Shown here piece by piece: positions 1 through 64,000 of a stretch of 64,000 nt of DNA. This DNA is from Nodularia sp. LEGE 06071 (lineage in GTDB: Bacteria; Cyanobacteriota; Cyanobacteriia; Cyanobacteriales; Nostocaceae). The translations under genes were made by a program, and so were the position numbers. Numbering within the stretch: position 1 is the first letter of the stretch; every line of letters starts with the position of its first letter. The notes below the pieces were generated by a model. That model made no database searches. It was given only the letters and a program-made list of their open reading frames with translations, and was not told the DNA's origin. The stretch is from assembly GCF_015207755.1 (NCBI RefSeq), contig NZ_JADEWH010000022.1, positions 1-64,000 of the forward strand, written 5' to 3'.

Positions 1-195
1 CACAAAAATTGTCGTCAATAGGGTCGAACCGTCTACCATATTCATTAGGAGACCTCAAGCTTTGGTGTCGTTACCTTTATCTTGTGGTTTCCCCTTCTTT
101 TTTGCTACCCCATCTCACATAAGGCGTTTTAAACTTCCGGTTACTTTACAACCGGTCTTCTTCTCCCCTGCCCCCTTTCCTCTTTTCATTTCTTC
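1..195. other. Intergenic left edge, no gene seen
   Basis: No convincing reading frame or RNA gene is visible. The stretch is pyrimidine-rich just downstream of the subtilase stop on the minus strand (runs of CCCCT and CTTTT), which resembles degraded short tandem repeats found elsewhere in the window. Confidence 0.5.
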
Positions 196-2049
196 TTATG
201 CTGTTTGAGTTTCGGTTTTTAATGCTAAACGCGCTATTCCATAACAGAGTACGGCGTTGATGATGAGGAAACTCCGTGCTAGGTAGCTACTTCCTAAGCC
301 CCAAACTGCTGGGTCGTAAATGGCACTAACTGTTAAAAATGCCGCGAAGCCCAGGCTGGAACCGATGGCAAACCATTTCCAGCTAGGATGTCCCAAGAAT
401 AATGCTATTAACACTATGGGAATTAGCACGCTGGCAAATATGGGATTTAAGGCGTTCGTTCCTTGCAGGGTGTTTCCTAGTTCGGGAATGGAACTGCCTA
501 AAACTCGGAATGGCCACTGGGGTAGGTCAAAGATATATAATCCCCGGAGGAAGAATAAACCAGAACTACCGGCAATTAAGCCACTGGATAAAGACCAACT
601 CCAGGCGAAGGGGAAGTAAACTCGTAAAAACCAAGCCAGCAGATAGGAACCGAATACCATCATTAGTTTAGGTATCAGTGCTACTGCACCGCCATCAATC
701 CAAAAGCGGGGGTTGAGATAACCGTTATCTCGTAACCACCGGAAGAAGTCTTGGAAGCTGATTTGTCCTGTGGTGGCTAGTTTGACTGCTGCTTCGGCAT
801 TAAGTTGTCCAGCGCCATAATAGTTGAAGCTATCATCCTGGATAACTCGTGCTGATTGCTTGAGGACTTTTAATACTTCGTCTGGTTCTGTGACTCCAGA
901 AGCTTTAATTAATGCTGCGACACCTGCAACGTGGGGGGAAGCCATGCTTGTTCCCTGGAGTCCGAGAAATACTCCTTCGCCGTTGTTATCGGGGTCGATT
1001 GTTTCTTGGAGAATTGTACCTGCTTCACTACCACCAGGTGCAGAAATATCTACGCCTGCGCCAAAGTTGGAATAGGGGGCTTTTTCTCCGTCTGGGCCAA
1101 ATGCGGAAACGCCTATAACGTAGGGGTAACGTGCGGGATAACTTGCGCCATTCGCATTTTCATTTCCGGCTGCGGCGACAATTGTTACGCCTTTTTTGTG
1201 GGCGTAGTCGATGGCTTGTTTCATTAATTGGCTTTCACCACCGCCGCCTAAGCTCATATTAATTACGTCTGCACCATTGTCAGCAGCAAATTTAATCGCT
1301 TCGGCAATATCGGCAACGGTTCCACCACCGTAGGCGCTGAGGACTTTTAAGGGCATGAGACTGGCTTCGTAAGCAATGCCAGCTACACCATATTTATTAT
1401 TAGTAGCTTGGGCAATAGTGCCGGCGACGTGAGTACCGTGTCCATTGTCATCTGTGGCTTCTTCGCGATCGCTCACAAAATCATAGCCTTTGACGAATTT
1501 CGTGTCTACCAAGTCACGGACGCGAGTTATCCCGGTGTCAATTACCGCTACTGTTACGCCACTGCCTTTGGTTTGAGTCCACGCGCCTTCAATGCCGATG
1601 TTGTGTAGGTTCCACTGTTTGCTGTAAAATTGGTCGTTAGGGCCAATTAATGCCGGATTTGCTTGATTATCTGGAGATGGTAAAATATCTTCAAACCAAG
1701 TTGCTTCAGCTGGTAGAGGAATCTTTCTATAAATGTAATTTGGCTCGATTAATTGGGTAAATTGGGCGAATGGCGATTTTTTGAGTTTTTTCAGTCGCTG
1801 GCGATCGCCTTCAATAATATACACATTATCCGTCGCTGAAAATTGATTGTCTAATCGGGGTGTGACGTTGTATTCTTGAGCGATTGCTTGTAAGTTCTGC
1901 TGTATTACCTCGGCGGGAATATCTTGGCGAAAATCTAGCACAATCGTCTCAAACTCGCCTTTAGCTGCTAAACCCTGAAAATTCAGGAACCCAAAAACAG
2001 CAGCCCCCAGCCCGACGACAAACAAGCACAATAATATAAGTCTTTTCAT
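196..2049 (-). CDS. Membrane-anchored S8 (subtilisin-like) serine peptidase
   Basis: This is a predicted secreted or periplasmic subtilase. An N-terminal hydrophobic segment (about residues 4-25) acts as signal or anchor, followed by a region that may be the propeptide (about 30-130). The catalytic domain spans about 150-430. The triad is visible: Asp171 in VAVIDTGI, His204 in GHGTHVAG and Ser368 in GTSMASPHVAG. The last 160 or so residues hold about five hydrophobic helices, which most subtilases lack, so the protease is probably tethered at its C terminus. The ATG at 2049 is the natural start. It is divergent from the small membrane protein at 2159. The substrate is unknown. Confidence 0.9.
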   Translation of the reverse strand: MKRLILLCLFVVGLGAAVFGFLNFQGLAAKGEFETIVLDFRQDIPAEVIQQNLQAIAQEYNVTPRLDNQFSATDNVYIIEGDRQRLKKLKKSPFAQFTQLIEPNYIYRKIPLPAEATWFEDILPSPDNQANPALIGPNDQFYSKQWNLHNIGIEGAWTQTKGSGVTVAVIDTGITRVRDLVDTKFVKGYDFVSDREEATDDNGHGTHVAGTIAQATNNKYGVAGIAYEASLMPLKVLSAYGGGTVADIAEAIKFAADNGADVINMSLGGGGESQLMKQAIDYAHKKGVTIVAAAGNENANGASYPARYPYVIGVSAFGPDGEKAPYSNFGAGVDISAPGGSEAGTILQETIDPDNNGEGVFLGLQGTSMASPHVAGVAALIKASGVTEPDEVLKVLKQSARVIQDDSFNYYGAGQLNAEAAVKLATTGQISFQDFFRWLRDNGYLNPRFWIDGGAVALIPKLMMVFGSYLLAWFLRVYFPFAWSWSLSSGLIAGSSGLFFLRGLYIFDLPQWPFRVLGSSIPELGNTLQGTNALNPIFASVLIPIVLIALFLGHPSWKWFAIGSSLGFAAFLTVSAIYDPAVWGLGSSYLARSFLIINAVLCYGIARLALKTETQTA

Positions 2050-2158
2050 ATTAACTGTTCACCGCTTTTTGCCAGTTTTCTCACTACCATAACTTATCTT
2101 CGTACCTCGTTGGTGTACTTTGGACAATTTTTACTCAATATTTAGGACTGTTTAAACA

Positions 2159-2590
2159 ATGGAACGTGGTCTTTTATGGTTACCCTTGCTAGTTGCATTT
2201 TTCTGGTTGGCTTGGCAAGGTTCAAGGGAGTACCAGAAGCTGGAAGCATATCGTGTTTGGGCGGAGCAATTTGACAAAGCTAAATATGATATTTATGCTG
2301 TATTGGGTCTAAAAGATAACAATATAACTTGGGGCAAACCCACACCTAAAGGTTTGATTAATTTAGAAACTTTTTCTTTGCTAGATGTTAAAGATATACG
2401 TCTTTTGGTAGATGATAAACTAGTAGAAATAGAAAATTTTCCCCAAAAAGGTCGAGCTATTGAATTGGAATTCCTCTTGCCTGAATCCCCGTCGGTACGC
2501 ATTCCATTTACAGAAGTTCCTCTAGCGGCAAAATGGGGTAAGTATTTGCAGGGAGTTTTGCAAGGTTTAAATACGCAACAAAATCCATAG
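2159..2590 (+). CDS. Hypothetical protein with N-terminal membrane anchor (143 aa)
   Basis: I do not recognise the family. Residues 4-20 form one hydrophobic helix (LLWLPLLVAFFWLAW), and the rest is soluble, mixed charged sequence with alternating strands suggestive of a small beta-rich domain. The ATG at 2159 lies about 110 bp from the divergent subtilase start, so the two may share a promoter region. Conserved-looking composition and lack of competing frames support a real gene. It is followed by a REP hairpin (2660-2692), so it is probably monocistronic. Confidence 0.7.
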   Translation: MERGLLWLPLLVAFFWLAWQGSREYQKLEAYRVWAEQFDKAKYDIYAVLGLKDNNITWGKPTPKGLINLETFSLLDVKDIRLLVDDKLVEIENFPQKGRAIELEFLLPESPSVRIPFTEVPLAAKWGKYLQGVLQGLNTQQNP

Positions 2591-2659
2591 GCTTTAGGGA
2601 AATTTATATTTTTTTACGTTTGCATAGCGTATACCACCAAGTACGCCAGAAATATAGCA

Positions 2660-2692
2660 AGATCCCCGACTTCTTGAAGAAGTCGGGGATCT
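2660..2692. repeat. REP-type hairpin, dispersed copy
   Basis: This is a perfect 15-bp inverted repeat, AGATCCCCGACTTCT, with a TGA loop and its complement. The same arm occurs beside the RAYT gene (59427 and 60119) and, degenerate, at 7531. It sits between two genes on the plus strand and is not followed by a T-run, so it is a repetitive extragenic palindrome rather than a simple terminator. Confidence 0.85.
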
Positions 2693-2719
2693 GAATCTCT
2701 CCAATCAATAATTTTAATC

Positions 2720-4366
2720 ATGAAACTTTTTATCCCATTTTTAGGTACTTTTTTATTAATCAATTCCTGTGTTTCCGTCTCTAATAATTCTGACCAGACA
2801 AATAATATTGTTACACCTCAAGTAGAAAATTGTCCCCAGGATACAGTTGTGCCTTTACCTGTTACCCAGCAGGATGAAAATATTTATGACAGGTTTGATT
2901 ACCATCTTTACAATGTTTTAGCAGATGCTGATACTCTGAAGTTTCAATCTTTAAGACAGGATTTTGTATTTTGTCGGGCTAATAATACCTGGACAGTGCA
3001 ACCAGGAACTTTAGCAAAGGATTTGCAGCCACCCAGTAATTATACAGAATTAGCTCAAGAGTTAGTAAATCCTAGTTTAAAAAATATTGAATTTCAGGGT
3101 AAGACTTATCAATATCGAGTTGTAAGAGATCCACAATTTTCCCTAGATGAAAATAATCTGATTACTAGAGAAAAGGAACCAGAACCAGCAGAGGATAAAG
3201 TTGTATTTGAGTTAGTTACCCCTGATAATCAAAACTCTCAGAGACAAACAATATATACTCTTCAGGATTTAGAAGCAGCAGCAGTAAAGATGGGGTATTC
3301 GGCAACGGGAAGTCAATTAGGTTTCCCCCGCATTACAAGTGCTGTAATTTATGGAGAACGTATTTGGTGGACGGTTTCTTTCGAGCAAGGTGAAGGGAAT
3401 AACGGCATTGCCACTATTGTTAGTTATGACCCGCAGACTAATAAATTTACTTTAATTCAACCAGAGGAACTTGGGTTTACACAAATTACTGATTTGTCTA
3501 TTACAGGAGATATCAAGAGTCCGACTTTGTGGATGGGTACTCAAATTAGTGGCGAAGGAAATCCCTACCTTCCTGCAAAAGGACTAGTTGCTTATCGTCC
3601 TGATTTACAAAACCCTAATTCTGGTTCTTTGACTGCTTACACTGTTCACAATAGTCCTTTGGTGGGGGCAATTCCTGACAAACTTTTCTTAGAAAATGAG
3701 CAACTTTGGGTGAGTACCGCTAACGGTGTTTGTCAAGTGCAGTGGCAAACTGCTGATAGTTCTGATAGTTGGAATTGTTGGCGATTTGCTGCAATGGCTA
3801 AACTGCCATCTGAGGAATTACCGCTTTACAGTGCATCGACTAATAAAACTCCGGCTGTTTCTTTATCTCCTAAAAATGGCGAAGAAACTGTAGAAATTTT
3901 GTGGTGGAGTCTGGTTGATTTTCAGACTCGTAAAGGACGTTATGAGGTGAGATATCCTCAAGGCTTGACAGTAAATCTGGATGAAGGTGCAAGTCTTTAT
4001 GAGTTTCCTATCCCTTTGCCACCAGGAAAACCCTCTGTTGATTGGCCTGGTTTTGATTGGCATTGGAATGGAGAAGGCTTTGTGCGAGGATGGGATGAAG
4101 TTTCTGGGAATTTCGTCGGTGGTGGCCCTCAAGGCATTGGTTCTGGAGAATTTTCACCCAATGCTCCCATGAATTGGAATGCTATGCGTGGCGATTTAGA
4201 GTTACTTGAGCTTTCTAGCCAATCTACTAGGTTAAAATATTACTCTGGCTGGGTTGATGAAGCCAAGGTGCAACCTTATTTAACAGTAATACCCCAAAAA
4301 CTACCGCCAAATCCAAAACCCAATCCTTTGGCAGCAACAGCCAAGCAACTACCATCTCGCCCATAA
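2720..4366 (+). CDS. Putative lipoprotein of unknown function (548 aa)
   Basis: The N terminus is a lipoprotein-type signal: hydrophobic residues 3-16 followed by a lipobox ending at Cys17 (LLINSC). The mature part is mostly Asn/Gln/Pro-rich with repeated beta-strand segments around residues 200-400 (for example AVIYGERIWWTVSFEQ and LWVSTANGVCQVQW), which could be propeller-like blades. No catalytic motif is recognised. It ends 5 bp before thiD, so the two may be co-transcribed, although no functional link is evident. Likely attached to a membrane facing the periplasm. Confidence 0.7.
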   Translation: MKLFIPFLGTFLLINSCVSVSNNSDQTNNIVTPQVENCPQDTVVPLPVTQQDENIYDRFDYHLYNVLADADTLKFQSLRQDFVFCRANNTWTVQPGTLAKDLQPPSNYTELAQELVNPSLKNIEFQGKTYQYRVVRDPQFSLDENNLITREKEPEPAEDKVVFELVTPDNQNSQRQTIYTLQDLEAAAVKMGYSATGSQLGFPRITSAVIYGERIWWTVSFEQGEGNNGIATIVSYDPQTNKFTLIQPEELGFTQITDLSITGDIKSPTLWMGTQISGEGNPYLPAKGLVAYRPDLQNPNSGSLTAYTVHNSPLVGAIPDKLFLENEQLWVSTANGVCQVQWQTADSSDSWNCWRFAAMAKLPSEELPLYSASTNKTPAVSLSPKNGEETVEILWWSLVDFQTRKGRYEVRYPQGLTVNLDEGASLYEFPIPLPPGKPSVDWPGFDWHWNGEGFVRGWDEVSGNFVGGGPQGIGSGEFSPNAPMNWNAMRGDLELLELSSQSTRLKYYSGWVDEAKVQPYLTVIPQKLPPNPKPNPLAATAKQLPSRP

Positions 4367-4371
4367 TTTCT

Positions 4372-5193
4372 ATGAATGCTGACATAACCTCTAGAGTACC
4401 TGTGGCTTTAACCATTGCTGGTTCAGATAGCGGTGGCGGTGCGGGTATTCAAGCTGATTTACGCACCTTTGCTTTTCACTGTGTCCACGGTACTAGCGCT
4501 ATTACCTGTGTCACGGCACAAAATACTTTAGGGGTGGCGCGGGTTGATGCTATGCCAAGTTCGGCGGTGATAGCCCAAATTCAAGCAGTGGTGGAAGATA
4601 TTGGCGTGCAAGCTGCAAAAACTGGTATGTTGCTGAACGAGGAAATTATTTCTGCTGTAGCCCAGCAAGTGGAAGCATTACAAATTCATAACTTAGTCGT
4701 TGACCCAGTGATGGTATCACGCACAGGGGCGCAACTGATTGATGATGATGCTGTAAAGACTCTGCGTTATGCCTTGTTACCGAAAGCGGCTATTGTGACA
4801 CCAAATCGCTACGAGGCGCAGATTTTGAGCGGTTTGCCCATTAATACTTTAGATGATATGCGGGCGGCGGCTCAAGTCATACACCGAAATTTGAAGGTAA
4901 AAGCCGTTTTAGTCAAGGGTGGCGGGATGCAGGGCAGTTTGCGTGGGATTGATATCTGGTTTGATGGGCAGAAACTGGAAACTTTGATTACAAAGCAAGT
5001 CGAGACGAAAAATACCCACGGTACTGGTTGTACACTATCAGCTGCGATCGCCGCAAATTTAGCGATGGGTATGGACTTGTGGCCAGCAGTACAACAGGCA
5101 AAGGCATATGTAACTAATGCACTCACTTACTCGCTAGATATTGGTAAAGGACAAGGGCCTGTGGGACACTTTTTTCCGTTGTTACAAATTTAA
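4372..5193 (+). CDS. thiD: Bifunctional hydroxymethylpyrimidine kinase / phosphomethylpyrimidine kinase
   Basis: ThiD phosphorylates HMP to HMP-P and then HMP-PP for thiamine diphosphate synthesis in the cytosol. The ribokinase-like fold signatures are clear: the N-terminal GSDSGGGAGIQADLRTF substrate loop (about residues 17-33), VDPVMVSRTG in the middle (about 115), VLVKGGG, and the anion-hole motif NTHGTGCTLSAAIA near residue 220. The 273-aa length is normal for ThiD. It follows the lipoprotein gene by 5 bp and is the last gene of that pair. No TPP riboswitch is apparent immediately upstream. Confidence 0.95.
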   Translation: MNADITSRVPVALTIAGSDSGGGAGIQADLRTFAFHCVHGTSAITCVTAQNTLGVARVDAMPSSAVIAQIQAVVEDIGVQAAKTGMLLNEEIISAVAQQVEALQIHNLVVDPVMVSRTGAQLIDDDAVKTLRYALLPKAAIVTPNRYEAQILSGLPINTLDDMRAAAQVIHRNLKVKAVLVKGGGMQGSLRGIDIWFDGQKLETLITKQVETKNTHGTGCTLSAAIAANLAMGMDLWPAVQQAKAYVTNALTYSLDIGKGQGPVGHFFPLLQI

Positions 5194-5453
5194 CTCTGAG
5201 GAATGCGGATTTAATCAAAGATACAACCTCACCTCCAACCCCTATCCTTGCCAAAAAAAGGCAGATTTTGAGCAAACAGATTCATGAAACACTATGACTA
5301 CTTTCCACTGATTACTGACAGATTCAAAAGTAAATAAAAAATCTTTGCTCTCTAGGCCTTTTTCTATTATTCTTGGGCTAGTTTTAGGGGGACTATACTT
5401 TGGTAGTATCTCTGTACGAACTCATAAATAAAATTTTTGATACCAACTAATCT

Positions 5454-6038
5454 ATGCAAAAAACCCCAAATTCTGTTCACCGCAACCCAGAAAAACCACC
5501 AACTTCTCAAACCCAGCCGACATCTGTACCACTGTACGTATACAGAGAATTAGCCACAGAATTACAATCAACACAAGGAAAATTAGATGCACTCACTAGC
5601 CAAAATCACCAACTAGAACAGGAAAATCAATTACTCCGCCAAGAAATAAGCAAAGTTGTTCAGTCTTGTTTACACCTGCAAAAGTTTGTAGCTTCTAGTC
5701 CTCAACCAAGTCATCCCCAACCTACCCATGCTGTTGGTGAAGTGAAAAGTCCAGCCACAGCAACCCGTCCACCTCAGCAGGCTTCTCGTCAGCCTCCACC
5801 TGTAGTGAATAAAACAAGCCATAACTCTGAGTTTTTTGCACCTGTGGAAATAACTCAGCCGATACCAGAAACATTTTTGATAGAAGAGCAAGAAGTCAAC
5901 TATTATCCCCCGATGGAGAAAAAACTCAAACAATTCAGTGGCTGGTGGTTAGCTATCACTATTTTGTTAATCATGTTGAGTGCTTTTGGGGCTGGATATT
6001 TGATTGTTCAACCCTTGTTTGAAAATCAAAATCGTTAG
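5454..6038 (+). CDS. Hypothetical coiled-coil protein with C-terminal membrane anchor (194 aa)
   Basis: I do not recognise the family. Residues 1-30 are polar and Pro/Thr/Ser-rich. Residues 32-75 form a predicted coiled coil (LATELQSTQGKLDALTSQ onward), and residues 80-120 are a Pro/Gln/Ser-rich linker. Residues 160-188 are one hydrophobic helix (WWLAITILLIMLSAFGAGYLIV), so the protein is a tail-anchored type with most of it in the cytosol. It lies upstream of glnB on the same strand with a 277-bp gap, so co-transcription is unlikely. Confidence 0.7.
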   Translation: MQKTPNSVHRNPEKPPTSQTQPTSVPLYVYRELATELQSTQGKLDALTSQNHQLEQENQLLRQEISKVVQSCLHLQKFVASSPQPSHPQPTHAVGEVKSPATATRPPQQASRQPPPVVNKTSHNSEFFAPVEITQPIPETFLIEEQEVNYYPPMEKKLKQFSGWWLAITILLIMLSAFGAGYLIVQPLFENQNR

Positions 6039-6206
6039 TTGACACTTCCACGACGGCTGAGAGTTTTCATCTGGCGAGCCAATTCTCTCAACTAATTTAT
6101 TCGTTCTGATTTATTTTGGCGTTACAAAAATTACAAACAACAAATAAAAACACAACCTCCGCGCCGAGTCAAAACTATTTCCATAGGGCGCATACAGTTA
6201 AAAAAA

Positions 6207-6220
6207 GTGGTAATTTTTAC
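6207..6220 (+). promoter_or_regulatory. Candidate NtcA-like box upstream of glnB
   Basis: The 14-mer GTGGTAATTTTTAC fits GT-N10-AC and differs from the NtcA consensus GTA-N8-TAC at one base. It lies about 96 bp before the glnB start. A second one-mismatch match, GTTACAAAAATTAC, is at 6121-6134. NtcA control of glnB is known in cyanobacteria; binding at these sites is inference, and no perfect -10 box sits at the expected spacing. Confidence 0.35.
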
Positions 6221-6303
6221 AGATTGTTTGAGAATAGCACTAATGGTGAAAGTCTCTGACATTATATCTGCTTAGATAGATAAACGAACCTATTAGAAGT
6301 TAA

Positions 6304-6654
<351 letters not shown>

Positions 6655-7249
6655 GTATTGGGTTTCGTTAAGTAGCTCAACCTCATAAAACGTCAGATGT
6701 AGTGGACTGACAAGCTGAAAATAGTGCATGAGTTTAAAGGTAATAAACCGCCGATAAACGCACCATTAAGGCCAATGAATGGTTTTAATGACAAAAAGAT
6801 TTTAGCTGTGTCACGCCACTACAAATTTTTGATTGACAAGTAAGTCATCGGTGATTAGCGGGCATATTGCCCGCTTCACCAGAAATTTTGGGGTATTTTT
6901 TGATTTGTTAGTCCCTTATACAAATTTGCTATGATAGCTGGCGTGGCGTAGCCATTGCTACACATGATTTTGACCCCTCCTAACTTCCCCAGGGGAAGAA
7001 TTGAGGGTTTTTCGGACTATATCGACAATTCAGCAAAAGTCAAGTGTTAGTAAGCAAAATTGAGCTTATTACACAATACTTTATGTATAAATATTACGAA
7101 AAGTTGCTGAATACAAGTATTCTCACAAGTCTCTCATAATTCCTAATTAAACTTGAGATATAAATAGTTTTTTGAATGACGATGGGCTGATTAATTAACA
7201 GCCCCGATTTTAAACACACAGCTTTTTATTATCAGGATTGTAGAAAATT
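6655..7249. other. 595-bp intergenic region with hairpins
   Basis: No supported gene is present. A stable hairpin AGCGGGCA-tat-TGCCCGCT lies at 6857-6875, about 200 bp after glnB. It has no T-run, so it may be a weak terminator or a dispersed palindrome. The remainder is AT-rich with no tRNA-like fold that I could see. Confidence 0.5.
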
Positions 7250-7498
7250 ATGAATTACTGCCCTTGTTGTTCAGGATTACTGTTGCCGCATATACGTGTT
7301 TCAGGCTTGGCTTGGTTTTGCCGCTATTGTTGGCAAGATATGCCCGTATTTTATCTGGAACGTCCTCTTTCTCTGGAAAAGGCTTTTGCTGATAAATTAG
7401 CCGAAACAATTCAGCATAAAAACAATAATAAGATCATTTATGCCAGTAAAGGCAAAACTCTAACTGGCTGGATTGGAGTAAAAGATGTGTCAGTCTAG
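7250..7498 (+). CDS. Small Cys-rich zinc-ribbon-like protein (82 aa)
   Basis: This short protein begins MNYCPCCSGLLLPH and has a second pair in WFCRYCWQDMP, giving a CxCC-x(n)-CxxC arrangement (residues 4-29) typical of a small zinc ribbon. From memory, similar small CPCC...CRxCWQ proteins are widespread in filamentous cyanobacteria, but no function is known to me. The C-terminal half is charged and lacks further motifs. The upstream sequence 'atcaggattgtagaaaattATG' contains AGGA about 14 nt before the ATG, which is a little far. It stands alone on the plus strand. Confidence 0.75.
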   Translation: MNYCPCCSGLLLPHIRVSGLAWFCRYCWQDMPVFYLERPLSLEKAFADKLAETIQHKNNNKIIYASKGKTLTGWIGVKDVSV

Positions 7499-7530
7499 TA
7501 TTGCTACGCGAAATTCCACAGAGATGTTTA

Positions 7531-7560
7531 AATCCCCGACTTCTTCAAAAAGTCAGAGAG
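7531..7560. repeat. Degenerate REP copy
   Basis: The left arm AATCCCCGACTTCTT matches the REP hairpins at 2660, 59427 and 60119. The right arm (AAAGTCAGAGAG) has decayed, so the hairpin is partial. It lies 32 bp after the stop of the Cys-rich small protein and makes the overlapping 70-codon open frame there unconvincing. Confidence 0.7.
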
Positions 7561-7776
7561 CTTTTGGTTAGGAAATTACAGCCGATGATTGTAGCATTCC
7601 TCAAATATTCTGGAAAAACTAAAATCCCGATATTTTCGGCATACCGGGATCTGAGAAATTTCAATTTTCTCAACTCAGAAAAAAGCGATTCACATTTCAC
7701 AACCCCGAATTAATTCGGAGGTTTTCTCTGAGAGTTTGTTGTCTAACTTGCTGAATGCAAATTAATTTTTATAGAA

Positions 7777-7998
7777 TCAATCTTCTTCCCAGGTTTCACT
7801 ACTCAATAGATCAATAATCCTATCTCTGAGTAAAAATTCATTCTTTTCTAGTTCCATCTCAAATAATATCCAGTCACGATTAGGAACATATCTACATAGC
7901 GAGTAAATTGGCTGTTGACGGTCAAGTAGTCCCTTTTTCACCAGTTCACGCGCTTCTGCCCTAATAACCCCAATATCATATCTAACAGCAGTATCCAT
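7777..7998 (-). CDS. DUF4327 family protein (73 aa)
   Basis: The sequence matches my recollection of the cyanobacterial DUF4327 family: an N-terminal helix MDTAVRYDIGVIRAEAREL, then LVKKGLLDRQQPIYSLCRYVP and a C-terminal ELEKNEFLLRDRIIDLL. The family is small, soluble and of unknown function. The 73-aa length is typical, and the ATG at 7998 is the only sensible start. It is transcribed towards the Cys-rich protein gene and is isolated from other minus-strand genes. Confidence 0.88.
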   Translation of the reverse strand: MDTAVRYDIGVIRAEARELVKKGLLDRQQPIYSLCRYVPNRDWILFEMELEKNEFLLRDRIIDLLSSETWEED

Positions 7999-8454
7999 AG
8001 CTCATTTTTTTGCTTTTGCTCAAGGAATTGATATTTAACACAATAATTTTTTGGCTCTATATTTAACTTATCAAAAAAAATAGGGAAAATTGTGAAGAAT
8101 CAAAACATCTCAAGTTTTGAGAGCCATCTTTTCTCTAATACCAAGTTGCAGTGACAAAGGCAATTTGCCTTTAGGAGTCAAGGTTAGAGGAATTCTGTAT
8201 CTATACACTTTGCCCAGAATCGCATATTTAAACACGAATTGGTATCAGTCTTTAGGTAGACCCATCCAAAAGTATCAAGACATAAATTTGGTGCGGTTCT
8301 TCAGCAACAAATAGTCTTACCACAACAGGATCTAGATTGCCTACTGGGTGACGTACCTGTTGGCTAAGTCAGGGATAAAGGATAGGTTTCAGCCGTCATC
8401 CTGCGTTTGTGGTGTATCTTCGATTTAGAAAGCCAATTAGAGACTAATTAAACT
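7999..8454. other. 456-bp intergenic region, no gene seen
   Basis: This AT-rich stretch contains a small palindrome (AAAGGCAATTTGCCTTT near 8157) and possible short-repeat debris around 8360-8400. The 65-codon plus-strand frame here has no ribosome binding site or recognisable sequence and is not called. Confidence 0.45.
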
Positions 8455-9690
8455 ATGTTCCTGAATATTGACAAAGTTCGCCCCTATTTTCCAGCGTTGT
8501 CCGGAAATTGGACTTTTTTTGATAATGCTGGTGGGTCACAAACTCTGAAAAAAGTAGTAGATAGAATTAGTGAATTTCTCTTGACTACTGATGTCCAACT
8601 GGGGGCTTCTTATGAAGTTTCTCAACTAGCTGGAGAAAGAGTTGCTTTGGCTAATCAGGGAATGGCGACGTTGATTAATGCCAAATCACCAAAGGAAGTT
8701 GTCATGGGAGCATCCAGTACCATGATGTTGAAAATACTTTCACTGTGTTTGAGCCAAACTTTTACACCTGGGGATGAGGTTATTGTGACTAATTGTGACC
8801 ATGAAGCTAATATTGGGGCTTGGGTAGCTCTGGAAAAGCAAGGAATTAAGCTGAAAGTTTGGCAAATTCGCCGTGATACTTTAGAACTGCATTTGGAAGA
8901 TTTAGAAACATTAATGAGTCAGCGGACAAAATTAGTGGCTTTGACTCATGCTTCTAATATTTTGGGAACTATCAACCCGATGAAAGAAATTACTGAATTT
9001 GTGCATGAACGTGGGGCGATGGTTTGTGTGGATGGCGTAGCTTATGCGCCACATAGATTAATTGATGTTCAAGATTTAGATGTAGATTTTTATGTTCTGA
9101 GTTGTTATAAGGTCTATGGTTCTCACTGTGCTTTACTTTATGGGAAAGAAGAACATTTATTAAGAATGCCGGGACTGAACCATTATTTTATTGAGCAGTC
9201 TGATATTCCTTATAAATTTCAGCTAGGAAATCTGAATTTTGAATTAACTTATGGGATGTTAGGTTTATGTGATTATCTGAGTGAATTAGCACAAATACAC
9301 TATGGTGATCAAACTGCACCTGAAATGCGTAGTCAAATGGCGCAGGTATTTGATTTGATTAGTGTACATGAAGAAAATTTGTGCGATCGCTTGCTACAAT
9401 ACCTCAACAGTCAGTCGAAAATTCGCGTGATTGGTAAATCAACGGCGGATCGTGAATCGCGTGTACCTACGATATCTTTTGCCGTTGACGGCATTCATAG
9501 CTCAACTATTCCCCCCAAGGTTGATCCTGATTATATTGGGATTCGCTACGGCGATTTTTATGCTAAACGCCTCATTGAATATTTGGGATTAGCTACCCAA
9601 GGTGGAATCATCCGAGTCAGTATGGTACATTACAACACCCTTGAGGAAGTTGACCGTCTGATTGAGGCTTTTGAGCGGGTCTTAATTTAA
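8455..9690 (+). CDS. Class V aminotransferase, cysteine-desulfurase-like but lacking the catalytic Cys
   Basis: This is a PLP-dependent enzyme of the aminotransferase V / NifS-like fold. The pieces seen are FFDNAGGSQT at residues 21-30, NCDHEANIGAW around 120, THASNILGT around 167, the PLP-dyad VDGVAYAPH around 195, and Lys219 in SCYKVYGSH as the Schiff-base lysine. Where group II desulfurases carry RxGxHCA, this protein has GIRYGDFYA, with no cysteine. It therefore resembles the desulfurase-like VC1184 subfamily rather than SufS or IscS, and sulfur transfer is doubtful. The substrate is unknown. It is a single gene without sulfur-assembly neighbours. Confidence 0.85.
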   Translation: MFLNIDKVRPYFPALSGNWTFFDNAGGSQTLKKVVDRISEFLLTTDVQLGASYEVSQLAGERVALANQGMATLINAKSPKEVVMGASSTMMLKILSLCLSQTFTPGDEVIVTNCDHEANIGAWVALEKQGIKLKVWQIRRDTLELHLEDLETLMSQRTKLVALTHASNILGTINPMKEITEFVHERGAMVCVDGVAYAPHRLIDVQDLDVDFYVLSCYKVYGSHCALLYGKEEHLLRMPGLNHYFIEQSDIPYKFQLGNLNFELTYGMLGLCDYLSELAQIHYGDQTAPEMRSQMAQVFDLISVHEENLCDRLLQYLNSQSKIRVIGKSTADRESRVPTISFAVDGIHSSTIPPKVDPDYIGIRYGDFYAKRLIEYLGLATQGGIIRVSMVHYNTLEEVDRLIEAFERVLI

Positions 9691-9999
9691 CCTACGCTCA
9701 AATTCTGATTTTTAGGGTGTACTAGGAAGGTAGTCTGTAATACAGAATACATTTGATCTATAGGTGGGTTACGCTGTCCCTCATCCACCCTGCAATTTTT
9801 GGAGAAATTCTGGAATAATTCCTGGGGCGAATTCCAATACTTCTTGGTTAACCCTCCCCCTTCCCTACAAATTAATCGGCGCTAGGGGGAGGTCTGCGTT
9901 ATCCCAGAAGTATTGGGGTGGATTTTTCAAATCACTTTTTGGCATTTGCCGGACATCAGATGATTCGCTAGGCTATGAATATCCTATTTCTTTTCAGGT
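9691..9999. other. 309-bp intergenic region with dispersed repeat
   Basis: It contains GGTGGGTTACGCTGTCCCTCATCCACC at 9763-9789, a diverged member of the hairpin family found intact at 46800 and 55602. An inverted C/G-rich pair (CCTCCCCCTTCCC, then GGGGGAGG) follows near 9848-9892. A 106-codon frame across it is made of these repeats and is not accepted. Confidence 0.55.
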
Positions 10000-10488
10000 A
10001 TGGATTTTGAAGGTAAAGCCACCGCTCCAACTGCTAGGAAAAATATCGAATTTGCTCAACCGAGTCCGGCTCGTCAGCCGCTAGAGTTGCTGCGATACAC
10101 TGAGGCTGTGCTACGCCGCCCTGCTGTAGCGACACTGGCACCTATCTTACCGCCAAAACTCAGCCAGAAGTTGCAAGTAGCTTCAAGTGTGGCTGATGAG
10201 TCATTGCAGGAACTGGCAGAAATTAATTTAGAGCAAATTAGCGACTTTGAACTGCGTCCTGCACGGATTTATATTGGTTTAAGCTTTGTGGGTTTTGGGG
10301 CGTTGATGATACTTGTGCTGCTGCTTTATTTGAACACTTTGCACCCGGAAATCAATAGAATTGAGCAAATTCGCCAATATTGGTATGAATATGTTTGGTT
10401 TGTCAGCTTGGGTGTAACGGGGATGTTTATTCTGGGTCGAGAAGCGATGCGTCCTATTTCCCAGCCCAAAAAATTCAAACAACGTTAA
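10000..10488 (+). CDS. Hypothetical membrane protein, two TM helices (162 aa)
   Basis: I do not recognise the family. The N-terminal 85 residues are soluble and Pro/Ala-rich (TLAPILPPKLSQKLQ). Two hydrophobic helices follow at about residues 90-112 (IYIGLSFVGFGALMILVLLL) and 130-148 (YVWFVSLGVTGMFILG), separated by a short Glu/Arg-rich loop. The C-terminal tail is basic (KKFKQR). The topology suggests a cytosolic N terminus. It is convergent with the prolyl oligopeptidase gene 78 bp downstream. Confidence 0.7.
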   Translation: MDFEGKATAPTARKNIEFAQPSPARQPLELLRYTEAVLRRPAVATLAPILPPKLSQKLQVASSVADESLQELAEINLEQISDFELRPARIYIGLSFVGFGALMILVLLLYLNTLHPEINRIEQIRQYWYEYVWFVSLGVTGMFILGREAMRPISQPKKFKQR

Positions 10489-10566
10489 AACTTATTTTCG
10501 ATTTGTGTCTTTGCCAAATTTGTCTATGTTGCATAGTTAAATTAGATTCAACTGTTTTGGGGAGTG

Positions 10567-12615
10567 TCAAGAAATTACCTCTAAAGTCCGCACCAAAAAA
10601 GCCCACTTATCTGCTGCTTCTTCAATAATCTTCGCTGTAGGCTTACCCGCCCCATGTCCCGCCTTTGTCTCAATTCTAATTAATACTGGTGCATCACCAG
10701 CTTGATGAGCTTGCAAAGTTGCGGCAAATTTGAAACTATGAGCCGGAACAACACGATCATCATGATCCGCTGTGGTAATTAAAGTTGCTGGGTAAGCTGT
10801 CCCTGGTTTGAGGTTATGTAGTGGCGAATAACTATAAAGTGTTGTAAATTCCTCTGGATTATCCGGTGAACCATATTCGGGAACCCAAGCCCAGCCAATG
10901 GTAAATTTATGGAATCGCAACATATCCATCACACCTACAGCGGGCAGAGCTGCACCAAATAATTCAGGACGCTGAGTCATACAAGCACCCACGAGTAAAC
11001 CGCCATTACTACCACCTGCGATCGCTAACTTTGCAGGTTGTGTATATTTATTAGCAATTAACCACTCAGCAGCTGCAATGAAATCATCAAAGACATTCTG
11101 CTTTTTATCCTTCATTCCTGCCTGATGCCATTCTTCGCCATACTCCCCACCACCGCGGATATTCGGCATAGCATAGACACCCCCCATTTCCATCCATACC
11201 AACGTACTCACAGAAAAACTAGGAGTCATTGAAGCATTAAAACCACCGTAAGCATAGAGGTAGGTAGGATTATTTCCATCTAATTCCATCCCCTTTTTAT
11301 GAGTAATAAACATTGGCACTTGAGTACCATCTTTACTGCTGTAAAAGATTTGTTTTGTCTCATAATCATCAGGATGAAAATCTACCTGTGACTGCCGGAA
11401 AAGTTCACTTTCCCCTGTGACCATGTTGTAACGATAAATAGTACCTGGTGTAGTGAAACTGGTAAAACTATAAAAGGTTTCAGTATCATTACGCTTGCCA
11501 CCAAAACCACCTGCTGAACCAAGTCCGGGTAATTCCACCTCGCGAACTAATACCCCATTCAGTTCAAAAATTTTGATTTCGGTACGTGCATCTTGGAGAT
11601 AATCTACAACAAATTGATTATTGAGGATGTTGGCACTTTCCAGAGTCGCCACAGATTGAGGGATAATTTCTTGCCAATTTTCCTGAGCAGGATTTTTGGT
11701 ATCAATGGCAATTAATCTGCCTCGTGGAGCATGGAAATCTGTCCGAAAATAAAAGACATGATCATCATGTTCGATAAAACTATAATCAGCTTCAAACTGG
11801 TTAATTAGTTCGACAACTTCGGCATTAGGGTTAGTTAAATCTTTGTAAAAAACTAAATTTTTAGCATCAGTTCCCAGCCAAATAGAAATAATTAGATAAC
11901 TGCCATCTTCAGTGACATTACCACTAAAACCCCATTCTTTCTGGTCATCACGATGATAAATTAAAACATCTTCAGATTGGGGAGTACCCAGTTGATGATA
12001 ATAAAGCTTTTGATAATAATTGATATCTTTTAATTTAGTTTTTTCATTTGGTTGATCATAACGACTGTAGAAAAAACCTTGATTATCCTTTGTCCACGAT
12101 GCACCAGAAAATTTAATCCATTTCAGATGGTCTTGTAGGTCTGCGCCTGTTTCGACATCGCGGACTTTCCATTCTTGCCAATCTGAACCAGAGCTAGATA
12201 AACCATAGGCTAAAAGTTTACCGTTTTCACTAATGGCTAATCCTGAAAGGGCAATAGTCCCATCTGTGGAGAGTTTGTTTGGGTCGAGTAAAATTCTCGG
12301 TTCAGCGTCGAGTGTTTTGAGAGTGTAGAGGACGCTTTGGTTTTGCAGTCCATTATTTTTGAAATAAAAGTAGTTATTACCTTCTTTAAATGGGATGCCA
12401 TATTTTTCATAATCCCAAAGTTTAGTCAGGCGTTGTTTAATTTTTTCCCTAGCTGGAATTTCGTTCAAGTAAGCAAAAGTAACTTGATTTTCAGCCGAAA
12501 TCCAGCTTTGAGTTTCTCCGGAGTCGGGGTCTTCTAACCAACGGTATGCATCTGCAACTAACGTCCCGTGATAATTGTCAATTTGATCACTCTTGTTGCT
12601 GATTGGGTAAGACAT
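10567..12615 (-). CDS. Prolyl oligopeptidase (family S9A)
   Basis: This enzyme cleaves after proline in short peptides, in the cytosol or periplasm. The N-terminal seven-bladed propeller region covers about residues 70-410. The alpha/beta hydrolase domain follows, with nucleophile Ser536 in GGSNGGLLVG, the Asp region TTADHDDRVVPAHS, and the His in TKAGHGAGKP. I took the internal ATG at 12615 (MSYPISNKSDQ) as start because the family normally begins just before the YRWLEDP motif and the eight extra codons from 12639 are AT-rich leader. The resulting 682 aa is the usual size. No signal peptide is seen. Confidence 0.93.
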   Translation of the reverse strand: MSYPISNKSDQIDNYHGTLVADAYRWLEDPDSGETQSWISAENQVTFAYLNEIPAREKIKQRLTKLWDYEKYGIPFKEGNNYFYFKNNGLQNQSVLYTLKTLDAEPRILLDPNKLSTDGTIALSGLAISENGKLLAYGLSSSGSDWQEWKVRDVETGADLQDHLKWIKFSGASWTKDNQGFFYSRYDQPNEKTKLKDINYYQKLYYHQLGTPQSEDVLIYHRDDQKEWGFSGNVTEDGSYLIISIWLGTDAKNLVFYKDLTNPNAEVVELINQFEADYSFIEHDDHVFYFRTDFHAPRGRLIAIDTKNPAQENWQEIIPQSVATLESANILNNQFVVDYLQDARTEIKIFELNGVLVREVELPGLGSAGGFGGKRNDTETFYSFTSFTTPGTIYRYNMVTGESELFRQSQVDFHPDDYETKQIFYSSKDGTQVPMFITHKKGMELDGNNPTYLYAYGGFNASMTPSFSVSTLVWMEMGGVYAMPNIRGGGEYGEEWHQAGMKDKKQNVFDDFIAAAEWLIANKYTQPAKLAIAGGSNGGLLVGACMTQRPELFGAALPAVGVMDMLRFHKFTIGWAWVPEYGSPDNPEEFTTLYSYSPLHNLKPGTAYPATLITTADHDDRVVPAHSFKFAATLQAHQAGDAPVLIRIETKAGHGAGKPTAKIIEEAADKWAFLVRTLEVIS

Positions 12616-12744
12616 AAGCAATGAAAAATTAAAGATCAAAAACCTGTAAATTTATCCAAACTAACTCTATCTGCGGTTTTGAGACAGGCTAGCAAGGAAG
12701 AGAGGAATTTTCATTACAGCAGTTTTTAATTAATTAGACCACAG

Positions 12745-12774
12745 TGTAGAGACGTTGCATACAAAGTCTCTACA
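12745..12774. repeat. Dispersed hairpin TGTAGAGAC...GTCTCTACA
   Basis: This is a perfect 9-bp inverted repeat with a 12-nt loop between the oligopeptidase and hmpE genes. It resembles the common GTAGAGACG-type palindromes of Nostocales and could form a transcript hairpin upstream of the oligopeptidase. Confidence 0.55.
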
Positions 12775-12851
12775 GGGTTTTAATTGCTGTTTTGTGTTTA
12801 ATTTACCGGAAAATAGCTGTCAGCGGCAATTTTTAGCCCATGTCTAACAGC

Positions 12852-15800
12852 TTAAGAATTTCTCAGTTTTTCGCCTGACAGCATCCGCACTGCGGCTTCG
12901 AGTAAAACTTCTTCGATATAGGGTTTGGTAAAGTAGCCACTAGCACCGAGTTGAAATGCCATTTGACGGTGTTTGTCTGCACCCCGTGAGGTGAGCATGG
13001 CTATAGGAACCTGACTCAGATCAGCATCTTTTTGGATACGGGAGAGTAATTCCAGTCCGTCGCAGCGAGGCATATCGATGTCACAAAATACGATATCGCA
13101 AGGTAGACCTGAACGGAGTTTCTCCCAAGCTTCCTGTCCATCTCGCGCCTGTTCAACGCGATAACCAGCTTTGATAAATGTCAGTGAGAGTAACTCCCTA
13201 ACTGTGATTGAGTCATCGACAATCAGCACTGTGGGATCAATTTTTTCTACCGTAGTTTCTGGCAGGATTGGCTCTCCTTGTTGCTGCCAAAGTTTACTAC
13301 CATTGTGTTTAGAAATCCGTCCTTGGAAGATTTCAATAATTTCTAGTACATCAGCGATGGGCATAATCCGACCATCACCTAAGATAGTAGCACCGGCTAC
13401 ACCAATGGGTTTGGGTGCTGGACTTTCAAATTGCTTAATCACAATTTCTTGCTCACTCAGCACCAGGTCAATTTGTAGAGCAATCATGGTATTTCCCGAT
13501 CGCACTACCACGACTGAGACCATATCATCATCTCGGTTACCACCATAAACATTACCGCGACTCAGCAGACGATTAAAAGTTAAAAGTTCTTTCAACGGTC
13601 GGAAAGGCAGTAATGTATCGCGCCAAGCAATATATGATTGTCCATCGGCGTGATGCTGAATACTACTTACGGGTATATCTAGGGTATCTTCCACCCCGTC
13701 CATCGGAAAGGCAATCCGCGCTTTATCGGAGACACAGCAGAGAGCTTTGCAAATACTCAAGGTCAATGGTAAACGAATAGTAAAGGTAGTTCCTTCACCA
13801 ATAGTCGAATTTGTGTAGACTATGCCGCGAATTTCGCTAATTTCCGAACGCACTGCATCCATTCCTATACCACGGCCGGCAATCTCATCTGCTTTGTCTT
13901 TGATACTAAAACCAGGTTGAAATAGCAGGTCATACACTTCCATTGATGAAACGGATTTTGCTTGAACTGCTGTCATCATGCCCAATTGAACTGCTTTTGC
14001 CTTGATCCGTTCTGGATCGATCCCAGCACCGTCATCACCCACAGAAATCACTGTTTGATTACCTTGGTAGAAGGCACGAATCGTAATGTATCCTACGGGT
14101 GGTTTACCAGCATTTTGCCTGATATCTGGCGTTTCAATCCCGTGCGCGATCGCATTGTTGAGCATATGAGTCAACGGGCTGATCAGATGATCTAAAATCA
14201 TCTTGTCAATTAAGGTATCTCCCCCTTCAATCACCAAATTTACTTGTTTCCCATACTTGATGGCGTTGTCGCGTACTCCTCGGCGCAAGCGATCAATCGT
14301 TTGGGAAAAAGGCACCATTCGCGCTCGTGTGAGTCCCTCTTGTAGCTGGGTTGTCACTTGTCGGAACTGTCGCGCTACTCTTTCGGTTTTTTCAGTCACA
14401 AAGTCAATGTCACTCGCTGACTCACGCACCCGCACAATAAATTCAATCGTTTCTTGGGATAGTCTATGGAAAGGAGTGAACTGATCGATTTGTAACTCAC
14501 TAAAGCCCATGTTTTTATGGGAATTATCACTGTTCAAGTTCGTTTCTTCAGGTGATTTCGTTTTGCGACTGGCCAGAAGAGAAGCTTCCAATAGCGATCG
14601 CTCATACAATTCTTCCATCCTTGCTCCCACATCCGACAGATGTTGCACCTGAATGAGCAAGTTATCTAAAGATTGCCGTAGCCGTTCATGATCCTGTTCT
14701 AAGGTATTGCGGTTTACCACCAACTCCCCTACTAAATTGCTCATCTCGTCCAGTTGCTTAACTGGCAACTTCATTGTTTCTTCAAATCTGGCAGTCCGAC
14801 GTTCTGAAGAACGGGAGATTTGGCTCGTGTGCGGTTTTGGTTTTGCCGATGATGAATGGGATATAGTTTGATCGGCTTCTGCAAGCAAGTCCTCCAATTC
14901 GCTAAAATCATCATCCCGATCCGATGATGCAATTGTGTAACTGGTAGCTTGGTTAGTAGTTAGTTCAAATTGTGGTACGTAGGATGGCTGGTCATCAGAT
15001 AAAGTTACCTCTTGGTCATCTAAGTTGCTGGTATTCAGCAAAGCTTCCAGAACAGCAAAATCTTCTTCTGCCATCGAATTAGCATGGGAACTTAATGCTG
15101 CTTCCTCTTCTAATTCTAATAAAGCTTCTAAATGAGCAAATTCATCTTGGATATAAGTATTAGAATCATGTTCTGGAGTAGCTTCTTCTGGGTAATTTAA
15201 TGTTGTCTCTTCCTCTTCAGGCAAAACAAAATTAGCATTTTCACTCTGGGCTAATTGTGTGTCTAGGGATATGGAATCTGTGTTCAACAGATCATCTAAT
15301 AAATCGGCTGTCTCCTCAAATATTTCCTCACCAGATTCCAGATTCAAGTCGTCTTCGCTGTCATCCCAGAATGCTACTGAACTATCTTCAATACTATTTA
15401 CTAATAATTCTCCTTGATTGACTGTTGGCTGCTCAGTTTCTGTGGCTAATAAATCATCAACTAAATCAGTTGCTTCCCTAATATCAACATCATCCGGCAA
15501 ACTAGAATTAACATTGATATCTACAAATTCTAATTCAGGTTGAAACTCTTGTAAGTCTACATTTTCGGGATAACTTATATCTAAATTTGTTTCTGAAGCT
15601 AATAATTCCTGATCATCAACAAGACTATCGGCATGATCCATTTGCAGATATGTTGAATTATCGGCAGTGGCTATTTCTTCAAAGACGATTTGCGGATGCT
15701 CATCGAGACTATCAAACAAATCAACTTCAAAATCAGCCAATCCTGGCGGAGAATCTACAGCAGCTGTTTTTGGTGGCTCTTGTGTAAATTCTGGGATGAA

Positions 15801-18059
15801 ATCTAATGCTTCTGGCTCTTGGGAGAAGCCGCTAATTTCCTGTAGAGTCAACTCCTGATCTTCGTCATCGCTAAAAAATATGGAATTGGATGCGGCTAAA
15901 TCTGCAAATAAATCATCTTCAACACCAGTATCTGATGGTAATATTAAATTCTGGTTCGGGAAATCAATACTTGTTGAGGGCGAGGGTACAGACTCTTCCC
16001 TATTGCCAAAAATATCATCAGAAGCAGCCGCAAATAAACTTTCCTCTAAAGCTTTTGCCACATCTTGCTCAACAAACCGAACAGCTTCCTCTTGTTCTTC
16101 TGTTGTTGTTTCCTGATGCCAAAAGTCGTTTAAATCGTCTTCTTCCTGAATAAATTCTGTTGCTGCTGTGGTTGATATGTCAAATAAATCAGTAATATCC
16201 GACTCATCACTAGACAGTTGTGGAGTATCTTGAATATTATCAAAATCATCAAACAAACCATCTAAACTTAAAGATTCTGGCTGGAGTATAGTCGGTTTGG
16301 CTTCTATATATTCATCCACTGAAATCTCTTCTATATCTGCATCATTTTTTTCTAAGAATAAGTCGTCAAAACTGCTGGGTTGGTTAATGGATATTTGTTC
16401 TGGTTGACTTATTTGGCCTGTAGGCACTAATTCATTTTCATCGAGTGTTGGTGCTAATAAATCACCGATTAAATCATTACTATGATGATCACCAGCAGAT
16501 TGCTCTGATTCGCTGTTAATTGCCACATATTTTGGTTGATTTTGCAGGGATGGATGCTCTGTTTCCGCGAAATTTTCCCCAAATAATAGGTTTAATTCTT
16601 CTGATGTAGTTAGATTGATTTGCAGATCATCATCGTTTTTCTCTTCATCAAAGTATAGAAAATCAGCTAAATCGTGATCAACATCTTCAATATCGCTGTC
16701 ACTGATATCTATTCCTAATTCACTGGTGGAGGTAATGTCCAAATATTCCTCTTGTTGCCAGGTTTGATCTAGTTCGGAAGTTTCACCGTCAAATAAATCA
16801 GCCAGAGTATTTAACTCAGCTAATCCTACGAATGGGCCATTTTGACTAATGTTGCTATTGTCTGTATCTTCTTGATTATCCAAGAAGAAATTAGAAGTCA
16901 TAGAAGTTTCAGGGACAGTGTTTTCTGTTGCGGCTGAAGTATCTTGACTCGGTTGAAGTTGCTCGGATAGTTCAGTGAGGCTATTTATCTTGTCTGTTGG
17001 CTGTAAAGTAGTAGGCTCACTAAAGTTATCTGTAGTCGAAAACAATTCCTCATCTACTCTCCGTTTTGGCTGGTCAGCAAACAAATCTTGAGACCGTAAC
17101 AACTCAAGTTCTGACAAGTTCAATAGCGCGGTTAATTGCTGACAAGTTACAATCTCGGTTTCTCTGTCTTGGAGAACTAATTCTTGGGCTTTTTTGATTT
17201 CGGTAATGACAATTTTAGCTAGGGTGAGATAGGTATTTTCAGGATTAGCGATCGCACTTGCAGCTGCTTGACATAATCTACACCAATGAGGCAAATGCCA
17301 CCTCTGCCCAAGTCTGACTAACTGCTGACAGCATTGCTGAAGATTGTTCCGAGATTCGGGTGTTGTTTTGTTTTTAAACAGTTGCAACATTTCCCGCAGT
17401 GCTTGTAACACCTGGGCTTGAAATTCATCCCCATAGTCACTGGCTTGGGCGGGTAAGAGCGAATGTGCTTCTGAAAATACTACAGATCCGGTTGATTCTG
17501 TCGATGTACTTTCGGTGTCTTCTTCCAAATTGGGAATATCTCGTCGCAGGAACAGATCCGTAAGTGTGTTAACACTGTCCTGCCGATTTGGTTCTACTTC
17601 TGTTGTGAGATTGTTCTGAACTACCCCACTGCTTTGTTGTACAAGCAGTTCTAGATGCTCATACAGCCATTGAAAGACCGGCTCAGTTTCTAACATCAAA
17701 GTATTAGCAGTATCTTCCGAGAGACCAAATGGCCCACTCAAATGTTCTAACAGCACCTTGAGGGTATCAGTGACACCGAGAAATAAAGATTCTAACTTTT
17801 GGTCAACCTGAACCGGATGTTCTTTAAGAACTTTAAAACAATCTTCCAGACGGTGGGACGTGTGCTGAATGCTATTCAGCCCCAGCATAGCCGCGCTTCC
17901 CTTGATCGAGTGAGCCGCCCGGAAAACTTCGTTTACCATTTCCGGGTCGTTCAAGGTACTTTGGAGATTCATTAACCCCTGCTCAATCGTATCGAGATAC
18001 TCTCCTGCTTCTTTGATGAAGAAACCTAAAATCCGCTGTTGTTGTTGTTCCGGCAGCAT
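12852..18059 (-). CDS. hmpE: CheA-type hybrid histidine kinase of the hormogonium motility system
   Basis: HmpE is the kinase of the pilus-linked chemosensory pathway. Domains in order are an N-terminal Hpt domain with phospho-His50 (AAHSIKGSAAML), a second helical region around 200-310, and a very long acidic linker (about 320-1070). Then come the dimerisation helices (from about 1095), the HATPase with N-box NNAIAHGIE near 1300 and GDDGAGID, a CheW-like domain (about 1440-1580), and a C-terminal receiver (from about 1610) with CDIDMPRCDG and Lys in YFTKPY. At 1735 aa it is long for CheA because of the linker. It is the last gene of hmpABCDE, separated from hmpD by a heptamer repeat. The locus order supports the name. 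Confidence 0.93.
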   Translation of the reverse strand: MLPEQQQQRILGFFIKEAGEYLDTIEQGLMNLQSTLNDPEMVNEVFRAAHSIKGSAAMLGLNSIQHTSHRLEDCFKVLKEHPVQVDQKLESLFLGVTDTLKVLLEHLSGPFGLSEDTANTLMLETEPVFQWLYEHLELLVQQSSGVVQNNLTTEVEPNRQDSVNTLTDLFLRRDIPNLEEDTESTSTESTGSVVFSEAHSLLPAQASDYGDEFQAQVLQALREMLQLFKNKTTPESRNNLQQCCQQLVRLGQRWHLPHWCRLCQAAASAIANPENTYLTLAKIVITEIKKAQELVLQDRETEIVTCQQLTALLNLSELELLRSQDLFADQPKRRVDEELFSTTDNFSEPTTLQPTDKINSLTELSEQLQPSQDTSAATENTVPETSMTSNFFLDNQEDTDNSNISQNGPFVGLAELNTLADLFDGETSELDQTWQQEEYLDITSTSELGIDISDSDIEDVDHDLADFLYFDEEKNDDDLQINLTTSEELNLLFGENFAETEHPSLQNQPKYVAINSESEQSAGDHHSNDLIGDLLAPTLDENELVPTGQISQPEQISINQPSSFDDLFLEKNDADIEEISVDEYIEAKPTILQPESLSLDGLFDDFDNIQDTPQLSSDESDITDLFDISTTAATEFIQEEDDLNDFWHQETTTEEQEEAVRFVEQDVAKALEESLFAAASDDIFGNREESVPSPSTSIDFPNQNLILPSDTGVEDDLFADLAASNSIFFSDDEDQELTLQEISGFSQEPEALDFIPEFTQEPPKTAAVDSPPGLADFEVDLFDSLDEHPQIVFEEIATADNSTYLQMDHADSLVDDQELLASETNLDISYPENVDLQEFQPELEFVDINVNSSLPDDVDIREATDLVDDLLATETEQPTVNQGELLVNSIEDSSVAFWDDSEDDLNLESGEEIFEETADLLDDLLNTDSISLDTQLAQSENANFVLPEEEETTLNYPEEATPEHDSNTYIQDEFAHLEALLELEEEAALSSHANSMAEEDFAVLEALLNTSNLDDQEVTLSDDQPSYVPQFELTTNQATSYTIASSDRDDDFSELEDLLAEADQTISHSSSAKPKPHTSQISRSSERRTARFEETMKLPVKQLDEMSNLVGELVVNRNTLEQDHERLRQSLDNLLIQVQHLSDVGARMEELYERSLLEASLLASRKTKSPEETNLNSDNSHKNMGFSELQIDQFTPFHRLSQETIEFIVRVRESASDIDFVTEKTERVARQFRQVTTQLQEGLTRARMVPFSQTIDRLRRGVRDNAIKYGKQVNLVIEGGDTLIDKMILDHLISPLTHMLNNAIAHGIETPDIRQNAGKPPVGYITIRAFYQGNQTVISVGDDGAGIDPERIKAKAVQLGMMTAVQAKSVSSMEVYDLLFQPGFSIKDKADEIAGRGIGMDAVRSEISEIRGIVYTNSTIGEGTTFTIRLPLTLSICKALCCVSDKARIAFPMDGVEDTLDIPVSSIQHHADGQSYIAWRDTLLPFRPLKELLTFNRLLSRGNVYGGNRDDDMVSVVVVRSGNTMIALQIDLVLSEQEIVIKQFESPAPKPIGVAGATILGDGRIMPIADVLEIIEIFQGRISKHNGSKLWQQQGEPILPETTVEKIDPTVLIVDDSITVRELLSLTFIKAGYRVEQARDGQEAWEKLRSGLPCDIVFCDIDMPRCDGLELLSRIQKDADLSQVPIAMLTSRGADKHRQMAFQLGASGYFTKPYIEEVLLEAAVRMLSGEKLRNS

Positions 18060-18066
18060 AGCAAAA

Positions 18067-18120
18067 GTTATGAGTTGTGAGTTATGAGTTGTGAGTTATG
18101 AGTTGTGAGTTATGAGTTGT
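18067..18120. repeat. Heptanucleotide tandem repeat between hmpD and hmpE
   Basis: Seven complete units alternate GTTATGA and GTTGTGA, followed by a partial unit. The period is exactly 7 bp, as in cyanobacterial short tandemly repeated repetitive (STRR) sequences. It lies just upstream of the hmpE start on the transcribed strand of the operon. Confidence 0.9.
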
Positions 18121-18170
18121 AATTGGTAATTTTTTTGATTTACTCCTAACTCCAGACTCCTAACTTTGAT

Positions 18171-21146
18171 TTACTTGGAATCCATGGTTTCCACGCGGAA
18201 ACGCTCTACGGAGGCAATCAAGTCGCCAGAAACACCTACTAAAATTTGTAGAGACCCAGAAACGCGCTGGGCTTCCTGGGAGGTTTCTTGGGCTGTGAGT
18301 TCCACCGATTGCATCACGTGCGCGACGGCACGAGAAGTTTCGGTTTGTTCTGCTGTGTCGCTGGTAATTGAGCGCACCAGAGTGTCAATGCGATTGGCTA
18401 CTTGAATAATATTTTCTAGCGATCGCTTGGCTTCTTGTGCCAATTCTGTGCCTTTAATTACCTGTTCTGTGCCTTCAGACATGGCGGTCATTACCAAGCC
18501 TGTTTCGCTCTGGATTTGCATAACAATCTGTTCAATTTCCTTTAAGGATTTGGCAGATTTGTCTGCTAGCTGACGCACTTCATCTGCCACAATGGCAAAC
18601 CCACGTCCAGCTTCACCAGCTCTGGCTGCCTCAATACTGGCATTGAGTGCTAGCAAGTTAGTCCGGGAGGCAATCTGAGAAATTATCGCCACAATTTTAG
18701 AAATTTCTTGGGAAGATTCGGCTAATCGTTTTACCTTGCGGGTAGTTTCCGCTACAGTTTCACGAATTTCTAAAATCCCCGCCACAGTATTTTCCACTGC
18801 TTCTCCACCTTTGAGAGCGATCGCACTGGCATCACCAGCCACAATTTCTGCTTCTCGCGCCGCTTCCGCTACCCTTTGAATGGAGTCAGTCATCACCTGT
18901 ACCGAATTTAAAGTGACACCTAACTCTTCGGCTTGACGCAAAGCATCACTAGATAAGGCTCTAGCAAATGTTTCGGAGTTGGTTGCACCTTTTGTTACTT
19001 CCTTTGCTGCCACTTTTACTTGTTGGACAATATCCCGGAGGTTTTGAATTGTCAGGTTAAAAGCATCCGCCACGGCTCCTAGTACGTCGGCTGTGACTTC
19101 AGCTTGGACTGTCAAATCACCTCTAGCTGCACCTTCCACGTCGTCCAACAGGCGAATGACTTGGCGTTGCAAGTTTTCCTTGGCTTCTTCTTGTTCCAGA
19201 GCTTTGCGTTGGGCATCATGTGTAGTTGTAAAAATTACACGAGCCATGTCATTAAAAGCAGTAGCCAAACGCCCTAATTCATCTTCGGAATACACCGTGG
19301 CTTGCACATTCAAATTACCTTGGCGGACTGCATCAAACTGAGCTTGCAGATCCTTGGTGGTGCGGCGAATTTGCTTGAGTGTCAGATTACCCATAAAGGC
19401 TGCTGTACCGAAACCAGCAATACCCGCAGCTAATGACATCGCCCAGCCTGTATTCCTGACTGATTCCCGTTGTGCAGGTGGAGAAAAGTTGGTAGTTGTG
19501 AAGCTAACTGTAGCTACAACTAAGGCTGAGAAAACGCCCACTGTACCAGCGACGAACCAGGGCTTCACATCTAGAGAGGCATTCTCTAAAGGTGCTAGCC
19601 AGCCTTGCTCCACGTTGACGTTTGGTGCTAGCTTCGAGCCATCTGTTTCGGTAAACATTGGATCTACTTCTTGTGCGCCATTCTGTGAGCCTGTGATGGA
19701 AAACAGTTCATCGTCGCGATTCTTTTCAGTGCGATCGTGACGCGAACGGATTTCACTAGCTTCATTTTTGGCTTGAGATCCCTTGTCTTTACTTTGTCGG
19801 TTAGCACTAGTATTTAATGAACCCGAAAGCATGGTCACATCATCAAAGCTAGAATCGGCTTCTGCTAAGTCAAATCCAGGAATATTCCCTAAATCATCAA
19901 ATTCATCAAAGTCATCTAAAAACTCTATATTGCTCTGAGAATTTTCACCCCTTAGTAAACTACTTGTATCTTCCTCAGCCCCAAAGGCAGATTTAAATGC
20001 CTCAAAATCATCAAAACCATCATCACTATCAAAATTAGTTAGCTCTGCCTCTGAATCAGTTGTAATCTCCGGATCTGTTGGTGAATATCTCCCATTCAAG
20101 CTTGAGGATGATGTCGATAATTCTTCTTCAACCTCTATTTGATCCAAGTAATTGCTATCTCCCAACTGCGGAAAATCATCTAGAGAATTATTACTCAAAT
20201 CATTCAGTTCTGTTGAACCATCTTGGAGATTCTCCTGATCCATCAGTAAGTTCTCTGTTTCCTGGATATTTATCGGCAGGTCAAAATTCTCCAGATTTGG
20301 CTCTTTTTCCGCCTCTTCAGTCAAAAGATTAGGAGTATTTCCTAAACTATTGCTTGTGGAAAAGTCAACTTCTGAAAAAGCTCTATCATCTACATTTTCA
20401 TCATAAACTAGGGAAAATTCCAGAGAATCATCCATAGCAACCTCTGATAAGTTACTGCTAGTTTCGGGCTGATCTACACTTTCTGCGACATTCTCTTCTT
20501 CCCAGAAAACGGGTAAATCTAACGCTACTTCCTCGTCTCCCGTATTGGCATGAGATTCTTTGCCGTTTTGATTTTCATTAAAAGCAAAAGGCTCTTCACT
20601 AAAAGGTGAAGTTAAATCTGGCGTTTGATTAAATGAAATAGTCTCTACAGGGATCTCAAATGGATTGAGCGAGGATAAGTCTTCTACATCTACTGATGGT
20701 GGAAGCTCTTCCAAGGAATTCAATTCAAAGCTGTGGCTATCTATGTTGGCAAACACCTCAAAATCATCAAATTCTGGGGGATCAGATACCAAGTCATCAG
20801 AAATTTCACAGAAATTTTCTGGCTCTTGCTGATGATTTTCTCCAAGACCAATGTCTGAATTTAGTGCTGCTTGCTCTTGATTGATGTTTTCTAAACCATT
20901 ATTGGCAAAACCAATAATTTCTCGATCATCAGACAACTGCAAAACTTTTTGGTACTCTGTTTTTGCCACATCGTACTGCTGCAATACGTAGTAGATATGA
21001 CCACGTAATAAATGGCAGTTAGGGTCATCTGGTACGTTTTGCACCACTTCGTCTACTAAAGTGGCGGCAACTTCATACTTTTGTTGTGCATAGGCTGTAC
21101 AAGCCTGCTTATATGAATCTAAATAATCGTTTAAACTAGCTGCCAT
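18171..21146 (-). CDS. hmpD: Methyl-accepting chemotaxis protein of the hormogonium motility system
   Basis: HmpD is the MCP receptor feeding HmpE. I place the start at 21146 (MAASLNDYL), preceded by GGGAGAG; the upstream in-frame codons belong to hmpC. Residues 1-90 look like two TPR-type helical hairpins ([20 protein letters not shown]). A long acidic Asn/Asp/Glu linker runs to about 520. Two TM helices follow (about 528-551 and 560-585) with almost no periplasmic loop. Then come HAMP-like repeats and the MCP signalling tip [20 protein letters not shown] near 830. The lack of a periplasmic ligand domain suggests sensing inside the cell or in the membrane. It sits between hmpC and hmpE. Confidence 0.93.
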
Positions 21147-21162
21147 TTGCTCTCTCCCAATT

Positions 21163-21693
21163 TCATCCTGCCCACCTCGCACTCCGCAAAATTGCCATTT
21201 GATCAAGCAGTCTTAAGCACTGTTTATGATCAGCATTTCTTAACCACTCTCCACGCAAAAACGGAGTCATCGAATCCGGTAAATTACTTGGTGGCATTAA
21301 ATCCTGGATATCCAGCCAGTCCATACCACCAATTTTTTCTACTGCTAAGCCTACGATAGTGTCTTGTTCTTCAATAGCAATCACCGGAATTTCGGCTCTA
21401 TCTGTATTCAATGGGGTTGCTTCACCCAGGAATTGACCCAAATCAGCCACCCAAATCACTCGACCTCGTAAATTTAGAGTACCCAAAAGTAAAGGAGAAG
21501 CATTAGGAATTGGGGTAATTCGATCAGGACTTAGTTCCATAACCTCTTGGATACCAGTGGCAGGTAGTGCAAACTCCAGATCCGAGGCAATATAAAACCG
21601 TAAATGTAATTCACCTTCAGGACTTTCTACTTGTAATTCTGGCCGAAACTGATCTTGACCACTACCACTTAAAAAGTCAGGTTTGCTCACCAT
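21163..21693 (-). CDS. hmpC: CheW-type coupling protein of the hormogonium motility system
   Basis: HmpC is the adaptor that docks the MCP (HmpD) to the kinase (HmpE). It carries one CheW domain, about residues 28-170, with [16 protein letters not shown], the loop [20 protein letters not shown] and [14 protein letters not shown]. The 176-aa length is normal. Its start at 21693 lies 17 nt inside the end of hmpB, so the two genes are translationally coupled. A truncated, nonsense-bearing copy of this gene lies at 22301-22673. Confidence 0.94.
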
Positions 21694-22066
21694 GTCGTTT
21701 TAATCCTCCCAGCAATTGTTTGACTGTTCCCACCAATTCGGTTGGTTGAAACGGTTTGGCTATGTAAGCATCCGCACCTTGCTTGATACCCCAGTAGCGG
21801 TCAAATTCTTCACCTTTAGAAGAACACATGACCACGGGGACGTTTTGGGTTTTCGGGTTGGATTTGAGGCGACGACACACTTCATAGCCGTTCATCCGGG
21901 GCAACACAATATCCAATACGACTAAATCAGGAGGGGCCATCTGAATTGCCTCTAATGCTTCTACTCCGTCAAGGGCATGGGTGACTATTAAACCACTTGC
22001 TTTCAGGAGGTCTGTAATCATCTCCCGTTGTGCGATACTGTCTTCCACAATCAGCACTGTACTCAT
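21677..22066 (-). CDS. hmpB: CheY-type response regulator of the hormogonium motility system
   Basis: This is a stand-alone receiver domain (129 aa). The acidic pocket (VEDS at 8-11), the phospho-Asp in VVLDIVLPRMNG (Asp52) and the conserved Lys in YIAKPFQP are all present. It receives phosphoryl groups from HmpE. It overlaps hmpC by 17 nt and follows hmpA in operon order. A second copy at 22642-23046 differs at about 18 of 129 positions, so this is one half of a tandem duplication. I assign the hmpB name to this copy because it is directly coupled to an intact hmpC. Confidence 0.92.
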   Translation of the reverse strand: MSTVLIVEDSIAQREMITDLLKASGLIVTHALDGVEALEAIQMAPPDLVVLDIVLPRMNGYEVCRRLKSNPKTQNVPVVMCSSKGEEFDRYWGIKQGADAYIAKPFQPTELVGTVKQLLGGLKRHGEQT

Positions 22067-22239
22067 AAATGCCTATCTCCTGATGTCAACGTTCCTGGTT
22101 GGAACATTCCCTGATCCCCCGAAAATATTTAGTGTATAAATTAATTTTATTGTTTCACTAATGTACTAGATAATAACCTGGTATTTGAGTTAAATGATTC
22201 GGTGATCACATTTTTAACCGAAGATTTTCTGGCATCAGT

Positions 22240-22300
22240 AAGTATTGCATATTGTTAGTGTTCCCAGATCAGGCGGGACGTTAATCTATTTTTTACCACG
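22240..22300 (-). pseudogene. Remnant of the hmpA 3' end
   Basis: This stretch aligns with the last codons and 3' flank of hmpA at 23214-23280: both contain GTGTTCCCAGAT, then a G/A-rich tract and TNTATTTTT-CCACG in the same order on the plus strand. It is the far edge of the duplicated block and encodes nothing on its own. Its junction with the truncated cheW copy is at about 22300. Confidence 0.7.
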
Positions 22301-22673
22301 CAATACCAGCAATGGCTTCTACTGCTAAATCTAGGATGGTGTCTTGTGATTCAATAGTAATCACCGCAATTTTGGCTCTATCGGTGTTTAATGCGGTTGC
22401 TTCACCCAGGAATTTACCCACATCAGCCACCTAAATGACTCGACCTCGTAAATTTAGAGTACCCAAAACTAGAGGAGAAGCATTAGGGATGGGAGTGATT
22501 CTATGAAAACTTAATGCTATGACCTCGCGGATACCATTGGTGGGTAGTGCAAACTCGTGATGTCAGGGAATATAAAACCGCAGATGTAATTGATCTTCAG
22601 GACTTTCTGTTTGTAATGCTGTCCGAAAGTGATCTTGACCACTACCACTTAAATACTCCGGTTTGCTCACCAT
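22301..22673 (-). pseudogene. Truncated cheW (hmpC) copy with two nonsense codons
   Basis: The block is colinear with hmpC (21320-21693) without visible indels. Reading from the ATG at 22673, codon 37 is TGA (22565-22563) where hmpC has Ser37, and codon 81 is TAG (22433-22431) where hmpC has Trp81. The C-terminal third of the gene is missing because the copy ends at about 22300 in an hmpA-like remnant. It therefore cannot make a CheW protein. It sits directly after the second cheY copy, as hmpC follows hmpB. Confidence 0.9.
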
Positions 22674-23046
22674 ATCGTTTTGATTCTCGCAGCAGTTTTT
22701 TGACTGTTCCCACCAATTCGGTTGGTTGAAAGGGTTTGGCTATGTAAGCATCCGCACCTTGCTTTGTACCCCAGTAGCGGTCAAATTCTTTATTTTTAGA
22801 AGAACACATGACCACGGGGACGTTTTGGGTGGTCGGGTTGGATTTGAGCCGACGACAAAGTTCATAGCCGTTCATCCGGGGCATCACAATATCCAATACG
22901 ACTAAATCAGGAGGGGAAGTTTGAATTACCTCCAATGCTTCTACTCCGTCATGGGCATGGGTGACTATCAAACCACTTGCTTCCAGAAGGTCTGTAATCA
23001 TCTCCAGTTGTGCGATGCTGTCTTCCACAATCAGAACTATACTCAT
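22642..23046 (-). CDS. Second CheY-type response regulator, duplicate of hmpB
   Basis: The receiver fold is intact (134 aa) with VEDS, phospho-acceptor Asp52 in VVLDIVMPRMNG and Lys in YIAKPFQP. It differs from hmpB at about 18 of 129 aligned residues, and several changes reverse charge on the last helix (QLLGGLKRH to KLLRESKRY). The original stop codon is lost, so translation adds GVFKW and runs 32 nt into the dead cheW copy. The upstream 160 bp is also duplicated, including the sequence before the start. Purifying selection looks likely because the frame is kept while its cheW partner has decayed. It could act as a phosphate sink or alternative output. Confidence 0.85.
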   Translation of the reverse strand: MSIVLIVEDSIAQLEMITDLLEASGLIVTHAHDGVEALEVIQTSPPDLVVLDIVMPRMNGYELCRRLKSNPTTQNVPVVMCSSKNKEFDRYWGTKQGADAYIAKPFQPTELVGTVKKLLRESKRYGEQTGVFKW

Positions 23047-23213
23047 AAATGCCTATCTCCTGATATCAACGTTCCTGGTTGCAACATTCCCTGATCTCCT
23101 GAAAATTTTTAGTGTATAAATTAATTTTATTGTTCACTAATGTACTAGATAATAACCTGGTACTTGAGTCAGATGATTCTGCAATAATATCTTTTCTCCT
23201 TAATTTTATGGTG

Positions 23214-24437
23214 TCATTTAGTATTAAACTTTGTGTGTGTTCCCAGATAAGAGGGAAGGTTGATGTATTTTTCCACGAGCATGAGTAGCTCAGTATCCCC
23301 AAAGGGCTTGGTTAAATAATCCGTGGCTCCGACCATCGTCGCCCTGACTCGATCTATAAATCGATCTTTACCAGTTAGCATGATGATCGGGATATTTTGA
23401 AATGCGGTAGAGTGCCGCAGCATGGCACAAATTTCGTAACCATCCAATTCCGGCATAGCAATGTCACATAAAATTAAATCTGGTTGGACTTGAAAAATTA
23501 CACTGATGGACTCTAAGGGCTTGTTCAAGGCGATCGCTTGATATCCCTGTGGCTTTAAGATTGACTCTACAGCTTCACAGATAGTTTTGCTATCGTCAAT
23601 ACATACTACTCGTACCTGGTAATTGTCATCGAATCCTGACTCTTCTCTGTGTGTCGGGGAATTATGAGGAGTTGAGTATACTAGTTGCAGCCAACCCTGC
23701 TGCACGTATGGATAGATGGCCTTGGCCACTGTCAAAATATCTCGGTTGAGATGGCGAGCCAGTTGACGCAGGGTTCTTTTACCATCGGCCCAATGCTTGA
23801 GCTTGTTGATTGTTGCTGCTGGCAGTGAAGATTCTAGTTGCACCAGATCAGCTAGGATTGGTAATTGTTCAGAAGACTGAATATGTGGATAAAGCTGTTT
23901 CCATGTCTGGATTTGCTGTGTAATTCTGTATATTAAAGGGGCAATTTCTAAGCTGGTTAATTGCGGGCTAAGGGTCGCACCGTGGCGAAAAATGAAACTC
24001 CCCTGGTGTAAACTCAGCAGATCAAAAAGTGTCTCATACACCAAACTGTGGATAATACTATGCCCTACCTTGGGGACAATGATGTTTCGTTCTATCAATG
24101 CCCAGAGATAGCCATACTCTGGTGCATTCTCTGTACCTAGTGAAGCAAGTTGCTGTTCATTGAGTCTTGTCTCGATGCGGTAATGATGTAAGTAATCATC
24201 AATCCGCGACAAATCAGTATCACCTTGTTGACAGTAGATAATTTGACCGTTGAGGAAGAAGACGAACCAAAACTTTTGTTCACGCTTCCAGGAATGGTGA
24301 TGTCTGGCTGTCTCGTGATTTGTGAGTTTGTCGCTATTGTGAAAGCAGGCTTCCACCAAAAGTTGCCCAGTTCGCTGTCCTACTTCAATCAATTGCAGGA
24401 TACTGCGAATATCAATTTCATTTAAATTTCCCTGCAT
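23214..24437 (-). CDS. hmpA: PatA-like response regulator of the hormogonium motility system
   Basis: This is a two-part protein of 407 aa. The N-terminal PATAN/DUF4388-like domain begins MQGNLNEIDIRSILQLIEVG and runs with a helical middle section to about 260. A C-terminal receiver (about 272-395) has VCIDDSKTI, phospho-Asp in LILCDIAMPELDGYE and Lys in YLTKPFGD. PatA-family regulators act in heterocyst patterning, and HmpA heads the hmp operon in Nostoc punctiforme. Here it is the first minus-strand gene, divergent from hmpF, and its last codons are duplicated at 22240-22300. Output is probably by protein-protein contact, since no DNA-binding domain is present. Confidence 0.9.
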   Translation of the reverse strand: MQGNLNEIDIRSILQLIEVGQRTGQLLVEACFHNSDKLTNHETARHHHSWKREQKFWFVFFLNGQIIYCQQGDTDLSRIDDYLHHYRIETRLNEQQLASLGTENAPEYGYLWALIERNIIVPKVGHSIIHSLVYETLFDLLSLHQGSFIFRHGATLSPQLTSLEIAPLIYRITQQIQTWKQLYPHIQSSEQLPILADLVQLESSLPAATINKLKHWADGKRTLRQLARHLNRDILTVAKAIYPYVQQGWLQLVYSTPHNSPTHREESGFDDNYQVRVVCIDDSKTICEAVESILKPQGYQAIALNKPLESISVIFQVQPDLILCDIAMPELDGYEICAMLRHSTAFQNIPIIMLTGKDRFIDRVRATMVGATDYLTKPFGDTELLMLVEKYINLPSYLGTHTKFNTK

Positions 24438-24839
24438 TTAGCTTGAAGGCTCTCCTGAAGATTCCATTGACGTTCTCTGTTAATTTTGCTCATTCCAGGT
24501 TCTACGTTTTTAGCAGATGAATCAGGTACTATTACTCACAATATTATTTCCTTTACAACTAGTCTCAATCAGAGGCTACATTTAGCTACAAATTGTAAAC
24601 TTTTGTAATATATTTTGGTAAACCTAGTAATAACACGGAAGTCATGATCACTGCCATCAGGACAAAATATAAAGGCATAACTAAATTGTTTTTATAAATA
24701 TCAAGACGTTTATCTTACGTCTATAAATAGTTTTGTCTGTGTTTATTTCGGAAAGTTAGGTAAAATTAAGACGAATTAGCAGTATTATCTCAGGTATATC
24801 CCCCAAGAAGGACATCAAGTACACAAGAGGACAAACGGT
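24438..24839. promoter_or_regulatory. Divergent promoter region between hmpA and hmpF
   Basis: The 402-bp gap separates the hmpA operon from hmpF and contains no gene. It is AT-rich. Hormogonium genes are controlled by a sigma factor cascade that includes SigJ, but I cannot place a specific box with confidence. Upstream of hmpF the ribosome binding site is AGAGG at 24826-24830. Confidence 0.5.
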
Positions 24840-26573
24840 GTGCTGTATTTAGCAGAAGTACAAAAGCAGAAAGGCGGCTTACTCGGTGGTGGAGCTAAAA
24901 CCGAACTGAAACTGCTAGCGTGTCAGCGAACCGACCAGAATTGGAGTACTGTGTCGGAAGAAGCAATTAGTGCTGAGGACGCTAGTAGATTAAATGATGG
25001 CGCATTGGTACTGGTGGAATTGAATCCGAATCGTCAAGTGCAGAGGATTCAAGAAGCTGGAAGACCATTGGTTAACATTTTGCAAAATTTTTCCCGTCAG
25101 TTGGAAAAATTTAAGCTCAAGGAAGATGAAATTGATCAGTGGAAAGAGTCACTAACATTTCAGGCGCAAGAGATGAATCGCCGGGAAATGGATATGGAGG
25201 CTCGTTTAGAACAGTTGCAACAAATGGAGGAAGAGTTTCAACGTCTGGAGTCAGAGAAGCAGGAAGTAGAGACCACCCGCGAGCTGGTTTCACAGTTACA
25301 GACAGAACTTGAACGTAAGCGTCAGGAATTAGAGGGAGCTTGGGAACATTTGCGGGGTGAGCGCCGCCGCCTAGAGGAATCTCAAGCAGATACTCTACCG
25401 GGGAAGGTTCTAGATGAGGAACAAAGTCGGGTGATGAACGAGTTACTGGAGCGCTTGTCTAATAGAGTTGCACCCACGGAAACTGTCAGTGAACACCTGA
25501 ATTTAGCTTTGGAATTAGTCGAAAGCCAGCAAGCTACTTTAAACCCACATTGGGAAAAACTAGAGCAGCAAAGAACTGTAGCGACTGAGCAGCAAGAAGA
25601 AATTGAGCGTTTAGCACAAACTTTGAGCGATCGCCAAAACGCATGGCAACAGGCACGCGATTTTCTGGAACAAGAAAAAGCTCAATTAAAAGTGAACACT
25701 GCAACTCTGTCTAGTAAGCAAGATTATCTTCAAGTCATCAAGGAACAGTTGCAAAATCAGGATCTGCTACATCAGCAAATTCGCTCTTTGGCGGCAACTT
25801 ATGGTGATTCAGGACTGAGCCAACAAGTTGATGTAGAAGCTTTGGAAAAAATTTCTTTAGAAGAACTACAACAGGTAATACAAGACTTGAGGCATAAGTT
25901 GGAAATGGATTCTAGCTTTGTCCACGATCAGGAGCAAGAACTGACATATAAACAAGAAACTATAGAAAAACTGCAAAATCAAATCAAGGAAGCCGCCAAG
26001 CCAGAGCAAATCAATTTGGAAATGGAACTTGCGGATGAACAAGACCTCTACCAGATGTTAAACGAAAGTCTGGTAGGGCAACGCCGTAATTTGGTACAAC
26101 GGCAAAAGTTGATTAAGCAGCATGAGAATATACTTTTGCGACGACAAGGACATCCGGTTACCAATACAGAAGAAAATAACCACATTGACTTGAGTCCGAT
26201 TTTGTTACAGATCAAATCCCAGCAACAAGAACAGTCGCAAGAACTACAAAAGTTAGAACATGAGATTTCGCAAATGCTTGCGGCTATTGAAATATCTCAA
26301 GGAATGATTGAGAATCAAACCCAAGAGCAAGGAGAAAAGCAGCTGGAATGCCAGGAGATCGAAACAAGTTTGCTATCCCTGCGAACAGCAACCTCTGAAT
26401 GTTGGGCGCGTGTGAATCTTTATCAGGAGGCATTACAACCAATTCAGGACGCTCTCGACGGATTACGCCATAAGCTGCAAGGAATTGCTGAGTCTTTGGC
26501 TCAAGTTCAAGAAACTGGTGACTATCATCTCCAAACGATTAATGAAATGCGTGACTTCGTAGAGACTCGATAA
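24840..26573 (+). CDS. hmpF: Pilus motility taxis protein HmpF
   Basis: HmpF is a cyanobacterial coiled-coil protein needed for type IV pilus motility and its polar localisation in hormogonia. The N-terminal 75 residues (LYLAEVQKQKGGLLGGG, then TELKLLACQR) are the conserved head. Nearly everything from residue 80 to 560 is long coiled coil rich in Glu, Gln and Lys. The start is GTG at 24840, 9 nt after AGAGG, and matches the expected MLYLAEV N terminus. The gene is divergent from hmpA, the same arrangement as in Nostoc punctiforme. The 577-aa length is normal for the family. Confidence 0.92.
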   Translation: MLYLAEVQKQKGGLLGGGAKTELKLLACQRTDQNWSTVSEEAISAEDASRLNDGALVLVELNPNRQVQRIQEAGRPLVNILQNFSRQLEKFKLKEDEIDQWKESLTFQAQEMNRREMDMEARLEQLQQMEEEFQRLESEKQEVETTRELVSQLQTELERKRQELEGAWEHLRGERRRLEESQADTLPGKVLDEEQSRVMNELLERLSNRVAPTETVSEHLNLALELVESQQATLNPHWEKLEQQRTVATEQQEEIERLAQTLSDRQNAWQQARDFLEQEKAQLKVNTATLSSKQDYLQVIKEQLQNQDLLHQQIRSLAATYGDSGLSQQVDVEALEKISLEELQQVIQDLRHKLEMDSSFVHDQEQELTYKQETIEKLQNQIKEAAKPEQINLEMELADEQDLYQMLNESLVGQRRNLVQRQKLIKQHENILLRRQGHPVTNTEENNHIDLSPILLQIKSQQQEQSQELQKLEHEISQMLAAIEISQGMIENQTQEQGEKQLECQEIETSLLSLRTATSECWARVNLYQEALQPIQDALDGLRHKLQGIAESLAQVQETGDYHLQTINEMRDFVETR

Positions 26574-26739
26574 TCGCTGCTCTACAAGAGATTTAGGAGT
26601 GTGTCAAAAAAGAGGAAAGGGAGCAAGGGGACAGGGGAGAAGACCCCAGACATAAATGTAGGTAGGGGCGGGAAACAAGGACGCTTATTTCTTGTGCAAA
26701 GCATCTCGGAATAAATATTTTTCCCTGATTGCTGGGAAG

Positions 26740-27774
26740 TTACAAGTCCCCCCTGCACCCTGCACCCTGCCCCCCTGCCTCTTCGGTCACACAGATGCAA
26801 TCGCCTTGAACTTGGGCGATCGCACCACCAGGAAATGGATCGGTTTGTGAACGGTTTGGCGCTGTAATTAAAGCTGTTAATTTTTCAATGTGTTCAAAAC
26901 TCGGTGCGTCAGTCAGGATCTGTTGTAATATCTGTCGCATCACGCGACGTTGCAGCGCTAGTGGTACTGTCTGTAATATCCGACGATTTAACCTCAATTC
27001 AGCGCCATTTCCCCTGATCCCCATTTCTTCTGAAAGCTGCACTTCCTCTCGCAATTTATGGGCTGCTTGCTCTAAATATTCTACTTCGGCTTGCAGCAGT
27101 TCTGCTGTTTGGGCTAAGGCGGATTCTACTTTGGGGTTAAAATTTCTTTGTAAATATGGGATTAACTCTTGGCGAATGCGATTACGGGCATATTTGACAT
27201 CTTGATTGGTGGAATCTTCCCAAACTGGGAGATGAAACTCTTGACAAAATTGCTCTGTTTCTAGGCGAGTAATTTCTAATAATGGACGGATTAAGAAAAT
27301 ATCGGCAGTTAGTGGCCTTTGCCAAGTTAGTGCTTGTAACCCATCAGCACCAGTCCCACGCATGAGGTTGTAAAGCAGAGTTTCGGCGCGATCGCTTGCG
27401 GTATGTCCGGTAACTATATACTGGTAATTATTCCCTTGAGCGATCGCAGTTAAAGCTTCATACCGCCAACTACGTGCCGCAGCTTCACTATTTAATGGCT
27501 GTGTTGCTGTTTCTAAATAAAAAGATACACCCCAACTTTTAGCTAATTTCTCCACATGATTAGCATTAGCTTCAGAATCGTTACGCCAACGATGATCACA
27601 GTGAGCGATACCTAAATACCATCCCCATTTAGGTTCTAAATCTAACAGTAATTTAATTAAACACAGAGAATCTTGACCACCAGAAACTGCGACTAATAGC
27701 CTTTGATTGCGCTCAAATAAGTGGCGCGAACGAATGGTACGATGTATTTTCGCGTGTAAAGCAGTCCATACCAT
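26740..27774 (-). CDS. tilS: tRNA(Ile)-lysidine synthetase
   Basis: TilS modifies cytidine-34 of the tRNA-Ile CAU anticodon to lysidine, which is essential for AUA decoding. The N-terminal PP-loop ATPase motif is VAVSGGQDSLCLIKLLL (about residues 28-44), with CDHRWR and VTGHTASDRAETLLYNL further on. The C-terminal domain is short, giving the 344-aa cyanobacterial type rather than the longer E. coli form. The last 11 residues come from a heptamer repeat and are unlikely to be conserved. It is convergent with hmpF. Confidence 0.93.
   Translation of the reverse strand: MVWTALHAKIHRTIRSRHLFERNQRLLVAVSGGQDSLCLIKLLLDLEPKWGWYLGIAHCDHRWRNDSEANANHVEKLAKSWGVSFYLETATQPLNSEAAARSWRYEALTAIAQGNNYQYIVTGHTASDRAETLLYNLMRGTGADGLQALTWQRPLTADIFLIRPLLEITRLETEQFCQEFHLPVWEDSTNQDVKYARNRIRQELIPYLQRNFNPKVESALAQTAELLQAEVEYLEQAAHKLREEVQLSEEMGIRGNGAELRLNRRILQTVPLALQRRVMRQILQQILTDAPSFEHIEKLTALITAPNRSQTDPFPGGAIAQVQGDCICVTEEAGGQGAGCRGDL
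26751..26779. repeat. CCCTGCA/CCCTGCC heptamer repeat inside the tilS 3' end
   Basis: Consecutive 7-bp units CCCTGCA, CCCTGCA, CCCTGCC and a spaced CCCTGCC lie at the end of tilS on the opposite strand. They encode the terminal residues GGQGAGCRGDL of TilS. This is an STRR-type sequence. Confidence 0.8.
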
Positions 27775-27850
27775 TTTTGTTATTTAACCACAGACAAACC
27801 TAGCTAATTTTTATTATACCAGTGTGTATTTGCAGTTAAAGATTGATCAG

Positions 27851-28165
27851 CTATTCTTGGCTTTGCATTTGTTCAAAATGTTGATAAATTTGCTCCAATG
27901 GAAATTCAGGCTCATCAGGACAAAATTCTAGAGAAAGTCTTACTTTTCCTTTCGTCCAGCCCTCGGCACTAAATTTTAAAACTTCACAATTTAATCCTTG
28001 GCTGTACAAACTTTCTTCAGTTGTCCCTTCGGCTCCCAGATATTTTTTAATTGCTGAGATCAAATCATGAACTTTAAATGTTCCTGAAACATCTAAATTA
28101 TGAAAAATCTCTGGTTCTACATACACAACTTCATCATGATTTAATCGCTCAAATCCATTTTCCAT
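27851..28165 (-). CDS. KGK family protein (104 aa), copy 1
   Basis: The protein matches the cyanobacterial KGK family (named after its KGK motif), visible here as GWTKGKVRLSLEFCPDEP near residue 70. The N terminus, FERLNHDEVVYVEPEIFHNL, is the other conserved block. It is soluble and of unknown function. A paralogue of 102 aa lies at 32997-33305 with the same two blocks. The two copies bracket the cassette at 28668-32911. A Shine-Dalgarno-like AGGAG sits just before the ATG (28170-28174). Confidence 0.85.
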   Translation of the reverse strand: MENGFERLNHDEVVYVEPEIFHNLDVSGTFKVHDLISAIKKYLGAEGTTEESLYSQGLNCEVLKFSAEGWTKGKVRLSLEFCPDEPEFPLEQIYQHFEQMQSQE

Positions 28166-28667
28166 ATAAATCTCCTGTCACTAAGTCTATAGTTTCCACA
28201 GAGATAGATGTTCAGCCCAAATAAAATAATGCTTTTTTTAGATAGATGTTGTTTAATTAATGTATTAATTAACGCATTGATCGAATAAATACGTTAATAT
28301 GAGATTAACTCACCCTAATTATTTAGTGCTTACATTTTATCCATATTTCTTTATTCTGACAATTAGCAATTAAATCGAAACTAATAATTATTCATGAATT
28401 ATTAGACACACGAATGAAGATTATATTATATGTTGGCTCAATATTAATTTGATTTTGCAAAAATTTTGGTGTCAGAAGTTACGCATTTCCCAGAAAGTAT
28501 TTCATTGGGAAATGTTGTACTAGATCCAAATATGAAGTAATTTTTATATTTGTGCAGAAATAAATAGATACTACCTAGAAAAAAAGCATCATCCATGATG
28601 GAGATATCCGACGAAACGGTAGTTGGATGGGGCATCTTACCAGGCAAGATGCCCATACGATAATTTT
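28166..28667. other. 502-bp intergenic region with a dispersed hairpin
   Basis: The stretch is AT-rich. A hairpin GGGCATCTT / AAGATGCCC (9-bp stem, 7-nt loop) lies at 28630-28654, just after the monooxygenase-like gene. A related half, AGGCATCTTGCCCGCC, occurs near 40484. An 84-codon minus-strand frame through this hairpin has no recognisable sequence and is not called. Confidence 0.55.
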
Positions 28668-29228
28668 TTAAACTCCTCGTGATTTCCCATATAGCCAAGG
28701 ACTAAATAGACGAGTTACCCAAGGCATGACAACATAAGTTAACAATCCCACCATGACTGCGGGAATAATTAATGAAATCATCACAGGAGGTAAGTTGCGA
28801 AGCAAGGGTGTTAAAAGTCTATTCAGCACATTAATCAATACAGATACAGCTGCCCAAGTTAACAATGCTGTTTTATATCGAGGTGGAGTTTTGAGTGGTT
28901 GACCGGGAAGAGAAAACCAAGCTGATAATCCGTTGATTTCCTGAATATGAGGGTCAGATTGCACTAAATTTTGAGATTGAGTCAGCCAATATTCGCGATC
29001 GCGTGATGTCATCCATACCTTCAAATTTTCATAGCCGTCAAACCGGAAGATAATCACATATTCTGGACGCAAGCCTGGTTGTGGGCGAATCACATTTGTG
29101 CCTAAATGGCCAGCATAACTCCCACAAACACTGGTAATATTTTTTAACCAAGTCTCATAAGCGCTTTCGCATCCTGGTTTGACAATTTGTGAAATGACAA
29201 CGGTGACAATGTGATCTTCTGGTTCCAT
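28668..29228 (-). CDS. Antibiotic-biosynthesis-monooxygenase-like domain protein with membrane tail
   Basis: The N-terminal 95 residues look like an ABM/dimeric alpha-beta barrel domain: VTVVISQIVKPGCESAYETW, then YVIIFRFDGYENLKVWMTSR. Such domains act on quinone-type or aromatic substrates in known relatives. The remainder has about three hydrophobic helices (120-180: LLTWAAVSVLINVLNRLL and VMISLIIPAVMVGLLTYVV). It is the last gene of a minus-strand group behind the lactonase-like and SDR genes, with a 22-bp gap. Membrane tethering of an ABM domain is a known cyanobacterial architecture; the substrate is unknown. Confidence 0.82.
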   Translation of the reverse strand: MEPEDHIVTVVISQIVKPGCESAYETWLKNITSVCGSYAGHLGTNVIRPQPGLRPEYVIIFRFDGYENLKVWMTSRDREYWLTQSQNLVQSDPHIQEINGLSAWFSLPGQPLKTPPRYKTALLTWAAVSVLINVLNRLLTPLLRNLPPVMISLIIPAVMVGLLTYVVMPWVTRLFSPWLYGKSRGV

Positions 29229-29250
29229 TTATATTAAGCAAATGTGATTT

Positions 29251-30177
29251 TTAGCCTGAAGCCAAAGGATACCCAGCATTCCCGACTTCAAGTCGGACAA
29301 CATTGGCAGGAACTACGCCTGTCGGAGGCGGTAAAAACATTCCCCCATTCATCACAACATATATGGCAGTGCGATCGCCTGCTGTTTGACCAAAAGCAAC
29401 TGCGGTACTGCCAATTACACCCTGTTTGGCTTGAGCGATAATAGTTGTCATACCATTTGGTGTAATTTTCACGACACTATTATAAATGTGTGTTGCACCG
29501 TAAAGGTTGCCTTCTACATCAAATGCAAAGTCGTCGATATTAGTTTGTTCAACAAATATTTCCGGCTCACCGGGTGCATCTGCAATGCCAAGAGGAATGC
29601 GTAAAAGTAACATTTTTTCCGTATTTGAAACGTAAAGGAAGTTACCAAAACGCTTTAAACCATTAGCAGCAGGAATCACATTCTCTGCACTGCTGCGAGC
29701 CAGTAAAGAATGTTCTAACCAAATTGAAGCCCGGCGTTGGGCAGTATCAATTAACCAAATTGCCCCCCGATAGGAATCAGCTGTAAGATACTGAGTGCTG
29801 GAAAGAGGGGTAATGCCATTGAGAAATATGGCATCTGGTAGTTTTAATATCGTTTCCACCGTGCCATCTGCGGTAATTAGGGAAACCACTGAGATAGAAT
29901 CAGCATTCCATCCAGTCGCCACCAAACCCCCATTGCTAGTAAAAGCTAAACCACTGACTTTGCCTGACACACTGGCGTGAATCTGCTGATTACCATCTGG
30001 AGTAATGCGAACAATCTGGCCGATTTCATGATTTGTCACAAATATTGTGCCATCAGAAGCGATCGCTAAATTTTCGAGAAAAGTATTAACTGGAAACGAA
30101 GTAATAATTTTAGCTGGCACTAACTCCACGGTTGTATCCGCGTAAATCGGGGGTAATCCTGAATTTTCCATATTCAC
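29251..30177 (-). CDS. SMP-30/gluconolactonase-like beta-propeller protein
   Basis: The 308-aa sequence has repeated four-strand units typical of a six-bladed propeller: [44 protein letters not shown]-type loops and [18 protein letters not shown]. These fit the SMP-30/LRE fold, which hydrolyses lactones or binds ligands. No signal peptide is seen. The start is either GTG 30177 or ATG 30171, directly after the SDR stop, so the two genes are coupled. A short palindrome CCGACTTCAAGTCGG (29282-29296) sits inside its last codons. Confidence 0.82.
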
Positions 30178-30924
30178 CTACCACTGTAATTGAATTGGTC
30201 CACCAAACTTCCGCATTTCCGCAAAAAATTGTCCTTGTGCGCCCCCATCTGGAAGTGTTGCCAGATAGACTGCGGTTTCGGCTCCTTCTTCTGCCGTAAA
30301 CGGTGCATTTTCGCCTCCCATGTCGGTTTTCATCCAACCTGGAGAATAGGCATTAACCAGAATATTAGTACCCAAAAGTTCCTTACCTAGAACCACAGTT
30401 AGTCCATTCACCCCTAGTTTGGAAAGTCGATAGGAAGGAGCTAAAGGATAGTAGTCACTCGAAATTGAGCTAAGAGATGACATTTCGGTGGAAATATTGA
30501 CGATACGACCGTAGTTGTGAACCTTCATCAACGGAATTAAGGCTTGAGAAATCCTCAGTACCGCCAAAATATTGGTGTCAAATGTAGAGCGCATCGTCTC
30601 CAGTTGAACAGTTAATAAGCTCGATTCTTCCGGCTTAGTAGTGGGATTTATGCCTGCATTGTTGACTAAAATATCTAATTTACCGTATGTTTCACGCAAC
30701 CAATCTGTAAAATTCTGCACACTGCCGTCATTAGTCACATCCAGTTTGTGATAGTCTACATCCAGCCCTTCACTCAATAACTGCTGCTTAGTAGCCAGAC
30801 CATCTGTTTCATTCCGACTCGTGAGAACTACCTGAATGCCAATTTGGGATAATTTACGCGAAATTGCCGATCCTAGCCCGCGATTACTGCCTGTAACTAC
30901 AGCAATCTTTTTTTGAACTGTCAT
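30178..30924 (-). CDS. Short-chain dehydrogenase/reductase
   Basis: This is a classical SDR of 248 aa. It has the cofactor loop VTGSNRGLGSAI near residues 10-21, LVNNAGINPTT (NNAG) near 90, and the catalytic triad of Ser (ISTEMSS), Tyr and Lys in YRLSKLGVNG near 165. The glycine motif suggests NADP(H). It is the first gene of the minus-strand trio with the lactonase-like and ABM genes, and it is divergent from a LysR regulator 85 bp away. The substrate cannot be read from sequence. Confidence 0.92.
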   Translation of the reverse strand: MTVQKKIAVVTGSNRGLGSAISRKLSQIGIQVVLTSRNETDGLATKQQLLSEGLDVDYHKLDVTNDGSVQNFTDWLRETYGKLDILVNNAGINPTTKPEESSLLTVQLETMRSTFDTNILAVLRISQALIPLMKVHNYGRIVNISTEMSSLSSISSDYYPLAPSYRLSKLGVNGLTVVLGKELLGTNILVNAYSPGWMKTDMGGENAPFTAEEGAETAVYLATLPDGGAQGQFFAEMRKFGGPIQLQW

Positions 30925-31009
30925 TTTGTTAATTTTTAAACAACTTTTAAGTTCACTTTACTGAGTTGGATTAAATTAATCAAATTGATTAAAACAATAT
31001 ACTTCATCG

Positions 31010-31927
31010 ATGGGATTAATAGATTTATCTGCCATTGATCTGAACCTCCTGGTCGCCTTTGAAGCGCTGTTTGAAGAAAGGAGCGTGACAGCCGCAGCCC
31101 AAAAAATGTATCTAGGGCAACCAGCTATGAGTGCATCCCTGGCAAGATTACGTATACTATTCCAAGATGAGTTATTTCTCCGTATTGGTAGAGAAATGCA
31201 GCCCACAGCCAAGGCGCTGGAAATTGCCCCTGATATCAGAACCGCCCTAGAACAAATTCGCCAAATATTAGCAGTTAGTAAAATATTTAACCCAGCTATT
31301 GCTAAAAATACGTTCACAATTGCTAGTTCAGATTACACCAGCTACGTTGTCATGCCCAAGCTGTTGGAACTTTGCCGACGTACTGCACCAAATATTGATT
31401 TTCGATTGATTGGTTTTGCTAAAGACTGTGTGGGAGAACTATTAGAGCAACGAGAGATTGATCTAGCCTTGGGTGTTTTCCAAAACCCGCCCAGACAAAC
31501 AATACAGATGCCATTATTTCCCGAACACTTTGTAGGCATCTGTCGGCGTGGACATCCCATGATTACCCAGGATGCTATCACACCGGAAATCTTCGCTGAT
31601 CTGCTTCATGCTCTTTTCACTATCAGACGAGATGAAATTGGTGAAATCGATCAGGTGCTTGCTAAATATAATCTCCAGCGTCGAGTTGCTTTGACAACTC
31701 CTCATTTACTAGTGTTACCAGAAATTATTTCATCCAGTGACTTGGTGAGTGCTGTTCCATCACGATTGGTAGAATCCTTTGCATATCGAGGTACATTAGA
31801 AACTTTTGAAATTCCTGTCAAAACTGAACCCTGGATGATTTCTATGCTTTGGAGCAAACTTACAGATCAAGATCAGGCAAATATTTGGTTACGACAGATG
31901 CTGAAAAACGTTTGTGAGGGAATTTGA
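31010..31927 (+). CDS. LysR-family transcriptional regulator
   Basis: The N-terminal winged helix (residues 5-65) is LNLLVAFEALFEERSVTAAA through MSASLARLRILFQDELF. The rest is the periplasmic-binding-protein-like inducer domain. The 305-aa length is standard. It is divergent from the SDR gene with an 85-bp gap, the usual arrangement when a LysR protein controls its divergent neighbour. It probably regulates the SDR-lactonase-ABM trio and perhaps the gene at 32012. The inducer is unknown. Confidence 0.93.
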   Translation: MGLIDLSAIDLNLLVAFEALFEERSVTAAAQKMYLGQPAMSASLARLRILFQDELFLRIGREMQPTAKALEIAPDIRTALEQIRQILAVSKIFNPAIAKNTFTIASSDYTSYVVMPKLLELCRRTAPNIDFRLIGFAKDCVGELLEQREIDLALGVFQNPPRQTIQMPLFPEHFVGICRRGHPMITQDAITPEIFADLLHALFTIRRDEIGEIDQVLAKYNLQRRVALTTPHLLVLPEIISSSDLVSAVPSRLVESFAYRGTLETFEIPVKTEPWMISMLWSKLTDQDQANIWLRQMLKNVCEGI

Positions 31928-32011
31928 GGCAAAAGGTGAATAAATTTAGTTCACGTTACCTAAATCTGCTTAAATTCATGACAATGGCTCAAAAATCCAA
32001 CTACGGAACCG

Positions 32012-32911
32012 ATGACAAAACCAATTCGCATTCTTTTACAAACTACCATTCCTAGCACTGAAGATGACTGGAGTATTTTCCGGTTCTCTTTGTTACAGGA
32101 TTATTTGGCATCTATTCAAGATGAAGCGGGAAATCCATTGTTTGAAGTTATAGCACGCGATCGCTACGCAGATGCAGAGGGTAACGACCCGATTTTGAGT
32201 ACACTAGGGGAATCTAATTTTGATCAACTGTGGCTATTTGCCTTAGATACTGGCGATGGGTTGACAGAAAAAGATATTGCTGGCATTAATGCTTTTCATC
32301 AACGTGGAAGTGGCATTCTCACCACACGGGATCATCAGGATATGGGCTGTTCGATGTGCGGTTTAGTTGACATTGGCGATCTCCATTATTTCAATACCAA
32401 AAATCCCGATCCTGATAACTCTCGCTGGAGCCGGGATGATCCGCATACAACTTATATTTCTTGGCCTAACTACTATTCTGGAGCTAATGGTGATTATCAA
32501 AAAATTACTCTGGTAGAACCAATTCACGAACTGTTGAAAAATCCTCATTCTCCTTCTGGAAGCATCGAATTTTTTCCCACGCATCCCCACGAGGGTGGTA
32601 TTGGAGTGCATCCAGAAAAACTAAATGCGCGAGTAATTGCACTAGGAAAAAGTTTGGCTACAGGTCGGGACTTCAATCTAGTTGTAGCACTCGACAACTA
32701 TACAGACGCACAGGGTAATCTAGTCGGGCGTGTAGTAGCTAACTCAAGTTTCCATCACTTCGTAGATTACAACTGGGACATTAACAAAGGCTGTCCCACA
32801 TTTGTGGATGAACTACCGGGAGATGGGATGAAAACAGAACCACGGGCTTTAGAAGATATTAAGGCTTATGTGCGTAATGTCGCTTTGTGGCTAACGCCAA
32901 AAACGTATTGA
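32012..32911 (+). CDS. Conserved hypothetical protein, possibly glutamine-amidotransferase-like fold (299 aa)
   Basis: I do not recognise a named family. Around residues 70-115 the segments LWLFALDTGDGLTEKDIAG and GSGILTTRDHQDMGCSMCG resemble the central sheet of class I amidotransferase or ThuA-like proteins, but the nucleophile elbow is not clear. Several His-rich stretches (FFPTHPHEGGIGVHPEK and ANSSFHHFVDYNWD) suggest metal or ligand binding. No signal peptide is seen. It lies 85 bp after the LysR gene on the same strand and may belong to its regulon. Confidence 0.75.
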   Translation: MTKPIRILLQTTIPSTEDDWSIFRFSLLQDYLASIQDEAGNPLFEVIARDRYADAEGNDPILSTLGESNFDQLWLFALDTGDGLTEKDIAGINAFHQRGSGILTTRDHQDMGCSMCGLVDIGDLHYFNTKNPDPDNSRWSRDDPHTTYISWPNYYSGANGDYQKITLVEPIHELLKNPHSPSGSIEFFPTHPHEGGIGVHPEKLNARVIALGKSLATGRDFNLVVALDNYTDAQGNLVGRVVANSSFHHFVDYNWDINKGCPTFVDELPGDGMKTEPRALEDIKAYVRNVALWLTPKTY

Positions 32912-32996
32912 ACCTTTCATCATCTAATTTCACCCGATTCGGTACTTCAACCATTTCCGCCTGAATAAAGGACAGGTCTTTTTTTGGACAGGGAAA

Positions 32997-33305
32997 CTAA
33001 TTTTCAACTTGTTTAAGTTGCTGACGCATATCATCTAGTGGTGATTCTGCTTCATCAGGACAAAATTCTAAACAGAGTCTAATTTTTCCGGTTTGCCATC
33101 TCATAGCACCTAATTTCAAGACTTCACAATTTAAGCCTTTACTGTACAAAGGTGCTTCATTTGTGTTATCAGCTTCGACACATTCCATAATAGCTCTCAG
33201 TAAATCACTGACTTTAAAAGTTTGTGAAACATCTAAATTATTAAAAGTCTCTGGTTTTACAGAAACAACTTCATTATGATTTAGATGCTCAAATTTATTG
33301 CTCAT
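32997..33305 (-). CDS. KGK family protein (102 aa), copy 2
   Basis: This is a paralogue of the 27851-28165 protein. It shares FEHLNHNEVVSVKPETFNNL at the N terminus and WQTGKIRLCLEFCPDEA around residue 70, where the KGK motif is TGK. The function is unknown. An AGGAAATATAT leader precedes the ATG. It lies on the minus strand, like copy 1, so the pair could derive from duplication followed by insertion of the intervening 5 kb, or from independent gain. Confidence 0.83.
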   Translation of the reverse strand: MSNKFEHLNHNEVVSVKPETFNNLDVSQTFKVSDLLRAIMECVEADNTNEAPLYSKGLNCEVLKLGAMRWQTGKIRLCLEFCPDEAESPLDDMRQQLKQVEN

Positions 33306-33406
33306 ATATATTTCCTCTAACTCAACTGATAATTCGCATAGAATAGTGAATTTTCATAGGTTGTTTTCCCCTCCTCGCTTGTGAAGAAGGGGTAGATGTG
33401 GATTGC

Positions 33407-34465
33407 TTAAAAAAACCAACCGTAGGAATGCAAACCTTTACCTAAAAGATTCACACCCAGATAGCAAACCCAAACGACAACAAAGCCACTGGCGGCTAAA
33501 ATTGCTGGGCGACGACCTTGCCAACCGCGAGTAATTCGGGCGTGGAGATAGGCGGCAAAAACTAACCAGGTAATTAATGCCCAAGTTTCTTTCGGGTCCC
33601 AACTCCAGTAAGAACCCCAAGCTTCATTAGCCCAAACTGCACCAGCAATAATGCCAATGGTGATCAGGGGAAATCCTAGTCCAATGACGCGATAACTGAT
33701 ATTGTCGAGGGTTTCAGCTAGGCTCAGGCGCTGTGGAGAAAGTAGTTCTTTGGCTGTGACTACTGAGGTAAGCTCGGTAGCCGGGACTAAATTTAAAACA
33801 GCAGTATTACCCTTGCCATTGTTATTACTTTCTAAGCGAGAAAAGCCATTATTTTCTACTGGGGGTGTGGCTGGTTCAGAAATGAGTTCACCAGCTTTGT
33901 GCAAGCGGTAGCCGTTACTCCGATAACCCCCAGTACCCACAGAACTGCCTTGGAGTTGGATATTTTGACCACGAGTGACAATCAGAAATGCGATCGCTAA
34001 TAATGATCCCACCATTAAAGCCGCATAACTCAACATCATCACACTGACGTGCATCATCAGCCAATTAGACTTGAGCGCAGGTACTAAGGGTTCTGCTGAC
34101 TGCATTTCTGATGGCAGAGTGAGGGCTGCAAAAGCCGTAATCCCCATTGCTACAGGTGCGGTAACAACTCCGACTAAGCGGCTACGGCTGGTGTTCTCGG
34201 CAAACAGATGAACAGCGGTAATTCCCCAAACCAAGAAAAATAGGGACTCATACAGATTACTCAGGGGAAAATAACCCGCTTCTATCCATCGCGCCCCTAA
34301 CAGAGTAGCTATGCACAAATTAGCGATCGCCATTCCCGCAGTCCCCAAAGTACCAAGTGCGGGCAGATTGGGAAAAGCTGCCCCTCCCCAATACACGAGC
34401 ATTGTGAGAAATAATACAGCAAACGTGGCATTGTCCAGCCAGTTCTGGAGTTCAACCAGATTCAT
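33407..34465 (-). CDS. ccsB: c-type cytochrome biogenesis protein CcsB (CcsA of plastid nomenclature)
   Basis: This is the heme-handling membrane protein of system II cytochrome c maturation. It acts at the thylakoid and plasma membrane, delivering heme to the lumenal side with its Ccs1/ResB partner. The signature tryptophan-rich WWD region is [18 protein letters not shown] near residue 280. Conserved His residues are in [13 protein letters not shown] (about 140) and in LHARITRGW. About eight TM helices are visible. A variable Asn/Thr-rich loop at 175-225 is poorly conserved in the family. The 352-aa length is typical. No partner gene is adjacent. Confidence 0.93.
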
Positions 34466-34573
34466 AGAGTGTTCTCCCCAGTTGATTCATTAAAATACGG
34501 ACTCTGACTGTTCTGATCCTATCCGCTTAGAGACTCATAGCACATGGTTTTTAGCATCGTTTTCAGGATTACC

Positions 34574-34619
34574 CACTTAGTGCTTGCTTGTATAGACGCA
34601 ATTTATCGCGTCTCAGCAC
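34574..34619. repeat. Dispersed repeat with GACGC...GCGTC hairpin, copy 1
   Basis: This stretch (CACTTAG..., CTTGTATAGACGC, ATCGCGTCTCAGCAC) matches 40137-40183 over about 46 bp with few differences. It overlaps the 3' end of the DUF3352 gene and supplies the final codons SAETR and the stop. Confidence 0.75.
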
Positions 34620-36360
34620 TCATATCTGAACTAGGAGAAAGTGCTGAGGAGCCATCTTTTTTGAGGACAATGAAAATGTCGTAACGAGTACTGCGATTAT
34701 CGCTGACAGCAGATGTCACCCCAATTGAACTGGTGGCATCTAGAAAAAGTTGTTGATTAGGAAATAAACTATTGAGAGCAAAGTTTTTGACAGCCATTTC
34801 CATATCCAAGAAAAATTGCCCATTGGTCGGATTGGGTTCTGTCGGCACTGTTTGTTGAAATGGCAGGTACGCGCCTAATGTCTGATCAGGTTTAGGGACA
34901 ATTTTATCTGTGATGGGAGCGCCCACGACCAAAAAAGCAATATCGTCATCTAACCAACCACGGCTGGCGGTTAAAGTGTTAAAGGGTGTAATCCAGTTAA
35001 CAACGGGTTTACCTGCAACTGTACTCGGTTGGATCTGGAACTGATATTGGTTTTTCATCACCTCATCCAGCTTTTTCAAAGATGCTTCAGCTGAGTTGCG
35101 TAGGCTTTGCCCGTCAGAAGCATCCCTTGCTTGTACCATGAATAATAAACCGGCTCGGAAATCCTTGGAATCATCATTTGAGCTATTGGGAATCACCGAG
35201 ACAGAAAACTCACCTTGCATCCAACTGAGAAAATCTTGATCTAAATCCATCTCGGTGAGGGACTTGACACCACCTCGCAACTGTTCTGGTGATATAGGCG
35301 AGAGAGGATTCTTTTGTGATGTTAAAACGTAGTCTTCCCAGAACCGTTGTAAGTTTCCGCCAGACAGCATCATTAAGGTTTCGGCTGGTACACGGTTTTG
35401 CATTGTCCCGGCTTTGTTTTCCACTTTCAGGACACGCTGACTATTAGGATTGAGCCAGGAAATACCCTTGAAGCGGATTCCTTCAGGTTCCAAAGTCATA
35501 GATCCTGCTAAACCTTGATTATTTTGCAGTTGGGCTAAAACTTGAGCGGGTAAAGCCCGGTTGGGAGCAGCAGCAGCTATTCTGGCGGCTATTGGTACAT
35601 TGACATAAAATTGAGCAAAGGGGCGATAATTGGAGATTTTTGGAAAATTCTCGACAAAGCCCCCTACTTTTGTTAGGGATGCTTCACCTTGATATGTATC
35701 AATTGCTCGTTCTGTGGCTTGGGGATGATCCGTAATCACTAAAAACCGTTCATCTAGTAATGCAGCTGAAAGCTTTTCCCCTGATTGACCATCACTTTCT
35801 TTAATGGTAATTCCCTCATAAGTGCGATCGATCCATTTACCTTGTTTGAGGGTTTTGGGTTCTGCCAAGATGCTTTTTGCTGCTTCTAGGTTGTTCACAG
35901 GTAATACCATGACCATCGACTGTTGAGCGTTAGCAGCATCACCATCGTTTTCTACTGGTTTAAGTGCAGGTTGAATCGTTGGTGGAGACAAAATTGCTAA
36001 GGTGACTTCATCGCCTACCCAAGGAGCAATATCTTTCTGGAAGTCATAACCATTATTAGTGAGAAAGCGATCGCGCAACTGGACTAAATTTTTATTTATT
36101 TCTGCTTGGGTTTCTTTTGTTCCCAACTCCTGCAATTTTTGCCATTGTTGAGGATCTGTAGTTAAAGAAACCGTAAACAGGGCATCTTGAGGAATAATAT
36201 TTGCACCTACGGGCAAGCCTCTATAAGATGTTTGCCTCTGAGTTAAAAACCAGTATGCGGCACTCCCTGCACCAATCAATAATCCAGCCGCCAATAGTGT
36301 CAGCACCAGAGAGGGTTTTTTTGTTTTCTTTTTGATCACAGACACAATAGGCAGGGCCAT
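34603..36360 (-). CDS. DUF3352 domain-containing protein (585 aa)
   Basis: The N terminus is basic then hydrophobic (KKKTKKPSLVLTLLAAGLLI), one membrane anchor at about residues 15-38, followed by a large extracytoplasmic domain. The repeated pattern FTVSLTTDPQQWQKLQELGT, AKSILAEPKTLKQGKWIDRT and RFLVITDHPQATERAIDTY is the DUF3352 signature I remember from cyanobacteria; its function is unknown. The 585-aa length is normal. The final residues MSAETR and the stop lie inside a dispersed repeat, so the native C terminus may have been longer. It is monocistronic. Confidence 0.85.
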   Translation of the reverse strand: MALPIVSVIKKKTKKPSLVLTLLAAGLLIGAGSAAYWFLTQRQTSYRGLPVGANIIPQDALFTVSLTTDPQQWQKLQELGTKETQAEINKNLVQLRDRFLTNNGYDFQKDIAPWVGDEVTLAILSPPTIQPALKPVENDGDAANAQQSMVMVLPVNNLEAAKSILAEPKTLKQGKWIDRTYEGITIKESDGQSGEKLSAALLDERFLVITDHPQATERAIDTYQGEASLTKVGGFVENFPKISNYRPFAQFYVNVPIAARIAAAAPNRALPAQVLAQLQNNQGLAGSMTLEPEGIRFKGISWLNPNSQRVLKVENKAGTMQNRVPAETLMMLSGGNLQRFWEDYVLTSQKNPLSPISPEQLRGGVKSLTEMDLDQDFLSWMQGEFSVSVIPNSSNDDSKDFRAGLLFMVQARDASDGQSLRNSAEASLKKLDEVMKNQYQFQIQPSTVAGKPVVNWITPFNTLTASRGWLDDDIAFLVVGAPITDKIVPKPDQTLGAYLPFQQTVPTEPNPTNGQFFLDMEMAVKNFALNSLFPNQQLFLDATSSIGVTSAVSDNRSTRYDIFIVLKKDGSSALSPSSDMSAETR

Positions 36361-36694
36361 CGAAACTTATACCTCATCCTGTGTTGAATTGAGCAGACAA
36401 GTTTTCTGGGATATTTCCTCTACGGATAAATTCCTCAAAGATACATCCATTACTCCCAGCACTTTGAGGGTATAACTAACTTGAAAAAGCTGCAAGTCAT
36501 CGGTGTAAGTAGGTGGGTATGGAAAAACCAAACTATATTACGACTCGTAAACACCCATGAAACCCTTACCAATGACCAATGACAAAGGACAACCCCCGCC
36601 AGTTAACTTTATTTACGCCCACCTATTTAGTAGTTTTTGCACTCTCCTGACACGACCTTGATTTGTTGTTGTATTTTATGAATACTCAGTGGCT
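36361..36694. other. 334-bp intergenic region, no gene seen
   Basis: It holds ACCAATGACCAATGACAAAGG, a remnant of the TGACTAA/TGACCAA heptamer family (36570-36590), and otherwise nothing I can identify. Confidence 0.5.
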
Positions 36695-37324
36695 TTATGC
36701 TTTTCCATTAGTGGAAATAAGTTTTGTAGCACCCAAATATTTGGTTAAATAAGGCGAAAAAACTTCATATATTAAAGTCAGAGGTCGTCCGTGATGCCAA
36801 AACAAGTAATGACGACCCCAAAAAGGGCCAGACACCTCAAAACCTGACTCTAATGCTTCTGAGTAGCCGTAGTAAATTCCTTGAATATCTCGATATAACT
36901 CTGTCCGAATGCGAGCTAAACTCGCCCAAATTGGTAGTGAACGATTTTGCAAAAACTCATCTACATGACTAGCTTCCCACCACGAGGTAGCATAACCTAA
37001 TCGCTGACCAGAGGCAGTACGTAACCATACCTGTCGCCGCAGTCGTGGCCCTGGTACAGCTTGAATTAAGTTTGGAGCATTATCTGAGTTCATGCCAATC
37101 AAAGACATATCAATGACATCCACTTCTGTCGGTTCACCCGTCAGTAATTGTAAATGCCTTGTGGGCGAGCCGTCACCTAAAAGTAACAATTGCCACGTTG
37201 GTGCTAACTGTGAGTGAGGCAAACTTTTCTGGATAACTTCCTCCCCACCTTGCCAAATCGGAGTGAGGCGATGCCATGCTGTTGGCAATGTTGAGTTGTT
37301 TGTGCCTGTAAAAGTTGCTGTCAA
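36695..37324 (-). CDS. Chorismate lyase-like protein (DUF98 family)
   Basis: The 209-aa sequence fits the chorismate pyruvate-lyase-like DUF98 family of cyanobacteria. Typical features are PTRHLQLLTGEPTEVDVID, RRQVWLRTASGQRLGYATSWW (about 95-115) and LPIWASLARIRTELYRD with the conserved Glu. In Synechocystis a member of this family converts chorismate to 4-hydroxybenzoate for plastoquinone synthesis, which is the likely role here. It lies upstream of tRNA-Leu on the same strand reading and seems to be a single gene. Confidence 0.85.
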   Translation of the reverse strand: MTATFTGTNNSTLPTAWHRLTPIWQGGEEVIQKSLPHSQLAPTWQLLLLGDGSPTRHLQLLTGEPTEVDVIDMSLIGMNSDNAPNLIQAVPGPRLRRQVWLRTASGQRLGYATSWWEASHVDEFLQNRSLPIWASLARIRTELYRDIQGIYYGYSEALESGFEVSGPFWGRHYLFWHHGRPLTLIYEVFSPYLTKYLGATKLISTNGKA

Positions 37325-37427
37325 TGTTCTTTACAAAAGTTCACTTATTACTATAAAAGCACAAAAATCATGCTTTCAATAGCAAGTTGAGAAGTACAAG
37401 GATAATTTTTGACCAAATAAATTGTAA

Positions 37428-37447
37428 AAGGACGCGATCGCGTCCTT
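37428..37447 (-). terminator. Terminator of tRNA-Leu
   Basis: This is a perfect 20-bp palindrome, AAGGACGCGATCGCGTCCTT, containing a HIP1 site. On the minus strand it is followed by TTTTACAATTTATTT. It lies 12 bp after the tRNA 3' end, which fits a Rho-independent terminator. Confidence 0.7.
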
Positions 37448-37459
37448 AATACTAAAAAA

Positions 37460-37540
37460 TGCGGATGGCGAGACTCGAACTCGCAAGGCAAAGCCACACG
37501 CACCTCAAGCGTGCGCGTATACCAATTCCGCCACATCCGC
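37460..37540 (-). tRNA. tRNA-Leu (anticodon GAG)
   Basis: The sequence folds as a class II tRNA. The acceptor stem is GCGGATG / CATCCGC, the D-arm has GGAATTGGTA, and the anticodon stem CACGC / GCGTG carries the 7-nt loop TTGAGGT with anticodon GAG. A long variable arm (GTGGCTTTGCCTTGC region) and the T-arm GAGTTCGAGTCTC complete the cloverleaf. The discriminator base is A at 37460. CCA is not encoded. Confidence 0.95.
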
Positions 37541-37897
37541 GCTGATTGTCCAGAAATAAAGCATAGCACAAAAAAATTAAAATAGTGAGAAAATACTGAA
37601 ATTTAGCAAAAATTACCAAAAATTTAAGTGGAAGTGGACACAAATTATTGAAAAGAGGGTATATAACTGACAAAAATATCGTGCCTTGACAACTGAGATG
37701 CAAACTGCGCTCACAACAGCCTACTTCGGGAAACTGGCTCCAGACTAGCAGATGCAATATTGTTAATCTAGGTGAAGTACTCCAACCTGCTTCGCTGAAC
37801 TTGGAGCTGACAACATCATTGAACCCAGGAACGGTCTTATTCGTTTTTGGAGTTTCCCGTCTCAACCGCCGAAGCCTCCAACTAGCCATCTAGCTAG

Positions 37898-38252
37898 GCA
37901 GTTATTAGTTTTCGTGCAACACCGCTGGGATTTATTGCCATAGCAGACCAGCTAACAGTGTTCTTTCCCCGACCTCTGATGTTTCTGTGGCAAGCATATT
38001 ACTTCTACTTCGGATTAGCCTGTATGGAACATATAGTCAGGAGGGGACTACGTTGAAGCAATTCAAGGTATTAAAACTTATCGTGGTTGGGTTAGTGGCG
38101 ACACTGAAAAACAAGTTTCTGTCTTCAATCAGGATTGGAAACGGTTAGGACAGATCAATAAACATCAAGTCCGGTTGATTCGACGCTCAACAGGACTAAT
38201 GATCACTGCGGTGACAACCGCTTGCGTCGCTTCCCTCTCAGCACAGAAGTGA
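37898..38252 (+). pseudogene. Decayed or frameshifted ORF of unknown family
   Basis: Two open frames abut. Frame 1 (from 37898, ending at TGA 38054-38056) reads FPRPLMFLWQAYYFYFGLAC and then MEHIVRRGLR. Frame 2 (38055-38252) continues EAIQGIKTYRGWVSGDTEKQ, QDWKRLGQINKHQVRLIRR and ends ASLSAQK. Joining them needs a +1 shift at CGT-TGA. The joint is preceded by AGGAGGGG. The composition looks coding on both sides, but no start or family is recognised. A pseudogene is more likely than programmed frameshifting because CGT is not slip-prone. Upstream 37680-37890 also has broken coding-like pieces. Confidence 0.35.
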
Positions 38253-38280
38253 CTGAGTTTCCCGCATACCATGTATTTGT

Positions 38281-39624
38281 ATGAAGTTTGACAAAATATT
38301 AATTGCCAATCGGGGAGAAATCGCCCTTCGCATTCTCCGAGCCTGTGAAGAAATGGGCATCGCGACGGTTGCAGTTCACTCCACCGTTGACCGGAATGCT
38401 CTCCACGTCCAACTTGCCGATGAAGCCGTTTGCATTGGCGAGCCTGCTAGCAGTAAAAGTTATTTGAATATTCCCAACATTATTGCTGCCGCTCTGACAC
38501 GTAATGCCAGCGCCATTCATCCTGGATATGGATTTTTATCAGAAAATGCCCGATTTGCAGAAATCTGTGCTGACCATCACATTGCCTTTATTGGCCCAAC
38601 TCCCGAAGCGATACGGCTGATGGGGGATAAATCCACAGCCAAAGAAACCATGCAAAAAGCTTTGGTACCGACTGTACCCGGTAGTGATGGGTTGGTAGAA
38701 TCCGAGCAAGAGGGATTGCTCATCGCCAAGGATATGGATTATCCAGTGATGATTAAAGCCACAGCTGGTGGCGGCGGACGAGGAATGCGTTTAGTTCGTT
38801 CTGAAAGCGAATTTGTCAAACTTTTCTTGGCAGCTCAAGGGGAAGCGGGAGCCGCCTTTGGCAATTCTGGCGTTTATGTAGAAAAATTTATTGAACGTCC
38901 ACGCCACATTGAATTTCAAATTTTGGCTGATAATTACGGTAATGTTATCCATTTGGGTGAACGGGACTGCTCAATTCAGCGCCGCAATCAAAAGTTACTA
39001 GAAGAAGCTCCTAGTCCAGGACTTGACCCAGAACTAAGAGAAAAAATGGGACAAGCTGCTGTGAGAGCGGCTCAGTTTATCAACTTTACTGGGGCTGGCA
39101 CAGTTGAGTTTCTTTTAGATAGGTCTGGTAAGTTCTACTTTATGGAAATGAACACCAGGATTCAAGTTGAGCATCCTGTAACAGAGATGGTTACTGGAGT
39201 AGATTTAGTTGTCGAACAAATCCGCATTGCCCAAGGCGAAAAACTGACGCTCACCCAAGACCAAGTAGTCTTACGGGGTCATGCTATTGAATGCCGGATT
39301 AACGCTGAAGACCCCGACCATGATTTTCGTCCCGCACCTGGACGTATTAGCGGCTATCTTCCACCTGGTGGCCCCGGTGTCCGCATTGATTCCCATGTTT
39401 ACACTGATTACCAAATCCCCCCCTATTATGATTCCCTCATTGGTAAATTAATTGTTTGGGGGCCAGACCGCGCCACTGCAATTAACCGCATGAAACGCGC
39501 ACTGAGAGAGTGTGCCATTACCGGACTTCCTACTACCATTGGATTTCATCAAAAGATTATGGAAAATCCACAATTTTTGCAAGGTAATGTCTACACCAAC
39601 TTTGTACAGGAAATGAATCTTTAG
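38281..39624 (+). CDS. accC: Acetyl-CoA carboxylase, biotin carboxylase subunit
   Basis: AccC carboxylates the biotin on AccB using ATP and bicarbonate, the first step of fatty acid synthesis. All family landmarks are present: N-terminal [20 protein letters not shown], the ATP-grasp glycine loop [17 protein letters not shown] near residue 160, [10 protein letters not shown] near 208, and the active-site loop [14 protein letters not shown] near 290. The 447-aa length is normal. The gene is not next to other acc genes, which is usual in cyanobacteria. The ATG at 38281 matches the standard N terminus. Confidence 0.97.
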
Positions 39625-39712
39625 GGAGTGGGGAGTAGGGAGTGGGAATTGGGGAATGTAGGAGGATATAAGCCCACCTCTTACCCCCTGCCCCCCTGCC
39701 TCTTCCATCTCT

Positions 39713-40006
39713 CTAATTCAAACGAGTCATCATGGTGAGTAATCCTTGCTGACCCAGAAGAATTTCTCTGATTAAGCTGAAAATTCCTACCCAAATAATC
39801 GGGGTAATATCTACCCCTCCTATGGGTTGTACTAGCTTTCGTAATGGCACCAAAAAAGGTTCAGTAGGCCAAGCTATGAGATTAAACGGCAAACGATTCA
39901 GGTCTACTTGTGGATACCAAGTGAGAATTATCCGGAAGATAAACAAAAATATCATCAGTCCCAATACAGGACTGAGAATCCAAACAGTCAGGTTAACACT
40001 AGTCAT
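39713..40006 (-). CDS. YggT family membrane protein (97 aa)
   Basis: The protein has the YggT pattern: first helix LTVWILSPVLGLMIFLFIFR (about 5-28), central WYPQVDLNRLPFNLIAWPTEPFLVPLRKLVQP, and second helix WVGIFSLIREILLG. Relatives affect septum or chloroplast division and osmotic stress; in Anabaena-type cyanobacteria the precise role is unclear. It is convergent with accC, separated by G-rich heptamer-like repeats (39624-39710). Confidence 0.9.
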   Translation of the reverse strand: MTSVNLTVWILSPVLGLMIFLFIFRIILTWYPQVDLNRLPFNLIAWPTEPFLVPLRKLVQPIGGVDITPIIWVGIFSLIREILLGQQGLLTMMTRLN

Positions 40007-40136
40007 CGGTTTGAGCTAATAATTTAGTGAACTAAGAAAGAACTGGGAAAGAACTTGGGAGAAAGCCAACAAATTGGCAGCTTTGTTAAGTATTATTTCT
40101 TTAATTTTAACCAATTGAATCCAGAAGAATTTTTTT

Positions 40137-40183
40137 CACTTAGCACCTTCTTGTACAGACGCGATAAATCGCGTCTCAGCACA
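40137..40183. repeat. Dispersed repeat with GACGCGA/TCGCGTC hairpin, copy 2
   Basis: This is the second copy of the element at 34574-34619. Its centre GACGCGATAAATCGCGTC is a perfect 7-bp inverted repeat. Here it lies in intergenic DNA upstream of psbX. Confidence 0.75.
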
Positions 40184-40271
40184 AACTAACGCCCCGCTCC
40201 GGTAATAGCACTTTTTTTGTAAGACAGCATATTAGAATTATGATGAAGTGTGTAAAAAAAGGTTGAGAACT

Positions 40272-40391
40272 ATGACGCCTTCATTAGCAAATTTTCTTTG
40301 GAGTCTGCTTTGGGGTGGTTTGATTGTAGTAGTCCCCGCTACAGTTGGGCTGATTTTCATTAGCCAGAAAGATAAAATCCAGCGTTCATAA
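40272..40391 (+). CDS. psbX: Photosystem II protein PsbX
   Basis: This 39-residue membrane peptide reads [16 protein letters not shown], then [19 protein letters not shown], ending QRS. That is the standard PsbX sequence: a short lumenal N terminus, one TM helix (about 8-30) and a basic cytosolic tail. It binds near the QA/QB side of photosystem II in the thylakoid. The ATG at 40272 is preceded by GGTTGAGAACT, a weak ribosome binding site. Confidence 0.95.
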
Positions 40392-40742
40392 TGCTTGGGA
40401 GAGTCGGTTTGACTCTCACCTCTCGCCGATTGTCTGTCAGCTATCCTAGTTAAAACTCATCTAATTTGCATATCTTGTCAGGTAGGCATCTTGCCCGCCT
40501 TAATTATGCAAGTTAAATGTGAAGCAGCTTACCTAACTGCACCAAAAGCAGAAAGTCTTCCCACTGAGGACAAGGTATACTTAGTTGACAGACATTGGCT
40601 TTTTTAGCAGGCGGTGAGCAGCTTCAGAAGCTCTCTTTGCCAAAGACTTTGGAGCTTAAATATATTGTGCATATTGTGCCTGATTAGAGTAGTGATTTTA
40701 ATTGTGACTCGCTAACATAGATTTGATATTTGGAAAAGAACA
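40392..40742. other. 351-bp intergenic region between psbX and ycf66
   Basis: It contains the repeat-like CAGGTAGGCATCTTGCCCGCC (about 40480-40500), related to the hairpin at 28630. No further small gene is supported. The region must carry the ycf66 promoter. Confidence 0.45.
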
Positions 40743-41651
40743 ATGGTAAATTTTTGGCTGAATTCAGCCAGCGTTCTGGCTCAGGTCAATTTTGGGACGA
40801 ACTCAGCCAGTATTTTAGGAATTTTCCTGGCTGTGTCTGGGGCAGCACTGTATTTTCTCCGCACTGTGCGTCCAGAACTGTCACGAGATCAAGATATCTT
40901 TTTTGCAGCTGTGGGCTTACTCTGCGGCTTCATTCTCATTTTCCAAGGATGGCGTTTAGACCCAATTTTGCAATTTAATCAGCTGCTTTTAGTTGGCTCA
41001 ACTGTGTTTTTTGCGGTTGAAAGTATTCGTTTGCGAGGTATCGCTACTCAACAAGCTAAACGTAACACTCCCATTGTGGACGACGAGCGAGAAGTCAGCA
41101 GAAATTATTCCTACAATCGCAGGGGATATGAGGCTGAGGTGGAGGATGATTTAGAACCACTGCCTTATGAAGACGAAGAACCACCTGTCCGTCCCCGGAT
41201 TCGGGGTAGTAGGGATACTCGTTCCCCTCGTGATGACTACTACGAGGAGCAACCACCCCGTCGTCCAGAACGCCCCAGCAGTAGGGAAAGACCAGAAACC
41301 GGAACTAGAAGCCGTCGTCCTAGTTCTAACCGTCCTGTGAGTCGCAACTCTGAGAATGTTGAACAAGAAGATTGGAGTGCTTCTACTAGGCCAGTTGATG
41401 ATTGGGAAAGTCCAGGAGGGGAAGTGAGAAAATCTTCTCGTCGTGGTACTAATCAACCACCGCGCCGAGACACTCCTGAGCAGGATATCCCGCCCAGAAC
41501 CAGAAAGCGCCGCCCGCCTGCTGACTCAAGTTCGCGGAGACCGCGCGAGGATGATGATGCCATACCAACTGAATACGTACCATATAACCCAATTGAACAA
41601 CCCAATCAGGAGCCAGATAATTCGACTGACTTTGATGATGGCATCATTTAA
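40743..41651 (+). CDS. ycf66: Ycf66 family protein
   Basis: The N-terminal 115 residues match the Ycf66 family: NSASILGIFLAVSGAALYFL, RPELSRDQDIFFAAVGLLCG and QGWRLDPILQFNQLLL, with three hydrophobic helices. The family is conserved in cyanobacteria and some plastids and its function is unknown. Residues 125-302 form a disordered tail that is very rich in Arg, Pro, Asp and Glu (for example PPRRPERPSSRERPETG). Such a highly charged low-complexity tail varies in length among relatives. It is a single gene after psbX. Confidence 0.9.
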   Translation: MVNFWLNSASVLAQVNFGTNSASILGIFLAVSGAALYFLRTVRPELSRDQDIFFAAVGLLCGFILIFQGWRLDPILQFNQLLLVGSTVFFAVESIRLRGIATQQAKRNTPIVDDEREVSRNYSYNRRGYEAEVEDDLEPLPYEDEEPPVRPRIRGSRDTRSPRDDYYEEQPPRRPERPSSRERPETGTRSRRPSSNRPVSRNSENVEQEDWSASTRPVDDWESPGGEVRKSSRRGTNQPPRRDTPEQDIPPRTRKRRPPADSSSRRPREDDDAIPTEYVPYNPIEQPNQEPDNSTDFDDGII

Positions 41652-41698
41652 TACATTGGGGTGAGAATTAGCTCTGAAGGCGATGGAAAACAATTGAG

Positions 41699-42250
41699 GT
41701 GAAAAGATTTACGCCTAGATTTTGGCTCCAAAAACCAATTCATTGGAGCCTGGTTTTTAGCTTTGCTAGTTTATTGTTATCTTGCAGTTCTAACGAAATA
41801 CCCATAGGGTCTACTTCTCTCAACAGTCGCTACACTGAAGAACAACCAGCTTTAAGTGGAAATGGACGCTTTTTAGCGTTTATATCTAATCGGAATGGTA
41901 GTCACCAACTGTTGGTCTATGACTTGACAGAACAACGGTTGGTTCGCACACCAGGGTTAAATAGACCCCAGACAATTGCTGAAAGTCCGAGTTTGAGTTA
42001 CACGGGGCGTTACATTGCTTATCTGACCAGCGAGCAAGGTAGACCTGTGGTGGCACTTTACGATCGCGCTACGCAAAAGTCACAAATCATTACTCCTACT
42101 TATCGTGGCTGGGTCAGAAATCCTGGAATTAGCCTAGATGGACGTTATATTGTTTTTGAAACCGCTAGCCGTGGTCAGTGGGATATTGAAGTTTTAGACC
42201 GGGGACCGAATATTGAGTTAGATATTCCCAGTGGTGCCAGTGTAAACTAA
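41699..42250 (+). CDS. TolB-like half-propeller lipoprotein (183 aa)
   Basis: The start is GTG at 41699 (preceded by TTGAG). The N terminus is a lipoprotein signal, with the lipobox LLLSC near residue 29. The mature protein has three TolB/PD40-type blades: ALSGNGRFLAFISNRNGSH, SLSYTGRYIAYLTSEQGRP and GISLDGRYIVFETASRGQW. Three blades are too few to close a propeller. A paralogue with the same three blades follows at 42346, so a heterodimer closing into one propeller is possible. The location is probably the periplasmic face of a membrane. Confidence 0.82.
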   Translation: MKRFTPRFWLQKPIHWSLVFSFASLLLSCSSNEIPIGSTSLNSRYTEEQPALSGNGRFLAFISNRNGSHQLLVYDLTEQRLVRTPGLNRPQTIAESPSLSYTGRYIAYLTSEQGRPVVALYDRATQKSQIITPTYRGWVRNPGISLDGRYIVFETASRGQWDIEVLDRGPNIELDIPSGASVN

Positions 42251-42303
42251 GGTTTTTTCAGCTGATGACAAAGAAATGGTATTAGTTATGAGTCGTTAGT
42301 TTT

Positions 42304-42352
42304 ATGACCAATGACTAATGACTAATGACTAATGACTAATGACCAATGACTA
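42304..42352. repeat. Heptanucleotide tandem repeat overlapping a start codon
   Basis: Seven units of ATGACTA/ATGACCA run to 42352. The final unit provides the ATG at 42346 and the first residues of the next lipoprotein. The same family is found between ctaC and ctaD (52241-52286). Confidence 0.9.
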
Positions 42353-42876
42353 ATAAAACTATTTTTATACCTATATTTGTTGCGAGCTTGAGCTTGTTGG
42401 GTGGCTGTGTTGGTTATCCTCGCCTAGCAAATTATCCCTTTGATCCTGGTGGTCGGAGTCTGAACAGTTCAGCTTCGGAACTAAATCCCCAAATTTCTGG
42501 GAGATATATTGTTTTTACAAGCGATCGCCGGGGTAGCCAAGATGTGTATATGTTCGATACTCTGACTCGCAGTTTAGTCGATTTACCAGGTTTAAATTCC
42601 TTAGATACGATCGCCTCTAATCCTAGCGTTGCTGAAAATGGTCGCTACATTGTTTTTGCTGCTAGTCGTCAGGGGCGATCTACTATTTTTGTCTATGACC
42701 GAGACACAAGACAATCAAGAAATTTAACTAATAACTTGCAAGCTGAAGTCCGCAACCCCAGTATTAGCGCTGATGGTCGGAGGATTGCCTTTGAGTATAG
42801 TAACAATGGGCAATGGGATGTTTTAGTTTATGAACAATCTGGACAAAGGTTGAATATACCTCAAGATCCACGTTAG
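42346..42876 (+). CDS. TolB-like half-propeller lipoprotein, paralogue of 41699 (176 aa)
   Basis: The signal is hydrophobic residues 6-18 with lipobox LLGGC near residue 21. The mature part carries the same three TolB-type blades as its neighbour: ISGRYIVFTSDRRGSQDVYM, VAENGRYIVFAASRQGRS and SADGRRIAFEYSNNGQWD. It is 95 bp from the preceding paralogue and probably in the same transcript. The start codon lies inside the ATGACTA repeat and lacks a good Shine-Dalgarno, and no alternative start precedes the signal peptide. The function is unknown. Confidence 0.82.
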   Translation: MTNKTIFIPIFVASLSLLGGCVGYPRLANYPFDPGGRSLNSSASELNPQISGRYIVFTSDRRGSQDVYMFDTLTRSLVDLPGLNSLDTIASNPSVAENGRYIVFAASRQGRSTIFVYDRDTRQSRNLTNNLQAEVRNPSISADGRRIAFEYSNNGQWDVLVYEQSGQRLNIPQDPR

Positions 42877-42899
42877 AGGTTGAAGCCTATGACTCTGAT

Positions 42900-43910
42900 T
42901 TATTCTCCCCCACTCCCTACTTCTTGCTGCACAGATTCGATGAGCGATCGCACTTGTTGAGTACCTTGGGACGGTTCAAAGTTAAGTGGGAATTTACCCC
43001 GAAGGATCATCCGCAAACCCAGAGGTGCAAGACTGAGTAATCCTTTGAGGTCTTTAAAGTAGTTACCAACAACTTGGATGCCAAATTGACGTTCATCGAT
43101 CCAACCACCTTCTTTCACCAAATCTACTAATACTTTGCGGTGACGAATTGAGCGACTGTCTTGGGCTTCTTTACGTTGAAGAATTTCCTGTTTAATTTTC
43201 GTGATTTGCTCTAATGGTGCTACCTCCATTGGACAAACTGAATCACAGTAAAAACAACGAGTACAACCCCACACTCCTTTAGTTCCTTCGTTGTAACTTT
43301 CTAAGCGATTTTCAGTTTCACTATCACGAGAGTCAGCGACCATGCGATAGGCTTTAGCCAAAGCATGGGGTCCCACAAAATCTGGATTAACTTCACGGGC
43401 ATTACATTCAGAGTAGCAAGCACCACACATGATACAATTGCCTGTCTGATCAAGACGCGATCGCTCCAGTGGTGTTTGTAAAAATTCCCTTTCTGGAACT
43501 TGTCGCGCTGCTGTACTGACATAAGGAGCGACTGCCTCTAGATGATTCCAAAAACTACTCATCTCCACCACCAAATCTTTAATTACGGGCATATTACCGA
43601 GAGGAGCTACTGTAATTTCCCGAATCGTCTTGGCGTTATTCTCCAAAGCAGGGACTTGTGGTAATCTGGCCAGTTCACCAGCAACATTTTCCTTACAAGC
43701 TAAAGCTGAACGCCCATTAATTCGCATAGCACAGCTACCACAAATTGTATTGCGACAATTTTTGCGAAAAGCGAGTGTTCCATCTTGTTCCCACTTAATT
43801 TGATTGAGGCAATCCAAGATTGTATTGCCAGAATCTACCTCTAAAAGGTAACTTTGTACAACAGGAGAGGAATTTTGTTGCTGCCGAATGATCTTAAATA
43901 GAACTTCCAT
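42900..43910 (-). CDS. Succinate dehydrogenase/fumarate reductase-type iron-sulfur protein
   Basis: The protein carries an N-terminal plant-type [2Fe-2S] ferredoxin domain with CRNTICGSCAMRING (about residues 52-66). Two cysteine clusters for [4Fe-4S]/[3Fe-4S] follow: CIMCGACYSEC near 165 and CTRCFYCDSVCP near 225. It transfers electrons from an SdhA-type flavoprotein to quinone. I took ATG 43910 (MEVLFKIIRQQ) because the preceding 24 codons are not conserved-looking. No sdhA is in the window. The C terminus is longer than E. coli SdhB, as in cyanobacterial SdhB. Confidence 0.92.
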   Translation of the reverse strand: MEVLFKIIRQQQNSSPVVQSYLLEVDSGNTILDCLNQIKWEQDGTLAFRKNCRNTICGSCAMRINGRSALACKENVAGELARLPQVPALENNAKTIREITVAPLGNMPVIKDLVVEMSSFWNHLEAVAPYVSTAARQVPEREFLQTPLERSRLDQTGNCIMCGACYSECNAREVNPDFVGPHALAKAYRMVADSRDSETENRLESYNEGTKGVWGCTRCFYCDSVCPMEVAPLEQITKIKQEILQRKEAQDSRSIRHRKVLVDLVKEGGWIDERQFGIQVVGNYFKDLKGLLSLAPLGLRMILRGKFPLNFEPSQGTQQVRSLIESVQQEVGSGGE

Positions 43911-45304
43911 TATCACTAACCAAAATCTTAAAATTACATCACCAGCCTCAGAAATCGTGAGTAAAGGCGGCTGGTTGCACAAATTGAGCTATACTCTTGT
44001 TGCCCTTCATTCCCCGCCAAGTGTTAATAGGCTGATAATCAAAGCGCAACTGATTCTAGTTTAAGGATAACCATTAAAATTTAATTTGCTCCAAGCACTA
44101 CAAGTGATATTATTGTCAAGCTCCAAAACTAAACTCAAATAAGGTAATAGTACCGGAAGAATTTAACTTACTTGTTTGGCAGTACAACCGCAAGTGAGTT
44201 GAGCAGGAGAAAGAAGGCGGTTCATTTCCTGCATAGTAAAGATATCCAAACGAAATGCAGTAATGTTTCTCAATATATCTTGATGCTAAGACCAATAGGA
44301 GCCATTGCTTGGAAAAATCCCTGATCTACTCGAAAAGGAGAGTTTTTTGTGGAGATGGAACTGCGAAACCTGTTGATAAACATCTGGTGAAAATCAAGCA
44401 TTTGCCAAATATGGGAAAATTTATTCTTCCCAAAGACAGACGTATATAATGGCTGTCCGCTTTTTGTCTCGTGAGCATAAACCAGCAGGACAATCCTCTC
44501 TTAGTTTAGTCTGTACGAAATTAAGGAAATCTGGGATTTAACTCACTTGTCAAAACTGCTCGTCTGAATTTAGATTAATTTTTATAAAAGTCATGGTGCA
44601 ATACTCACTAGAGCAATAAAGCATGAGGAAAATCTTCCCTGCTTTTTGCCTCCCCAAGGTTAGATATTTAGATTAAAATCTCTCAGCAAGTTAAATTCAA
44701 AACTAAACAATTATTTTGCTATTATTAGTTCATGCTAGTATTTAATATAAAATTACGAAGTAACAAATCCAGTACCAATAGCTGCATAAGCATGGTTAAT
44801 GCTGCTTTGTTAATTTGTAATGTAGAGACAAGAAAATTCATGTCCCTACAGGCAGGACAAAGGTGTATGTCCGTAAGAGCCTATTCAAATACTATGCTGT
44901 CCTGTCCTGGAGAGTCAGAGTAGGGAAAACCTAACAACTCAAGGGCAATAAAGGCCAGCACTGAAAGTTGAAAGCCTGCAATTTATTGGGTCTACGACTT
45001 ATTTGTAGTAGAACTCAAACCTATTGTGAAGGTGGCTGAAAATTACACCGCTACAGTAGCGCCAAAAGAGAAAATCAATTGATTTTCAATGGCGAGTAAT
45101 GGTTAAAAGTGCCGTAAAATCACCTAAATTAATGTTGGTGGACACCATGACCTCTAATTTGTTGTGGAAGACCATAATATAGGCGCTTGTAGCTCAACCT
45201 ATAAACAGGAATTTATCCCCCACTCTAGGGTCATGAGTAATCAAATGCTGGCATGAGACAACTTCGTTTATCAGTTTGGAGAGAGTAAGGAAAATTTGAG
45301 CGTA
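43911..45304. other. Long intergenic region between sdhB and cyAbrB
   Basis: About 1.4 kb without a supported gene. It lies upstream of both divergent neighbours and probably holds both promoters plus a long leader. A 63-codon plus-strand frame at 44732-44923 has no ribosome binding site or recognisable sequence. I see no tRNA, and no T-run-backed terminator. Small RNAs cannot be excluded. Confidence 0.5.
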
Positions 45305-45736
45305 ATGACTGAAACTGCAACCGCACCATTAACTGGAAAAGCATTGCTTGCTAAGGTAAAAGAACTTTCTAATTTACCCCGCCGAGAAAGAGCCAAGCAG
45401 TGTGGCTACTACACTGTTACTAAGAATAATCAAGTCCGCGTTAATCTCACAGATTTTTATGATGCGTTGCTATCGGCTAGAGGTATTCCCCTTAGTCCAG
45501 AAGCACCTAAAGATGGTCGTGGACGTGAACCGACATATCGAGTCAGCGTTCACCAAAATGGTCAAATTGTGATTGGTGCTACCTACACTAAGGCAATGAA
45601 CTTAAAGCCAGGTGATGAGTTTGAAATTAGACTGGGATATAAGCATATTCACTTAATTCAACTTGGTGAAACTGATAAAAAATTGACCTCTGAAGATATC
45701 GACTCTGAAGAATCAGATGAAGATGTGGAAGAGTAA
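45305..45736 (+). CDS. cyAbrB-type transcriptional regulator (CalA-like)
   Basis: This is a cyanobacterial AbrB-like DNA-binding protein (about 143 aa). The N-terminal region is TGKALLAKVKELSNLPRRER, followed by AKQCGYYTVTKNNQVRVN. The C-terminal AbrB-type swapped hairpin is YRVSVHQNGQIVIGATYTKA and FEIRLGYKHIHLIQL, then an acidic tail. Such proteins control nitrogen, carbon and stress genes. An upstream TTG (45296) has the better ribosome binding spacing (AAGG, 5 nt), but ATG 45305 gives the familiar MTETATAPLTG start. From memory it corresponds to CalA of Nostoc 7120, whose cox1 operon also lies nearby. Confidence 0.9.
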   Translation: MTETATAPLTGKALLAKVKELSNLPRRERAKQCGYYTVTKNNQVRVNLTDFYDALLSARGIPLSPEAPKDGRGREPTYRVSVHQNGQIVIGATYTKAMNLKPGDEFEIRLGYKHIHLIQLGETDKKLTSEDIDSEESDEDVEE

Positions 45737-45927
45737 GAGTAAGTTGGCTGATGGTTTGAATAAGTTTAAGGTGAAGGCTTGATAACTCATTCCTCCGATT
45801 ACAGCTAACTGCTAATTCTCTTGGCTGAAATTTTTTAAGATTGTAAAAATACGATTAGACCCCTTGCAGAAGTCACAGACTCTAGTAGAGTCTTGATTAA
45901 TAAGCAAGAAGTCTATCGTGTTTTTTT

Positions 45928-46773
45928 GTGTCTATTTTGATCAACATAGTCGATACTCTACGAGCATTTATAGAAGATGCATCAGTGCCGGTTGTAGTGA
46001 TGACATTTTTTATCAGCTGGATAGGATGCTGGTTACCAATAGCAGCAGTAATAGCGATTGCACTTAATTGGCAACCTACCAAACCTTTACAGCCAGAACA
46101 AAAATTACCCTTATTAGTGCCACTTTATCTATTAGCCCCCCTGGTTCTCTGGGGAGTTATTTGGCTATCCGATAAATCTTTTTCAGATTACGGCTTTGTG
46201 GGGAATATTTCCCTGTTAAGTTCCTTAACGCTAGGTTTTGGTTTAGGAATAATCAGCCTAGCAATGATGTTTACCTGCCAATTCTGGCTAGGCTGGTGCT
46301 ATCTTGAAAAATCAAATATCAAGTTGATACCATCCATCTTGCCAACTATTTTAGTGATAGCGTTGTTAGTTGGGGGCATAGAAGAATTAGTTTTTCGTGG
46401 TTTCTTGTTCACTGAATTAGAGCGTGATTACCCAGTATGGTTAGCTGCGGCAATTTCTAGCTTAATTTTTGCGCTGCTGCATTTAGTCTGGGAGCAACGG
46501 GAAACTAAACCCCAAATCCCTGGATTGTGGCTGATGGGAATGATGTTGGTGTTAGCGAGGATTGCTGATAGCGGCGGTTTGGGTATAGCTTGGGGATTAC
46601 ACGCTGCTTTAGTCTGGGCGATCGCTACTGTAGATACAGCAGAACTGATTACTTATACTGGTAAGGCTTCGGAATGGTGGACTGGTAAAAACAAAAAACC
46701 CCTAGCTGGGGCGGCGGGAATTATTTGTGTATTGGGAACTGGGTTAATTTTGTGGTTGTTATCGGAATATTAA
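45928..46773 (+). CDS. CPBP family intramembrane glutamic endopeptidase
   Basis: This multi-pass membrane protein (281 aa, about eight hydrophobic helices) has the Rce1/CaaX-like signature: the EE-x3-R motif in GGIEELVFRGFLFTEL near residue 155, and the FxxxH motif in LIFALLHLVWEQ near 190. These Glu and His residues form the active site in the family. A later His lies in GLHAALVWA. The start may be GTG 45928 or the TTG at 45937. The role is unknown; some relatives act in bacteriocin immunity or prenyl-protein cleavage. It lies between cyAbrB and the convergent ctaB. Confidence 0.88.
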   Translation: MSILINIVDTLRAFIEDASVPVVVMTFFISWIGCWLPIAAVIAIALNWQPTKPLQPEQKLPLLVPLYLLAPLVLWGVIWLSDKSFSDYGFVGNISLLSSLTLGFGLGIISLAMMFTCQFWLGWCYLEKSNIKLIPSILPTILVIALLVGGIEELVFRGFLFTELERDYPVWLAAAISSLIFALLHLVWEQRETKPQIPGLWLMGMMLVLARIADSGGLGIAWGLHAALVWAIATVDTAELITYTGKASEWWTGKNKKPLAGAAGIICVLGTGLILWLLSEY

Positions 46774-46799
46774 AACCATATCCAGGCAGAATTAATGAT

Positions 46800-46826
46800 G
46801 GTGGGTTACGCTGTCGCTAACCCACC
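46800..46826. repeat. Dispersed hairpin GGTGGGTTA...TAACCCACC
   Basis: This is a perfect 9-bp inverted repeat with a 9-nt loop, followed by CTACAATTTT. It is the inverse orientation of the copies at 55602 and 55715 and related to 9763. Here it separates the CPBP protease gene from ctaB. Confidence 0.8.
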
Positions 46827-46874
46827 CTACAATTTTCGGGAATTTATGGGAAGTCGCTGATTGCACCCCACTAA

Positions 46875-47828
46875 TTAGCTAATGAAATGCAGCTGGCTGA
46901 TGACTGTAGTAATTAGATTATGGGTAATCGGGAGGCTATCGATGACCATACCCAAACACAACAGCATCATGTAAGAGATGGAATAGAGGAACAACTCTCT
47001 AGCTACAGTGCGATCCTCTGGGTTGTGCAACAAACGCCAAGATTTGTGGATAAATAATCCTCCCAGACTGACAGCGATCGCTCCATAGAGAAATCCACTG
47101 GCGTGCAAGGGATAAACTAGTAACACCGTAGCTGCGACTGTCACCAGTGTGTAATACCAAATCTGCTTGACGGTTGCCATATCACCCTCAACCACAGGTA
47201 ACATGGGGATGCCAACTTTGGCGTAATCATCCCGAATCATCAGCGCTAGCGCCCAGAAATGGGGAGGTGTCCAGAGAAAGACTATGGCAAAAATTAACCA
47301 TGCAGCCCAGCTTAAAGTCCCTGTGACAGCAGCCCAACCTACTAAAGCCGGAATTGCTCCTGCGGCTCCACCAATGACAATATTTTGAGTGCTGTGGCGT
47401 TTCAACCAGTGGGTGTAGATCAAAATATAAAAGACAATGCCGGAGAATGCGAGGCAAGCAGACAATAAATTTGCGAATACTGCTAGTAGTGTAAAGGACA
47501 TCACTGCTAGAGCGATCGCAAAAATTAGGGCATCACGAGGCTGCACCTTACCAGAAGGGATAGGACGATGACGCGTCCGTTCCATATCATAGTCAATATC
47601 CCGATCATAGATACAGTTAATTGTCTGGGCGCTAGCAGCAGCCAAAGTACCACCAGTAAGAGTTACTAGCAGCAACAATGGATCTACTTGTCCCTGTGCA
47701 GCAATCCACATACTTCCAGCCGTGGTAATCAACAGCAACGGGATAATCCGGGGCTTTGTCAGTTGGTAGTAGCTTTGGATAACTTGGAGAAGTGTTTGGT
47801 GGTGGCGAGAGACATTAGTCTCAATCAT
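46875..47828 (-). CDS. ctaB: Protoheme IX farnesyltransferase (heme O synthase)
   Basis: CtaB farnesylates heme B to heme O in the membrane. The first prenyl-binding motif is [23 protein letters not shown] (Asn and Asp residues near 87-100), and the second is [14 protein letters not shown] near 195. About nine TM helices are visible in this 317-aa protein. It is downstream-linked with ctaA on the minus strand (about 390 bp apart) and faces the coxBAC operon, supplying heme for it. An unrelated UbiA-type prenyltransferase is unlikely given the NxxxDxxxD spacing. Confidence 0.95.
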
Positions 47829-48219
47829 TTTGGCTCTTGTTCCTTATTTTTCAACAACTTTTATGCAGCCCCTGCTCATACTGAGTTGACATTTAAAATA
47901 GTTACTGAGACTGAGGGAAGATGAGGAAGATGAGGAGAATGGAGAAGATGAGGAAGATTTGACTTGGGTGTAAGCGTAGTCCAACGCTCCCTAATCTCCC
48001 CCCGATTCCCCATCTCCCCTGGCTCAGACTGGCTCAGAAAGTCGAGACTTCTCTTGGGGCGCAGGCGGTTTTGGTTTTTATGGTTTTACCACTTCTAGTT
48101 CTTAGGGGTTGTTGCTAGATGTGATATCAAGTTCGTTTCACCACTAAATAACTAATAGCTAATTGCCATTAGTTATCAGTAGCCATATTAGAGCAATAGG
48201 AAAACGAATCTGAATTGAG
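47829..48219. other. 391-bp gap between ctaA and ctaB
   Basis: It contains a purine-rich GAGGAAGATGAGG direct repeat (47915-47960) and C-rich debris. No gene is visible. Nothing here looks like a strong terminator, so ctaA and ctaB may be read together. Confidence 0.45.
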
Positions 48220-49203
48220 TTAGGCATTCGATCCATTTGCTGGTGTACTGCTAACAATTGCAGTTGAACCAACTGGAAAAGCGTTAATTTCACGAGACGT
48301 AGCCCAGTCACGCAATGCTAGAACTGTAAAAGCTACTAAAGTACCCAGCAAAACCGCTCCGATAGTTTGGTGAGATACTGTCAACAACTCGACTTGGAGA
48401 TGTAACCGGAAAGTGGCCACTCCCAAGACTATTTGTAACATCAACAACCCACCAGCAATATTTGCCAGTCGCCGCAAAGTTGGATGCAGTGCTGGTGTCC
48501 GCCGGGAGAAGAATACCACTGCCAAAGTAGCCACAGTTGGCGGTACCAAGCCAAAAATATGGCTATACATCACATTACAAAGCTGAGAATCACCAAAGCA
48601 TTGGTGTAACGCCCAGCGAGACCCTACCAAAGCACCTAGTATACTTTGCAGGTAAACAAAAATAACGGCACTTAAACCCAACCAAGGTAATTTACCAACA
48701 GTGCCAGTGCCTTGATAGGGAGTCAAGGCGATGCCGACAATCAGTAGGGTAGTGAAAAACAATAGCGCCGTTCCCAAATGGGCGGTCACAATATCAAACC
48801 GCAACAGTTGGGTGACGGTGAGTCCTCCCAAAATACCTTGGAAGACAATTAAAAACAGGGCAAATGTGGATGCCCAGGGCAGCCAAGTGGGTAAAAAACG
48901 CCGATGCCACCAGGATAAACCAGCCAGGGCGATCGCACTTAAACCAATTAACCCCGCATCCAATCTGTGAAACCACTCCAAGAAAACTTGAAGATTCATT
49001 TGCTTGGCTGGCACCAGTTCCCCATAGCACAATGGCCAGTCTGGGCAAGCAAGTCCAGCATTCATCACACGGGTGGCACTGCCTATGGCCATCAAAATCA
49101 AGGTGGCTATGCACATTTTCCACACCAAGCGACGAATTACTTCCTTGGGCTTTCGCTGCTCGGTTGCCGCTTCATTTTGTTGTTCTAGGACAAATTCATT
49201 CAT
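48220..49203 (-). CDS. ctaA: Heme A synthase (COX15/CtaA family)
   Basis: CtaA oxidises heme O to heme A. The protein has about eight TM helices and conserved His residues for two heme sites: HRLDAGLIGLSAIALAGLSW near residue 60, VTAHLGTALLFFTTLLIVG near 140, HIFGLVPPT near 215 and SHQTIGAVLLGTLVAFTVL near 280. The variable region GSRWALHQCFGDSQLC is the usual Cys loop. The 327-aa length is normal. It is divergent from TnpB and the coxBAC operon that uses its product. Confidence 0.93.
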   Translation of the reverse strand: MNEFVLEQQNEAATEQRKPKEVIRRLVWKMCIATLILMAIGSATRVMNAGLACPDWPLCYGELVPAKQMNLQVFLEWFHRLDAGLIGLSAIALAGLSWWHRRFLPTWLPWASTFALFLIVFQGILGGLTVTQLLRFDIVTAHLGTALLFFTTLLIVGIALTPYQGTGTVGKLPWLGLSAVIFVYLQSILGALVGSRWALHQCFGDSQLCNVMYSHIFGLVPPTVATLAVVFFSRRTPALHPTLRRLANIAGGLLMLQIVLGVATFRLHLQVELLTVSHQTIGAVLLGTLVAFTVLALRDWATSREINAFPVGSTAIVSSTPANGSNA

Positions 49204-49620
49204 GAACAGTACCTTCCACCCGCTCTTAGTGGTAGCTCTCTTAAAATTTTCAATTTTTAGTAACGACCCATCTACACCCTAACGTATGAGCCAGAGTTTA
49301 AAAGATTGGCTTGCACTTATACTTTGGATCACTCCAGCGACTTTTAGCCTGAGCTTTAGGTATTTTTTAAGTTATCAGCAATTGATAAATGAGAATTAAT
49401 CGTGCTAAGCTCAATTTTCTGAAAATTATCTTACGTATTTATGTTCAAGTTTGGCAGTATCGAATAAATCTCTTGTACCCAAAATTAGTAACTTAGCTGG
49501 AAAAATTAATAAAATCTTAAAACCATGAGACTTCATATTTTATTGCCTGCACTACCAAAAACTTGGGGTTGGTAGAGTTGAAGGAGAGTATTAACCCTCG
49601 CCCTTCTCTGTTAGATAGAT

Positions 49621-49650
49621 CGCAGCGTGTACAGTTTCCCTGCACTGCGC
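49621..49650. repeat. Imperfect hairpin upstream of TnpB, possible left end
   Basis: CGCAGCGTGTACAG followed by CCTGCACTGCGC can fold as an imperfect stem. It lies about 80 bp before the TnpB start, the position expected for the left end of an IS200/IS605-type element. I cannot see the cleavage site, so the left boundary is uncertain. Confidence 0.3.
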
Positions 49651-49728
49651 TCTCGATATTCTTAGGGTTTTAACCTTTTGCACATCTGGACGTAGATATT
49701 ACTAGAATGTACTCAGGAGGTGATAAAA

Positions 49729-50949
49729 GTGTTTAACCTGACTTACGAATTCAAGCTCAAGCCAACGCAAAAACAACTATTATTGTTTGGAGAATGGTTA
49801 GAAACTCATAGACGGGTTTACAACTATGCTTTAGCTGAACGCAAGGACTGGTACAAGTCCCGTAGTTGTCAGATTAACGCTTGTAGTCTCCATAGTTGCT
49901 ATATCCTCCCTGCTGATACACCACGCCCAATTTTTGCTAGTCAATGCAAGTCTGTTACTGCTGCAAGAAAACAAAGCGAGTATTTAAAACGTGTGAATGC
50001 TCAATCTTTGCAGCAAACATTGAGGCGACTGGAAAAGGCTTTTGTGAGTATGTGGTCACAAAATCATGGATTTCCCAGATTTAAAAAGCCAGGACGGATG
50101 CGGTCTTTTTCTTTCCCCCAATTAGGGCCAAATCCATTAAATAATGGCTATGTGAAATTACCCGTGATTGGGGTAGTTAAGTACCGTCAATCTCGCTCAA
50201 TTCCAAAGGTCGGAGTAATTAAACAAGCGCGAGTGGTTAAACGTGTTTCTGGTTGGTATGTGATGTTAACTATCCAGTGGGATGTTAGTACACCCCAACC
50301 AATGCCACACGGAGAAGCAGTAGGAATAGATGTGGGACTAACGGATTTTATTGCAACTTCTCATGGTCTTTTAGTCAAGCGTCCGAGGTTTTTTGTTGAT
50401 GCCGAACGCAAGCTGAAATTGCTGCAACAGCGTGTCTCTCGAAAATACTTAGGCTCGAATAATTGGAAGAAAGCCCAAAAGAAAGTCGCTTTATTGCATG
50501 AGTACGTTGCTAATTGCCGTAAAGATTGGCACAGAAAACTGTCTCATCAAATTTGTGACAGCGTTGGGATGGTGTTTGTTGAGGACTTAAATTTAGTTGG
50601 TTTGTCCCGTGGAATGCTAGGTAAGCATTGCTTGGATGCCGGATTTGGACAATTCTTCAACATTCTGGAACAGACTTGTTTTAAACGTGATGTCTATTTT
50701 CAGAAAGTAGATGCCAGAAAAACCAGTCAGACTTGCCCTCACTGTGGAGTTGAGACAGGTAAGAAAGAGCTTTCACAACGTACTCATATTTGTTTTAATT
50801 GCGGCTATACAACTCATAGAGATGTCGCCGCTGCACAAGTAGTTCTGATCAGAGGACTTGCAGCCGTAGGGCATACGGTGAAGATGCTTGCGGAGGGTAA
50901 ATTCATTGGAATCCCCACGAAACAAGAATCCTCAAGCCTAAAGGCTTGA
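49729..50949 (+). CDS. tnpB: TnpB, RNA-guided DNA endonuclease of an IS200/IS605-type element
   Basis: TnpB is the transposon-encoded ancestor of Cas12 that uses an RNA copied from the element's right end. The fold is complete: N-terminal MIKVFNLTYEFKLKPT-type start, a helical region, and RuvC residues Asp201 (GIDVGLTDF), Glu285 (VFVEDLNLVG) and Asp365 (THRDVAAAQ). A zinc ribbon (CPHCG, CFNCG) lies between them. I chose GTG 49729, 8 nt after AGGAGG; the upstream GTG at 49720 overlaps that site. No TnpA transposase is adjacent, so it is a solo element, probably mobilised in trans if at all. It sits between ctaA and coxB. Confidence 0.93.
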   Translation: MFNLTYEFKLKPTQKQLLLFGEWLETHRRVYNYALAERKDWYKSRSCQINACSLHSCYILPADTPRPIFASQCKSVTAARKQSEYLKRVNAQSLQQTLRRLEKAFVSMWSQNHGFPRFKKPGRMRSFSFPQLGPNPLNNGYVKLPVIGVVKYRQSRSIPKVGVIKQARVVKRVSGWYVMLTIQWDVSTPQPMPHGEAVGIDVGLTDFIATSHGLLVKRPRFFVDAERKLKLLQQRVSRKYLGSNNWKKAQKKVALLHEYVANCRKDWHRKLSHQICDSVGMVFVEDLNLVGLSRGMLGKHCLDAGFGQFFNILEQTCFKRDVYFQKVDARKTSQTCPHCGVETGKKELSQRTHICFNCGYTTHRDVAAAQVVLIRGLAAVGHTVKMLAEGKFIGIPTKQESSSLKA

Positions 50950-50952
50950 GGA
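50929..50952 (+). repeat. Right-end hairpin of the TnpB element
   Basis: This is a perfect 10-bp inverted repeat, TCCTCAAGCC / GGCTTGAGGA, with loop TAAA, containing the TnpB stop codon. IS200/IS605-type right ends have such a hairpin, and in related systems the omega RNA ends with this structure followed by the guide. The inferred guide would start a few bases after 50952, in the coxB leader. Confidence 0.75.
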
Positions 50953-51011
50953 GTGTCAACTTAGTAAGTGAGTAGCATAGAGATAACGTAGTAAATTCAT
51001 TTAAGTAAACC

Positions 51012-52106
51012 GTGAAGATTCCAAGTTCCATCTGGACATTACTAATTGGTGTCGTACTAACGCTCTTCAGCCTTTGGTACGGACAAAATCACGGTCTGTT
51101 GCCAGTAGCCGCCACAGACGAAGCCGTTCTAGTGGATGGTCTGTTCAACACAATGATGATCGTTTCCACTGGCATATTCTTACTTGTGGAAGGTATTTTG
51201 ATTTATTCTGCAATTAAATATCGTCGGCGGGCAGGTGATAACGACGACGGGCCAGCCATTGAGGGCAACGTACCTTTAGAAATCCTCTGGACGGCGATCC
51301 CAGCAATTATCGTTCTCGGTATTTCTGTTTATAGCTTTGAGGTGTACAACGACATCGGCGGCTTTGATCCCCATTCTGTTCATGAAGCCCCGATGACTCA
51401 GGAATCTATGGTCATGCCAGGATCTGCGATCGCTGCAACTTTAAGTGATACCCCTCCTAGCACAGGCTCCAACCTCAATCAGGAAAAGTCTGATGAGGCT
51501 ATGGAAGACCCAGCAACCGCAGCAGTCCGCAATGCTGACCAAATTCCCCAAAAACGCAATGCTCCTGGGGTGGGTAGTGTTGCTCCCACAATTGGGGGTA
51601 GTCCCGAAAGAGCAGGTTTACCACCAGAATTACGAGTTAATGTAACTGGTTTACAATACGCGTGGCTTTTCACTTATCCTGATACAGGCATCACTACAGG
51701 TGAGATGCACATTCCCGTTGGTCGGGAAGTCCAAATCAATATGACAGCCAATGATGTCATCCATGCTTTCTGGGTTCCAGAGTTCCGTTTGAAACAAGAT
51801 GCTATCCCCGGTAGACAAAGCGAGATTCGATTCACGCCCAGATTAGCTGGTACTTACGACCTCATTTGTGCTGAACTTTGTGGCCCTTACCACGGAGCAA
51901 TGAAAACAAAAGTAGTAGTAGAAACAACAGAAGCTTATGATGCTTGGATACAAGAGCAATTAGTTGCTAGCAGCGAAACTCTCAATCAAGCCGTTGCTGT
52001 TAATCCTACCGATTTATCCCCAGATGAATTTCTGAGTCATTACACTAAGGACATGGGAATACAGCCAGAAATGCTACATCATATGCACCACAAGAGTGTT
52101 GAGTAA
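51012..52106 (+). CDS. ctaC: Cytochrome c oxidase subunit II
   Basis: Subunit II carries the CuA electron entry site. Two TM helices are at about residues 8-26 and 45-70. A cupredoxin domain follows with HAFWVPEFRLKQDAIPG near 250 and the CuA ligands CAELCGPYHGAM near 290. Residues 120-205 are a long Asn/Pro/Ala-rich insertion between the second helix and the cupredoxin. The start is GTG 51012, reached only 59 bp after the TnpB right-end hairpin. It is the first gene of coxBAC. I cannot tell from sequence alone whether it works in the thylakoid or plasma membrane. Confidence 0.95.
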   Translation: MKIPSSIWTLLIGVVLTLFSLWYGQNHGLLPVAATDEAVLVDGLFNTMMIVSTGIFLLVEGILIYSAIKYRRRAGDNDDGPAIEGNVPLEILWTAIPAIIVLGISVYSFEVYNDIGGFDPHSVHEAPMTQESMVMPGSAIAATLSDTPPSTGSNLNQEKSDEAMEDPATAAVRNADQIPQKRNAPGVGSVAPTIGGSPERAGLPPELRVNVTGLQYAWLFTYPDTGITTGEMHIPVGREVQINMTANDVIHAFWVPEFRLKQDAIPGRQSEIRFTPRLAGTYDLICAELCGPYHGAMKTKVVVETTEAYDAWIQEQLVASSETLNQAVAVNPTDLSPDEFLSHYTKDMGIQPEMLHHMHHKSVE

Positions 52107-52240
52107 AAAGTGGCGCTATGTGAGTTAGGGGTTAACAAGTTCGCGGAAGTCCCCACCTTACTAAGAGTTGAGGGTGGAGATGAATAGCTGGGAATGATCA
52201 CAACATTCCTAACCAGAGAACACCAAAAAATTAATTTCCC

Positions 52241-52286
52241 TAATGACTAATGACTAATGACTAATGACTAATGACTAATGACTAAT
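52241..52286. repeat. TAATGAC heptamer repeat between ctaC and ctaD
   Basis: Six exact TAATGAC units and a final TAAT end 6 bp before the ctaD ATG (52293). It is the same family as 42304-42352. It occupies the leader where a ribosome binding site should be; TTAACTTATG directly precedes ctaD and gives no strong Shine-Dalgarno. Confidence 0.9.
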
Positions 52287-52292
52287 TAACTT

Positions 52293-53987
52293 ATGACACA
52301 AACTCAGTTAGAAAAAACTGCCAATATCCCGCCTCATATAGAAGAACCAGAAGAAAGACATTGGCGAGACTTTTTTGGTTTCAGCACCGACCACAAGGTG
52401 ATTGGGATTCAATACCTAGTTACTTCCTTTGTTTTCTACTGTATTGGCGGCGTAATGGCTGACTTGGTGCGGACAGAATTACGCACCCCGGAAGTAGATT
52501 TTGTTAGTCCAGAAATTTATAACAGTCTATTTACACTGCACGCCACAATCATGATTTTTTTGTGGATTGTGCCAGCCGGGGCTGGATTTGCTAACTATCT
52601 AATTCCCCTGATGATTGGGGCGAGAGATATGGCATTTCCTCGCTTGAATGCTGTGGCCTTTTGGATGATTCCCCCAGCCGGGATTTTGCTCATCGCTAGT
52701 TTAGCCCTGGGTGATGCGCCTGATGCTGGTTGGACTTCTTACCCTCCTTTGAGCTTGGTCACAGGTCAAGTGGGTGAGGGGATTTGGATTATGAGTGTCC
52801 TGCTGTTGGGTACATCGTCAATCTTGGGAGCGATTAACTTTATCGTTACCCTGCTGAAGATGCGTGTCCCCAGTATGGGAGTTCATCAAATGCCTTTGTT
52901 TTGTTGGTCAATGTTGGCAACTTCGGCTTTGGTACTGTTATCTACACCAGTATTAGCAGGGGCGCTGATTCTCCTGGGCTTTGACTTGTTAGCAGGAACA
53001 ACATTTTTTAACCCTACTGGCGGGGGTGACCCGGTGGTTTACCAGCATATGTTCTGGTTTTATTCCCACCCGGCGGTATATATTATGATTTTGCCTTTCT
53101 TTGGGGCAATTTCGGAAATTTTGCCAGTTCATGCCCGTAAACCGATTTTTGGTTATAAAGCGATCGCCTATTCATCTCTAGCGATCAGTTTCTTAGGGCT
53201 AATCGTTTGGGCGCACCATATGTTTACCAGTGGTGTCCCCGGTTGGTTACGAATGTTTTTTATGATCACTACCATGATCATTGCTGTACCCACTGGAATT
53301 AAAATTTTTGGTTGGTTAGCAACTATCTGGGGTGGCAAAATCAGCCTCAATAGTCCGATGATTTTTGCGATGGGCTTCTTAGGAACCTTCGTAATTGGCG
53401 GGATCAGTGGTGTAATGTTAGCCGCCGTCCCCTTTGATATTCACGTTCATGATACATATTTTGTAGTCGCACACCTGCACTACGTCTTGTTTGGTGGTAG
53501 CGTCTTAGGAATTTTTGCCGCTATTTATCACTGGTTCCCAAAAATGACGGGACGAATGATGAACGAATTTTGGGGCCGAGTTCATGCTGTTTTAACCATT
53601 GTCGGTCTGAATATGACCTTCTTACCCATGCACAAGCTAGGGCTGATGGGGATGAACCGCAGAATTGCTCAATATGACCCCAAATTCACCTCATTGAATG
53701 AAATCTGCACCTACGGATCATATATTCTGGCGATTTCGACATTACCCTTTATCGTCAATGCTGTTTGGAGTTGGTGGTATGGACCAAAAGCTGGTGATAA
53801 TCCTTGGCGGGGACTGACCTTAGAATGGATGACTACCTCACCACCAGCCATTGAGAATTTTGAGAAACTCCCGGTTTTAGCTACTGGCCCTTACGACTAT
53901 GGCGTAAGTGAGAAAAAAGTAGATATTCAGGCGGTTTTAAATATCGAACCTGGTGAACCATACCCGACTATTGAGTCTGGCGTTTAA
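52293..53987 (+). CDS. ctaD: Cytochrome c oxidase subunit I (type A2)
   Basis: This is the catalytic subunit with heme a, heme a3 and CuB. Twelve or so TM helices are visible. The heme and copper ligands lie in LHATIMIFLWIVPAG, the CuB region FWFYSHPAVYIMILPF, WAHHMFTSG and VAHLHYVLFGG. The motif YSHP replaces the EVY glutamate of type A1 oxidases, so it belongs to the A2 class. The 564-aa length is typical. It follows ctaC by 186 bp including a heptamer repeat and precedes ctaE by 108 bp, so the three form one operon. Confidence 0.96.
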   Translation: MTQTQLEKTANIPPHIEEPEERHWRDFFGFSTDHKVIGIQYLVTSFVFYCIGGVMADLVRTELRTPEVDFVSPEIYNSLFTLHATIMIFLWIVPAGAGFANYLIPLMIGARDMAFPRLNAVAFWMIPPAGILLIASLALGDAPDAGWTSYPPLSLVTGQVGEGIWIMSVLLLGTSSILGAINFIVTLLKMRVPSMGVHQMPLFCWSMLATSALVLLSTPVLAGALILLGFDLLAGTTFFNPTGGGDPVVYQHMFWFYSHPAVYIMILPFFGAISEILPVHARKPIFGYKAIAYSSLAISFLGLIVWAHHMFTSGVPGWLRMFFMITTMIIAVPTGIKIFGWLATIWGGKISLNSPMIFAMGFLGTFVIGGISGVMLAAVPFDIHVHDTYFVVAHLHYVLFGGSVLGIFAAIYHWFPKMTGRMMNEFWGRVHAVLTIVGLNMTFLPMHKLGLMGMNRRIAQYDPKFTSLNEICTYGSYILAISTLPFIVNAVWSWWYGPKAGDNPWRGLTLEWMTTSPPAIENFEKLPVLATGPYDYGVSEKKVDIQAVLNIEPGEPYPTIESGV

Positions 53988-54095
53988 GTGGGAGTAGGGA
54001 GTAGGGGAGAAGAAAATTCCCCATTCTCAATTCCCCATTCTCAATTCCCCGGTTCCCAATCCCCGATCCCCAACACAATACATTTTTAAAGATTC

Positions 54096-54716
54096 ATGCA
54101 AAGTCAAATAATTGACCCAGCGAAAACTGAACTGAATCATCATCCCGCAACAGCAGATGCTCATCACGAAGAACATCCAGACCTGCGTCTGTTTGGGCTA
54201 GTGGTATTTCTCATCGCTGAAGGAATGATTTTTCTGGGGATGTTCGGAGCTTATTTAGCTTTCCGTGCTACCTTACCTGCATGGCCTCCAGAAGGCACGC
54301 CAGAATTAGAACTATTGCTACCCGGAGTCAATACTATCAATCTGATTGCTAGTAGTTTTGTGATGCACAATGCTGATACCGCCATCAAAAAAAATGATGC
54401 TAAGGGTATGCAGATGTGGTTGACAATTACGGCGTTGATGGGTGCTACTTTCTTGGTGGGTCAGGTATATGAATATGCTCACCTGGAATTTGGTCTGACT
54501 ACCAATTTGTTTGCTAGTTCGTTTTATGTTTTAACGGGCTTTCACGGTCTGCACGTGACTATCGGCGTTTTGGCCATTGTGGCTGTTTTGTGGCGATCGC
54601 GCGTTCCCGGTCACTACAGTAACGAAAAGCACTTCGGTATCGAAGCGGCAGAAATCTATTGGCACTTTGTTGATGTAATTTGGATTATTCTGTTCGGATT
54701 ACTGTACATACTTTGA
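54096..54716 (+). CDS. ctaE: Cytochrome c oxidase subunit III
   Basis: This is the short bacterial form of subunit III (206 aa, five TM helices). Typical motifs are LRLFGLVVFLIAEGMIFLGM (about 30-50), FHGLHVTIGVLAIVAVLW near 155 and the C-terminal EAAEIYWHFVDVIWIILFG. It stabilises subunit I and is needed for full activity. Upstream lies a CCCCATTCTCAATT-type repeat (54015-54055) in the gap with ctaD. A terminator at 54759-54781 ends the operon. Confidence 0.95.
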   Translation: MQSQIIDPAKTELNHHPATADAHHEEHPDLRLFGLVVFLIAEGMIFLGMFGAYLAFRATLPAWPPEGTPELELLLPGVNTINLIASSFVMHNADTAIKKNDAKGMQMWLTITALMGATFLVGQVYEYAHLEFGLTTNLFASSFYVLTGFHGLHVTIGVLAIVAVLWRSRVPGHYSNEKHFGIEAAEIYWHFVDVIWIILFGLLYIL

Positions 54717-54758
54717 GTATTAACTATTAGTTGTTCACTCCACGCGAATAACTAAATC

Positions 54759-54781
54759 AGCCCTCATCCGGGGGCTTTTTT
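54759..54781 (+). terminator. Rho-independent terminator of coxBAC
   Basis: AGCCC, an 8-nt loop and GGGCT are followed directly by a run of six T. It lies 43 bp after the ctaE stop. Beyond it, up to the next gene at 55063, nothing is recognised. Confidence 0.75.
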
Positions 54782-55062
54782 CATGAATTTTAGTTGAAAA
54801 TCCACCGTAAAAGCCGCACAATCGCCAAGTGAACTGACATTCCATATTCCCCAGGAGAGACCTTTCCCTGTGATGTTGCAGAAATCGGTAAAGATGTATT
54901 ACGCTAGGCGGGAACTGATGTCAAGGATGTACACAAAGATGTTGGTACATCAAAAATACTTAGTGCTGAATACATTGGAGAAAAATAACCTAACTAGCTT
55001 GATTTCTTGAAACCATTTCCCTTGCGTTAGTAAGGTAAGTAATATCTACGGAGGAAGTCTGT

Positions 55063-55587
55063 ATGTTAAAGCAACTTGTGAAAAGTAGCGCTCTTTTCGT
55101 TTTTTTGTTCGCAGGCAATCTTTCAGCTCTAGCACAAGCTCCAGAATCAAAACCTCAAACTCAAGTGTCTCAAGCCCTACAGGCACAACTGCAACAACCT
55201 CAAGGACAAACCACTGTTAGTCCCGAAGAACTACAACAATTTGCCAGCGTTATCCCAACTTTACAGGAAATTGGTCAATCATCTCAGCAGCGATCGGTAA
55301 AAATTATTGAGCAATCAGGCTTGAGCGTAGAGCGATTTCAAGAGCTTTCCGAAGCCCAGCAGTCCCCTGGGGCTGCACCATCTTCACCAGCAACTCCACA
55401 AGAGCAACAGTCTTTTAATCAAGTAGCCCCGGAAATCCAGTCAATCCAACAGGAAACTCTGTCCCAACAGGAGGAAGCAGTGCGGGCTGGGGGGTTAGAA
55501 CCAAACCGCTTCAACGAGATATTGGTCGCCATTCAGCAAGACCCAGCTTTGCAACAGCAGGTACAGCAGCTGATTCCACGAAATTAG
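55063..55587 (+). CDS. DUF4168 domain-containing secreted protein
   Basis: An N-terminal signal peptide is clear: KSSALFVFLFAGNLSALAQA, with cleavage after AQA near residue 26. The mature part holds two related helical blocks: SPEELQQFASVIPTLQEIGQ and TPQEQQSFNQVAPEIQSIQQ. Each is followed by a short segment with a GL-x-RF motif (GLSVERFQE, GLEPNRFNE). This is the DUF4168 pattern, a periplasmic protein family of unknown function. The composition is very Gln-rich. GGAGG precedes the ATG by 8 nt. Confidence 0.87.
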   Translation: MLKQLVKSSALFVFLFAGNLSALAQAPESKPQTQVSQALQAQLQQPQGQTTVSPEELQQFASVIPTLQEIGQSSQQRSVKIIEQSGLSVERFQELSEAQQSPGAAPSSPATPQEQQSFNQVAPEIQSIQQETLSQQEEAVRAGGLEPNRFNEILVAIQQDPALQQQVQQLIPRN

Positions 55588-55601
55588 CGAAGCTAAAAAT
55601 C

Positions 55602-55840
55602 GTAGGGTGGGTTAGCGACAGCGTAACCCACCAAAATCCTGAAATATCTGTTGCATTAATAAATTCAAATTGGTATTTCGTTTATTTACCAAGATTTTTC
55701 TGTATTTTAGCCAGTAGGGTGGGTTAGCGAAAGCGTAACCCACCAAAATCCTGAAATATCTGTTGCATTAGAGTTATTGCGTAAGTCGTAGACAAATTGG
55801 TATTCCGTGTATGTACCAAGATTTTTCCGTATTTTACCCA
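55602..55840. repeat. Two tandem units of a GTAGGGTGGGTTAGCG hairpin element
   Basis: Unit 1 (55602-55714) and unit 2 (55715-55840) both contain GGTGGGTTA-loop-TAACCCACC, then AAAATCCTGAAATATCTGTT and, after a variable middle, CCAAGATTTTTC. This is a local duplication of a dispersed element also seen at 46800 (inverse) and 9763 (diverged). It fills the gap between the DUF4168 and CHAT genes. Confidence 0.85.
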
Positions 55841-55913
55841 AATTTCCCCAAATTAAACAATATCATGGTGAAGGTAACTATAATTACTACATAAGTACCT
55901 GTGACTTCTAACT

Positions 55914-58900
55914 ATGCCCTTTACCTTCACATTTGCTCTGAGCCAAAACCAAACCTTTGAGCTGCGCTGTGATTACGGTACGCGCCGTCTCGATACTAAT
56001 CACTTAGATAGTCTGATTAATCTGTGTGAAGAAAGATACTATTTTCAAGAAAAAGATGACACCGCAATGTTGCAAAATATCGGCTGTCAGCTTTATTCGT
56101 GGTTGGATGGTAAAGAAGGATGGTTACGCCAAGCTTTAAATGAAGAAAATCACGGGACAATATATTTAGATTTAATTCAAACCAGTGAAGCACAGAATTT
56201 AAACCCCCAAACTCAAAAAGTGGCGTTGGGTTTAGCACATTTGCCTTGGGAATTATTACACAACGGCACAGTATTTTTACATCTTTTACCAGTAAGAGCA
56301 GTCAAGCAACAAAATAACCCAGTTATTCCCCAGCAAAATCGTCCGTTGCGGCTGTTATTTATGGCGACTGCACCAGAACACCCAGGAATTGCACCTCTAC
56401 AATTTGAGCAGGAAGAGGCGAATATTCTCACAGTGAGAAAAGATCAGACCTTGGCGTTGATTGTGGAGGAAAGCGGCTCAGTGGCTGAGTTGGGGAATTT
56501 AGTTCTCTCCTATGCCGCAGATTATTTTGATGTGTTCCATTTGACGGGGCATGGTGTTATTTATACAGAAAAAGAGTTGGGAGGCTATCTGCCGCCAGGT
56601 CGCAAAATTAATGATGATACTCCCTGTTTCATCACCGAGGATGAAGTGGGAGGTGTACAATTTACCACCGTCGATGATTTAGCCAAAGCTTTTGGGGTAC
56701 GCTTTCCCCGTGTGGTGTTTCTCTCTGGCTGTCATACTGGGCAACTTGCCAACAAAGGTACAGTTCCCTCAATGGCGCAGGCTTTAGTGAAAGCGGGTGT
56801 GGGTGTGGTTTTGGGCTGGGCGCGTCCGGTGTTTGACAGGACAGGTATTATTGCTGCACAAGCGCTGTATCAAGCTTTGGCGACGGGGGCGACGGTGGAA
56901 GATGCGGTAAAAGCGGCACAGCAAGAAATGATAACTCAGGAATGTTCTGACTGGCATTTATTGCGGATTTATCGGGATACTCGCCAGATTCAGGAGTTAG
57001 TTACACCACTGCTGACCAGAAACCGTGAAAAGCTGAAATTTACACCACCTGAAAGCGAATTTCTCGATGAAAAAAACATTGTCAAAGTTGCCAGTCAAGG
57101 GGAATTTGTCGGACGCAGAAGAGCCTTACAGCGAGGAATGCGGGCTTTGCGGGCAACTAGCGACAATATCGGCGTGTTTCTGGCGGGAATGGGGGGTTTG
57201 GGTAAAAGTTCTCTGGCGGCGCGGTTGTGTACGCGGGTGCAGTCGCAACGTCCCAATTTTCAGCGCGTGGTGTTGATTGGCCCTGTAAACGAGGTGGGTT
57301 TAATTAACAAGCTGGCGAGTAAGTATGAACGGTTTGCTGGTGTGCCGGCTTTGTTAAATCAGCCGGAAATCCCTTTTAAAGGGCGATTGCAAAACTTTTT
57401 TGAGGCCATAGAAGAGACACACTATCAGCCTTTGTTGTTGGTTTTGGATGATTTTGAGCAGAATATCTCCCAAGGGAATATAACAGATGGTAGTCTGCGG
57501 ATGACTGCGGAAGCTTACGAGGTTTTAGCAGCTTTGTGTGCAGCTTTGGCTGAGAATCAAGCGGAAAGTCGGTTAATTGTTACCTGTCGCTATCTGAAAG
57601 AAGATACTCTTCCACCCCATCGCTTACATTTGGAAAGTTTGCAGGGGATGGGTGAGGCGGATATTAATAAAATATATTGGCAATTGGATCAGAATATCAG
57701 GTTGCAAGTGAGAAAGCAGCGCCTCCTGACAATTGCTGATGGAAATCCGCGCTTGTTGAAGTGGCTGGTGGAAATTGTGCAGTTACCAGATTTGGCTACA
57801 GATGAGTTGCTGACAAGGTTGGAGGGTGTGCAACTCAAGTTTCGGGAAGATATTTTGGCGGAAGTTTTGTTAAATGCTTTGGAGGATGAGGAAAAAAAGT
57901 TTCTGGCTAGGTTGAGTGTGTTTCGTCTCCCGGTGACGGAGGAAATAATTAAGAACCTCTCCCCAACTCCTATACTACCAGGAGAAGGGCTTCAAACTTC
58001 CACTTCTCTGGTAGGGGTTGGGGGGTTAGGTTTCCTACCCAAATTAATTAGTCTCAGTTTAGTGGAGTCAGCGACAACTTACGCCCAGCAAATTGCCGAA
58101 TATCGGGTAACGACGATTTTAGAACCGTTGCTGCAAACGATATTAACGGAGGAAGAATGGCAAACTACGCGCCAAGCAGCTACACGTAAAATGTATCAAA
58201 CTTGGTGGGAAAAAACGGATAACCGTAACGAAGAACAAGGGCGAGAAATTGTCAGGTTGGCGGTGTTGGGACAGGAAAAAGAAATCGCCGTTAGTGTAGG
58301 AGATAACATTGCAAATTTTTGGTTGAATAACAGCCGATATGTGGAAGCTTGGGAGATATGCCGAGAAATTCTGCCATTGGGTGAAGATTACCGAATTGTG
58401 GGGAGTATTGCTAGGGCAGAAGCGGTTTTTGGTTTTGTTAAGGAAGCGTTAGCGCATTATGAACAAGCCTTACAACTCTGTCCAGAAGATGATTTAAAAG
58501 TAAAAGCCGCCACACTACACGAAATGGCTAATTTAAAAGCCCTACAGGGAGACATAGCTGGGGCTGTCTTAGATTACCAGCAATCTTTGGATATCAGAGA
58601 AAGCATTAACGATGTCCTAGGCACAGCCGCAACGCTAACCAACAGGGCTGATTTAAAAGCCCTACAGGGAGACATAGCTGGGGCTGTCTTAGATTACCAG
58701 CAATCTAGGGATATCACTGACAGCATCAACGATGTCCGAGGCACAGCGGTGACGCTAACCAATAGGGCTAATTTAAAAACCCAACAGGGAGACATAACTG
58801 GTGCTTTGTCAGATTACCAGCAATCTAGGGATATCACTGAGAGCATCAACGATGTCCAAGGCACAGCCGCCACGCTGACAAATATGGCTTATTGCGAAGG

Positions 58901-59399
58901 AGAAAGGGGAAATAAGACAAAGCAGTTAGAACTATACCTGGAAGCAGTCCAACTATTCGGACAAGTCCGCGCTTATCTAGATTTATATAAGACTTTAAAT
59001 AACTTAGGCATTCGTGATGAAACGAAGGGAATTATTTACCTTGCTCAAGCTGTATGGCTGTGTCTGCGAATTCAAGTCCCTTTAACTAATACAGTAAATA
59101 CTCTTTGGGCTATGTATGATTATGTAGTCCAAGAGAATGAAATGAAAGCTTTACTGGGTGCAGTAGCAAGGTATTTCTGCCAAATTCGCGGCGAAGGTCA
59201 TCCCCAGTTAGAGGAGTTAAAACAGCGCAGTTTAGATATTTTAGCAGGTGCGGCTGCTGCTCAAGGGATTGACACACAGGAAGCATTTGCTACTTGGTTT
59301 GTGCAGCAAGGGTTGAATGACCACGAATATTTTATACCGCAACTCAAGCAACGTTTAGAGGCGATTATTGGGGATGAGTGGCTATTTGAGCGATTTTAA
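55914..59399 (+). CDS. CHAT protease / STAND NTPase / TPR protein (1161 aa)
   Basis: Three parts are visible. Residues 1-360 are a caspase-like CHAT domain with dyad His213 (FHLTGHG) and Cys273 (LSGCHTGQL). Residues 395-770 are a STAND (NB-ARC/NACHT-like) NTPase, with Walker A Lys431 (GMGGLGKSSLA), Walker B Asp512-Asp513 (LLLVLDDFE), sensor VTCR and GNPRLLKWL. Residues 860-1050 are TPR-like, including three near-identical 40-residue units. Such proteins are signal-dependent proteases, and some are antiphage or cell-death effectors; the trigger here is unknown. An in-frame palindromic repeat inserts about 26 residues at 682. It is a single gene, next to the RAYT. Confidence 0.9.
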   Translation: MPFTFTFALSQNQTFELRCDYGTRRLDTNHLDSLINLCEERYYFQEKDDTAMLQNIGCQLYSWLDGKEGWLRQALNEENHGTIYLDLIQTSEAQNLNPQTQKVALGLAHLPWELLHNGTVFLHLLPVRAVKQQNNPVIPQQNRPLRLLFMATAPEHPGIAPLQFEQEEANILTVRKDQTLALIVEESGSVAELGNLVLSYAADYFDVFHLTGHGVIYTEKELGGYLPPGRKINDDTPCFITEDEVGGVQFTTVDDLAKAFGVRFPRVVFLSGCHTGQLANKGTVPSMAQALVKAGVGVVLGWARPVFDRTGIIAAQALYQALATGATVEDAVKAAQQEMITQECSDWHLLRIYRDTRQIQELVTPLLTRNREKLKFTPPESEFLDEKNIVKVASQGEFVGRRRALQRGMRALRATSDNIGVFLAGMGGLGKSSLAARLCTRVQSQRPNFQRVVLIGPVNEVGLINKLASKYERFAGVPALLNQPEIPFKGRLQNFFEAIEETHYQPLLLVLDDFEQNISQGNITDGSLRMTAEAYEVLAALCAALAENQAESRLIVTCRYLKEDTLPPHRLHLESLQGMGEADINKIYWQLDQNIRLQVRKQRLLTIADGNPRLLKWLVEIVQLPDLATDELLTRLEGVQLKFREDILAEVLLNALEDEEKKFLARLSVFRLPVTEEIIKNLSPTPILPGEGLQTSTSLVGVGGLGFLPKLISLSLVESATTYAQQIAEYRVTTILEPLLQTILTEEEWQTTRQAATRKMYQTWWEKTDNRNEEQGREIVRLAVLGQEKEIAVSVGDNIANFWLNNSRYVEAWEICREILPLGEDYRIVGSIARAEAVFGFVKEALAHYEQALQLCPEDDLKVKAATLHEMANLKALQGDIAGAVLDYQQSLDIRESINDVLGTAATLTNRADLKALQGDIAGAVLDYQQSRDITDSINDVRGTAVTLTNRANLKTQQGDITGALSDYQQSRDITESINDVQGTAATLTNMAYCEGERGNKTKQLELYLEAVQLFGQVRAYLDLYKTLNNLGIRDETKGIIYLAQAVWLCLRIQVPLTNTVNTLWAMYDYVVQENEMKALLGAVARYFCQIRGEGHPQLEELKQRSLDILAGAAAAQGIDTQEAFATWFVQQGLNDHEYFIPQLKQRLEAIIGDEWLFERF
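57954..58032. repeat. Palindromic repeat inserted in frame inside the STAND gene
   Basis: The 79-bp stretch has inverted halves: CCAACTCCTATACTACCAGG and TTCTCTGGTAGGGGTTGG, ending GGGTTAGGTT. It resembles the CTCCCCAACCCC..GGGGTTGGGG palindromes common between cyanobacterial genes. It is in frame here, coding for the Ser/Pro/Gly-rich stretch SPTPILPGEGLQTSTSLVG and the following GVGGLGFLP, between normal-looking sequence on both sides. Confidence 0.75.
58527..58886. repeat. Three 120-bp tandem repeats in the TPR region
   Basis: Units start at 58527, 58647 and 58767. Units 1 and 2 differ at roughly 10% of positions and unit 3 a little more. Each codes for 40 residues built on LQGDIAGAVLDYQQSLDI. 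Their DNA similarity shows recent expansion or homogenisation. Confidence 0.9.
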
Positions 59400-59426
59400 G
59401 CTTTTTCTGTTCCCTGGCGAGGGTTC

Positions 59427-59459
59427 AGATCCCCGACTTCTCAAAGAAGTCGGGGATCT
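59427..59459. repeat. REP hairpin downstream of RAYT
   Basis: This is a perfect 15-bp inverted repeat, AGATCCCCGACTTCT / AGAAGTCGGGGATCT, with loop CAA. It lies 28 bp after the CHAT gene stop and just beyond the RAYT stop, and pairs with the copy at 60119 on the RAYT's other side. Confidence 0.9.
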
Positions 59460-59468
59460 ATGCTTAAG

Positions 59469-60041
59469 CTAATCATCTAGCAGTAGTGGCTGTAAATCGC
59501 TGCTAATTTGTAAATTAGTATCTGCTAAAAATTGCTGATAGGCTGATTCTCCCTCAATCTGCATCTTGATATATTCTGTTTTGGGTAGTGTTCCGGCGCG
59601 CAATCTTGCATATTCTGAATAACTGGAAAACTCCCATTCTTGCGGTTGCTGTACGAGTCCTGCTTTGACTGGATTGAGATGAATATAACGAGAGAGATTG
59701 ATCAAATACTCAGTCTGTGAAATGTGGATACTTTGAAACCTTCCCTGAAACAAGACTCCAGAACGATTAAAACGTTTATTAATTGCCTTTGTATAGGCGA
59801 GGGAGAGAGATTTCATGGCATCAGAGAGGGTTTCATCTCTGAGATATACTAAAAAATGATAATGATTGGGCATTAAACAGTAAGCAACGATATCTACTGC
59901 TTTACTGATGAGATGTTCTCTGACTAACCTCAAAAAATAAATATAATTCTCACGCTCAAAGAAAATATTTTGCCGGTTATTCCCTCGATTGTAGACGTGA
60001 TAAAAGTTTCCAGTGTACAAGGGAATTGCTCGTCGCGGCAT
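59469..60041 (-). CDS. REP-associated tyrosine transposase (RAYT)
   Basis: This 190-aa Y1 HUH-type nuclease has the His pair His60/His62 in LMPNHYHFLV and the catalytic Tyr119 in SRYIHLNPVKAG. The N terminus, RAIPLYTGNFYHVYNRGNN, is the usual RAYT start. RAYTs nick single-stranded REP hairpins and are thought to spread REPs. The two flanking REP hairpins (59427 and 60119) and dispersed copies at 2660 and 7531 fit this. It is not a classic IS200 TnpA because the hairpins match the REP family and no TnpB partner is next to it. Confidence 0.92.
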   Translation of the reverse strand: MPRRAIPLYTGNFYHVYNRGNNRQNIFFERENYIYFLRLVREHLISKAVDIVAYCLMPNHYHFLVYLRDETLSDAMKSLSLAYTKAINKRFNRSGVLFQGRFQSIHISQTEYLINLSRYIHLNPVKAGLVQQPQEWEFSSYSEYARLRAGTLPKTEYIKMQIEGESAYQQFLADTNLQISSDLQPLLLDD

Positions 60042-60118
60042 AGCTGGGAATATAAATGTGTTGCTTTTAGTATTCCCTGAAAAAGTGCAATTTATTCAGA
60101 TGCTAATTAATCAATCAA

Positions 60119-60147
60119 ATCCCCGACTTCTCAAAGAAGTCGGGGAT
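60119..60147. repeat. REP hairpin upstream of RAYT
   Basis: The stem ATCCCCGACTTCT / AGAAGTCGGGGAT is 13 bp with loop CAA, followed by CTCAG. It lies between the RAYT start and the WD40 gene stop. It differs from the 59427 copy only in the outermost base pairs. Confidence 0.9.
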
Positions 60148-60159
60148 CTCAGCATTCAT

Positions 60160-61221
60160 TCAAGGTGCGATTCCCCAAATATTAACTCTGCCATCGAAGC
60201 TACCACTGGCTAGGGTTTGACCATCAGGACTGAAGGCGATCGCACTTACCCAGTCTGAATGTCCCATCAGTGTATTTACTACCTCTCCAGTATTTAAATT
60301 CCACAATTTCACGCCGTCTCTGCCGGCACTGGCTAAAGTTCGTCCATCGGGATTAATGGCGATCGCATTCACCCAACTATTGTGTCCTGTGAGGGTGCGA
60401 ACTGGCGTGTTAGAATTTAGACTCCAAACTTTAATTGTGCGATCGCGGCTAGCAGTCACGAAATTTGACCCATCTGGCGTGAAAGATAGAGTAGTAACTA
60501 TCTGAGAATGCCCAGTAAATTCACGGATTAATTCCCCAGTTTTCAAGTTCCACAGCTTAATTACACCCTTGTTATCACCACTAGCTACAGTTTGACCATC
60601 AGGACTGATTGCCACTGTATGTATAGAATTATCAAAACGGACTAAGGTAGCCAATGGACGCTGCTGTAACAAATCCCACATCCGAATCCCGTCTAAAGCA
60701 CCACTGACGAGAACTCGACTATCTGCCGATACAGCTAAAGACATCACATTACTGCCATGTCCCACAAAAGAACGACTAAAGCTATTATTTCTCAGATTCC
60801 AAAGATTAATAGTATTATCGCTGCTACAGCTAATTAAAGTTTGACCATCTGGTGAAATTACCAAAGACTTCACCCCAGTTTTGTGGGCTTTTTTAATCCG
60901 CCCCACTCTTTCACCACTGCTGGGATTCCACAATTGGATGATCCCATCATTTTCTGCACCACCACTGGCCAGAAGTTGGCTATTGGGACTAAAGGCTAGA
61001 GATTTAACGTTTCCGCTATGTGCAGAGAGGGTGTACAGCAGTTGGGGACCAGTAACCGCACTTTTGATTTGAGCGTTTGGTGCAAATTCCACAACAGCAT
61101 GAGCAGCACGAATGTTTAACCCTTGCCAGACAGTTATCGGCAGAGCGATCGCTGCCATAAATGCCATAATAATGTACGGTTGCCGTCCGGAATCATCACC
61201 ACTTTTTCCCTCACTCCTCAC
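60160..61221 (-). CDS. Membrane-anchored WD40 repeat protein
   Basis: The start is GTG at 61221, 7 nt after GAGG. One N-terminal TM helix (about residues 16-34, YIIMAFMAAIALPITVW) precedes seven WD40-like blades. Examples are LSAHSGNVKSLAFSPNSQLL, GHSQIVTTLSFTPDGSNFVT and GHSDWVSAIAFSPDGQTLAS, most ending in the LWN/IW signature. Seven blades would close a propeller. There is no kinase or other catalytic domain, so it is probably an interaction scaffold. Its stop lies 13 bp before the REP hairpin. Confidence 0.88.
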   Translation of the reverse strand: MRSEGKSGDDSGRQPYIIMAFMAAIALPITVWQGLNIRAAHAVVEFAPNAQIKSAVTGPQLLYTLSAHSGNVKSLAFSPNSQLLASGGAENDGIIQLWNPSSGERVGRIKKAHKTGVKSLVISPDGQTLISCSSDNTINLWNLRNNSFSRSFVGHGSNVMSLAVSADSRVLVSGALDGIRMWDLLQQRPLATLVRFDNSIHTVAISPDGQTVASGDNKGVIKLWNLKTGELIREFTGHSQIVTTLSFTPDGSNFVTASRDRTIKVWSLNSNTPVRTLTGHNSWVNAIAINPDGRTLASAGRDGVKLWNLNTGEVVNTLMGHSDWVSAIAFSPDGQTLASGSFDGRVNIWGIAP

Positions 61222-61260
61222 TATTTTTCCTCACTTTTAAGATACTTACGCCAATCAAAT

Positions 61261-61572
61261 TTACCGAATTATGTCCTTACCGGGGGGTTTTTTCTTAGAA
61301 ATAGTCAGAATTGGCAGAGTAGGACTAGATGATTGGGAAGGCAAATAATGTTGTACTACAGGCTGATCTGGTAGGGGTCGCCGTTGCTGGATATGCCACA
61401 ACTTAAAAGCTAGGCTGATCCCTGCTGTCCCCAAACCAACAGCAAATAATGACCAACTATCATTCAGTCCTCCAATCAGGGAGTCTACCAGGCCTACCGT
61501 CATCAATACGCTGATTATTGGGTCTCTTCTGTAGGCTGACTTTAAAAAACGAGGTAATACAGCATTCATCAC
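61261..61572 (-). CDS. Small hypothetical membrane protein (103 aa)
   Basis: I do not recognise the family. Residues 1-19 are basic (PRFLKSAYRRDP). One or two hydrophobic helices follow (ISVLMTVGLVDSLIGGL and SLFAVGLGTAGISLAFKLW, about 20-60). The C-terminal 45 residues are Pro/Ser/Gln/Lys-rich and probably disordered. It ends 39 bp before the WD40 gene start and may be in the same transcript. Confidence 0.65.
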   Translation of the reverse strand: MMNAVLPRFLKSAYRRDPIISVLMTVGLVDSLIGGLNDSWSLFAVGLGTAGISLAFKLWHIQQRRPLPDQPVVQHYLPSQSSSPTLPILTISKKKPPGKDIIR

Positions 61573-61900
61573 AGCTTGGTTTATCCAGATTACCTTATGT
61601 GTAATTTTACTGGGAATACCTCACACATTAACTGACATTTTGACTATCGGCATCTCAATCACTAGAATTTTCTAGATTACTGAAAAAGTCTAGTGATTAA
61701 CCTTCTTGCAGGTGTTATTTGCCAACAAGTTTAAGATCATACCAAAACTTTTCTAAGTGCCTCTTCGTCATAGACAGAAAATTGTGTAAGGTAGTTCCCT
61801 TTTAGGTATTGATACGCTCAAAACCAGCTAGTTGTTTCAGCTGGTTCAAACACTTCTAATTACTAGCTTACAACCTCAAGGCTGATGATTTTTTGTAGAC
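61573..61900. other. 328-bp intergenic region, no gene seen
   Basis: It is AT-rich and separates the small membrane protein from the hli gene. An inverted pair CACTAGAATTTTC / ACTAGTG-like (about 61660-61700) and CAGCTAG..CTAGCTG-type pieces (61828-61846) are weak hairpins. No terminator with a clear T-run is seen. Confidence 0.4.
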
Positions 61901-62071
61901 CTATTTCAGGCCTAGCCATGATAGCACACCTTGATTAGTGAAGTACTCAATAACCACAGTCAATAAAAAGCCAACCATTGCAGCTCTACCGTTTAAGCGT
62001 TCTGCGTATTCATTAAAGCCAAATTTGGGATCTTCTAATTTGGGCGTAATTGTTGGTTGTGATTGTGTCAT
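61901..62071 (-). CDS. High-light-inducible / chlorophyll a/b-binding-like protein
   Basis: This is a one-helix Hli/Scp protein of 56 aa. The start is ATG 62071 (MTQSQPTITPKLE); an in-frame extension to 62125 lacks the expected N terminus. The chlorophyll-binding helix is EYAERLNGRAAMVGFLLTVV (about residues 22-41), with the Glu and Asn-Gly-Arg motif of the family, followed by GVLSWLGLK. Hlips bind chlorophyll and carotenoid and protect photosystems in the thylakoid under stress. It is monocistronic. Confidence 0.92.
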   Translation of the reverse strand: MTQSQPTITPKLEDPKFGFNEYAERLNGRAAMVGFLLTVVIEYFTNQGVLSWLGLK

Positions 62072-62482
62072 TTTCCAGGAACCTCTTTTTGGCAAACGGG
62101 AGTTAAAACAGTGAACAGTAAACAATTATCAAGGTTTCAGATGGCATTTACCACCAGAAACCAACTTTTGTCAAAAGTTTAGAGAGTGTGACTCCCAAGT
62201 TGATTATTGATAACTGATGGGGGTGATGGCGGTGCTTGAATGCCAGCATCTCTGGGAGAATCGGCTACAGCGTCCAAAAAAAACCCTACTAACACTATGT
62301 TAACAATTTGTAATTATTTTTCATATATTGTATAAATACTGGGGCAATAGTCAAGGGTAGGAGTTTCATAGCTTGCTAGTGGGGTTGAGAAAGCTAAGTT
62401 AGTAGTTAGTTATCCCGAATACGGAAGTGCAAGCCGGATACTGGCAGGCTAAAGTTGAATAAAAAATCATTAGAGGCGGAAC
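62072..62482. other. 411-bp gap between hli and ald
   Basis: The two genes are divergent, so it should hold both promoters. The AT-rich part at 62295-62340 (AACAATTTGTAATTATTTTT) is the likeliest promoter area. No gene is present. Confidence 0.45.
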
Positions 62483-63574
62483 ATGGAAATCGGCGTTCCT
62501 AGAGAGTCTAAGGATCAGGAGTTTCGGGTAGGGTTGAGTCCTTCTAGTGTGCGGGTGCTGCGGGAAAATGGTCATGCCATTTTTGTTCAGACTCAAGCAG
62601 GTAGTGGTGCGGGATTTACAGACGATGACTATCAAGAAGCTGGGGCTGAGATTGTCTCCACACCTGAAGCAGCTTGGAATCGGGAATTAGTTGTCAAAGT
62701 CAAAGAGCCTCTAACTAGTGAGTATAACTTTTTACAAAAAGAGCAGATTTTATTTACTTATCTGCATTTAGCGGCTGATCGCAAATTGACCGAGCATTTA
62801 ATTGATTGTGGCACTTGTGCGATCGCCTACGAAACCGTAGAACAACCCGGTGCTAACAAACTACCATTGCTGAGTCCCATGAGCATTATTGCAGGGAGAC
62901 TAGCAGTACAATTTGGAGCCAGATTTCTAGAACGCCAGCAAGGTGGTAGAGGAGTTCTCTTAGGCGGTGTACCCGGAGTCAAAGCCGGAAAAGTCGTAAT
63001 TTTAGGTGGCGGTGTTGTGGGTACAGAAGCCGCTAAAATTGCCGTAGGCATGGGTGCTGCTGTGCAAATCTTAGATGTAAGCGTCGAGCGCTTATCTTAC
63101 TTAGAAACCCTATTTGGTTCCAGAGTCGAATTAATATACAGCAACTCTGTTCATATCGAAGCCGCTATTAAAGAAGCCGACTTACTGATTGGTGCTGTGT
63201 TAGTCCCAGGACGTAGAGCGCCCATACTAGTATCTCGCGAATTGGTCAAACAAATGCATCCCGGTTCAGTCATCGTAGATGTTGCAGTTGATCAGGGCGG
63301 TTGCGTGGAAACTCTACACGTAACATCACATACTAATCCTGTATATGTTGAAGAAGGTGTAGTGCATTATGGTGTTCCCAATATGCCAGGTGCAGTACCT
63401 TGGACAGCAACACAAGCACTGAATAACAGTACATTACCTTATGTTGTGCAGTTAGCAAATTTAGGCATCAAGGCATTGGAAGTTAACCCAGCGTTAGCCA
63501 AAGGCTTGAATGTCCAAAATCATCGCTTAGTACATCCGGCTGTGCAAGAAGTTTTCCCGGATTTAGTAAGTTAA
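62483..63574 (+). CDS. ald: Alanine dehydrogenase
   Basis: Ald interconverts L-alanine and pyruvate with NAD and ammonia. The N-terminal domain contains Lys74 in VVKVKEPL and His95 in LFTYLHLAADR, which match the substrate-binding Lys and catalytic His of known Ald. The Rossmann domain has VILGGGVVGTEAAKIAVGMGA near residue 172, and later VPNMPGAVPWTATQALNNST is the C-terminal signature. The 363-aa length is standard. In heterocyst formers Ald supports diazotrophic growth by recycling alanine. It is a single gene followed by a hairpin. Confidence 0.96.
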   Translation: MEIGVPRESKDQEFRVGLSPSSVRVLRENGHAIFVQTQAGSGAGFTDDDYQEAGAEIVSTPEAAWNRELVVKVKEPLTSEYNFLQKEQILFTYLHLAADRKLTEHLIDCGTCAIAYETVEQPGANKLPLLSPMSIIAGRLAVQFGARFLERQQGGRGVLLGGVPGVKAGKVVILGGGVVGTEAAKIAVGMGAAVQILDVSVERLSYLETLFGSRVELIYSNSVHIEAAIKEADLLIGAVLVPGRRAPILVSRELVKQMHPGSVIVDVAVDQGGCVETLHVTSHTNPVYVEEGVVHYGVPNMPGAVPWTATQALNNSTLPYVVQLANLGIKALEVNPALAKGLNVQNHRLVHPAVQEVFPDLVS

Positions 63575-63617
63575 TGTTACAGGGTATTAGGTAAGTAAAC
63601 ATTAATAAATAAAAGCT

Positions 63618-63653
63618 TGTAGTAAGTGCTTTAGTTTTAAAACACTTACTACA
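63618..63653. terminator. Hairpin after ald
   Basis: This is an 11-bp perfect stem, TGTAGTAAGTG / CACTTACTACA, with a loop containing a further TTT/AAA pairing. It lies 44 bp after the ald stop, between ald and a convergent gene. It could serve as a bidirectional terminator, although no long T-run follows. Confidence 0.55.
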
Positions 63654-63700
63654 GAAGGTAAATTTGTTTAACCCAGGAATTACAGGGTTTAACTAAGACT

Positions 63701-63979
63701 TCATGAAGTACGACAAAAATCATTGAGATAGTTATACATTTCCCGAAATAATGGGCATTTTCTTTGAACTACATCTGGATCTATATAACCTAATAGCGCA
63801 GGTGTATGTAACCCTTTAGAAAAGCGGGTTGATCTGCTATCAAATTCATCTAGGACACTAGAATCTACTAGCGCCTGTGATAATTTTTCTAGACAACAAT
63901 CTCTTTCACTATCGTACTCACTAAATGACTCTGGGGTATCAAAAGGAATACTTTTTTCTGTACTCAACCACTGACACAT
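63701..63979 (-). CDS. Hypothetical protein, running off the right edge
   Basis: The last 92 residues read from an internal ATG at 63979, and the frame stays open to the edge (FKGRHQR before the Met), so the real start is probably outside the window. The sequence is acidic (EYDSERDCCLEK), and ends DVVQRKCPLFREMYNYLNDF. I do not recognise the family. It is convergent with ald. Confidence 0.5.
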   Translation of the reverse strand: MCQWLSTEKSIPFDTPESFSEYDSERDCCLEKLSQALVDSSVLDEFDSRSTRFSKGLHTPALLGYIDPDVVQRKCPLFREMYNYLNDFCRTS

Positions 63980-64000
63980 ACGCTGGTGTCTGCCTTTAAA

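What the first reader, a model, noticed from the sequence alone, without database searches (positions are those of the whole stretch)
22240..23285. Tandem duplication inside the hmp chemosensory operon, with a dead CheW copy
A block holding the hmpA 3' end, the cheY gene and two-thirds of the cheW gene occurs twice in direct tandem. The cheW copy has TGA at codon 37 and TAG at codon 81, no visible indel, and lacks its C terminus; the block edges lie in hmpA and in hmpC. This shows an ongoing gene duplication in a well-known motility operon, caught while one partner decays. The age relative to close relatives would show whether it is lineage-specific.
Basis: seen in the sequence. Interest (0 to 1): 0.72.

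Follow-up and report, generated by a model that had tools for sequence, protein, structure and literature searches.

The report
Old tandem duplication in motility operon
A 1-kb piece of a cyanobacterial motility-control operon was copied in tandem before two sister species split; the copied adaptor gene was cut short at birth and has decayed, while the copied switch gene is still intact, so this is a tidy but ordinary example of how gene copies live or die.

Summary
A 980-bp unit (hmpA end, spacer, hmpB/cheY, first ~125 codons of hmpC/cheW) stands twice head to tail (21316-22295, 22296-23275), 88% identical over 837 ungapped bases; TGA37 and TAG81 are real. It is not an artefact: a second, single-contig species of the genus has the same junction and the same TAG81. 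The other three congeners examined have one hmpB, as do 80 of 80 named loci in the stretch held.

The interpretation needs changing. The hmpC copy lost its last third in the duplication itself and evolves as a pseudogene (dN/dS 1.05). The event is not recent. The hmpB copy is intact in both species; its dN/dS is 0.45 against 0.05 in single-copy relatives, and its changes favour residues tolerated by orthologues. Gene conversion, concentrated on hmpB, also kept the copies alike. Purifying selection on it is supported on the full tree but not in subset tests. Its function (a second CheY competing for HmpE phosphate) is inferred. Ordinary in kind, with a neat internal control.

The parts
23214..24437 (-). 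hmpA, DUF4388 (PATAN-like) + receiver domain (407 aa); its last ~20 codons are the start of the duplicated unit
   Evidence: ORF; Pfam DUF4388 and Response_reg; equating DUF4388 with PATAN is recalled
22296..23275 (-). Copy 1 (promoter-proximal) of the duplicated unit, about 980 bp
   Evidence: alignments
23047..23213 (-). hmpA-hmpB spacer and hmpB leader, copy 1
   Evidence: alignments
22642..23046 (-). hmpB2: intact CheY-like receiver, 134 aa (ancestral stop at codon 122 lost)
   Evidence: ORF, Response_reg E 1.5e-29, orthologue lengths
22293..22673 (-). hmpC': truncated, dead cheW copy; TGA37 at 22563-22565, TAG81 at 22431-22433
22290..22300 (-). Duplication junction, hmpC codon ~125 / hmpA codon ~387; short shared TGG
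   Evidence: same junction in G003 (L097)
22235..22294 (-). Relic of the hmpA 3' tail that begins copy 2
21316..22295 (-). Copy 2 of the unit (contains the canonical genes)
22067..22234 (-). Spacer and hmpB leader, copy 2
21677..22066 (-). hmpB1: canonical CheY-like receiver, 129 aa (ancestral stop lost)
21163..21693 (-). hmpC: intact CheW, 176 aa
18171..21146 (-). hmpD: methyl-accepting chemotaxis-like protein
   Evidence: ORF (start taken at the ATG of MAASLNDYL, not at the listed TTG); name by synteny, no domain search run
12852..18059 (-). hmpE: CheA-like kinase with a receiver-like C terminus (read from the translation)
   Evidence: ORF; name by synteny with the table in PMC10581220, no domain search run
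24840..26573 (+). hmpF: coiled-coil protein, divergent neighbour
   Evidence: ORF; name by synteny

Best explanation
Once, most likely in the common ancestor of this species and its sister, an illegitimate joining event linked hmpC codon ~125 to hmpA codon ~387 and duplicated about 980 bp in tandem (shown: structure, shared junction, shared stop; the joining mechanism is inferred). The operon became hmpA - hmpB2 - hmpC' - [hmpA tail] - hmpB1 - hmpC - hmpD - hmpE. Every original gene stayed whole, and one hmpB and one C-terminally truncated hmpC were added. hmpC' had no useful product and drifted neutrally: TAG81 arose before the species split and TGA37 later in this lineage (shown). hmpB2 has stayed an intact receiver in both species, under weakened but probably real protein-level constraint, helped by gene conversion with hmpB1 (partly shown). 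The likely function is a second CheY in the Hmp type IV pilus system: it takes phosphate from HmpE in competition with HmpA and HmpB1, so acting as a dosage or phosphate-sink change, with a possibly altered output at the loop 83-86 (inferred, about 0.4).
For: Same two-copy structure, junction and TAG81 in G003, a single-contig genome. G000 and G003 are sisters, ultrafast bootstrap 100; the two hmpC' are sisters, 97. Single hmpB in G001, G002, G004, in 80 of 80 named loci over the stretch held and in 5 of 5 loci from other genera of the family, one of which (L101) looks like the same record as L016. dN/dS: hmpC' 1.05 (test of =1: p 0.87), hmpB2 0.454 (p 0.010), single-copy background 0.03-0.05. 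Five-class model: G000 hmpB2 tip 0.29 (p 0.015), G003 hmpB2 tip 0.47 (p 0.058). hmpB2 lower than hmpC': p 0.043, from a coarse 7-point grid, so slightly optimistic; chance that neither hmpB2 gained a stop under neutrality 0.037 with hmpC'-derived branch lengths. hmpB2 changes are residues seen in 80 orthologues in 0.42 (of 12, G000) and 0.45 (of 20, G003) of cases against 0.13 expected (P 0.012, 0.0005); hmpC' 0.36/0.35 against 0.27 (P 0.20, 0.19; 79 orthologues). E8, D9, D52, S82 and K104 kept in both. Conversion: genome-type sites 5 of 10 in hmpB against 1 of 29 outside (paralogue- plus genome-type sites; the one cross-type site left out; Fisher p 0.0023), and a 4-nt deletion in both G000 copies that none of the other five congener sequences has.
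Against: Relaxation of hmpB2 is itself strong (differs from one common ratio, p 8e-6), and selection on it is not significant in subsets: conversion tract removed 0.54 (p 0.11); G003 alone 0.60 (p 0.22); G000 alone 0.87 (p 0.80). With hmpB's own, shorter branch lengths the stop-free chance is 0.088, not 0.037. The five-class model put the stem at its upper bound (20), so the few changes right after duplication look like replacements. hmpC' of G003 also shows a mild bias to variable sites (mean conservation P 0.021; invariant-site share P 0.068), so the residue test is not perfectly clean. Gene conversion alone could explain part of the intactness. The hmpB gene tree does not recover the two hmpB2 as sisters. 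The shared 4-nt deletion could be parallel: L045 lacks four bases at about the same place with different resulting letters. The canonical hmpB1 and hmpC are also somewhat relaxed (0.17 against 0.05, p 0.019; 0.10 against 0.03, p 0.0495). No expression or protein data. Five and nine changes at nearly invariant sites in the two hmpB2 proteins could mean slow death.
Confidence: 0.75

Rival explanations
1. hmpB2 is also a pseudogene that has not yet been hit: time since duplication is short for a 121-codon gene, and gene conversion from hmpB1 repairs it. Both copied genes are then functionless.
For: dN/dS about nine-fold over background and not significantly below 1 in the single-genome tests; stop-free chance 0.088 with hmpB's own branch lengths; conversion-type sites concentrated in hmpB; changes at 97%-invariant sites (5 of 12 in G000, 9 of 20 in G003).
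Against: Stop-free chance 0.037 with hmpC'-derived branch lengths; tolerated-residue bias P 0.012 and 0.0005, not seen in hmpC' of the same block (P 0.20 and 0.19); full-tree test p 0.010.
Confidence: 0.36
2. One reading: a recent, ongoing duplication in which a whole cheW copy is being lost.
For: Two stops without a frameshift look like early decay.
Against: Shared by two species with the same TAG81; copies about 12% different; the copy lacks codons ~125-176 because the breakpoint is there, and the hmpA tail follows directly.
Confidence: 0.04
3. Assembly artefact (falsely repeated sequence).
For: The window genome is a 54-contig draft.
Against: The copies differ at about 12% of sites, and another, single-contig genome has the same junction.
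Confidence: 0.01
4. The duplication is older (before the genus radiated) and was lost by recombination between the repeats in the ancestors of G001/G002 and G004.
For: Recombination between tandem copies restores one copy without a scar; gene trees place the copies only weakly (support 34-64 on the key branches).
Against: Needs extra losses; the species tree makes one gain on the G000+G003 stem simplest.
Confidence: 0.15

Closest known systems
hmp locus of Nostoc punctiforme (hmpA-E, Npun_F5960-F5964, with hmpF Npun_R5959; gene table passage in PMC10581220)
   Same: Same gene order; domain searches run for hmpA, both hmpB and hmpC agree.
   Different: Here a second hmpB and a truncated hmpC stand between hmpA and hmpB1; 80 of 80 named loci from other cyanobacteria have a single hmpB in the stretch held.
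Pix system of Synechocystis (PixG PATAN-receiver and PixH CheY, described as antagonistic in the review PMC12288463; passages seen)
   Same: Would work like it: one kinase serving a PATAN-type receiver and a CheY-like receiver.
   Different: Here there would be two CheY-like receivers besides the PATAN-type one; antagonism in Hmp was not shown in anything I saw.
Tandem segmental duplication followed by pseudogenisation and gene conversion (general phenomenon, recalled)
   Same: The structural and evolutionary signs found here.
   Different: Nothing in kind; the block holds an internal neutral control of the same age.

Membership tests
hmp chemotaxis-like operon | Order hmpA-hmpB-hmpC-hmpD-hmpE with divergent hmpF | tested here: met
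   ORFs; hmpA-hmpB-hmpC-hmpD order in the four other congeners; one extra hmpB and a relic hmpC inserted here and in G003
CheY-like receiver (hmpB2) | Response_reg domain over the full length | tested here: met
   Pfam PF00072, residues 4-115, E 1.5e-29
CheY-like receiver (hmpB2) | Acidic pair, phospho-Asp, Thr/Ser and Lys of the active site | tested here: met
   E8, D9, D52, S82, K104 unchanged in G000 and G003 hmpB2; residue roles recalled from CheY
CheY-like receiver (hmpB2) | Phosphorylated by the cognate CheA (HmpE) | not testable with these tools
   needs biochemistry
Pseudogene (hmpC') | Disabling lesions | tested here: met
   TGA37, TAG81, codons ~125-176 absent
Pseudogene (hmpC') | Neutral evolution (dN/dS = 1) | tested here: met
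   1.05, p 0.87 for departure from 1
Pseudogene (hmpB2) | Neutral evolution (dN/dS = 1) | tested here: inconclusive
   0.454, p 0.010 on the full tree, but 0.54, 0.60 and 0.87, none significant, in three subset tests
Tandem duplication | Head-to-tail copies with one novel junction, flanks unrepeated | tested here: met

The most novel reading that the evidence does not exclude
hmpB2 is a working third response regulator of the Hmp system in this two-species clade. Its divergence in both species touches the loop just after the switch residue S82 (positions 83-86: SSKGEEF to SSKNKEF and SGNSQEF), so it may have gained a different partner or dephosphorylation rate and altered the tuning of pilus polarity.
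Probability: 0.25. Interest if true: 0.5.

Novelty: new member of a known kind. Interest (0 to 1): 0.28.

Why it matters
Two genes copied in the same event sit side by side. One was truncated at birth and gives a neutral yardstick; the other was copied whole and is still intact in two species. Such a built-in control allows retention of a signalling paralogue to be tested without guessing the age or mutation rate. If hmpB2 works, it shows the pilus chemosensory circuit tolerating a third receiver.

Tried and rejected
Assembly artefact: rejected, because G003 (one contig) shares the junction and TAG81. Independent duplications: rejected, because of the same junction and 33 paralogue-type against 6 genome-type and 1 cross-type sites in the homologous block.

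Import of the loop 83-86 from another receiver in the genome by ectopic conversion: considered. The next best receivers in the five congeners are 46-48% identical to G003 hmpB2; no donor was identified, and I did not align the loop itself against them.

hmpC' as a retained short peptide: considered, because G003 keeps an ATG and an open frame to TAG81 and its two indels are multiples of three. Rejected, because dN/dS of codons 1-80 is 1.01 and G000 has TGA37.

Rfam search of 12000-28000 only, at E<=1: one weak hit, SL1 at 26718-26826 minus, 32 bits against a gathering score of 75, E 0.025, taken as chance. Literature: no report of an hmpB duplication among the titles and abstract starts listed by four searches of the open library, which misses most subscription papers; the founding hmp paper (Risser, Chew, Meeks 2014) was seen only as a reference entry. 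Passages only were seen of PMC6495340, PMC10581220 and PMC12288463. The species, genus and strain of the window were not determined.

Limits of the survey: (217 family genomes, own genome included; 208 with a match) two candidates per genome were scored and the row list was cut, so it alone does not exclude diverged second copies. In one search a copy counted at 45% identity or more; some loci were cut by contig ends (no hmpC in L080), and hmpA was not detected at the threshold used in 6 of 80 (L060, L062, L063, L078, L084, L088). For the leader analysis I aligned 43 of the 54 upstream sequences; the other 11, including G003 copy 1, were left out to save space.

Full report
What is there. The operon lies on the minus strand: hmpA 24437-23214, then an extra cheY 23046-22642, a broken cheW, the canonical cheY 22066-21677, cheW 21693-21163, hmpD and hmpE, with hmpF divergent at 24840. 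Pfam gives DUF4388 plus receiver for hmpA, a receiver for both cheY genes, and CheW for the canonical cheW; hmpD, hmpE and hmpF were not searched. The names hmpA-F follow the gene table for Nostoc punctiforme in PMC10581220 (passages seen).

The repeat. Self-alignment gives 837 ungapped bases at 88.3% and a more diverged spacer end. With relatives aligned, the unit runs from hmpA codon ~387 to hmpC codon ~125, about 980 bp per copy, and the junction is near 22293-22297. Both parents carry a TGG at the break; this is too short for ordinary homologous recombination, so illegitimate joining is inferred.

Who has it. Of the five genomes of the genus that were searched, this one and G003 have two copies, and G001, G002 and G004 have one. 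G003 is a single contig. A single hmpB was found in 80 of 80 named loci over the stretch held and in 5 of 5 loci from other genera of the family, one of them probably a duplicate record. The tree of hmpA+hmpC+hmpD puts G000 and G003 as sisters with ultrafast bootstrap 100; they are 90.5% identical there. The junction and TAG81 are shared, and the two hmpC' are sisters with 97. One event in the common ancestor of the two species is the simplest history; an older origin with losses is not excluded.

The dead copy. The copy of cheW lost codons ~125-176 in the event itself, since the hmpA tail follows directly. dN/dS on its branches is 1.05 (codons 1-80: 1.01; codons 82-124: 1.11), none different from 1. 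It was stillborn. G003 adds two in-frame deletions, and G000 adds TGA37.

The living copy. hmpB2 is open in both species. dN/dS is 0.454 on its branches against 0.048 in single-copy relatives and 0.168 in hmpB1 of the two species. The departure from 1 has p 0.010, and the departure from one common ratio has p 8e-6, so constraint is clearly weakened. In a five-class model the tips are 0.29 (G000, test of 1: p 0.015) and 0.47 (G003, p 0.058), with the short stem at the upper bound of 20. hmpB2 against hmpC' has p 0.043 on a coarse grid; the neutral chance of no stop in both lineages is 0.037 with hmpC'-derived branch lengths and 0.088 with hmpB's own. The evidence weakens in subsets: without the conversion tract 0.54 (p 0.11), G003 alone 0.60 (p 0.22), G000 alone 0.87 (p 0.80). 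Another test looks at which residues changed: 42% (of 12) and 45% (of 20) of hmpB2 changes are residues that some of 80 orthologues also use, against 13% expected (P 0.012 and 0.0005), while hmpC' shows no such bias (36% of 28 and 35% of 31, 27% expected, P 0.20 and 0.19, 79 orthologues). Against a perfectly clean control, hmpC' of G003 does favour less conserved sites by mean conservation (P 0.021). G004 was used as the ancestral state, so a few changes such as V63L and H32N may be ancestral. Active-site residues are kept (roles recalled).

Gene conversion. In the homologous block, sites where the two copies agree within a genome but differ between species are 6, five of them in hmpB; sites that group by copy are 33, of which 5 are in hmpB; one further site is of cross type and is left out of the test (Fisher p 0.0023). 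Six genome-type against one cross-type site gives p 0.06 on its own. Both G000 copies also share a 4-nt deletion in the leader that the other five congener sequences lack; among the 47 named leaders, L045 lacks four bases at about the same place with different resulting letters, so a deletion-prone spot is possible. The hmpB tree accordingly groups the two G000 copies (support 75) rather than the two hmpB2.

How it may work. Type IV pilus chemosensory systems with two response regulators are described in PMC12288463 (passages): PixG with a PATAN domain, and PixH, a CheY-like antagonist. HmpA and HmpB have the same kind of architecture. A second HmpB would add a receiver for HmpE phosphate: a dosage or sink effect, or, given the changes at 83-86 in both species, a changed output. 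This is inference; no expression, biochemical or genetic data were seen here.

Verdict. Observation confirmed; interpretation partly supported. An ordinary kind of event with an unusually clean internal control. On re-checking, the stop-free chance of 0.088, the mild bias in G003 hmpC' and the L045 deletion were added, and the odds were moved slightly for them (best explanation 0.78 to 0.75, pseudogene rival 0.33 to 0.36, novel reading 0.27 to 0.25).

Noticed in passing
window 22067-22180 and 23047-23160 (minus strand); L015-L061 upstream of hmpB: The leader of hmpB is conserved in most of the 54 upstream sequences compared: an AATTTATACA block, then GGGAATGTTCC-loop-GGAACGT and CTAC-AUCAGGAG-GUAG with the ribosome-binding site in the loop. 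In 43 sequences hairpin 1 pairs in 96.7% and hairpin 2 in 85.3% of cells, but covariation is weak (whole structure: 3 cells with double changes against 1.6 shuffled, and slid controls reach 1-6). It may be an RNA leader, an internal promoter or a protein site; no Rfam family matched it at E<=1.
   Followed up: partly
window 21677-21703 and 22642-22683: Both hmpB copies of this species lost the ancestral stop at codon 122 by different changes and now run to 129 and 134 aa; 78 of 80 orthologues are 121 aa, the others 122 and 123.
   Followed up: partly
L097 5961-5981 (G003 hmpB2 codons 82-88): Clustered substitutions change four consecutive, otherwise nearly invariant residues (83-86) in G003 hmpB2; G000 hmpB2 changes two of the same residues.
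   Followed up: partly
window 18066-18134: About four head-to-tail copies, the last imperfect, of a 14-base repeat (AGTTATGAGTTGTG) between hmpE and hmpD.
   Followed up: no
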